From NCBI GenBank assembly GCA_012729815.1, contig JAAYCJ010000247.1, positions 1 to 33,950 on the forward strand: a DNA stretch of 33,950 bases. Direction: 5' to 3'. A model generated the notes under the pieces. It did no database searches. It worked only from the letters and a program-made list of their open reading frames with translations, and was not told the origin of the DNA. Source of the stretch: Phycisphaerae bacterium. Its GTDB lineage: Bacteria; Planctomycetota; Phycisphaerae; JAAYCJ01. This document shows, in pieces, positions 1-33,950 of the stretch (positions are counted from its first letter, which is position 1; each line of letters starts with the position of its first letter). The translations under genes were made by a program, and so were the position numbers.

Positions 1-2930
1 AGGCGGCCGCGATCGGCGCGGGCGCAGGTGCGGGTGTTGTCCGCCCACTGGCCGACGATCGCGTAGACGTCACGCGGCCATTCGTCGCCGAAGTTCGTTT
101 GCCAGCGCGGCTGGTCCAATTCGATCACGTTCGTCTGCAGAGACGAGTCGTGCATGCCGTCCGGCCATGTGCCCTTGGTCCGCGAGAGCCGCGGCGGCGA
201 TGCGGCGGCGACCGCCGTCGCGTCGCCCCAGAGGTACGGGTTGATGTAGTTCTGGCCGGTGCCCGACCAGGTCTCCTGCCATCGGCGGCCGTCGGCGGCC
301 TCGGTGCCGATGCCGAGTTGGATGTCGAATCCGAACCGATCGCCTACCGCCGCCGGCTGTGTTCCGAAGAACGCCAGCGGGATCTTCGCCTCCAGGTCGT
401 AGCCCCCTTCCGCGTGCGTGGCGTAGCGGCACTCGGCCCCGGCGATCGTCGGATCGGTCCCGGCCAGGATGTTGGCCACCTGGCCCGTCGACCCGTCGAT
501 GCCCGGCGCGATGCCGACGTGGAAATCGCACTCGCGGTAGAAGCCGATCGGCCGCCCGTCCGGCTCCGGCGTGAAGTACAGCTCGATGCAGTCGCCCGCC
601 CACATGTTGGCGCCGCCCTGGCGGTTCATGCCCGGCACGCTGCCGCGGACTTCGGCCATGACGTAGAGGAACTCGCCGGCGAAGGCGGCGCGGACGTCGG
701 CTTCGAACCCCTGCGAGGGGTTGGCCATCCGGATCGCCTCGCCCTGCCACTCGTCGATCCGCCCGTCCACTTGCGGTGCCTCATCGAGCACCGCGATCGG
801 GTAGTGCTTGCGCTGGATCGCCGCGTCGAAGACCTCGCCGGTGAGGCCCGCGAGGAACGGCAGTTCCTGTTTGGCGGTGAAGGCCGCGAATCCGACCGGG
901 ACCTTTACGTATTGCACCGAACCGTCCGCCGTCAGTTCGTGGCGGCCCTGTTCGATCGGCGTCGGCGCGCCAAACACATCCAACAGCGTCGCGTCGGACG
1001 GCAGCACCACGGTCAGCTTCCGCTGGTCTTCCGTCGTCCAGAACGCCAGCGTCGTCGCGTTCTCGTCGCCGAACACCAGCGCCGCCAGATTGCGGCCCGC
1101 GTCAAGCCGACCGCGATACGGCAGGTCGTTGACCGCCTCAGCCGTCGTGCAGTACGCGGCAAAGCTCGGCTTGGGCGTATAGCTGCCGCGCATCAGGCCG
1201 AACCGTCCGTCCACCTGTCCCCAGAACCACACGTCGTCCAAACGGAACACGCTGATCCGCGACAGGCCGCCCGCCAATTGCAGCAGAGCCGCCCGCACGA
1301 TCATCTGCGCCTGCTGCAACTCGCTGCAGCCGGAGATCGTCGCGCCGGTGGTGTAGCCGAACTCGGTGCTCCAGATTGCCTTGTCCTTCCCGCCGTTGGC
1401 GTCGAGCCACTGCCGCGCCGAGAGGCAGTGCTCCAGCAGCATGCCCTCTTCCGGCGTGTTCCACCGCTTGCCGACCGACCACGGATACGGGTGCAGGATC
1501 AGGAACTCATACGACTCGCTTCCGCCGCAGCGGTTGACGCCCGCCACCAGTTCCAGGTTGCTGCCGACGCCCACCTTCGCGTTGGGATTGGCCCGCTTGA
1601 TGCCGCGGTGCGCCGCGATCAGCGAGTTGGTGAAGTTCTCGATCGTCCAGTGCGGCGTCGCGCCGAGCCGGCCTTCCGGCTCGTTCCAGAACTCAAAATG
1701 CTCGACGAAGTTATCGCCCAGGCCGGCCACCGTCTCGAACGCCCGCTCGAACGCCTCGAGGTCCACCGGCAGGTCGTCGTTCGTGCCCGGCGGCGCGGCG
1801 TTGGTCTTGTACGTGACGTTGTACACGTAGCCCAGCGGCATGATCCCGTTGGACGCGTACCGGTCCACCTGCCCGGCAATGGCGTTGGGATCGATCTCCG
1901 AGACGTCGCTGCGGCAGTTGAACGGACTGCCCCGCGTCCAGGTCAGTCCCATCACCTTACCCAGCTCCGGCGGGCAACTGCCGGCGGCGAAGGGACTGCC
2001 GCCAAATGACCGCTCCGACGGCACGGTCATCACCGCGGCCCCTTGCAGATCGTGCAGCACGTTCGAAGCGTCGGTCTTCGAGACGCTGCGGATCACCAGT
2101 TCGTAGTAGCCGCACGTTTCGGCTTGGTATTCGACCGTCGCCCCAAACGCCGCTTCGCCGGTGGTCACCGTTCGCGCGTAGCCGTCGATGATCTTCCACT
2201 CGAATCGCTCGAACGAACCGTCCTGCGGCTGGCCGACTGTCCAGACGATCGGCTCGCCCGGCCGGTACACGCCCCACTGGTTGCCCGGCTGGATCAGCGT
2301 CCGGTGCTCGCTGCGTTTGCTGTTCTGGTAATATTCCAGCGAGTCGGCCGCCGGCACGTAGACCGCCGGCGTCTGCTCGCCTTCGACCAGTTGTACGTCG
2401 GCGATGAATAACAATCCGCCGCCCTCGCCGCGCAATCGCGGGCGAACCGCCGTCACACCGTCCGGCGCGTCGAAGCCGGCGGTCAGCGTGGTCCATCCGG
2501 TCGGATCGAATCGCACCGCGGCCAGGACCTTCTCACCCGCCATCACCTCCAGCCGGGCCACTCCCGCGCCGGTCAGGTCCACGTCCTGCTCGGGCTTGTT
2601 CTCCGGCCGGAAGTTGGCGATGTCCGGCGTGTAGCCGCGCTCGGCCTTGGCCGCCGACGCCACCGACGCACTGAGCGTGTAGCGCCGCTTCGGCTGAACC
2701 GCCGTCTCGCCGAACCGCAGCTCCCACCGCCCCTTTTCCGCCAGCTCGACCTTCAGGCACGGGCCGTATTCGCGCAGAACGCGGATTACGCCCGCCTCCG
2801 GCGAGCCGATCACGAACTCCACGTTCTCGGGAACCCGCCCGGACGTGAGGGCATCGGTATCCAGGGAACCAGCCGACACCGGTGGCGTCAGGGCGCAGAG
2901 CAACACGCCCATCAGTCTCAGATGCATCAT
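1..2930 (-). CDS. Secreted clan GH-A glycoside hydrolase with C-terminal CBM9-like domain (3' end outside window)
   Basis: A reading frame of 976 codons runs without a stop off the left edge, so the C-terminus is missing. The start is the first of two tandem ATGs at 2930, behind AGGAGT. The first 20 residues (MMHLRLMGVLLCALTPPVSA) look like a Sec signal peptide. The catalytic core has the clan GH-A signatures: WNEP with the likely acid/base E417, and STEFGY with the likely nucleophile E523, about 106 residues apart. From about residue 710 to 900 there is a CBM9-like beta-sandwich (VDGRIDEW, later GDCIELYF). The layout matches the hydrolase at 15403-18288, so the two are probable paralogues. 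It is the last gene seen of the LacI-led unit, 14 bases after the upstream prepilin gene. Family (GH39-like or other) and substrate are not determined. Confidence 0.85.
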   Translation of the reverse strand, partial: MMHLRLMGVLLCALTPPVSAGSLDTDALTSGRVPENVEFVIGSPEAGVIRVLREYGPCLKVELAEKGRWELRFGETAVQPKRRYTLSASVASAAKAERGYTPDIANFRPENKPEQDVDLTGAGVARLEVMAGEKVLAAVRFDPTGWTTLTAGFDAPDGVTAVRPRLRGEGGGLLFIADVQLVEGEQTPAVYVPAADSLEYYQNSKRSEHRTLIQPGNQWGVYRPGEPIVWTVGQPQDGSFERFEWKIIDGYARTVTTGEAAFGATVEYQAETCGYYELVIRSVSKTDASNVLHDLQGAAVMTVPSERSFGGSPFAAGSCPPELGKVMGLTWTRGSPFNCRSDVSEIDPNAIAGQVDRYASNGIMPLGYVYNVTYKTNAAPPGTNDDLPVDLEAFERAFETVAGLGDNFVEHFEFWNEPEGRLGATPHWTIENFTNSLIAAHRGIKRANPNAKVGVGSNLELVAGVNRCGGSESYEFLILHPYPWSVGKRWNTPEEGMLLEHCLSARQWLDANGGKDKAIWSTEFGYTTGATISGCSELQQAQMIVRAALLQLAGGLSRISVFRLDDVWFWGQVDGRFGLMRGSYTPKPSFAAYCTTAEAVNDLPYRGRLDAGRNLAALVFGDENATTLAFWTTEDQRKLTVVLPSDATLLDVFGAPTPIEQGRHELTADGSVQYVKVPVGFAAFTAKQELPFLAGLTGEVFDAAIQRKHYPIAVLDEAPQVDGRIDEWQGEAIRMANPSQGFEADVRAAFAGEFLYVMAEVRGSVPGMNRQGGANMWAGDCIELYFTPEPDGRPIGFYRECDFHVGIAPGIDGSTGQVANILAGTDPTIAGAECRYATHAEGGYDLEAKIPLAFFGTQPAAVGDRFGFDIQLGIGTEAADGRRWQETWSGTGQNYINPYLWGDATAVAAASPPRLSRTKGTWPDGMHDSSLQTNVIELDQPRWQTNFGDEWPRDVYAIVGQWADNTRTCARADRGR

Positions 2931-2944
2931 CCTGCTTACTCCTG

Positions 2945-3742
2945 TTACGGAAGGTCGTGTCGCGGAGGGAACATGGCGCGGGTCGTCTCTTTCAGTTGCA
3001 CTACCCGCACATGCCCGTCGAGGAACAGGCAATTCGAGCCGCCGGAATGGCGCGTCGAGAAGAACTCATTGAGGCTGCCCTTGCTATCTTCGTAGAACAC
3101 CGCTCCCCAGATCGCTCCCACGGTGCCCAGATTCGACCCGCTCCCGACGGCCAGGTTCGTGCTGTCGTAAGCCGACACCGTATTGGCCAGATCGGTGAAC
3201 ATCGACAAGCGCGAAAAGGGCGGGTAGGGGTAGTAGAACGCGCCCATCACCCCGTGCGGCGTGCCGTAGGCATTGACGTACCAGCCGAGACTGACTTCCC
3301 CAGCCCCGATCGATGGGCAGTGGAAGATGGTCGACGCCTCTCCCGGAACGGCGGGGCGGATACCCTTGAACAGCGACGTCGGATCGCCTGAACTCAACCC
3401 CCACCCGTTATACACGGTTCCGATCGCCGAATCGACCAGCCCCGCCTGGATCAGCTTGAACGACCAATGGTATATATACCCGTTCAGGTCGCAGTTGGGC
3501 AGCGTGTCGTTGAACATGTCCAGATAGTAGCCGATCGCCATACCCGTCTGCCGCAGGTTCGCTCCGCAGTAGACCGTCCGGGCTGCCGCTCGCGCCGACT
3601 GCAGCGCCGGCAGCAGGATCGACACCAGCACCGCGATGATCGCCACGACCACCAGCAGCTCGATCAGCGTAAACGCCGGTTTGGCCGGTCGCCGCGCCGA
3701 GGTCCTGGTCCCGTTCCGCATTTCGTGTGGTTCGTTTCGCAT
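2945..3742 (-). CDS. Prepilin-type protein with H-X9-DG motif
   Basis: 265 residues. A basic leader is followed by a class III (type IV pilin-like) signal, [18 protein letters not shown], with F24 as the first mature residue. The residue before the cut is Ala, not the usual Gly. The globular part ends with the H-X9-DG motif (HSGG...FLDG, near residue 240) of the prepilin-associated family abundant in Planctomycetota and Lentisphaerota. Such proteins are expected to be processed by a prepilin peptidase and held at the inner membrane or assembled into a pseudopilus; none of that machinery is in the window. The start at 3742 has GAGG upstream, inside the end of the preceding hydrolase gene, 5 bases away. 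It sits between two hydrolase genes. Its specific role is unknown. Confidence 0.88.
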
Positions 3743-3747
3743 GGTCG

Positions 3748-6144
3748 TTACCTCTTTGCCTGTTGGCCGTCGCCGGCGAACGCCCGCGAGTACCGTCCCG
3801 CATGGGCTTCAATCGATGCGCCGGATACGTACACCGGCGCGCCGGTCACTTCAATAGTCACCGTACCGCTTTCGTCCGGCGATACGTTCGTCTGGCGACC
3901 GATGCAGTCGGTGATGGTCACCGGGCCCGACGCGCTCAACTCGACCGGCGTGCGGATCGTCCAATACTCCTCCCATGCCGGCCGGTGCGTCGTCCGCACG
4001 TGGGCCGGTTCGTGACGCAGGTAGCCTTCCTCGCGGCTCCAGAGCAACGCGAACCGCCCGCGGCGGCCCTCGAACACCAAGCCGCGCAGGTGCTCGTTGT
4101 CGAGCTTGGCGTCGCCGACGAATTTGGCCCCGTCGAGCATCCACGCCGCGGTCTGATGGGCCCAGAGGATCGCCTTGGGCGTCCAGTCGCGGCGGATCAA
4201 GCCGAAGTAGAACTCCCGCTCCCACGGCTCACCCGTCTCGGCGACCGTCTTGATCTCCTCGTGCCGGTCGAAATCGTCGAGGCAGTAGTACATGAGCCCG
4301 CGCACGTCCGCCGCCACCGCCAACCCGCACATCAGGGTGATGTCCTCGGCGCCCACCCGCTCGTTGTTCGAGCAACTGCTGTTCGGCGCAGCCGGGGCGT
4401 AGTACTCGCTCATCCACAGTTCCTTATCGCCGTATCGCCGCAGCGCCTCGTGAATCCGCTGCAGCGTCACCACGTAGCTCCAGAAGGTCTGGCCGTCGTC
4501 GAAGTCGGGCGAACGCGGGCAGCCGGCGGCGTGAAACACCAATCGCTCGAAGGAGTCCCATCCGCCCGCCGCGTGGACCTTGCCCATGTACGTCAGGTCG
4601 CCGTTGGCGACCACGCAGCCGCCCAGCGGCATGCCCGGCGCCATCTCGTCGCGAAGGCGGCTCAACGGGATCAGCCAGTCCTTGGTGTACTTTTCCGCCA
4701 GGACGCCTTTCTCCTCGCCGCCGTGGAGGTTCAGCTCGTTGGAAAACTCGAACGACTCGTCGTGCTGATTCAGCGTCACCTGCAGGTTGCCCCGCAGCCA
4801 GGTCTCACGGTTGGCCGCCTCGTGCATCCACGACGGCCGATCGGCGAAGTATTCTTCCGCCTCCGGACCGTAAACGCTGTTGTGGTACCAGGTGTGAAAC
4901 CCCATCTGGTGGGCCAACTCGCGGTCCTCGCCCATCCGCAGCCAGCGCACGCCGATCCGCGCCATCAGCTCCAGGAGCTGCTTCTGGCTGCGGAACGAGG
5001 TGTGCGCTCCGACGTGGCCGCGGTACGCGGCGATGCCGAACCGCGACTCCTTGCCGTCGAGGAACTCCCGCTCGGGCATCACGCCCAGGCAGATCCGCTC
5101 GTACGCCGTCGCGCGGTTGTGCCGCGCGGTGACGTCCAGATAGACCGGGCCGGCCTGTTCGCATTGGACGGTCAGCGGAAACCGCCACGGCTCGCACGGG
5201 CCAAGCATGCGGCTCTCACGGCCCTGCGCGACCGTCGTGCCGTCAAAGTCGCGGGCAACAAACTCCACGTCGACCCGCAGCGGACGGTCGAAGAGGTTGA
5301 CCGCGCAAACGTCGAGGGTCATCGGCTCGCCAACCGTCTTCCACAGGTAGAACGGTTCGGGACTGCTCACGTCGAGCATGATCCGGTCGCCGCCCGCCGC
5401 CGCCACGCCCAGCGGCATGGCCGATGGCGAATCGGAGACGACCAGCGCAGCGTACGCTTGAAACTGGTCGGTCATCCACGGCCGCTGGACCTTGCGGACG
5501 TGCAGGTTGAGCTTCCCGTCGTGGACCAGCGCGTCGAACCCGCGGTCGCTGGCGGCCACCAGCGTCGAGTCGCCGACCCGGTAACTCTGGGCCATGCCCG
5601 CCGTCAGTTGGTACGGATCGCCGCCGTAAGGATGGTGGAGCCAGCGCGCCGGTTTGATCACGTCGGCCGCTTCGCCGCCCTCTGCCAACGCGAACTCCAG
5701 CGTGGCCGGCCCTTCGGCGAGCGTTACGCCGTCGGCGGCATCGATCTCGAACGACACGCGAACCGCCTCGGGCATCAGCACCCAGACCGACTGGACGTTC
5801 GCCGCCCCTTCGTACCGCACGCGGACCGTCGGCCAGCCCGGATGGGCGGAATCGATGGACGTGGCCACGTTGGCCACGTGAACCTTCCGCTCGTCCGGGA
5901 TCAACTGCGGACCGGTCTCGATCGTCACCGGTCCCGCCGTCGTCAGATTCGCCTGCGGAAACTCAAACCGGCCGAGCGTGCACAGCAGCGTCTCGCCCCC
6001 GCCCTTCCGCGAAAACAGCTCGACCTTGCCGTCCTGATGGATCGCCAAAGAGTAGCCGGAGGTCTCGAACCGCTGCGCCTCCTGCGCAACGGCAGTCAGA
6101 CTACTCAGGATGATCGTAAGAATCACTGCGTGTGCTCTCATCAT
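3748..6144 (-). CDS. Secreted putative clan GH-A glycoside hydrolase
   Basis: 798 residues. Two ATGs open the frame behind AAAGGTGA. The first 20 residues ([20 protein letters not shown]) form a signal peptide. About 360 residues of beta-rich sequence precede a probable TIM barrel. The barrel begins near residue 366 ([13 protein letters not shown]). It has FSNELN with likely acid/base E470 and LWMSEYY with likely nucleophile E580, 110 residues apart, as expected for the ends of strands 4 and 7 in clan GH-A. A short beta domain follows to the C-terminus. I do not recognise a specific GH family. It lies 19 bases after one prepilin gene and 5 bases before another, in the LacI-led unit, so it is probably induced by the sugar sensed by that regulator. 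Confidence 0.82.
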
Positions 6145-6163
6145 TCACCTTTTGTAGGCGTCG

Positions 6164-6850
6164 TCAGATACCCGTCAGCGGGTTGGTTGCCGGCCATGTC
6201 TCATTGACCAGATAGTATCGTGCGTGCCCGTCCGGCAGCAGGATGTTCCATCCATCGCCGTGATGCTCGTACTTCTCGCAGGACATCATCCAGGTATTGG
6301 AGATATCGAGTACACCCGACGGCGTCTTCGCCAATTCCGGAATGAGTTCATTGAAGATATAGGAGAAACCAAGCTGCTCTGGGCGATACTCCGGACAATC
6401 CCAGACACTGCGGTATTTCGGCTGGCTCGGGATCCTCGCCAGCGTCCACCAGTCGCCTATGTCCTCCGTGTAACGGGCGACCTTGCCCAGGTACGGCCAG
6501 TACCAGACAAAGGCCTGCATGTGAGTCTTCCACGCGATAAACTGCAACCACCGGCTGTCATCGTTGTACGGATAGAGGCTGCCTAAGTAAGCGGGAAAAA
6601 GCATGTCAACCGAAAACAACGGGTACTGCCGAATCCCCGGCTGAGGGAACATGCCGAGATAGTCGGTCTGGTAGTTGACGTCGGCCACCCCGATCTGCCG
6701 AAGCTGAGCGGCGCACACCATCTTCCTGGCGCCCGCGCGGGCGCGGGTCAGAGCCGGCAGCAGCATCGCCACCAGCACCGCAATGATCGCCACCACCACC
6801 AGAAGCTCGATCAACGTAAAGCCCTTCGACTTCAAGCCCGCCGTCTTCAT
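6164..6850 (-). CDS. Prepilin-type protein with H-X9-DG motif
   Basis: 228 residues. A short basic leader ([10 protein letters not shown]) precedes [17 protein letters not shown], with a canonical Gly before F11, so cleavage by a prepilin peptidase is expected. The C-terminal region has H-X9-DG (HGDGW...LPDG, near residue 207). The ATG overlaps the stop codon of the LacI-type gene (ATGA), and its ribosome-binding site AGGAG lies in the last codons of that gene, so translation is probably coupled. It is followed after 19 bases by a secreted hydrolase gene. The role is unknown; possibilities are a pseudopilin involved in hydrolase export or display, or a surface sugar-binding protein. Confidence 0.88.
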
Positions 6851-7881
6851 AGCTCCTGCCTCCTCGCCTGCGTGCAGCTATCGCGCCAGACCAGCCGGCC
6901 GGGAACCCGCTCCTGGACCGGCGCGTCGCTGTGCCCTTCGATCTGTTCCTGGAGCAGTTCAACCCCCATTTTGGTCAGCTCCTCGACGCCGCCGTCCACA
7001 CTCGTCAGGGCCGGCTCCAACTCGTCGCACAGGCTGACATTGTCATGGCCCACCAGGCTCATGTCTTCCGGAACCCGATACCCCTGCCGCATCAACTCGT
7101 TCATCCCGCCGATGGCCATCCAGTCGTTGGTGAACACGATCGCAGTCGGCGGCGGCTCGCGTCGCAGCAACTCCCTGACCCCCTCGCGCCCAGCGGCGAC
7201 TCCGCCGCCGAACCCCTCGACCACCAGCGTGTCCTCCGCGTCCAGCCCGCAATCGGCCAGCACCCGCTGATACGCCTCCAACCGAAGCCCGACGCTCGGG
7301 TACTCGCGCCGACTCGCGACAAAACCGATCGACCAGTGCCCCAACTCCACAAGCCGGCAGACCGCCTCGGATGTTCCCGGCACAAAATCCGTAATCACCG
7401 ACGTGCATCCGGTCCGGCGCACCGTATCGTTAAGCACCACCACCGGAATCCCCTCCTCGCGCACCCGCTGGCACAACTCCACCGATGGATGACCCGCCAA
7501 AATCACCCCGTCCACCCGATTCTCCCGCAGCACCGATGGGTACGCCGCTGCGCCGTGCCGCAAAACGAACTCGACGTGAACGTGGTTCTGAAATTCGCTG
7601 GACGCCTGCTCGACGTGCAGGGTCACAAGCTGCTGGTACAGGTCATCGGCGACGCCTTCTTTCTGCGAGGCGATTATAAGTGCTATTGCATTTGCACGTC
7701 TGCGACGCAAGGGACGTGGCCGGTAGCCAAGCCGGTCGGCCAGATCGCGGATCTCCGCCGCCCGTTCGGAACTGATCCGCGGATCGCCGGCCAGGGCTCG
7801 TGAAACGGTGCTGACCGCGACGTTCATCCGCCGGGCCATGGTCCGGAGGCTGACCTGCTGAGTGCCGCTGAATTCATCCAT
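6847..7881 (-). CDS. LacI-family transcriptional regulator
   Basis: 344 residues from the ATG at 7881. An N-terminal LacI helix-turn-helix ([20 protein letters not shown], about residues 10-29) and hinge region lead into a periplasmic-binding-protein-like sensor with the usual family patterns ([40 protein letters not shown]). A GTG 18 codons upstream (7935) is in frame, but it lies inside a palindromic operator and at about the predicted transcription start, so the ATG is preferred. The gene heads a five-gene unit of alternating prepilin and hydrolase genes and overlaps the next gene by 4 bases. Two palindromes in its own promoter suggest autorepression and control of the whole unit. The inducer is unknown, presumably a glycan-derived sugar. 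Confidence 0.92.
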
Positions 7882-7920
7882 TTTACTGGTCCACCGGCTT
7901 TGCGATTGGAGAGGCGATTT

Positions 7921-7935
7921 GTGCAACTGTTGCAC
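7921..7935. promoter_or_regulatory. Operator O1 (palindrome) of the LacI-led operon
   Basis: GTGCAAC-T-GTTGCAC is a perfect 15-base palindrome placed immediately after the predicted transcription start. The arms TGCAA/TTGCA resemble known LacI-family half-sites, though the 3-base centre lacks the usual CG. Binding here would block initiation or clearance. Confidence 0.7.
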
Positions 7936-7943
7936 TGGCCCCC

Positions 7944-7972
7944 ATCGTAATGCAACAGTTGCACAAAGTCAA
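7944..7972 (-). promoter_or_regulatory. Sigma70-type promoter of the LacI-led operon
   Basis: On the minus strand, TTGACT (7972-7967) and TACGAT (7949-7944) are separated by exactly 17 bases. Transcription would start near 7937 and give a leader of about 55 bases before the ATG at 7881. The box match, the spacing and the overlapping palindromes agree with each other. This is read from sequence only. Confidence 0.72.
7951..7963. promoter_or_regulatory. Operator O2 (palindrome) within the promoter spacer
   Basis: TGCAAC-A-GTTGCA lies between the -35 and -10 boxes. Its centre is 29 bases from that of O1. Including flanks, the two operators are a 17-base perfect inverted repeat of each other (7918-7934 and 7951-7967), so two regulator dimers could bind cooperatively. 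Confidence 0.7.
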
Positions 7973-8011
7973 GCCCCTTGTCGGGCGGGGGCAGGGCATG
8001 GTCCGGAATGG

Positions 8012-11000
8012 TCAGGATCCGACCTTAACCGCCAGTTCGGCCCGGCCGGTGTCCAAGCCGGTCAAGCCGATCGAGAGGATCCGGCCGCCGTGTTCGACGG
8101 TGCGGGTTTCACCTTTGCGGATGCCCAGACCATCGGCGATCAGGCGGCCGTGACGGTAGACCGACAGTTGGACGGTAAAGGTGCCGAAGGCTTCGATTCG
8201 GGTGGGAATGATGGTGTAGGGGCCAAAGGGCAGTTCCTCATCGAGGGCGACCCAGCGGGATGTGTGGGTCCTGGCGGCGCTGATGCCGATCAGCAGCGGT
8301 ATTGGACGTTCATTTAAGCTTATGAAGTCGATGGTCTGGATCGGTTGGTCGGGACGGGGGTTTTCCCAATTGAAGACGTAAGCCCCAATGCTCGAACACG
8401 ATTCGTTGCCTCCGGTCCAGCCGATGCGGGCTTCGGGCACTTCCTGTGGCTTCCACCAGTCGGCGACGTTGCGTCCGGTGACCAAGTCGATGGATTCGGT
8501 TTGGCCGTCGGCGTAGTGAACGATCAGGCGGGCGTAATTGACGCCGACGTCACCCCAGGCGGTGGCATGGAGGATGTGGAGCATCTGGGCTTTGCATTCG
8601 ACTGCAATACCTTCGACTTTTTCGGGATAGAGGTCGTAGTGTCGGCTGGCGGGAGGAACGGCTTGGCTTTTCAGGCCGATGCATCCGCGGCCGTCGTTGG
8701 CGTTCGGGTCGGTGACGGCGAAGGGGATTCCGGCGAAGAAGTTGGTTCCGACGGGGAACTGCTCGGCGTCGTTGATGGGGCCCTGGTCGGACCAGCCGCC
8801 GGTTTCGTCGGTGTACTTAAAGCCCAGGTTCGCATAGGGCGCGAGGTCCACGAGGTGGAAGTCTTCGATTTGGGCGCGGGTTTCGACCTGGCGATCGGTC
8901 AGGGCGACGCCGGCGTCGGTCAGCAGCGAAGCGAGGAGTCGTGCGACTTGGGGCGAGCGCGCGGCTTCGGCGTCGAGGGGAAGCTGGATCACGATGTATC
9001 GTCCGCGGCCGCTGCTTTTTTGCAGGACGGCGGCGGCGATGGTCTTGTGGTGTTGGCGTGCGAAGTGGTCGTCCTGCTCGGCTTGGAACATCCGTTGGCC
9101 GGCTTGGACTGCCTGCGGGTCGGCATCGTCGCGCCAGATGGGAGCGTAGTGGGAGACGAAGGAGAAGGCGGTGAAGCGTTCCTGGAGGAGGACGAGGGGT
9201 TTCCAGTCGGCGGACCATTGGCCAACGAGGGTCGTGCAGAGCCAGTCGGTCCAGCCGAGGAAGTCGAGGGGATTGAAGCCCCAGACCGCTTGGTCGTCGG
9301 TTTCCATGAAGACCATGGCACGCCGGCCTTCGAGCAGGGGCATGGTGGCGATGGTCAGGTCGTGGCCGAAGAGCGGTTCGAACGACGGCTGGGGAAAGAC
9401 AAGGACCTGGCCGCCCTGGGCGACGAAGCGGTCGATCGCGTCCCTGCAGCGGGCGAAGTCGGGCCGCTGCATCGCGTTGGCGCCGATCACGAGAACGCGA
9501 TCGGCGGGAATATCGTCGCCGGGCTGATATTCGCCGAATTTGGCTCCGAAGTGGGCGAGGATATTCTCGGTGGCGCCGCTGCCCTTGACCAGCAGGACGT
9601 TGTTGGTCGGGTGACGCTGCGGCGGTGAGGCGATGGCGTTGAGGAGGTTGTGGATCAGTCGCGTGGCGGTTGGGTCGTCGCCGTATCGTTTGGAGCAGCG
9701 GAGTTGGCATCGGATGAGGGAGCCTCGGCCGATGAACTGCCGGAGGAGCGGCGTGCGTTTGACGTCGCAGTCGGCGAGGATGAGGAAGTTTCCGCTGGTG
9801 GGTTTGGCGAACGCGCCGTCGGTGACGTAGTTGTCGTCACCCTGCCAGCCGGTGAGTTCGGGACCGTCGATGCCGTCGAAGATCGGGTGGCCGGGCGCCT
9901 GGACGTAGGCCTGGGTGTCGGAGCTGCCTTGATTGTCCTGTTCGAAGACGAGGGCGTGTCCGCCGGCGCGGCAGAATTCGGTCAGCAGCGGCTGTGCGGC
10001 GGCGTCGAGGCTGCGATAGCCGACGACCAGCGGGCGGTTGGAGTCGAGCTTCGCAGGGTCACTGCATTCGTCGAACTGCACGCCCGCCTTTTTGAGGATC
10101 GCCGTTGTGACGCCGTTGCGGTCGTAGAGTTGGAAGGGTGCGTCGAAAACCGGCGGTTTGAAGTATGAATCGGGGTAGAGCGTCACGTCCTGATCGCGGC
10201 GGGCGATGGTTTCCTTCCCTTCGGTCAGGGCGAGGCGGAAGATCACGTCGGTGTTGGCCTCGACGGTCGGTGCGGCCAGTTTCACGGTGAACGTCGCCAC
10301 ATCGGTTTTGGGGATTGTGACGGGGATTTCGGCATGGGCCAGTTCGCGGTCGCCGGCGAGGAAGGCGGCGCGGAGGCGTGCTATGATTTCGCGCGGGTGG
10401 TCGTTGATGACGACGATTGTTTTGTCGATGGATTGGCCGCTTCGATAGGCCTTGGCGGCGTCCGGGGCCCAGACGGCGAGGGGAGCGAAGGCGCGGGTGA
10501 AGGCATCGAAGACGGGCGTGGGCGACCAGGGCGGGGCGTCGGGGTCCCAGCCGGGATTGACTCGCGGGCGCATGGCGTAAGTGGGTTTGACGTATGGTCC
10601 TTCCCAACTCTCGTGCTCGATCCGCGGGGTGGCGGTGCGGGTGGCGTGGGAGGCGAGGGGCATGTTGAACGTGATGTAGTTGGCGAATCCGAGCATTCCG
10701 GCGATCTTGTCTCGTCGCCAGCCGAGGGAGAGTTGTTCGTTGTAGTCGGCACCGGCGCGGAGGGCGGATTTCGGATCGCGGAAGGCGGCTTCGCCGCAGT
10801 ATTTTTCGAAGAACTCCTGGAGGCAGGGGACGAACCAGTATTCGCCGACGAGGATGGGCTTGTCGCGTTCGAAGACGGCGGGCCAGGAGCGGCGGAGGTT
10901 GCGGAAGAAGTCGCGTCCGGTGGGCAGGTCGACCACGTAGACGGGGTAGTGGACGTTCATGATTTCGGAATGGCCGAAGAGGTCGTAGCTGCCGTGGAAG

Positions 11001-12418
11001 GTGACGGGGCGGGTGGGGTCGGAGTCCTTGATGCATCGGTCGAGCTGCGTGAACATGTCGAACCACTGGCGCGGCTGCGGGTCGGCGGGCGGCTGGCGGA
11101 GGGTTCCTTCCCAGTAGATATAGCTGAACCGCTCGTTGTTGGCGTTCCAGATCACGATCGACGGATGGTTGCGGTCTCGGAGCATGGCCTCTCGGAAGAA
11201 GGTCTCGGTCCGCTGAAGAGTCTGTTCCGTGGGGTCGCCGGCGATGCTGTCGCTGTCGAGGCCGGCGATGACGAGAAAGCCCATTTCGTCGCAGAGGCGG
11301 TAGAGCAGGGGGATGGGTATGCCCTTGACGCCGTGCCAGCGGATGGTATTGGCGTTCATGGCCTTGAGGGCCTGGAGTTGGAGTCGGGCGTGTTGGGGGG
11401 TCAGTTGCTCGGGATGGATGTTGTCGACGGGATTGTCCCAACAGCCCAGCAGCGTGACCTTCTCGCCGTTGAGGATGAAGCGGTCGCGTTCGATTCGGAA
11501 TTCGCGGAAGCCGAAGCGGGTGCGTTTTTCGTCGACGGGCCGGCCGTCCCGTTGGATCACGGTATGCAAGGTGTAGAGATGCGGCGACTCGGGCGTCCAG
11601 AGTTTGGGGTCCGGCCACTGGTCGCCGGCGGCGAGCGTGGCGGCGGCGTGCGGTTCGAGGCGTGCGGTTCCGCCGTCGAATTCCTTGACGACGGCGCCGT
11701 CGGGATCGGTCACGCGGTGGACCACCCGCACGTCGGCTGCGAGGTCGGAGGCGTTGGTCGCGCACAGGTCGACGTCGATGCGTTTGGTGCTGACGGACGT
11801 GCGGACGAAGAGGTTTTTCGAATGGACTTGCGGGACGGCGAAGAGGTAGACGTCCTGCCAGATTCCTCGCAGGGGATGTATGGACTCGGGGGCGTTGACG
11901 TCTCGGCCGTAGCGTGTGGCGTCCTGGACGGCGACGGCCAGGACATTGGTCTGGCCGAAATGCACGTGGTCGGTCACGTCGAGGGTGATGGGCAGGAAGG
12001 CGAATGTTTCGGGCGTATCGAGGGCGTCGCCGTTGACGTAGACGCGGCACCAGTAGGCGACGGCGCCGAGGTGGAGGAAGACACGTTTGTCCTTCCACTC
12101 CGCCGGTACGGTGAAGTCGCGTCGGAACCAGGCCTTGTGAGCGGCGGCCCATTCGGGCGGGAATTCGAAGTAGGCGGTTTTTTCCCAGAAGCTGGGGACC
12201 TTGATGGTCTGCCAGGGCTCGTCAGGGACGGCTCTGAAATCGGCGTCGTCGGGCAATGGAGCAAAGTCCCAGAGGCCGTTGAGGCAGATTCGCGGTCGGA
12301 AGGAGGCGTCGTCGGCGGTTTCGGGGTCGAAGTGCATGTAGCGGTCGTCCGGGTCGGCGGCTGCGAGCGAACCCAGTACCACGATTGTCAGGGAAGCGCA
12401 CCATCCAACTTGGTTCAT
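8012..12418 (-). CDS. Secreted glycoside hydrolase family 2 enzyme, multidomain
   Basis: 1468 residues, longer than typical GH2 enzymes (about 600-1050). ATG at 12418 follows AAGGACAT. A signal peptide covers about residues 1-21. Residues 40-200 are the GH2 sugar-binding jelly roll (LNGLWDF, WFRRDFTVP, VYVNG, HPLRGIWQDVYL). An Ig-like domain runs to about 305, then the TIM barrel. RDRNHPSIVIWNANNE gives the acid/base E429, and KPILVGEYW gives the likely nucleophile E526. The C-terminal 900 residues hold at least two GATase1-like alpha/beta modules (AGGHALVF near 819, AQGGQVLVF near 1003) and a final beta-sandwich. Beta-galactosidase or beta-glucuronidase type activity is plausible but unproven. 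It is 29 bases after a prepilin gene in the GntR-led unit. Confidence 0.88.
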   Translation of the reverse strand: MNQVGWCASLTIVVLGSLAAADPDDRYMHFDPETADDASFRPRICLNGLWDFAPLPDDADFRAVPDEPWQTIKVPSFWEKTAYFEFPPEWAAAHKAWFRRDFTVPAEWKDKRVFLHLGAVAYWCRVYVNGDALDTPETFAFLPITLDVTDHVHFGQTNVLAVAVQDATRYGRDVNAPESIHPLRGIWQDVYLFAVPQVHSKNLFVRTSVSTKRIDVDLCATNASDLAADVRVVHRVTDPDGAVVKEFDGGTARLEPHAAATLAAGDQWPDPKLWTPESPHLYTLHTVIQRDGRPVDEKRTRFGFREFRIERDRFILNGEKVTLLGCWDNPVDNIHPEQLTPQHARLQLQALKAMNANTIRWHGVKGIPIPLLYRLCDEMGFLVIAGLDSDSIAGDPTEQTLQRTETFFREAMLRDRNHPSIVIWNANNERFSYIYWEGTLRQPPADPQPRQWFDMFTQLDRCIKDSDPTRPVTFHGSYDLFGHSEIMNVHYPVYVVDLPTGRDFFRNLRRSWPAVFERDKPILVGEYWFVPCLQEFFEKYCGEAAFRDPKSALRAGADYNEQLSLGWRRDKIAGMLGFANYITFNMPLASHATRTATPRIEHESWEGPYVKPTYAMRPRVNPGWDPDAPPWSPTPVFDAFTRAFAPLAVWAPDAAKAYRSGQSIDKTIVVINDHPREIIARLRAAFLAGDRELAHAEIPVTIPKTDVATFTVKLAAPTVEANTDVIFRLALTEGKETIARRDQDVTLYPDSYFKPPVFDAPFQLYDRNGVTTAILKKAGVQFDECSDPAKLDSNRPLVVGYRSLDAAAQPLLTEFCRAGGHALVFEQDNQGSSDTQAYVQAPGHPIFDGIDGPELTGWQGDDNYVTDGAFAKPTSGNFLILADCDVKRTPLLRQFIGRGSLIRCQLRCSKRYGDDPTATRLIHNLLNAIASPPQRHPTNNVLLVKGSGATENILAHFGAKFGEYQPGDDIPADRVLVIGANAMQRPDFARCRDAIDRFVAQGGQVLVFPQPSFEPLFGHDLTIATMPLLEGRRAMVFMETDDQAVWGFNPLDFLGWTDWLCTTLVGQWSADWKPLVLLQERFTAFSFVSHYAPIWRDDADPQAVQAGQRMFQAEQDDHFARQHHKTIAAAVLQKSSGRGRYIVIQLPLDAEAARSPQVARLLASLLTDAGVALTDRQVETRAQIEDFHLVDLAPYANLGFKYTDETGGWSDQGPINDAEQFPVGTNFFAGIPFAVTDPNANDGRGCIGLKSQAVPPASRHYDLYPEKVEGIAVECKAQMLHILHATAWGDVGVNYARLIVHYADGQTESIDLVTGRNVADWWKPQEVPEARIGWTGGNESCSSIGAYVFNWENPRPDQPIQTIDFISLNERPIPLLIGISAARTHTSRWVALDEELPFGPYTIIPTRIEAFGTFTVQLSVYRHGRLIADGLGIRKGETRTVEHGGRILSIGLTGLDTGRAELAVKVGS

Positions 12419-12447
12419 GGGATGTCCTTGTGAAGAGGCTATCGGGT

Positions 12448-13149
12448 CTATCGCCAGTACGAATCCGGGTCGTTTACGCCGTAGAAGAACTCATTTTCGT
12501 GTGGGGGATAGTACAGGTGCCGTTCGAGTTGCTCGATCCAGCGGGCGTTTCCGTCGACGAAGAGCCAGTTGGCACCGCCGTTGTGGCGGTTCATTTCCGT
12601 CCTGACACTAAGGGAGTCCAGAACGATCCACGCATTGCAGGCGTAGGATGCGCCGTCGAAGAACAGGGGTGTTTTGTCGGGCCCGCCGACCCTATCGAGT
12701 TTCGCCGCCCGTTCGCCGCTCCAGTGCAGGTCCATGTTGTAGGCGTAACTGCGGGCGTAACCGTACATATCGACGTCCGGCCGCAAGGGGCACCTGAAGA
12801 TGAGCGGATCCTGGCGACCGCTGCCGTAGTAGAACTGAGCCGCGTCGCCGCCGCTGACATAGGGTCGCAGGGCATCGTTCCATCGCGGATGCACCTCGAC
12901 CCAGGCTCGCGTGACGCCGGAAGGGGGCAAGCAGTCGCCGTAGTCCTGGACGTAGCCCCAGACGGCCATGTGGAGTTGCTTAAGATTGGACGCGCAGATG
13001 GTCAGTTTGGCCTGGTCGCGGGCGGCGTTGAGGGCGGGCAGGAGGATGCTGACGAGGACGGCGATGATGGCGACCACGACGAGGAGTTCGATGAGGGTAA
13101 AGGCTTGGGGCCGATTTGCGATCCGCCATTTGTGACGTGACGTTTTCAT
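12448..13149 (-). CDS. Prepilin-type protein with H-X9-DG motif
   Basis: 233 residues. A basic leader ([16 protein letters not shown]) precedes [17 protein letters not shown] with F17 as the first mature residue; the residue before the cut is Ala. The H-X9-DG motif is present (HNGGA...FVDG, near residue 190). The gene starts 3 bases after the GntR-type gene and ends 29 bases before the GH2 gene, so all three are probably co-transcribed. The codons of the conserved helix mostly end in C, while the identical peptide in the other three copies is written with mostly G-ending codons, reflecting the local strand skew. No specific function is known. Confidence 0.88.
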
Positions 13150-13152
13150 GGT

Positions 13153-14235
13153 TTATCCCGTTTCACCTTCGATGACACGGCCGTAGGTTTCGTGGTATTC
13201 GATGGGTCCGGTATCGCCTTCGAGCCGGCGTTTGAGGAGTTCGGCGGCCGTTTTGGCGCGGAAGTGGTAGAGGGTGTCGACGGTGGTCAGTCGTGGGGCG
13301 GCGGCGATCAGTCCCGTGCTGCCGGTTCCCTCAGCGGAGATGACCGCCACGTCGTGGGGGACGCGGAGGGCGGCCTGGTCGAGGGCGCGGAGGACGCCGA
13401 GGGCGATCCAGTCGTGTCCGGCGAGGATGGCCCGCGGGCGTTCGGTTTTCAGGAGGTGGCGGGTGAACTGCCAGGGGTCGATGATGGGATCGGGTTTGGG
13501 GCCGTAGCTGTGGGTGTCCTGGTAGCGTCGGACGCTGCGGCCGTCGAACGAGACGCCGTGTCGAGCGAGGGTCTTGCTGAGGGCGACGAGGGTTTGCGAT
13601 TCGGGCACCTCTCCCTCTTTGGACGAGGTGACGTAGAGCACGTCGCGGTAGCCCTTGGCCAGCAGGTACTCGGCGAGTTCGACGCCCTCCTGGTAGGCGT
13701 TGGTCCGGACGGTGTCGTATCGCCGGCCGGGGATTTCGTGGCCCATGATGACGACGTGCGTGTTCGGATGAGGCAGCAACTCGGGGCGGTAGGTAAAGAG
13801 CTGCGACGGCACCGTGGCAACGATCAGGCCGGCGGGCGGATGGCGGTGGGCGTCGTCAAGGAACTGGCGATACCATTCGAGGTTGCCGTGGCCGCACTGG
13901 GTGTTGACCGACCAGGACGAGGAGGCGAAGACCTCCTGGACGGCGTAGGCGAATATCTGATGGATGAAGGGATGGCCGGCGGTGATGAAAGTCACGGTCT
14001 TGCGGAGGGCGGCTGATCGTTCGGGGGTGTCATCGGCGACGATGGTGCCGAGTCCCCGGTAGCTGCGGACGAGGCCTTCGCGTTTGAGGCGGTTGATGGC
14101 TTTGGTGACGGTGGCGATCGAGACCTGGTAGTGGTCGGAGATTTGCCGATGGGCGGGGAGTTTGGCGCCGGGCTTGAGGTCGCCGGCTATGATTTGTTTT
14201 CTGGTTTCGGTGTAGATGTCGATATATGAGGCCAC
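13153..14235 (-). CDS. GntR-family regulator with LacI-like sugar-sensor domain
   Basis: 360 residues with a GTG start at 14235 behind GGGAG. Residues 5-68 form a GntR winged helix ([19 protein letters not shown], then [19 protein letters not shown] and the wing RGLGTIV). Residues 75-350 are a periplasmic-binding-protein-like domain of LacI type ([30 protein letters not shown]). This is the AraR-type architecture, usually a sugar-responsive repressor. It heads the GntR-prepilin-GH2 unit, and its promoter carries repeated TACTG/CAGTA half-sites that are likely its own operator. It may also control the divergent prepilin-hydrolase pair at 14520-18288. The effector is unknown. Confidence 0.9.
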
Positions 14236-14253
14236 TGGCCCGCTCCCGGGTTG

Positions 14254-14284
14254 TACTGCAGTATACTGTAATATATAGCAGTAT
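14254..14284. promoter_or_regulatory. Candidate operator array for the GntR-type regulator
   Basis: Contains the perfect palindrome TACTGCAGTA (14254-14263) and a second inverted pair, ATACTG (14263-14268) and CAGTAT (14279-14284), separated by 10 AT-rich bases. The half-sites cover the predicted -10 and spacer of the GntR promoter. Assignment to this regulator is inferred from position. Confidence 0.5.
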
Positions 14285-14300
14285 TGACGGAATACCGCAA
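14272..14300 (-). promoter_or_regulatory. Candidate promoter of the GntR-led operon
   Basis: On the minus strand TTGCGG (14300-14295) and TATATA (14277-14272) are spaced by 17 bases, giving a start near 14265, about 30 bases before the GTG. Each box matches the consensus only moderately. Confidence 0.45.
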
Positions 14301-14395
14301 GAGGTTTGTTTTATTGGCTGTTTAAATATTAATGAAGCGACAGTGCTATTTGGTAGCTATACCGCGGCATGGACGCACCAAGAAGGACGCGGATG

Positions 14396-14418
14396 GAAAA
14401 GTAGAATGTCCCCTTTTC
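14396..14418. repeat. Short hairpin repeat element, copy 1
   Basis: Arms GAAAAG (14396-14401) and CTTTTC (14413-14418) flank the 11-base loop TAGAATGTCCC. A second copy at 20149-20173 has the same loop and arms one base pair longer. This copy lies between the divergent GntR and prepilin promoters. It may be a REP-like mobile element or a structured regulatory site; neither is proven. Confidence 0.6.
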
Positions 14419-14456
14419 AGGTTCGTTCAGGACGTGTGGTCCGCAGGAGAAAGGGG

Positions 14457-14486
14457 TTGACAGGGGAAGGCGGGTTCGGGTACACT
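14457..14486 (+). promoter_or_regulatory. Candidate promoter of the plus-strand prepilin-hydrolase pair
   Basis: A consensus -35 TTGACA (14457-14462) and TACACT (14481-14486) are separated by 18 bases, with the start expected near 14493, about 27 bases before the ATG at 14520. Confidence 0.6.
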
Positions 14487-14498
14487 TACACGTGTAAG
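14485..14498. promoter_or_regulatory. Palindromic operator overlapping the -10 and start region
   Basis: CTTACAC-GTGTAAG is a perfect 14-base palindrome with the central CG typical of LacI-family operators. It overlaps the end of the predicted -10 and the start site, so a bound repressor would block transcription. It does not match the half-sites upstream of the GntR gene or those upstream of the LacI gene, so a third regulator, outside the window, may act here. Confidence 0.6.
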
Positions 14499-14519
14499 CT
14501 TGATGATAGAGAGGATAGC

Positions 14520-15290
14520 ATGGTCAGAACAAGTCACGTGGACCGCCGTTTGTGGTGCTGGCGTGTGGGCATGTTGTCCGGGGAGGTTGGCCGGGCGTCC
14601 CATCGTATTGGGCATGGTTTTACCCTTATCGAACTCCTCGTGGTGGTGGCGATCATCGCGGTGCTGGTGTCCATGTTGTTGCCGGCGTTGGGTGAGGCGC
14701 GTCGGACGGCTCGGCAGACGGCATGTTTGAGTAATCTCCGGCAGCTTGGGGCGTATGGGGTGATCTATCAGAACAACTACAACGATCACATCGTGGCGGG
14801 TGTCAACAATCCGCCGGGGTGGCAGGGGTTGATGGGGATTCCGGGGTTCCAGTTGGATGAGTGGGGGGTTCAGATCGGGACGGTGGCGGACGTGCTGCAG
14901 TGCCCGGCTACGGAAAAGCAATTTTACAGCGGGACGTACGGGTACAACAGCCGCTGCGGCGGCGAGTGGGTCTATCGAGGCGAGGATTACGACAAGATTT
15001 ACCGGATCACGGAGATTTCGCGGCCGTCGGAGCGGATCATCATCGCGGACTTTAACGCGCAGTGGCCGATCATGCTGTCTTTTATGGTCTGGCCGGAGGA
15101 TCCGGGCGGTTACGTGGATTGGGACCGCCACGGAGCCCGCGACGGTATTGGGCTGCTGAGCGTGCTGTGGCTTGACGGGCGGGCGACGGCGGAGACCGGC
15201 GGGCAGTTCACCAGCCGCGGAACCGTGCCGATGTACACGTACATCGAGCCGTTCTATTACTACTGGTGGTTCTCGAAAGACAATCTCTGA
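14520..15290 (+). CDS. Prepilin-type protein (variant H-DG spacing)
   Basis: 256 residues from the ATG at 14520, which follows AGAGAGGAT. The open frame extends further upstream, but that part crosses the promoter and is not used. The leader is unusually long (33 residues) and ends in Gly before F34 of [17 protein letters not shown]. The downstream motif is not H-X9-DG: after RHGARDG the DG comes 14 residues after the His (LWLDGRA), so this copy is a variant. The C-terminus is rich in Tyr and Trp. It is followed by 112 bases without a recognisable terminator and then the plus-strand hydrolase gene, repeating the prepilin-hydrolase pairing seen on the minus strand. Confidence 0.85.
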
Positions 15291-15402
15291 TCCGCGTCGG
15301 CAGATCTCCAAGGCATTTGTGTTGCGCAGACTCCGCCACATCGCTTACCGTATGGACTTCGGCGAAGCGGATGGCGGCTGGGCTTTTGTAGAGGAGCAAA
15401 TT

Positions 15403-18288
15403 ATGCACGTCAGGTTGGCGCTGGTTGTCGCGGTCGCTTTCACGTGTCTGACGCTGCCGGTCGAGGCGGCGCGGTGGCGGATGGGGCCGGAGAATCTGGT
15501 TGAGCCGCGGGAGTATGGCGAGAGCGGGACGGTGACGATCGGCGACGGGAAGGATACGACGTGGTTCTGGTCGACGGGCTGGGGAATCACATTTCGGCCG
15601 GACGCGAACATGGCGGACGACCAGTCGTCGGATGTGCTTTCGGTGGGCAAGACGGCGGGCGGGACGTGTTACTGGACGATGACGTTCCGATTCGCCAAGC
15701 CGGTTTCGCGGTTCCGGTTCACCACGCCGCGGTGCAGCAGTCTGGAACTGAGCGAAGGGGATCTGGTGCTGTACGGCACGGTCGACGACGGGGAGCGGCG
15801 GGAGTTGTGGCGGTACGGCAAGGATTCGCCGGGCTATCGGCCGGGCAGCGACGCGACGATCGAGCCGGCGGCGCTGGACTGGATCGAGCCGGCTGAGCCG
15901 GCGACGACGGTGACGCTGTACTTTGAGTACGTCGGGTTTGTGGGCGACGTGAGTTTCCACGCCGATTCGGACGACGGCGGGGTGCTGGAGTACGTTGCGG
16001 CGCTGCTGCCACCGGAGCAGATGGTGTCGCTGACGCTGGTTCCGGACGCAAAGAAGATTTCCAACGTGTACCGGACGGATCAGCCGGTGCGGGTGCTGCT
16101 GGACATCGGTCCGACGCCGGTGTCGAGTCCGCCGGAACTCGTGCTATTCGATCTCATGCGCGAGGGTCAGACGGCGGCTGGAACGTTTGAACCTATCGGG
16201 CGCGACGACTGGCAGATCGATCTGCCGGAGGCTCAGGCGGGCGTTTATCAGCTTCGCGTGGTGTTGCCGATCGGCGGCGAGGGCAAGACGGTTGAGAAGG
16301 ATCGCATCGTTCTGGTCCATCCGCCGCGGAAGCTCTCGCGGGCGCAGGAGCTTCGGTCGCCGTTTGGGATCATCGGGATCGACGGCGAAGGGGCGTGGCA
16401 GGGCTCGGCGTACGTCAGCGGACAGGATTTGGCCCGATTGATCGGCGTGCATCAGCTTCGCGGCGGCACCATGACCTGGTGCGTGGGCAATCCGGCGAAG
16501 GACGTGTATAACCTCGGGGGCGACCCGCGCGAGATGGTGGAGCACGATATGCAGTACGGTCTGGTGCGTCGGCACAGCCTGGCTTTCTCGCCCGGCTGGA
16601 CGGTCGATCCGAACCGCGCGACGGAGGGTTGGGCCGGAGTGTGGCCGCCGAAACCCGAGCATCTGGCTGACTATGCGGAGTATTGCCGGCGGCTGGCGAC
16701 GATGACGAAAGGGTATTACGTGCCGGAGTTCGAGATCTGGAACGAGCCGAACTCCGAGCCGTACGGGAGCTTCAAGGGGACGTTCGATGAGTTTGTGGCG
16801 ATCTGCCGGACGGCGGCGGACGCGATTCTGGCGGTCAATCCGGAGGCCCGGATGATCCTTGGCAGCACCGGCGGGGCCGACGTCGGGTACATCGTGCGGC
16901 TGCTGGAGGCTGGGCTATCGGAGAAGTACCGGCTGGTGGACATTCATCCGTATCGCTCCACCAAGCAGGGACCGGAGGACGGGTTGCTGGTGGACATTCG
17001 GCGGTTGCGCAAGGCAATCGCGGATCACGGCGACGGGCAGGGGATCATCTTTTCCGAGATCGGCTGGCCGACACACATCGGCGATAAGCCCAGCTACGAG
17101 GCGGTCACGCAATTCCAGCAGGCGTGTTTTTTCTCGCGGACGATGCTGATCAGCATCGCGGCGGGCGTCGAGCGGTTCCACTTCCACATGCTTCGCGACT
17201 GGGGCGGGAATCTGGAGGAGCCGGAGCACAACTTCGGCATCATCACGTGCGCGGGGGAGGCGAAGCTCGCGGTTCCGGCGATGGCGACGACGTCACGGCA
17301 TCTGGAGGACGCGGCGTTTCTGGGGCGGGTCGGCGAGGCGCCGGAGTTTCATCATGTCTGGTACTGGCGGACTCCGTGGATGGAGGGCGCGGTGCTGGCG
17401 GCGATCTGGTGCGATACGGTGATGGTCGAGGGCGAGCCGCAGTGGATCGATCTGCCGGCTGAGCCGTTGGCGGCGGAGGACCTCTGGGGCGGCCGGCCGG
17501 GCGAGGAGCGGTTGCGGCAGGCGGACGGGCGATGGCAGGTTCGTCCGGACGAGGATCCGGTTTTCGTCTATCTGCCGGAGAGCGCGCTGCCGAAGGGTTT
17601 GGCTGAGCTGCCGACGGCGATGCGGCCGTGGCATCTGCGGCGTCTGGAGGCGATGAACGTTGAGGGGCGTGCGATCGTTGTGGACGGCGAGTTGGCTGAG
17701 TGGCCGGAACTGCCGGCTGGCATCTCGCTGGACGCGGCGGCCAGCGGCGGCACGATGGGCTATGCCGGTGTTGAGGAGCCGCAAGAAGGCAAAGATGCGG
17801 CCAAGAGCGTGGCGCGGTTCGGCGTCGCGTACAACGGCGACGGTTTGTACGTGGCGGCGGACGTGATCGACCCGGACGGGATGCACAACGATCGAAGCCA
17901 CTGGTGGGTATGGGCGGGCGACTGTGTGCGGGTTTACCTGAGCACGGTCGACAGCGAGGAGTTTCCCTATTTCACCGACGATCATTTTCAGGCGATTTTC
18001 GCCCCGGTGACCAAGGACAACGGCCCGCCGCAGGCTGTGCATATCAGCGCCAGGACGCCCCGCGGGGTCGAGTCGGGCGATCTGATTCCGGATGCGTTGG
18101 TGGCGGCCAAGCCGACAGAGACAGGATGGGCGCTTGAAGGTTTTTTGCCGTGGTCGTATTTCGGCAAGACGCCGCAGGCTGGGCAGGTGTGGGGTTTTGA
18201 TCTTCAGGCGGCCGGCCGATCGTGGAACGGCGGCGCGGACAACTGGTGCACTCCGCTGCGATGGGGTAAGCTTGTTTTTGTCGAGTAG
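15403..18288 (+). CDS. Secreted clan GH-A glycoside hydrolase with C-terminal CBM9-like domain
   Basis: 961 residues from the ATG at 15403, which has GAGGAG 6 bases upstream; an in-frame extension upstream lacks these features. A signal peptide ends near VEAA (residues 1-24). The N-terminal 300 residues are beta-rich, then a TIM barrel carries EIWNEPN with likely acid/base E448 and FSEIGWP with likely nucleophile E552. Residues about 756-961 form a CBM9-like domain (VDGELAEWPELP, GDCVRVYL, PWSYFGKTPQAGQVWGFDLQ). The layout parallels the partial hydrolase at the left edge. The stop is 9 bases from the stop of the convergent gene. GH39-like or a related family is plausible; the substrate is unknown. 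Confidence 0.87.
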   Translation: MHVRLALVVAVAFTCLTLPVEAARWRMGPENLVEPREYGESGTVTIGDGKDTTWFWSTGWGITFRPDANMADDQSSDVLSVGKTAGGTCYWTMTFRFAKPVSRFRFTTPRCSSLELSEGDLVLYGTVDDGERRELWRYGKDSPGYRPGSDATIEPAALDWIEPAEPATTVTLYFEYVGFVGDVSFHADSDDGGVLEYVAALLPPEQMVSLTLVPDAKKISNVYRTDQPVRVLLDIGPTPVSSPPELVLFDLMREGQTAAGTFEPIGRDDWQIDLPEAQAGVYQLRVVLPIGGEGKTVEKDRIVLVHPPRKLSRAQELRSPFGIIGIDGEGAWQGSAYVSGQDLARLIGVHQLRGGTMTWCVGNPAKDVYNLGGDPREMVEHDMQYGLVRRHSLAFSPGWTVDPNRATEGWAGVWPPKPEHLADYAEYCRRLATMTKGYYVPEFEIWNEPNSEPYGSFKGTFDEFVAICRTAADAILAVNPEARMILGSTGGADVGYIVRLLEAGLSEKYRLVDIHPYRSTKQGPEDGLLVDIRRLRKAIADHGDGQGIIFSEIGWPTHIGDKPSYEAVTQFQQACFFSRTMLISIAAGVERFHFHMLRDWGGNLEEPEHNFGIITCAGEAKLAVPAMATTSRHLEDAAFLGRVGEAPEFHHVWYWRTPWMEGAVLAAIWCDTVMVEGEPQWIDLPAEPLAAEDLWGGRPGEERLRQADGRWQVRPDEDPVFVYLPESALPKGLAELPTAMRPWHLRRLEAMNVEGRAIVVDGELAEWPELPAGISLDAAASGGTMGYAGVEEPQEGKDAAKSVARFGVAYNGDGLYVAADVIDPDGMHNDRSHWWVWAGDCVRVYLSTVDSEEFPYFTDDHFQAIFAPVTKDNGPPQAVHISARTPRGVESGDLIPDALVAAKPTETGWALEGFLPWSYFGKTPQAGQVWGFDLQAAGRSWNGGADNWCTPLRWGKLVFVE

Positions 18289-18297
18289 CGGCGGACG

Positions 18298-20076
18298 CTA
18301 AGCGAAGGAGATGCGCAGGCGATGGCGGCCGGGCGGAAGCACGGCCATGAGCCAATGGCCGCCGAATTCGTGGCGGGTTTCGTATTCGGCTGGGTAGTTG
18401 CCGTCGATTTTGACGGTTTCGAGCGGGCGGGTCAGGAGCATCTTGAAGACCATCCCGCCGTGGTATTGGCCGTCGCAGTCGAACTCGACGGAGTCGGGTT
18501 TGGCGTCGACGAGGCGGATGGCGGAGCGCGAGCGGGCATCCCACCAGCGCCAGACCTCGTCGTTGCCGACGTGGTGGACGTTGGCGTTGCGATGTTCGAT
18601 GTAGCGGAGGATTTCCTCGATGGCCTGTCGGCAGCGCGGGTATCGGGCGACGTAGGCTGGGTGATAGAACATGTTCATGACCAGATGCCATCGGATGGCC
18701 ATTTCGACCGGCAGGTGGACTTCGTGGGAGGCGTCGGTTTCGTTGTCGAGGGTCGCGCCGCGATGGCCGACCTCGTAGCAGGCGATCGGCTGTTCGAGGA
18801 AGTCGATCCGGCGGTTGCCGTGGCGGTGGTCGTCGTAGAAGTGGAAGGGGTAGGAAGTGCCGAAGCCGAAGCTGAAGTTGGACGTGTTGGCCAGCGGGTG
18901 GGTCCAGGCGAGGTTGTAGCCGTTGAAGGAGTTGTCGGACTTGCCGCCGGCGGCGAGCATCCACTTGGCGGGTTCGGTCCAGCCGGTCCAGCCGAGCCAC
19001 TTGTTGACGGTGGTGATCGGGCCGAAGCCGAATCGCTGTTGGAACTGCTCGCTCTGCTCCAGGTAGCGCTGCGGGAACATGCGGTAGCCGTCGTGTTCGC
19101 AGAGGCCGTAGTAGATGGAGACTTCGTGGCGGTTGTCTTCGCGGATGTGGCGCATCTGTTCGGCGGTGATCGGATGGACGGGCAGCATGTTGATGTGGTA
19201 GCCGAGACCCTTTTCACGCATCCAGTCGGAGGCGTCGAGGCTCAGTTCGGTCGGGCCCTGGTATTCGTCACCGCCGTAGGAGAGCATGGCGTCGGCCACG
19301 CGGCCGTCTTTGGGCGGGATCTGATGGATGAACGGCACGCCGGCGCGGGCGATCAGGTTCTGGATGAGGAAGACGATTTGGTCGGCGTAGCGGACTTTGC
19401 GGGAGTGGTCGCCGAGGAGTTGGAGGTCACAGGCCCTTGGCCAGACGCCGTCGGTGACGCGGTCGTTCTGCACCGGCCGGCCCTGGTGGAGGAGCCAGAC
19501 GGTTTTGGCGGCGTCGAAGGCGAAGCACGCGGCGGCGCCGCGGCCGAAACGGTTCCACGTGACGGCGGGCCGGTTCAGGTCGCGGGCCTCGGGGTCGAAG
19601 AGGCGGGCGAGTTCCTCGGCTGAGGTCGGCTCGATCGCGTCGAGGTCGGAGAGGATGATTAGTTTTTGTTCGAGGAAGATCGTCCAGTGCAGTTCGCGGG
19701 TGAGTGGATGGTTGCGGTAGTCGAAGTATCCGCTGATGGCGTAGTCGTCGGGGGTTTGGGCGACGGGTTGGCCGCGGCGGACGCCGAAGACGTCGTCGAG
19801 GCCGTGCGTGCCGAAGCCGATCAGGATGCCGCCGTCGCGGACCCAGTTGCGGATCGCGTCGAGGACCGGCGCGTCGAGGCGGCGGCCGGTGTGCCAGCCG
19901 ACGATCAGGGCTCGGACCTCCGTCAGTGACTTGCCGTTCGCCAAATCGTGCGGCGAGAGCACGTCGGCGCGGACTCCGAGCAGATCGGCGATCTCTTCGA
20001 GGTAGACGTCCCAGTAGTTTTGTCCGGAGGCGTTCAGTTCGTCCCGCAACGTTTCATCCAGCACGAAAGCCAGCAT
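18298..20076 (-). CDS. NodB-like (polysaccharide deacetylase-fold) protein with N-terminal GATase1-like domain, copy B
   Basis: 592 residues; ATG follows AAAGGAAC. Residues 1-245 resemble a GATase1/ThuA-like alpha/beta domain (IRNWVRDGGILIGFG, 75-89). Residues 250-520 look like a deacetylase-type barrel: AMLSYGGDEYQGP with D270 at the first-motif position and RHEVSIYYG with H317. The second His of the NodB metal pair is not evident. The segment FPQR...FQQRFG (334-350) matches 10 of 17 residues in the protein at 28234-29967, so the two are diverged paralogues. No signal peptide is seen. It follows the DegT B gene after 100 bases that include a hairpin repeat, so it may have its own transcript. 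Function unproven; a sugar deacetylase or a glycosidase is possible. Confidence 0.75.
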   Translation of the reverse strand: MLAFVLDETLRDELNASGQNYWDVYLEEIADLLGVRADVLSPHDLANGKSLTEVRALIVGWHTGRRLDAPVLDAIRNWVRDGGILIGFGTHGLDDVFGVRRGQPVAQTPDDYAISGYFDYRNHPLTRELHWTIFLEQKLIILSDLDAIEPTSAEELARLFDPEARDLNRPAVTWNRFGRGAAACFAFDAAKTVWLLHQGRPVQNDRVTDGVWPRACDLQLLGDHSRKVRYADQIVFLIQNLIARAGVPFIHQIPPKDGRVADAMLSYGGDEYQGPTELSLDASDWMREKGLGYHINMLPVHPITAEQMRHIREDNRHEVSIYYGLCEHDGYRMFPQRYLEQSEQFQQRFGFGPITTVNKWLGWTGWTEPAKWMLAAGGKSDNSFNGYNLAWTHPLANTSNFSFGFGTSYPFHFYDDHRHGNRRIDFLEQPIACYEVGHRGATLDNETDASHEVHLPVEMAIRWHLVMNMFYHPAYVARYPRCRQAIEEILRYIEHRNANVHHVGNDEVWRWWDARSRSAIRLVDAKPDSVEFDCDGQYHGGMVFKMLLTRPLETVKIDGNYPAEYETRHEFGGHWLMAVLPPGRHRLRISFA

Positions 20077-20148
20077 CGCGTCGTTCCTTTATGTCGCCTG
20101 TGATTGGCGGTCACTCGTCATATTTCACGAGATGCACGCAGATATCTG

Positions 20149-20173
20149 GAAAAAGTAGAATGTCCCCTTTTTC
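20149..20173. repeat. Short hairpin repeat element, copy 2
   Basis: Arms GAAAAAG (20149-20155) and CTTTTTC (20167-20173) flank the loop TAGAATGTCCC, identical to that of copy 1 at 14396. The extra A in the left arm is matched by an extra T in the right arm. A 10-base palindrome CAGATATCTG (20139-20148) abuts it. It begins 3 bases after the stop codon of the DegT B gene, so it could attenuate transcription into the next gene. Confidence 0.6.
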
Positions 20174-20176
20174 TGT

Positions 20177-21502
20177 TTATCGTCCTTGTTTGAGTTCTTC
20201 GACGGAGTCAATGACGGCGTCGGCCATGTATTTGAGCTGGTCGTCGGTCAGTTCGTAGAGGGGCAGGTGGGTGAAGCGGTGGCGGAAGGCCTCCTCGGCG
20301 ACCGGGCAGGTTTGTTCGATGGCGGCGGTGTCGTAGCCGAGCTGTTTCATGATGGAGAACTTGTAGAGCGGGGCGAAGTGGGGGATTTGGACGAGGCCGC
20401 GATTGTCGAGTTTGGTTTTGAGTTGTTGGACGTCGGCTCCGACCTTGTTCGGGTCGATCTGGAGGAGGTAGAGGTGGTAGGTGGTCTTGACCTTGTTGTC
20501 GTCGAAGGGCGGGGTGACGACGCCGTCGACTTTGGCGAGTCGGCGGTTGAGGTAGTCGGCGGCTTTTCGCCTTGCGGCGATGATGCGTTTGAGGCGGCCG
20601 ATCTGCGAGGAGAGGCAGATGGCTTGGATTTCGGTGGAGGAGTAGTTGCCGGTGGCGAAGTAACCGCCCTTGCCCTTGAAGGCGGGCACGTCGTAGAGCC
20701 ACATGGGGATCTTCTTGGAGAGGTCGAGGCCCAGGAATCGGGCGCGGCGAAGTTCCTTTCCGAAGGGGGTGTTGGAACAGAGGATGCCGCCTTCGCCGAG
20801 GGAGGTGATGTTTTTGACCTCATGGAAGCTGAAGGAGCCGAAGTGGCCGATGGTGCCGATCATTTTGCCCTTGTACGAGGCGCCGAAGGCGTGGGCGGCG
20901 TCCTCAATGACGGTGATGTCGTGTTTGCGGGCAAGGCGCATGATCGGGTCCATGTCGACCGGATAGCCGCCGAGGTGGACGGGAATGATGACCTTGGTTT
21001 TGGGCGTGATTTTGCGGGCAACGTCGGCTGGGTCCATGTTGAGGGTTCGCGGGTCCACATCGGCGAGGACGACTTTGGCCCCGATGCTCAGCGGGTAGGC
21101 GATGGTGGCGATGAAGGTGATGGCGGGAGCGATGACCTCGTCGCCCGGCTGAAGCCCGGCGAAGCGATAGCCGATTTCGAAACCGGCGGTCGCGTTGGTC
21201 AGGAACACGGTGTGCTTGACGTTCAGGAATTTGGCGACCCGGTCTTCGAGGGCCTGGACGTTGCCGGCCAGACTCAGTTTGCCGACGGGTTTGCCGACCT
21301 GCTGGAGTTGGCGCACGGCTTGGCCGAGTTGGCCAAAGGCCCGGTTATACGCGGTCGTTTTGCCTTCGGCGGGCCGGACGAGGAACTTGACGATGTCGAG
21401 GATTTCCTGTTCGCGGATGTTTTCGCCGACGGCGGCCCAGGGGACCCGTGCGGCGCCGGTGTCGTAGCGGAAGTCGGAAACCACATCTTTTTTCCTGGCC
21501 AT
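20177..21502 (-). CDS. DegT/DnrJ/EryC1/StrS-family PLP aminotransferase, copy B
   Basis: 441 residues from the ATG at 21502, chosen for AAGGAGAA just upstream. PLP-fold signatures: TNATAGFEIGYRF, VIEDAAHAFGA with D201, and SFHEVKNITSLGEGG with the likely Schiff-base lysine K230. The family transfers an amino group, usually from glutamate, to a keto sugar or keto cyclitol. It is longer than many members owing to an N-terminal stretch (residues 40-78, PAEGKTT...). It lies 41 bases after a Gfo/Idh dehydrogenase gene, a usual partner that would supply the ketone. The same order occurs at 29970-32318. In the cytoplasm it probably makes or consumes an amino sugar or aminocyclitol; the substrate is not known. 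Confidence 0.9.
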   Translation of the reverse strand: MARKKDVVSDFRYDTGAARVPWAAVGENIREQEILDIVKFLVRPAEGKTTAYNRAFGQLGQAVRQLQQVGKPVGKLSLAGNVQALEDRVAKFLNVKHTVFLTNATAGFEIGYRFAGLQPGDEVIAPAITFIATIAYPLSIGAKVVLADVDPRTLNMDPADVARKITPKTKVIIPVHLGGYPVDMDPIMRLARKHDITVIEDAAHAFGASYKGKMIGTIGHFGSFSFHEVKNITSLGEGGILCSNTPFGKELRRARFLGLDLSKKIPMWLYDVPAFKGKGGYFATGNYSSTEIQAICLSSQIGRLKRIIAARRKAADYLNRRLAKVDGVVTPPFDDNKVKTTYHLYLLQIDPNKVGADVQQLKTKLDNRGLVQIPHFAPLYKFSIMKQLGYDTAAIEQTCPVAEEAFRHRFTHLPLYELTDDQLKYMADAVIDSVEELKQGR

Positions 21503-21543
21503 GATCCGTTCTCCTTGATCGTGCCTTCGATTGTCTGTTTCGG

Positions 21544-22794
21544 CTATTGCATGTTTTTGGGAAGCTGTCCGCTGGGCCGGTGCGGGCCGGGCCGGAAGTC
21601 GGGGACGTTTTGCGGTGCGTTGTCCTGTTCCATCGACCTGGCGGCCAGGATGGCCGGGGCGGCGGTTTCGACGGCTTTGTAGACGTCGAGGGTTGGTTTG
21701 GCGCCGTAGAGGACGGCGTCGGCGAATTGGGCGAAGACGTAGAAGTCGAGGTCGCCGTGTCCGCTGTTGTGGGCTTCGGGCGGAGCGTCGGTGCGTTTGT
21801 AGCTCCACGGCACGGTCAGGGGTTCATCGAGGTGCCAGCCGTGAACCCAGAGCTTGGCCTTATCGCAGGCGGCGCGGGGCGTTTCGATGAAGCCTTCGGA
21901 GCCCTTGATGTGGTGCCAGTGGCAGCTCGTCGACTCGGTGTAGGGCGCGCTGAAGGAGGTGGCGAGTCGCATGATGGTGTCTTTTTCGGTGTGCATGAGG
22001 GCCACCTGCATGTCGGCGTATTCGAGGCCGGGATGCTTGTAGCTTTCCTTGCGGGTGGACATGCCCTCGACGCGGACGACGCGGTCGTCGAGGATGTAGA
22101 GGAGGGGCGAGAGTTCGTGAGGCAGGTAGCCGATGGACGGCTGACGGAATCGCCAGGTGGGTTTGGCGTTGGAGGCGAACTCGGCGACCTGCTGGCGGGT
22201 GAAGAAGCGGCCGCTGTCGTCCTGGAAGTGCATCCAGGGCAGGTAGTGGAAGTACTGGCCTTCGACGAAGAGCGGGTGGCCGATCACGTCCTTGCGGATG
22301 ATTTCTCGCCAGGCGGCGACGTATCCGGCGTAGCGAAGCTGCTCCATCAGGAGGAAGACCTTGCCGGTCCGTTCGACGGTGGCGACCAGGTTCCAGCAGT
22401 CATCGAGGCTGTAGGTGAGCGGGACCTCGGCCATCACGTGCAGGCCGGCGTTCATGGCGCGGCAGGCGAGCGGGATCTGGCGGTCCGGGTCGAGCTGGAG
22501 GACGACGGCGTCGAGCGATTCGGATTGGAGCATCTGGTCGAAATCGAGGTAGCCCGGCACGGCGAGGTCGTGCTTTTCCCGGAGTTCGGCGACAACTTTG
22601 TCGGTGACTTCTTTGCGGACGTCGCAGACGGCGGCGACGGTGAATTCGTCGTAGCGGATGAGTTTGGGCAGCACGTTGTGGACCGAGCGGTTGCCGAGTC
22701 CCACGACGCCGCAGCGGATGGATTTTTCCACCGGCAGCGTGCCCATGATGATCGATCGATCCTGACGCCGGACCAAGGTTGCGCTGGGTGACAT
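21544..22794 (-). CDS. Gfo/Idh/MocA-family oxidoreductase, copy B (atypical active site)
   Basis: 416 residues; ATG at 22794 follows AAGGAG. A Rossmann NAD(P)-binding motif is present (CGVVGLGNRSVHN, 28-40). The usual EKP tripeptide, whose lysine contacts cofactor and substrate, reads EVP here (MAEVPLTYS, about residue 122-124). The C-terminal domain has GYLPHELSPLLYILDD, which may place a His in the substrate site. The family normally oxidises a sugar or cyclitol hydroxyl with NAD; the missing lysine suggests a different reaction or substrate subfamily. It is 12 bases after the acetyltransferase gene and precedes the DegT B aminotransferase. Confidence 0.88.
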   Translation of the reverse strand: MSPSATLVRRQDRSIIMGTLPVEKSIRCGVVGLGNRSVHNVLPKLIRYDEFTVAAVCDVRKEVTDKVVAELREKHDLAVPGYLDFDQMLQSESLDAVVLQLDPDRQIPLACRAMNAGLHVMAEVPLTYSLDDCWNLVATVERTGKVFLLMEQLRYAGYVAAWREIIRKDVIGHPLFVEGQYFHYLPWMHFQDDSGRFFTRQQVAEFASNAKPTWRFRQPSIGYLPHELSPLLYILDDRVVRVEGMSTRKESYKHPGLEYADMQVALMHTEKDTIMRLATSFSAPYTESTSCHWHHIKGSEGFIETPRAACDKAKLWVHGWHLDEPLTVPWSYKRTDAPPEAHNSGHGDLDFYVFAQFADAVLYGAKPTLDVYKAVETAAPAILAARSMEQDNAPQNVPDFRPGPHRPSGQLPKNMQ

Positions 22795-22806
22795 GGTTTT
22801 GGCTCC

Positions 22807-23616
22807 TTACGGTATCTTCTTTTCTCGTCTGAGGTTTTCGCGGGTTCTGGTGCACGGGACACAGCCGGGCCAGGTGCACAGGAGGATATCGGGTTTTTCG
22901 CTGATGACGCGGACGACCGAGTCGATCACATCCTGGGCGCGCATGAGCTGGATTTTGCAGGCGCCGTGTCGCAGGTCGCGGATGAGGCCGCGCTGACGCA
23001 TGGGATACTCGGCTGCGCCGAAGCCGGTGCTGCACGTCGTGGAGGTGTCGTGCCGGTGTTCGACGATCTGTCCGTCGGGCGTTCGCACTGTCCAGGTCGG
23101 CAGGCCCTGTGCCCACGGGGCTTTGGGCACGCCGGCGTATTCCTCGCCGAGGTGAATGGTGGTGTTGCTGGTGTGGCCGACGCCGATGAGCAGGACCTTG
23201 CCGCCGCGTTTGGCGAGCCGGTCGATGGGCGAGCCAATGCCGACGGCGCGGAACCGGAGGTGGTCTGCGGTCAGTTCCTTGGCGTCCGGACCGATGACGG
23301 CGACGGAGTGGGTCGGGCAGAGGCTTCGGACGGCGCCGGGCCACGCGCGGCCGGTTTCGGTCAGGACGCCGGTGAGGCCGGGCGTGTGAGCCGGGTCGAA
23401 GGGCTCGCCGGGCGGCAGCGTGTAGTTGAAGGTCGGCAGCATGAGGTTGCCGCGCGGGCCGATGGCTTCGAGGAGGGTGGCGATAGCCGTTTGCGGGCCG
23501 TCCTGGACGGCGCCGAGGGTGCGAAACGCGCTGTGGACGATGACGCTGTCGCCGGGCTGCAGTCCGACGTCGGTGAAGGCTCTGGTCAGGTCGGCTTGGG
23601 TCAGTTCGCTTGGCAT
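22807..23616 (-). CDS. AAC(3)-type N-acetyltransferase family protein
   Basis: 269 residues, the usual size for the Antibiotic_NAT family. Family motifs are visible: GDSVIVHSAFRTLG (H28), PTHSVAVIG (H103) and LIGVGHTSNTTIHLGEE (H155, E158). Members move an acetyl group from acetyl-CoA to an amine; the named ones act on the 3-amino group of aminoglycosides, many others have unknown amine substrates. The C-terminus holds a short Cys-rich stretch (CTWPGCVPC). The ribosome-binding site GGAG lies in the end of the M20 gene, with only 2 bases between the genes. Placed among two aminotransferases and two dehydrogenases, it more likely acetylates the operon's own amino sugar or aminocyclitol than confers resistance. 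Confidence 0.85.
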   Translation of the reverse strand: MPSELTQADLTRAFTDVGLQPGDSVIVHSAFRTLGAVQDGPQTAIATLLEAIGPRGNLMLPTFNYTLPPGEPFDPAHTPGLTGVLTETGRAWPGAVRSLCPTHSVAVIGPDAKELTADHLRFRAVGIGSPIDRLAKRGGKVLLIGVGHTSNTTIHLGEEYAGVPKAPWAQGLPTWTVRTPDGQIVEHRHDTSTTCSTGFGAAEYPMRQRGLIRDLRHGACKIQLMRAQDVIDSVVRVISEKPDILLCTWPGCVPCTRTRENLRREKKIP

Positions 23617-23618
23617 GC

Positions 23619-24836
23619 TCAGCTCTCCAGCCAGTTGTCAACGGCGTTGGCGGCGATGCGGAAACCGTTCCAGGCTTCGTGGACGTCGAGGCATTCGTCC
23701 GGCTGATGGAAGGCGCCGCGTCCGGTCAGGCGGCTTTGCGGTCCGAAGGAGACGGTCGGGATTCGGGCGTGGTTGGTCAGGACGAAGGCATCCTGTTTGG
23801 AGATCGTGGTGAGGACGGGCGGCTGGTTGGTGATTGTGCGTACGGCGTCGGCAAGGCAGGAGACCAGCGGCGTGTCGGTCGGCACCGACGCGGGCTCGAA
23901 CCACGGCTCGCGCCAGGTTGCGTCGTATCGGTCGAGGGCCTGGCCCAGCGAGTCGCGGAGCATCGCTTGGAGTTCGCGGCAGTACGTTTTCCGATTTTCG
24001 CCAGGCAGCGAGTAGAAGGCCACGTGGAAGTATGGGCCGCGGTCGTCGCGGCGCTGGTAAAGGGCGACGGAGCAGTCGCGTCGGGCGTTGTCGCGAAAGA
24101 GGGAGCCGTCGAAGAGGGCTTGGCGGCTGAGGCTCAGGGTTTCGCAGCCGGTGTTCAGGGCTCTGGCGTGTTGCCGGAGAGTGCCGTCGGCGATCGGGGT
24201 CTTTGGGCGCAGGTCGATTGAGGAGCCGCCGAGATTGCCCAGCAGGACGTGCATGCTGTAGCCGTCGAGGTAGAGGGCGGCTTGGGCGCGGATGCCGGCC
24301 AGGTGGAGCAGGAGGGCGCCGTTGCCCACGCCGCTTTCCTCATCGATGGTCGAGGCGAAGATCAGGCGCTTGCTCAACGGGCGGCTGCGTTGCCGCAGTA
24401 TTCGCATGATGCCCAGCATGGTTGCGGTGCCCCACTTGTCGTCCGAGGCGCCGAGGCCGCAGATCGCACCGTCGCGGACTTCGCCGAGGAACGGGTCGAA
24501 GGTCCACTGGTCGGGGTCGAAGATCGGGACAGTGTCGCTGTGGGCGAGCACGAGCAGGGCCGGTGCGTCCGGCGGGCCGAGTTCGCCGATGACGGTTGGC
24601 CGGTTGGCGTACTGGCGGTTTGGACCGCTGCAGAGCGGGTGGTGGAAGAAGTCGGGCATGTCGGCGGGTTGGAAGGTGTGGACCCGGGCGTCGAGTTCGC
24701 GCATCCGCTGCTCGACGACGGCCTGAATCGCAGCCTCCTCGCCGCCGGCTGGGCCGCTGCGGCTTGGGATTCGCACGAACTGGCAGACGTCGTCGATCAG
24801 CGACGCTTGGTAGTGTTCGTCCGTTTCGAAGGCCAT
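23619..24836 (-). CDS. M20-family metallopeptidase or N-acyl deacylase
   Basis: 405 residues. The M20 metal-binding set is complete: LVLAHSDTVP (H99, D101), GASDDKWG (bridging D132), STIDEESG (E166 as general base, E167), ALYLDGYS (D191) and a C-terminal GAFHQPDE. Family members hydrolyse peptide or N-acyl bonds with two zinc ions (ArgE, DapE, carboxypeptidases). In this neighbourhood removing an acyl group from an acylated amine is plausible, which would oppose the acetyltransferase gene that follows directly. No signal peptide, so cytoplasmic. Start at 24836 has AGGAA upstream, next to the stop of the EamA gene. Confidence 0.88.
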   Translation of the reverse strand: MAFETDEHYQASLIDDVCQFVRIPSRSGPAGGEEAAIQAVVEQRMRELDARVHTFQPADMPDFFHHPLCSGPNRQYANRPTVIGELGPPDAPALLVLAHSDTVPIFDPDQWTFDPFLGEVRDGAICGLGASDDKWGTATMLGIMRILRQRSRPLSKRLIFASTIDEESGVGNGALLLHLAGIRAQAALYLDGYSMHVLLGNLGGSSIDLRPKTPIADGTLRQHARALNTGCETLSLSRQALFDGSLFRDNARRDCSVALYQRRDDRGPYFHVAFYSLPGENRKTYCRELQAMLRDSLGQALDRYDATWREPWFEPASVPTDTPLVSCLADAVRTITNQPPVLTTISKQDAFVLTNHARIPTVSFGPQSRLTGRGAFHQPDECLDVHEAWNGFRIAANAVDNWLES

Positions 24837-24846
24837 GGGCAGTTTC

Positions 24847-25260
24847 CTATCGTCCCAGCAGGATCACGGCGGCGCCGGCGCAGAGGATGCCCGCGACGAG
24901 TCGGGCTGAGAGCGGCTCGTGCAGGAAGATCAGGCAGGCCAGGGCGGCGACGACGATGTTGAGGCCGACCAGCGGCAGGACGGTGCTGCCCGGGGCAAGG
25001 GTGATCGCCTTGAAGAAGGCCATCGCACCGAGTCCGCAGAGCACGCCGGCCAGCAGGGACCAACCAGAGTCGACCTGGAAGAACCGCGCTTTGCCTCCGA
25101 TCAGGTGCCATGCAGTGTAGGTTCCGACGATGACAACGTAGCCGGTCAGGAACCACGCCATCGAGACCTGCCAGGCCAGTCTCGCGGAGACGGCTTTGAG
25201 CACGAAGTTGTAGCCGCCCCAGGTCAAGACGCTGATCGCGGCCAGTATTCGCCAGTCCAT
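24847..25260 (-). CDS. Single-repeat EamA/DMT-type membrane protein
   Basis: 137 residues, nearly all hydrophobic, with about five membrane segments: roughly 5-24, 28-50, 66-88, 92-113 and 118-136. The C-terminal pattern (FLHEPLSARLVAGILCAGAAVILLG) is that of one EamA repeat. Most EamA transporters have two repeats and ten segments, so this is a half-size form that would have to work as a dimer. A frameshift or truncation is not indicated, since the flanking genes are intact and tightly packed. ATG follows AAAGGATC. It may export or import the operon's small molecule; direction is unknown. Confidence 0.85.
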   Translation of the reverse strand: MDWRILAAISVLTWGGYNFVLKAVSARLAWQVSMAWFLTGYVVIVGTYTAWHLIGGKARFFQVDSGWSLLAGVLCGLGAMAFFKAITLAPGSTVLPLVGLNIVVAALACLIFLHEPLSARLVAGILCAGAAVILLGR

Positions 25261-25272
25261 TCGTTCGATCCT

Positions 25273-27357
25273 TTAACTCAGTTCGATGATTTCGTAGTCC
25301 TCTACCTGCGGTACGGTCAGGCAGATGCCGTTGGAGCGCTTGCGGACGGGAAGCTTCTTTCCCTGGCGGAGCAGCGTGGCCCGCGCGGCTGCCGACCGCA
25401 GCCAGAGTTGAACGTCCCGGCGTCGCCGCAGTTGACGGATGGGGCGTTTGAGGCCGGCCATGTAGTTGATCAGATGCAGCCAGGTTTTTCCTTCGCGGCT
25501 TCGAATGCCGACCTCGATCCACGGGGCGTCGTCGATCTTGACCAGCGGCGTCGCGAGCCGGTTGGCGAGGGTCGCGATCAGGTCCGTATGATCGGGAAAC
25601 CGCGCGGCGGACAGGGCGGCTCCGAGCGTGCCGGCGAGGAAGACGATCCTGCCGCGGCCGTGTCGGTTTTCGACGAGGAAGGGCAACTCGGATACGGTTG
25701 GCGTGTTTTCGTAGCAGCCGGGCAGGCGGTGGCAGAAGTTCATCAGGGCGCGGCCGGTGGTGGCGGCGACTCGGATACCGTGGACCGGCGCGGGAATGAA
25801 GTTCGAGGAGGTCGCTGGGCGGTAAGGGTTCTTGCGGCTTGGCGTGCGGGTGAGGTAGTCCCAGTTCATGGGGCCGAAGATCTCACCGTCGTAGCGAACG
25901 CCGAAGAGGTCGGCGAGGCCGAAGTCGTCTCGACGTCGGCCGTCTCGCTGGTAGAGTGATGTTTCGAAGGTGGCGACGAGATTGCCGCCTTTAGCGACGA
26001 ACCGGCGGAGAGCCTCGGCTGCGTCATCGGCGAGACTTGGCGCGTTCGGGAGGAAGATCAGGTCGTAGGCCGTCGGGTCGGCCAGGTTGTCTTCGCCGAT
26101 GACGTCGAAGGGGACCTGGGCCGCGGTGAGGGCGTCGTAGAAGCCCTGGAATTCGGCGGCCAAGTCGCCGGCGCCGGAGGCGTCGATTTTGCGGGTGAAG
26201 TCGGTGAGCGGCACCGAAGAGCCGCGATAGAAGTTGCAGCCGTGGTCGGGCCAGAGGAGGGCGACGCGGGCGAGCGAGCGGGTCGCGGCAAAGGCCTGCG
26301 GATGGCGCTGGATGAGGCGGTTGTAGTCGCGGATGACGTTCAGTTGCGGCTGATTGAGATTGCCGGGGAAGAACGCGGTCCAGTAGGTTCCGCCGTGGGC
26401 GAGGGTCTGGGCGAACAGGAGCGAGATTTCGGGCTCGGGCAGGAGGTACCAGTTCCAGGGCTTGTGGCCGGCGGCGTTGGCGCCGAGGGCGGGCTTGCCG
26501 CCGGACTGGGACGAAAGCAGTTTGGCGGTGACGCCTGGTTTGTGGAGCGGCTGATGGTTCAGGTCGTTGTAGAGGAAACCGCCTTCGGCGATGAGCATGT
26601 CGGAGTGGCGGATGATGCGGACGTTGTCGCGGCCGGTGGGCCAGTAGGGCCAGTTGGCGTTGCCGTTCATGTAGAACAGGAGTTCGGGGTTGATCGCCTT
26701 GAGGATGGCGTCGGAGTCGGCCAGGAAGCGGGCGATGCTGTCGGCTTGGAATTCGACCAGTTCCTTCCAGAGCGGATGATCGCGGTTGGATTTGGGAGGC
26801 AGGTCCTGACCGGTGCGCTCGCGGAAGAGCCGGCGGCATTCGGGGCAGTAGCACGAGTCGCTGAAGAAGATCGGGCCGTCGTAGAAGACGCCGTCGATGT
26901 CGTAGCGGGCCAGGTCGCGCAGGATCTGGAAGACCCAGTCGCGATAGCCGAGGGCGTTGACGCAGAACGAGGTGCCGGTGGAATAGACCTGGTCGATGGG
27001 CGTTTGGTTTTCGCGGACCTGCCGCCAATCGGGATGTTCCTCGCCGAACTGCCACGTGTACCAGTGGACGTTGAAATAGGGCAGGACGCGGATGCCTTTT
27101 TTGCGGGCCATCGGGAGGTACTTGCCCAGGCGGTCGGGATTGCGTTTCCTGGCGAGCGAAGAGTTGAAGTACAGCCGCCGGTCGTTGAGGCCGGCGGTGT
27201 CGCCGTCGGAGGCGCCGTGGAACATGCAGTGGAAGTGCTGGACGTTGCCGCCCAGGTCGGCGACGATGTCCGCCTGTTTTTGCAGCGAGACGCCGTTGAA
27301 GTCCAGTCCGTCGCAGATTTCGACGACACGCAGCGGTTCGTTCATCCACCAGGGCAT
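25273..27357 (-). CDS. GHL6-like putative glycoside hydrolase with trimerisation-like domain
   Basis: 694 residues; ATG at 27357 follows AAGGAGAA. There is no signal peptide, unlike the hydrolases in the left half. The N-terminal TIM-like barrel (residues 10-340) contains DIDGVFYDGP (153-162) followed by CYCPEC (C169, C171, C174), a possible metal site also seen in hypothetical glycosidase family GHL6 and in GH42-like enzymes. Residues about 365-560 resemble the beta-galactosidase trimerisation (GATase1-like) domain (ALRRFVAKGGNLVATFE near 456), then a small beta domain. It probably acts on a cytoplasmic oligosaccharide or glycoside feeding the operon. It is 13 bases after the creatininase-family gene. 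Catalytic residues are not assigned. Confidence 0.72.
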   Translation of the reverse strand: MPWWMNEPLRVVEICDGLDFNGVSLQKQADIVADLGGNVQHFHCMFHGASDGDTAGLNDRRLYFNSSLARKRNPDRLGKYLPMARKKGIRVLPYFNVHWYTWQFGEEHPDWRQVRENQTPIDQVYSTGTSFCVNALGYRDWVFQILRDLARYDIDGVFYDGPIFFSDSCYCPECRRLFRERTGQDLPPKSNRDHPLWKELVEFQADSIARFLADSDAILKAINPELLFYMNGNANWPYWPTGRDNVRIIRHSDMLIAEGGFLYNDLNHQPLHKPGVTAKLLSSQSGGKPALGANAAGHKPWNWYLLPEPEISLLFAQTLAHGGTYWTAFFPGNLNQPQLNVIRDYNRLIQRHPQAFAATRSLARVALLWPDHGCNFYRGSSVPLTDFTRKIDASGAGDLAAEFQGFYDALTAAQVPFDVIGEDNLADPTAYDLIFLPNAPSLADDAAEALRRFVAKGGNLVATFETSLYQRDGRRRDDFGLADLFGVRYDGEIFGPMNWDYLTRTPSRKNPYRPATSSNFIPAPVHGIRVAATTGRALMNFCHRLPGCYENTPTVSELPFLVENRHGRGRIVFLAGTLGAALSAARFPDHTDLIATLANRLATPLVKIDDAPWIEVGIRSREGKTWLHLINYMAGLKRPIRQLRRRRDVQLWLRSAAARATLLRQGKKLPVRKRSNGICLTVPQVEDYEIIELS

Positions 27358-27370
27358 GACCGTTCTCCTT

Positions 27371-28237
27371 CTACTGCATGTCGAAGATCAGCGGCGGCGG
27401 GGTGAAGGGGACTTCCCTGTAAACGCCGTCAGCTTTGGCTTCGAGGGCTGCGATTTTTTCACTTACCGCGTCGACGATGGCGTCGCAAACGCGCTTGCCG
27501 ATTTCAGGAGAGGCCCGGTCGGGAAAGCCCATGACTCCGACCTGGACCTGCGGCCGCTGGGACATTCGCGGGACGACGTGTCTGTCGTCGACGATTTTTT
27601 CGGCGTGCTGGTAGTTGTCGGGATGCTCGATCTGCATGCTCAGGTAGGGCTCCTCGTCGACCGCCAGTTCATCCATCCGCACGGCGTCGGGTTCGAGGGC
27701 CATGACCATCGAGGTTTCGAGCCAGCCGGCGTGCCAGTCGCCTTCGGGCAGGGCTTTGTGCCAGGCGATCTTTTCGGGATCGAAGTCCCAGATGGGCATG
27801 AGGGCGACCATGACGCGCTCGAAGGCCGGATTGGTGCGCAAGAGGATCTGGATGGCGTCGTTGAGGGCGCGGGCGTTTTCGCTGCCGCCGTGGCATAGGA
27901 AGAGGTACACGTTACGGACGCCCTGGGCGACCAGCGAGATGAGCATGTCGCTGATGACCAGGGACATCACGGCGGGCGAGATGTTGATGGTTCCGGGACA
28001 GCCGCCGCCGGAGAACGACTGGTGCATGGTCGGGGCGACGAGGATGCCGGTGCGCTGGCCGATCCGCCGGGCCATGTGCGTGGCGATCAGGGCGTCGGTG
28101 CTCAGCGGCAGGTGGTAACCGTGCTGCTCGATCACGCCGATGGGGATGATGATAGAGTGGTTGGTTGTGAGGTACTCGCGGACGTCCTTGACGGTCATCC
28201 GCTCCATGACGGGAAATGCTCTGCTCGGTTTGTTCAT
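27371..28237 (-). CDS. Creatininase-family metal-dependent hydrolase
   Basis: 288 residues from the ATG at 28237, which overlaps the stop of the preceding gene by 4 bases (ATGA). The family's metal site is visible: PIGVIEQHGYHLPLSTDA (E37, H39, D48), CHGGSENA (H116) and HAGWLETS (H169, E174). Known members include creatinine amidohydrolase, the mycofactocin protease MftE, and IolN, which opens the ring of a diketo-inositol in the Thermotoga inositol pathway, a cluster that, as I recall, also has a ROK regulator and a Gfo/Idh dehydrogenase. By analogy, ring opening or amide cleavage of an oxidised cyclitol or amino sugar is a reasonable guess here, not a demonstrated function. Confidence 0.88.
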   Translation of the reverse strand: MNKPSRAFPVMERMTVKDVREYLTTNHSIIIPIGVIEQHGYHLPLSTDALIATHMARRIGQRTGILVAPTMHQSFSGGGCPGTINISPAVMSLVISDMLISLVAQGVRNVYLFLCHGGSENARALNDAIQILLRTNPAFERVMVALMPIWDFDPEKIAWHKALPEGDWHAGWLETSMVMALEPDAVRMDELAVDEEPYLSMQIEHPDNYQHAEKIVDDRHVVPRMSQRPQVQVGVMGFPDRASPEIGKRVCDAIVDAVSEKIAALEAKADGVYREVPFTPPPLIFDMQ

Positions 28238-29967
28238 GTCGATGGTCCTTGTGTTGCGGCCTTTGGCACGGCCGGTATGTTCAGGTGAATCTCGCTTCCG
28301 TCGCCTTCGAGGGGTATGAAGAGGTAGTCCTGTTCCAGCCGGCGGACGCGGGTCGCGCCGTCGAGTTGCGGCGCGTGGCCGGTGGCCAGAGGGATCATCA
28401 GGGTTTGCCTGCCGGTCAGGTTTGAGACGATGCAGGTGAGCGAATTGTCGTCGTTGACGAGCGTTCGCACCCGCACGGCGTCGCGGCGCTCGAGGTGGTC
28501 GCACCACTGGTCGCCGTTGCAGATGGGCACGCCTTCGGCGGTGAGGCGGTCGAAGCACGCCTCCATGTACGGACGGCTGTAGGTGCAGAAGCTGACCGGG
28601 TGGGAGAGGATGCCGAAGGCCGAGTGCGTTCGGTTGATTGAGGCTTGCAGGTTGGCTTCGAATTTCTCCAGGAGCGGAGCGGGGTTGTTGCCCATCAGTT
28701 CGGCGAGGCTCGAATCGTCGTAGGAGATGACCGGCTGCTGCCAGCATGGGTAGGTCGTGCCGTCGCGGTCGTAGAAGCGGATCGGGCGGCCCGAGCCGCA
28801 CATGTAGGTGTTGAGCCGCTGCGGCGGGATGCTCAGGTAGGCGAACAGCAGGCGATAGCCGTGGCGCACATGGTCGGCGAGCCAGTTCATGTAGCCCATC
28901 CACGGGGCGTAGTGGCATTGGATGGTGCGGCTGGGCTCGCCGAATCGCTGCTTGAAGCGCTGCGTTTCCTCGTCGAGGCGTTGCGGGAATCGGAAGTAGA
29001 GGTCGTCTTCGCCGTCGACGCCGAATACGTGCGGGCCGAAGGTGTGGCCCTTGGCGCGAAGGTCGGCGACGCAGCTTGGCGTCAGCTTGGTCTGGGCCAT
29101 CAGGTAGAACGTGCCGGCGCCGCGGTGCTGAAGCAGGCAATCGGAGAGGGCGGCGAACTGCTGCGGCTCGGAGAGGTCGCCGTCGCTTTGGAAGACGGCG
29201 GCGGAGCGTTGGGCGGCGTCCGGATAGTACCACAGGCGCGGCTGCGGATGCGCGGCGATATCGGTCAGGACCTTGGCCAGGAACTGGCCGTGGAAGTCGG
29301 CCTGCGGCAGGTTGATGACCCGTTCGTCGACGTGGCCGTCGAAGAGGTCGGAGGCGTGCGGCCAGCCCCACTGCCCGCTGGTCAGGTGCGATGCGAGGTC
29401 GGGATTGCCGAAGCGGATGCGCGCCACGGCCTCCGGCAGGTCGTAGAAGAACAGCGCGATCTTGCCGCGTCCGACGGATTGGACGACTGCGGCTGGGCAA
29501 TCGGCGTTTGTCCAATCGCTGCGAACGGCGCGGGCGGCGATGGTGTATGTGGCGTTCTGGTCCGGCGGATCGTATTCGGCGATGGGCACGTGAGCCTGGA
29601 TGGGCGTGCCGGAGCCCGGATAGCCTTCGGCGATGTCGATCCATCCGGGATAGGTGACGCGTTTGCGGGATTTCCAGCCGAGCTGGGCGGCCAGCGTCCA
29701 CGACGGCTGAAGGCAGATCAGCCGCGCGCCGTTACGGACCATCGCCAGCAGTTGCTCGATCTCGGCTTTGTGCAGGAAGCAGCGGGTGAGGATGGCCACG
29801 TCGTCAGCGGTGAGTTCCGGCAGGCTTTCGGCGTCGAGATCGACCAGGTCGAATCCGTTGAAGCCTTCGGATTTGAGGATTTCGCCGGCGAACCGGCCGT
29901 AGACGTTCTCCGGCTGGGAACTGCGGATCAGCAGCCACTGCCGCATCTGACGCGGTTGTTGTGCCAT
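28234..29967 (-). CDS. NodB-like (polysaccharide deacetylase-fold) protein with N-terminal GATase1-like domain, copy A
   Basis: 577 residues from the ATG at 29967, two bases after the DegT A stop. Residues 10-90 resemble a GATase1-like domain (AMVRNGARLICLQPS). Residues 245-500 look like a deacetylase barrel with AVFQSDGDLSEP (D262, D264) and GHTFGPH (H308, H313), which fits the NodB Asp-plus-HxxxxH metal site better than the paralogue at 18298-20076. The shared FPQR...FKQRFG segment is at 327-343. A beta-rich tail follows. No signal peptide. It could remove an acetyl group from a sugar or cleave a glycan; this is inferred from the fold only. It is the third gene of the first dehydrogenase-aminotransferase-NodB trio. 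Confidence 0.78.
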   Translation of the reverse strand: MAQQPRQMRQWLLIRSSQPENVYGRFAGEILKSEGFNGFDLVDLDAESLPELTADDVAILTRCFLHKAEIEQLLAMVRNGARLICLQPSWTLAAQLGWKSRKRVTYPGWIDIAEGYPGSGTPIQAHVPIAEYDPPDQNATYTIAARAVRSDWTNADCPAAVVQSVGRGKIALFFYDLPEAVARIRFGNPDLASHLTSGQWGWPHASDLFDGHVDERVINLPQADFHGQFLAKVLTDIAAHPQPRLWYYPDAAQRSAAVFQSDGDLSEPQQFAALSDCLLQHRGAGTFYLMAQTKLTPSCVADLRAKGHTFGPHVFGVDGEDDLYFRFPQRLDEETQRFKQRFGEPSRTIQCHYAPWMGYMNWLADHVRHGYRLLFAYLSIPPQRLNTYMCGSGRPIRFYDRDGTTYPCWQQPVISYDDSSLAELMGNNPAPLLEKFEANLQASINRTHSAFGILSHPVSFCTYSRPYMEACFDRLTAEGVPICNGDQWCDHLERRDAVRVRTLVNDDNSLTCIVSNLTGRQTLMIPLATGHAPQLDGATRVRRLEQDYLFIPLEGDGSEIHLNIPAVPKAATQGPST

Positions 29968-29969
29968 CG

Positions 29970-31253
29970 TCACACCATCTCTTTCCTGTTGGCCAGGACC
30001 TTTTCGATCGCGGCGGCGATATCGTCCATGTCCTGCTCGTCGCCGAGAAACAGGTTTTGTGCCAGCCAGATCGCTTCGCTGCGGCAGGCCCGCTCGGCCA
30101 CCGGGCAGCGGGAGGCGAACGCTGCATAGTCGATGTCCTCGTGGTATGCGGTGCCCAACGGGAAGGCGCCGTTGATGAAGCGTTTTTCGAGGAACATCGG
30201 GTTGCGGTAGAGCGGGAAGGCGTAGCCGCCGAACGCGGGCACGCCTTCGGCGGTCAGGGCCTCGATGAACCGCGCTCGTGGCAGGCCGATTCGCGGCTCG
30301 TCGTAGCGGAACATGTAGATGTGGTAGCCGTGTCGCGTAGCCCGCTCGTCCCGGACCAGCGGGCGGATGCCGTCGAGCTGCGCCAGGCGGCTTGACAGAT
30401 GTCGGGCCATTCGCTGGCGGTGCTCGATTTGCTGGTCGAGCCGCTGCATCTGGACCCGCAGGATGGCGGCTTGAAACTCGGTCATGCGGTAATTCCAGCC
30501 GAGGCGGTGGAATTCGTACCACGGCCGGCCGATCCTGCGTCCGGCCCACATCAGGGAGTCGCATTCGGCAGCGAGCTTTTGATCGTTGGTGCAGAGGATG
30601 CCGCCTTCGCCGGCGGTCATGTTCTTGGTGGCCTGGAAGCTGAAGGAACCGAACAGGCCCATCGATCCGGCTTGGCGGTCGCGCCATCGGCAGCCGTGGG
30701 CGTGGGCGGCGTCCTCGATCACCGGCAGGTTGTGCCGCCGGCCGATCTCGAGGATCGCGTCCATGTCGGCGACCTGGCCGCCGAAGTGGACGACCATGAT
30801 CGCCCGCGTACGGTCGGTGATGGCCTCCTCGATCCGCGCGGGATCGAGGTTGTAGGTGTCCGGATCGATGTCGGCGAAGATCGGCACGAGGTTGTTCTGG
30901 AGCACGCAGGTGGCGCTGGCCACGTAGGTGTAGGGCGGGACGATAACTTCGTCGCCGATGGCCAGGCTCATGGCGCGGATGCCCATTTCGAGGGTGGCGG
31001 TGCCGTTGGCGGCGGCGATGCCGTAGCGGCAGCCGTGGGCGTGGGTGAATTCCTCCTGGAACTGGGCGACCTGGCTGCGTTCGCCGGATTCGGGTTCGGC
31101 CATTTCGACGCCCTGACCGAAGGCAAACCGCCACCAGTTGCCGCTGCGCAGGACCCCGAGGACGGCCTGTTCCTCGCGTTGGTCCCAGACCGGCCACGAA
31201 GGGAACGGCTGCTTGCGGATGGCTTCGCCGCCGAGGATCGCCAGCTTGCTCAT
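29970..31253 (-). CDS. DegT/DnrJ/EryC1/StrS-family PLP aminotransferase, copy A
   Basis: 427 residues; ATG at 31253 follows GGAGGAAT, three bases after the dehydrogenase A stop. PLP-fold signatures: AAANGTATLEMGIRA, VIEDAAHAHGC (D181) and SFQATKNMTAGEGG with the likely Schiff-base lysine K210. Residues 48-62 form a small insertion (GVEMAEPESGERSQV) absent from copy B. The family includes amino-sugar enzymes and scyllo-inosose aminotransferases (StsC, BtrS), which use a ketone made by a Gfo/Idh partner, as here. It differs from copy B across most of its length, so the pair are old paralogues that probably act on different ketones. Confidence 0.9.
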   Translation of the reverse strand: MSKLAILGGEAIRKQPFPSWPVWDQREEQAVLGVLRSGNWWRFAFGQGVEMAEPESGERSQVAQFQEEFTHAHGCRYGIAAANGTATLEMGIRAMSLAIGDEVIVPPYTYVASATCVLQNNLVPIFADIDPDTYNLDPARIEEAITDRTRAIMVVHFGGQVADMDAILEIGRRHNLPVIEDAAHAHGCRWRDRQAGSMGLFGSFSFQATKNMTAGEGGILCTNDQKLAAECDSLMWAGRRIGRPWYEFHRLGWNYRMTEFQAAILRVQMQRLDQQIEHRQRMARHLSSRLAQLDGIRPLVRDERATRHGYHIYMFRYDEPRIGLPRARFIEALTAEGVPAFGGYAFPLYRNPMFLEKRFINGAFPLGTAYHEDIDYAAFASRCPVAERACRSEAIWLAQNLFLGDEQDMDDIAAAIEKVLANRKEMV

Positions 31254-31256
31254 CGT

Positions 31257-32318
31257 CTATTCCTCCACCTTGACGACCCGTCGCTCGCGGACGGCTTGGT
31301 AAATTGCGTTGACCACATTGACCGAGTGCCGGCCGTCAGCCAGCGTGATCGGCGGCTGGCGGTCCTCGGCGATACAGCGGCTGAACTCATCGATCATCTG
31401 TCCGTAGAGGCCGATGCCCTCGATGCGGTATTCCTGCCGCGTGGGCTCAACGTTGCGGACCTGGTCGGCGGCGTAGCCGATTTCCCGTTCCTGAAGGATG
31501 CTGAACATGCGGCCGGTGGGATCCTGGCCGATCGTTCCCTGGCCGATGATCGCGCCGCGGGTGCCGTGGAGTTCGAGGCTGTTCTGGGCGGCGGCGTCGG
31601 GCAGGTTGAAGTAGTTGTCGAAGATCGCGTGGGCTCCGTTGCTGAGGCGTCCGACGATGGTCGAGGCGTCCTCGATGTGGGTGCGGTAGTCGTGGGTCAT
31701 GCGGTCCTGGAAGCCGGCGACTTCGACGATTTTGGCGTCCATGATCCACTCGATGATATCAAGGCAGTGGGTGCCCATGTCGATCAAGGCGCCGCCGTGG
31801 CTGATGGCGGCGTCCTGTCGCCAGGCGTTGGCGATGGGCGGATACCAGCAGGTCAGTTGGGCGCGGCCCATCACAAGTTGTCCCAGCGCGCCGGATTGCA
31901 CAAGCTCTCTTGCCTTGCGGTGGTAGACGTTATTGCGCATGCAGAATCCGAGCATGAACTTGACGCCGGCTTGGGCGATGGCTTGTTCCATGCGGTCAAC
32001 CTCGGCGGCGGCGACGGCGATCGGTTTTTCGCAGAGGATGTGCTTGCCCGCCTCGGCGACCATGACCGTCTGTCGGCAGTGGGCGTTCTGCGGCGTGGCA
32101 ATGTAGACCGCGTCGAGGTCGCGGGCCAGCAGTTCGCTTTCGGTGGTGCAGAAGTGCGGCACGTCGAAACGTTTGGCCACGTCGGCGGCGCGGTCTGGAT
32201 CTAGGTCCATCACCGAGACCAACTCGGCGTTGGAGACCATCGAGCGGAATTCCGGGATGGTTCGACGGGCGGCGATTCCGCCGCAGCCGATCACGCCCCA
32301 CCGGATTTTGCTCGCCAT
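31257..32318 (-). CDS. Gfo/Idh/MocA-family dehydrogenase, copy A
   Basis: 353 residues from the ATG at 32318, chosen because AAGGAG precedes it; the frame is open further upstream without support. N-terminal Rossmann fold with GVIGCGGIA (8-16), the canonical CEKP (K98), and the catalytic pair in GGALIDMGTHCLDIIEW (D180, H184). These are the active-site features of sugar and inositol dehydrogenases, so NAD(P)-linked oxidation of a ring hydroxyl to a ketone is likely. It follows the ROK regulator after 13 bases and precedes DegT A by 3 bases; the ketone product is the probable substrate of that aminotransferase. Confidence 0.92.
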   Translation of the reverse strand: MASKIRWGVIGCGGIAARRTIPEFRSMVSNAELVSVMDLDPDRAADVAKRFDVPHFCTTESELLARDLDAVYIATPQNAHCRQTVMVAEAGKHILCEKPIAVAAAEVDRMEQAIAQAGVKFMLGFCMRNNVYHRKARELVQSGALGQLVMGRAQLTCWYPPIANAWRQDAAISHGGALIDMGTHCLDIIEWIMDAKIVEVAGFQDRMTHDYRTHIEDASTIVGRLSNGAHAIFDNYFNLPDAAAQNSLELHGTRGAIIGQGTIGQDPTGRMFSILQEREIGYAADQVRNVEPTRQEYRIEGIGLYGQMIDEFSRCIAEDRQPPITLADGRHSVNVVNAIYQAVRERRVVKVEE

Positions 32319-32331
32319 GCGGCGTCTCCTT

Positions 32332-33585
32332 CTACAGGTATTCCGGGATCTTGAGTTGCGGGATCTGGAAGACGCCGTCGAGGACGAGGGCGGCCGCCCC
32401 CATCGCTCCGGCCTCTTCACCCATGGCTGAGACCTCGACCCGCAGGCGGCGGGTGGCGACGGCGAGGGCCTGGCGCTGGAGCATTCGTCGGACCGGCTCG
32501 ACCATCAGGTCGGCCACGCGGGCGAGCCTGGCGTCGAAGACCACCATTTCGGGGTTCAGGAGGTTGACCGCATTGGCCACGGCGATGCCGAGATAGCGGG
32601 CAGCGTCGTCGAGAATCGAGAGGGCCAGCTTGTCGCCGCGTTCAGCCGCCTCGAAGACGTGCTCGGCGCGGATGGCGTCGGCGTTTCCGCCGGCCAGTTC
32701 GAGCACCAGCGAGTTGGCCCCTTCACGAACGGCGCGGGTGGTTTGCGAGGCGATGGCGGGCATGGAGGCGACGGCTTCGAGGCACCCGCGGCTGCCGCAG
32801 TTGCAGATCGGGCCGTTTTCGGTCACCAGCATGTGGCCCATTTCGCCCGCGCTCTCGCTGGCTCCGCGGTGAAGCTCGCCCCCCACCACGATTCCGCAGC
32901 CGATGCCGGGACCGAAGTCAATGAACATCAGGCTCTGGACGTCGCGACCGAGGCCGTAGCGGTTTTCGTAGAGGGCTTTGGCCCGCGTGTTTTCCTCGAG
33001 GGCGATCGGGCAGGCGAATCGCTCGTGCAGTATCCGCCGCAGCGGCACGTCGCGCCAATCGAGGATAGTCGATGAGAAGATCGAGACGCCCTGTTTGCTG
33101 TCGATCAGGCCCGGGTCGGCGACGCCGATGCCCAGGATGTTCTCCTGCCCGCCGACGTGGCAGACGATTTCCTCGATGGAGTCGACCATAGCGGCCAGGA
33201 TGGCCTGCCGGTCCGGCGTCTGGCGGAAATCGCGGCGGACCTGGCCGACGGCACGGGCTTCGAGATCGGCTCCGACCGCGATGAGGTGGTCGGCGTCGAA
33301 CTCCACGCCGATCACGTGGCCGCGGCTGGGGTTCAGGCGCAGGAGCACCTGCTTGCGTCCGCGTCCGGCCTCCTGGGTGCCGGCTTGGCAAACCATCCCG
33401 CCAGCTTCGAGTTCGCGAACCAGTTCGGTAATGCTGGCCAGGCGGATTCCGGTCAGTTCGCGGATCTGCGTCCGCGAGACCGGCCCCCGCTTGCGGATGG
33501 TGTTCAGGACCACCGCGCGGTTGTATTCGGTCCGCAGATGGTTCTCACCCCGCTCGTCTGTTGCCGTTACCGTTTTTTGCGTCAT
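32332..33585 (-). CDS. ROK-family transcriptional regulator
   Basis: 417 residues, the usual length for ROK repressors such as NagC, Mlc and XylR. Residues 20-70 are a winged helix-turn-helix (AVVLNTIRKRGPVSRTQIRE, then SITELVRELEAGG). The rest is a ROK domain with FIDFGPGIGCGIVVGG and the zinc motif CNCGSRGCLE (C261, C263, C268; H251 nearby). Where ROK kinases have ENDAN with a catalytic Asp, this protein reads EENTR with Asn199, so it should bind a sugar without phosphorylating it. It is the first gene of the twelve-gene minus-strand run and probably controls it and itself. The ATG at 33585 has no strong Shine-Dalgarno. Confidence 0.93.
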   Translation of the reverse strand: MTQKTVTATDERGENHLRTEYNRAVVLNTIRKRGPVSRTQIRELTGIRLASITELVRELEAGGMVCQAGTQEAGRGRKQVLLRLNPSRGHVIGVEFDADHLIAVGADLEARAVGQVRRDFRQTPDRQAILAAMVDSIEEIVCHVGGQENILGIGVADPGLIDSKQGVSIFSSTILDWRDVPLRRILHERFACPIALEENTRAKALYENRYGLGRDVQSLMFIDFGPGIGCGIVVGGELHRGASESAGEMGHMLVTENGPICNCGSRGCLEAVASMPAIASQTTRAVREGANSLVLELAGGNADAIRAEHVFEAAERGDKLALSILDDAARYLGIAVANAVNLLNPEMVVFDARLARVADLMVEPVRRMLQRQALAVATRRLRVEVSAMGEEAGAMGAAALVLDGVFQIPQLKIPEYL

Positions 33586-33638
33586 CGTAAATATTGGTCA
33601 TTATCAACGCGGTACTGTAGCCGCCGGTTGTATGGGCG

Positions 33639-33667
33639 ACAGTAACGTTTATGCGCATTTTCGTCAA
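33639..33667 (-). promoter_or_regulatory. Candidate promoter of the ROK-led operon
   Basis: On the minus strand TTGACG (33667-33662) and TACTGT (33644-33639) are spaced by 17 bases. The start would be near 33632, about 47 bases before the ATG. The -35 matches the consensus well, the -10 poorly. Confidence 0.5.
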
Positions 33668-33780
33668 TAGTTTTCTCTTTTACAGGCCATTGACACCGAG
33701 CAACACAGCCGTGCCATTATTTACGATATTGGTACTGTAAGGCCATATCTTCCAGCCCGACGAAGACACTACTGATAGTT

Positions 33781-33819
33781 CATAATGCAATTATTATGGA
33801 ACTATAGTGTTGCATTATG
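33781..33819. promoter_or_regulatory. Inverted repeat, candidate operator
   Basis: CATAATGCAA (33781-33790) and TTGCATTATG (33810-33819) are perfect 10-base inverted arms separated by 19 bases. It lies about 115 bases upstream of the ROK promoter -35 and ends on the ATG of the possible divergent gene. It could be a ROK binding site or a hairpin; nothing confirms either. Confidence 0.45.
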
Positions 33820-33950
33820 CATTTTAAGACCAACCAACTTATCGCCATTAACTCCATAACAGTTGATTCAGCAGTTATTTATCATGCACCACGTGTGTTG
33901 GCACGGGATTTGAGAATCCACACGGACAAGGCACCTGATGATGCCTGTGA
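33817..33950 (+). CDS. Possible 5' end of a divergent gene (runs off the right edge)
   Basis: An ATG at 33817 opens 44 codons with no stop before the window ends (MHFKTNQLIAINSITVDSAV, later RVLARDLRIHTDKAPDDAC). I do not recognise the protein. There is no clear ribosome-binding site, and the ATG is part of an inverted repeat. An open run of this length could occur by chance in about one in eight random frames, so support is weak. Its main value is as a marker that the ROK operon may have a divergent neighbour. Confidence 0.25.
   Translation, partial: MHFKTNQLIAINSITVDSAVIYHAPRVLARDLRIHTDKAPDDAC

Follow-up and report, generated by a model that had tools for sequence, protein, structure and literature searches.

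What does a bacterial regulator gene gain from a promoter into which two copies of the same palindrome are built, and which protein would read them? The question is raised by a locus of a Phycisphaerae bacterium, located in a 33,950-nucleotide stretch of DNA (contig JAAYCJ010000247.1, here called the window), where these palindromes precede the gene of a LacI-family regulator that is followed by the genes of a pseudopilin, a 798-residue protein, a second pseudopilin and a protein with a CBM9 domain. The region is, in our judgement, very probably the promoter-operator of a repressor of the LacI family, probably responsive to a sugar, that controls the operon formed by its own gene and these four. 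The coordinates of the features are collected in Table 1.

Table 1. Features of the regulator locus and its neighbours, in window coordinates.
Feature	Position	Strand	Basis or remarks
Protein with CBM9 domain	3..3032	-	At window edge
Second pseudopilin	2945..3742	-	Same gene run
798-aa protein	3748..6144	-	No Pfam/NCBIfam match
Pseudopilin	6164..6850	-	N_methyl and DUF1559 start; overlaps regulator stop
LacI-family regulator, 344 aa, ATG 7881	6847..7881	-	PF00356 and PF13377; alignment with relatives
Shortened hinge, residues 53-65	7687..7725	-	13 residues, against 17 in other relatives
Downstream operator (putative)	7918..7935	-	15-bp odd palindrome GTGCAACAGTTGCAC 7921-7935, core 7922-7934, CAAA flank, centre 7928
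Predicted transcription start	7937	-	Inferred, 7 nt past -10
Predicted -10 element TACGAT	7944..7949	-	Promoter scan, 17-bp spacer
Spacer operator (putative)	7951..7967	-	Core TGCAACTGTTGCA 7951-7963, TTTG flank, centre 7957; recurs at same position in relatives
Predicted -35 element TTGACT	7967..7972	-	Promoter scan, 1 found
Glycoside hydrolase family 2 (GH2) protein	8012..12418	-	Upstream neighbour, of preceding cassette
Pseudopilin of preceding cassette	12448-13149		
GntR-type regulator of preceding cassette	13153-14235		

A promoter scan of positions 7700-8200 found one sigma-70-like site only (7972..7944, minus strand), composed of TTGACT and TACGAT separated by 17 bases and agreeing with the consensus at 9 of 12 positions, and 50 shuffles of the same region gave a mean of 0.0 matches (sd 0.2). 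The promoter that a preliminary description had placed at 7918-7972 is correct in coordinates and letters. Read along the minus strand, TTGACT is followed by the 17-base spacer with TGCAACTGTTGCA, by TACGAT and by TGCAACAGTTGCA at about +4 to +16, in agreement with the claim of one palindrome in the spacer and another just past the start (predicted at 7937). Exact TGCAACNGTTGCA occurs in the window at two sites only, 7922-7934 and 7951-7963; with up to two mismatches there are 3 sites against a shuffle mean of 0.91, a number reached by 5 of 100 shuffles. Both sites overlap the regulator's own predicted promoter, one within its spacer and one past its -10 element, with their centres 29 bp apart, and both are odd palindromes with a single A/T centre, not the even, CG-centred kind that is canonical for LacI-family operators. 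With their flanks (7918-7934 and 7951-7967) they form a 100% complementary inverted repeat whose 17-nt arms are separated by 16 nt. The mirror relation that had been emphasized is thus real, but mostly automatic, because two copies of any palindrome are inverted repeats of each other, and information beyond this comes solely from the base at the centre and from the TTTG/CAAA flank. What is noteworthy is the presence of two near-identical palindromes at two spots where a repressor can block a promoter.

The protein encoded downstream belongs to the LacI family by its domains and is divergent in its hinge. It matches the LacI helix-turn-helix family (PF00356) with 27.8 bits, for a cut-off of 27, and the sugar-binding-protein-like sensor domain Peripla_BP_3 (PF13377) with 110.9 bits, and a fold search with its model retrieved structures of RbsR, CelR, CcpA, PurR and LacI. 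None of the named subfamilies (RbsR, CytR, CcpA, GalR and others) claims it, all 17 NCBIfam models listed being below their cut-off; the best score is that of the RbsR model (127.4 bits for a cut-off of 382). In an alignment of eight rows with its relatives the stretch TVSRAL (T25-L30) is invariant. The choice of the ATG at 7881 over the GTG at 7935 as start codon, made previously, is borne out by the conserved domain of the relatives, which starts near residue 10 when numbering runs from 7881, and by the position of the GTG, inside the downstream operator and 2 nt past the predicted +1. Nothing in the protein points to a tetramerisation tail, as the last invariant alignment position is followed by 9 residues before the end.

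The operators were compared with the upstream regions of related regulators. Relatives were gathered by sequence search in the same class and phylum, in a collection of genome contigs, and in the classes to which one Verrucomicrobia and one Lentisphaerae relative belong. Without the window itself, this gave 29 distinct relatives that have upstream sequence and share 35-44% identity with the window protein. This set leaves out the weaker matches L248-L250 and the C26 paralog, which has no upstream sequence; L139, L219 and L229 were dropped because their upstream letters are identical to those of L105, L141 and L140, L230 was taken as the same gene as L142, and L231 and L247 were dropped because the search pattern did not locate their helix. 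In a blind search, each possible 5-base half-site was scored by the number of upstream regions holding it as a palindrome with up to one mismatch. With a one-base centre, GCAAC-N-GTTGC was the top half-site, in 9 of 29 regions, followed by one with 4, the best of one shuffled set being 3; with a three-base centre CGCAA (9) and TGCAA (7) lead. The operator motif of the window is thus recovered without using the window. Exact YGCAANNNTTGCR is present in 10/29 relatives, 2/50 LacI paralogs of the same genome and 0/60 other LacI relatives (Fisher p 1.9e-6, ignoring shared ancestry), and within one mismatch in 15/29, 5/50 and 4/60, respectively. These controls are the 50 paralogs and the 60 of 76 other relatives with enough upstream sequence, the 76 having been drawn from the best 80 of 287 matches. 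Because relatives share ancestry and were picked by similarity, Fisher tests overstate independence; the shuffles used for palindrome enrichment, blind search and site counts keep base composition, not dinucleotides. In the remaining 14 of the 29, YGCAANNNTTGCR is absent at up to one mismatch, and in five of the 29 it is absent at up to two, a level at which 19/50 and 22/60 of the controls match. Some relatives with a short hinge, e.g., L108, L243, L244, L245, L251 and L253, have no recognisable operator.

The position of the sites recurs as well. Relative to the best-scoring promoter match, 12 of the 15 relatives with a near-exact site carry it in the spacer (L105, L233, L235, L246, L254) or centred 7-20 bp past the -10 element (L140, L142, L232, L233, L236-L239, L246), both positions being occupied in L233 and L246; in L106, L141 and L242 the scan picked another promoter. 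L109 has both positions occupied by an altered half-site, TGCATC-W-GATGCA, and its close relative L220 has the downstream copy. This footprinting by sequence comparison, with the same two positions recurring in the spacer and just past -10, supports the earlier proposal that the palindromes are operators. Palindromes are in general frequent before the LacI genes of this genome, with 46 in 51 regions (window included) against 11.9 in block shuffles; another LacI paralog, L021, has two of the even type upstream, TGCATTCGAATGCA and GTTGCATTCGAATGCAAC, 31 bp apart. Residues 17/18 of the recognition helix vary with the half-site in a suggestive way (V/L are mostly paired with AAC, I is paired with AAG and Q with ATC, and P occurs with either AAC or AAA), a pattern that was picked after seeing the data, is not clean and was not used.

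True operators may still be bound mainly by another regulator, or by two proteins of a shared regulon, and the obvious partner is the C26 paralog, 60% identical to the window regulator, with the same recognition helix, an identical 14-residue stretch and a hinge of equal length; its own promoter lies beyond the contig end. In other genomes, however, the site precedes a gene of the same group, which favours self-regulation, and we regard control mainly by, or shared with, a second regulator as improbable, if far from negligible. Repression of the regulator's own promoter by its product is, on the comparative evidence, well supported.

The same palindromes could serve a different purpose, since some members of the LacI family, such as Cra, activate transcription. 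Activation from these sites seems very unlikely, because both overlap the core promoter or the start, where a bound protein is expected to block polymerase, and one of these positions is found in the 12 of 15 site-bearing relatives mentioned above. A similarly low probability is given to the reading of the 17-bp inverted repeat as an RNA hairpin (an attenuator, a stabiliser or the terminator of the upstream GH2 gene) instead of a pair of operators. A transcript across the whole region would fold at -37.6 kcal/mol (z -5.9 against shuffles), and the GH2 gene, ending at 8012, reads towards the repeat; yet no terminator-like site was found by the scan, the predicted start leaves only one arm transcribed, whose fold is unremarkable (z -0.64), each arm is itself palindromic, and most relatives that bear the site have a single one, unable to form this hairpin. 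The hairpin or terminator was rejected on these grounds. That the palindromes are products of chance or coding bias can be practically dismissed, for even though TGCAACAGTTGCA also occurs in coding sequence and 7 of the 12 exact sites of the genome lie within long open reading frames, two exact copies stand 29 bp apart at a promoter and the motif was recovered blindly before relatives.

Autorepression by steric hindrance, exerted by two adjacent dimers and relieved by a sugar, is the most likely mechanism. In the absence of inducer, a repressor dimer would occupy TGCAAC-W-GTTGCA in the spacer between -35 and -10, and a second dimer would sit on the site at about +4 to +16, so that RNA polymerase could neither bind nor leave. 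A sugar freed from the target polysaccharide would then lower the affinity of the repressor, inducing the presumed operon. The two dimers would act side by side rather than through a loop.

If the regulator has other targets, they should carry the same site, and a genome search with TGCAAC-N-GTTGCA had been proposed to define its regulon. The search returned 12 exact sites in 5.47 Mb, against 1 for the reversed-pattern control; as a regulon marker the exact motif is not clean and yields few convincing targets, and a regulon defined by it was set aside as weak, given the share of sites within long open reading frames. When a longer pattern was searched on both strands and up to three mismatches were allowed, 42 rows resulted, and 14 for its reversed control, so only three loci are named as candidates, C89 being the best and C54 and C22 weaker. 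At C89 (11509-11521), exact TGCAACWGTTGCA immediately precedes the probable start codon of a gene for the solute-binding protein of a sugar-type ABC transporter (SBP_bac_1, 90.4 bits), which is followed, by reading of the sequence, by a permease-like protein; the site could be a second target of the window regulator or of the C26 paralog. The C54 site lies just before another LacI gene, adjoining TTGTAAACGTTTACAA, and the C22 site lies between two genes.

The odd centre of the operators raises the question of how it is read. LacI-family hinge helices bind in the minor groove, as the titles of entries 2pua and 2pue state for PurR. In a joint alignment of 159 sequences, the hinge, taken as reaching from a conserved tyrosine to the sensor domain's first strand, has 13 residues in 31/31 members of the window's group and 17 in 76/76 other relatives; of the genome's own 52 paralogs, 45 also have 17, and the remaining seven have 8, 8, 12, 12, 14, 20 and 23. 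In five of these paralogs with unusual hinges (L039, L051, L054, L056 and L058; 8-14 residues), the 200 bp before the gene hold no palindrome with 6-base halves. The hinge lies outside the 46-position Pfam model, and that of the window protein departs from the usual form: the short hinge reads mostly G-Y-R-P-R/K-P-L-R-R/S-K-R and is without the A-R-x-L stretch common in the usual one. In the AlphaFold model, residues 52-64 of the window protein are coil with no helix (pLDDT 72 for residues 51-60), and the Bacillota relative L145 has a helix at 48-55 (helix pLDDT <50). The structure alignment has 42 rows and leaves out L220 and L232 (in-frame TGA in the matched stretch) and some others.

Operator centres were compared along the same division. 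The CG-centred form, TGCAAC-CG-GTTGCA, is found within 320 bp before the LacI match in all six Bacillota relatives L143-L148 (two exact, four with one mismatch; L144-L146 are >90% identical to one another), as well as in L160 and L217, that is, in 8/76 other relatives, and in 0/31 members of the window's group. The odd form within one mismatch occurs in 0/76 other relatives, and in the window's group (31 rows, one duplicate) it is present in the window and four others. When all perfect palindromes are counted (halves of at least 6, within 200 bp, a region holding both kinds entering both counts), the short-hinge group, window included, has 8 odd and 1 even, against 11 odd and 27 even in the canonical-hinge groups (Fisher p 0.0016). 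The central base is A/T in 18/18 YGCAWNNNWTGCR sites of the short-hinge group, one duplicate locus having been dropped; L111, outside the YGCAWNNNWTGCR pattern, has the odd palindrome ACAACCGTTGT with a C centre. Of the 17 canonical-hinge regions of this genome that hold an even palindrome, 16 have CG at its centre, and nearly all of these palindromes differ from gene to gene, as expected if each regulator has its own address. The canonical-hinge paralog L020 (C54) carries an exact odd site adjoining its own even palindrome.

We infer from this that the shortened, basic, arginine-rich hinge would read a one-base A/T centre in place of the usual CG pair. Since LacI itself combines a hinge of normal length with an odd natural operator, the coupling between hinge and operator is put forward as a hypothesis. 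Taken jointly with the gene order described below, the data suggest a wider reading, which we hold tentatively and with slightly less than even confidence. Regulators from Planctomycetota, Verrucomicrobia and Lentisphaerae would form a branch of the LacI family whose hinge has been shortened by about one helical turn (4 residues), and an arginine-rich strand lying in the narrow minor groove of an A/T centre would replace the paired hinge helices at CG. The operator would have become one base pair shorter (from TGCAAC-CG-GTTGCA to TGCAAC-W-GTTGCA) with its half-site unchanged, and two such regulators of this genome would belong to a larger set of separately regulated regulator-pseudopilin cassettes leading, where inspected, into carbohydrate-active genes. 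A shortened LacI hinge was not described in the titles and abstract starts of the open-licence literature searched, among the matches listed. One half-site with two centre lengths matching two hinge lengths constitutes a natural pair, making the question of whether the hinge sets the spacing directly testable.

The regulator is followed by a pseudopilin and then by further genes, whose proteins are likely secreted. The 798-residue protein has no Pfam or NCBIfam family and a single chance-level PDB match (E 0.84); judged from its sequence, it is probably secreted and glycoside-hydrolase-like. This order is repeated across the genome, with about 66 adjacent regulator-pseudopilin pairs: a pseudopilin on the same strand comes directly after 36/54 sensor-domain matches with a LacI-type start and after 31/45 further matches (regulator C362 appearing as two matches), and none of these regulator matches is followed by a pseudopilin on the opposite strand. 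Of the 149 pseudopilin matches (150 of 179 candidates scored), 66 are thereby accounted for. A separate count on fetched loci gave 35/53 followed by a pseudopilin (window included, one truncated locus omitted), and in other genomes 8/29 relatives of the window regulator have one next to them. Two of these cassettes lie in the window, the first headed by a GntR-type regulator (12448-14235) and the second by the LacI-type regulator (6164-7881). Adjoining the former, at 14226-18288, there is a divergent plus-strand run with a pseudopilin (N_methyl 14613-14681) and a CBM9 protein that also matches GH39 weakly. The C26 paralog (1-993; L078, L221), whose contig starts inside the gene, likewise has a pseudopilin and a CBM9 protein after it. 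LacI-pseudopilin cassettes were not described among the listed matches of the open-licence literature searched (titles and abstract starts). The pairing suggests modular switching, in which parts of the surface or secretion machinery would be turned on together with each polysaccharide-related gene set.

Comparison with known systems places the locus between the familiar and the unusual. The E. coli lac repressor also has two sites for one repressor around a promoter, but the window sites are only 29 bp apart and its protein shows nothing of the tetramerisation tail. The window regulator finds some of its best matches, by sequence and by fold, in structures of CcpA, PurR, RbsR and LacI with DNA (such as 1zvv, 1pnr, 9ny8 and 1efa); its hinge, 4 residues shorter than in other relatives, differs in being modelled as coil. 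The Bacillota relatives L143-L148 have a regulator about 30% identical and the same half-site, TGCAAC, and differ in the CG centre and the 17-residue hinge. To our knowledge, regulation in this group has been little studied, and the present analysis provides a sharp operator prediction for one of its regulators. In the main text of the survey of LacI regulators by Ravcheev et al. (2014; PMC4052901), neither the word Planctomycetes nor the word Verrucomicrobia occurs. That survey gives autoregulation for 72% of the LacI regulators studied and more than one site for about 20% of the regulated operons; of its 1303 motifs 1251 are even, CG being the centre of 1173, odd ones make up only 4%, and distances between sites peak at 13, 22 and 32 bp, the 29 bp of the window not being among these reported peaks. 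The autoregulated LacI/GalR promoters treated there resemble the window in that palindromic operators lie near the point where the operon of the regulator itself starts, but their operators are mostly even and CG-centred, in contrast to the single A/T centre found here. As a promoter, therefore, the region is ordinary for the LacI family, and what is uncommon is the odd, A/T-centred operator, the group-wide shortened hinge and the pairing of regulators with pseudopilins in this genome.
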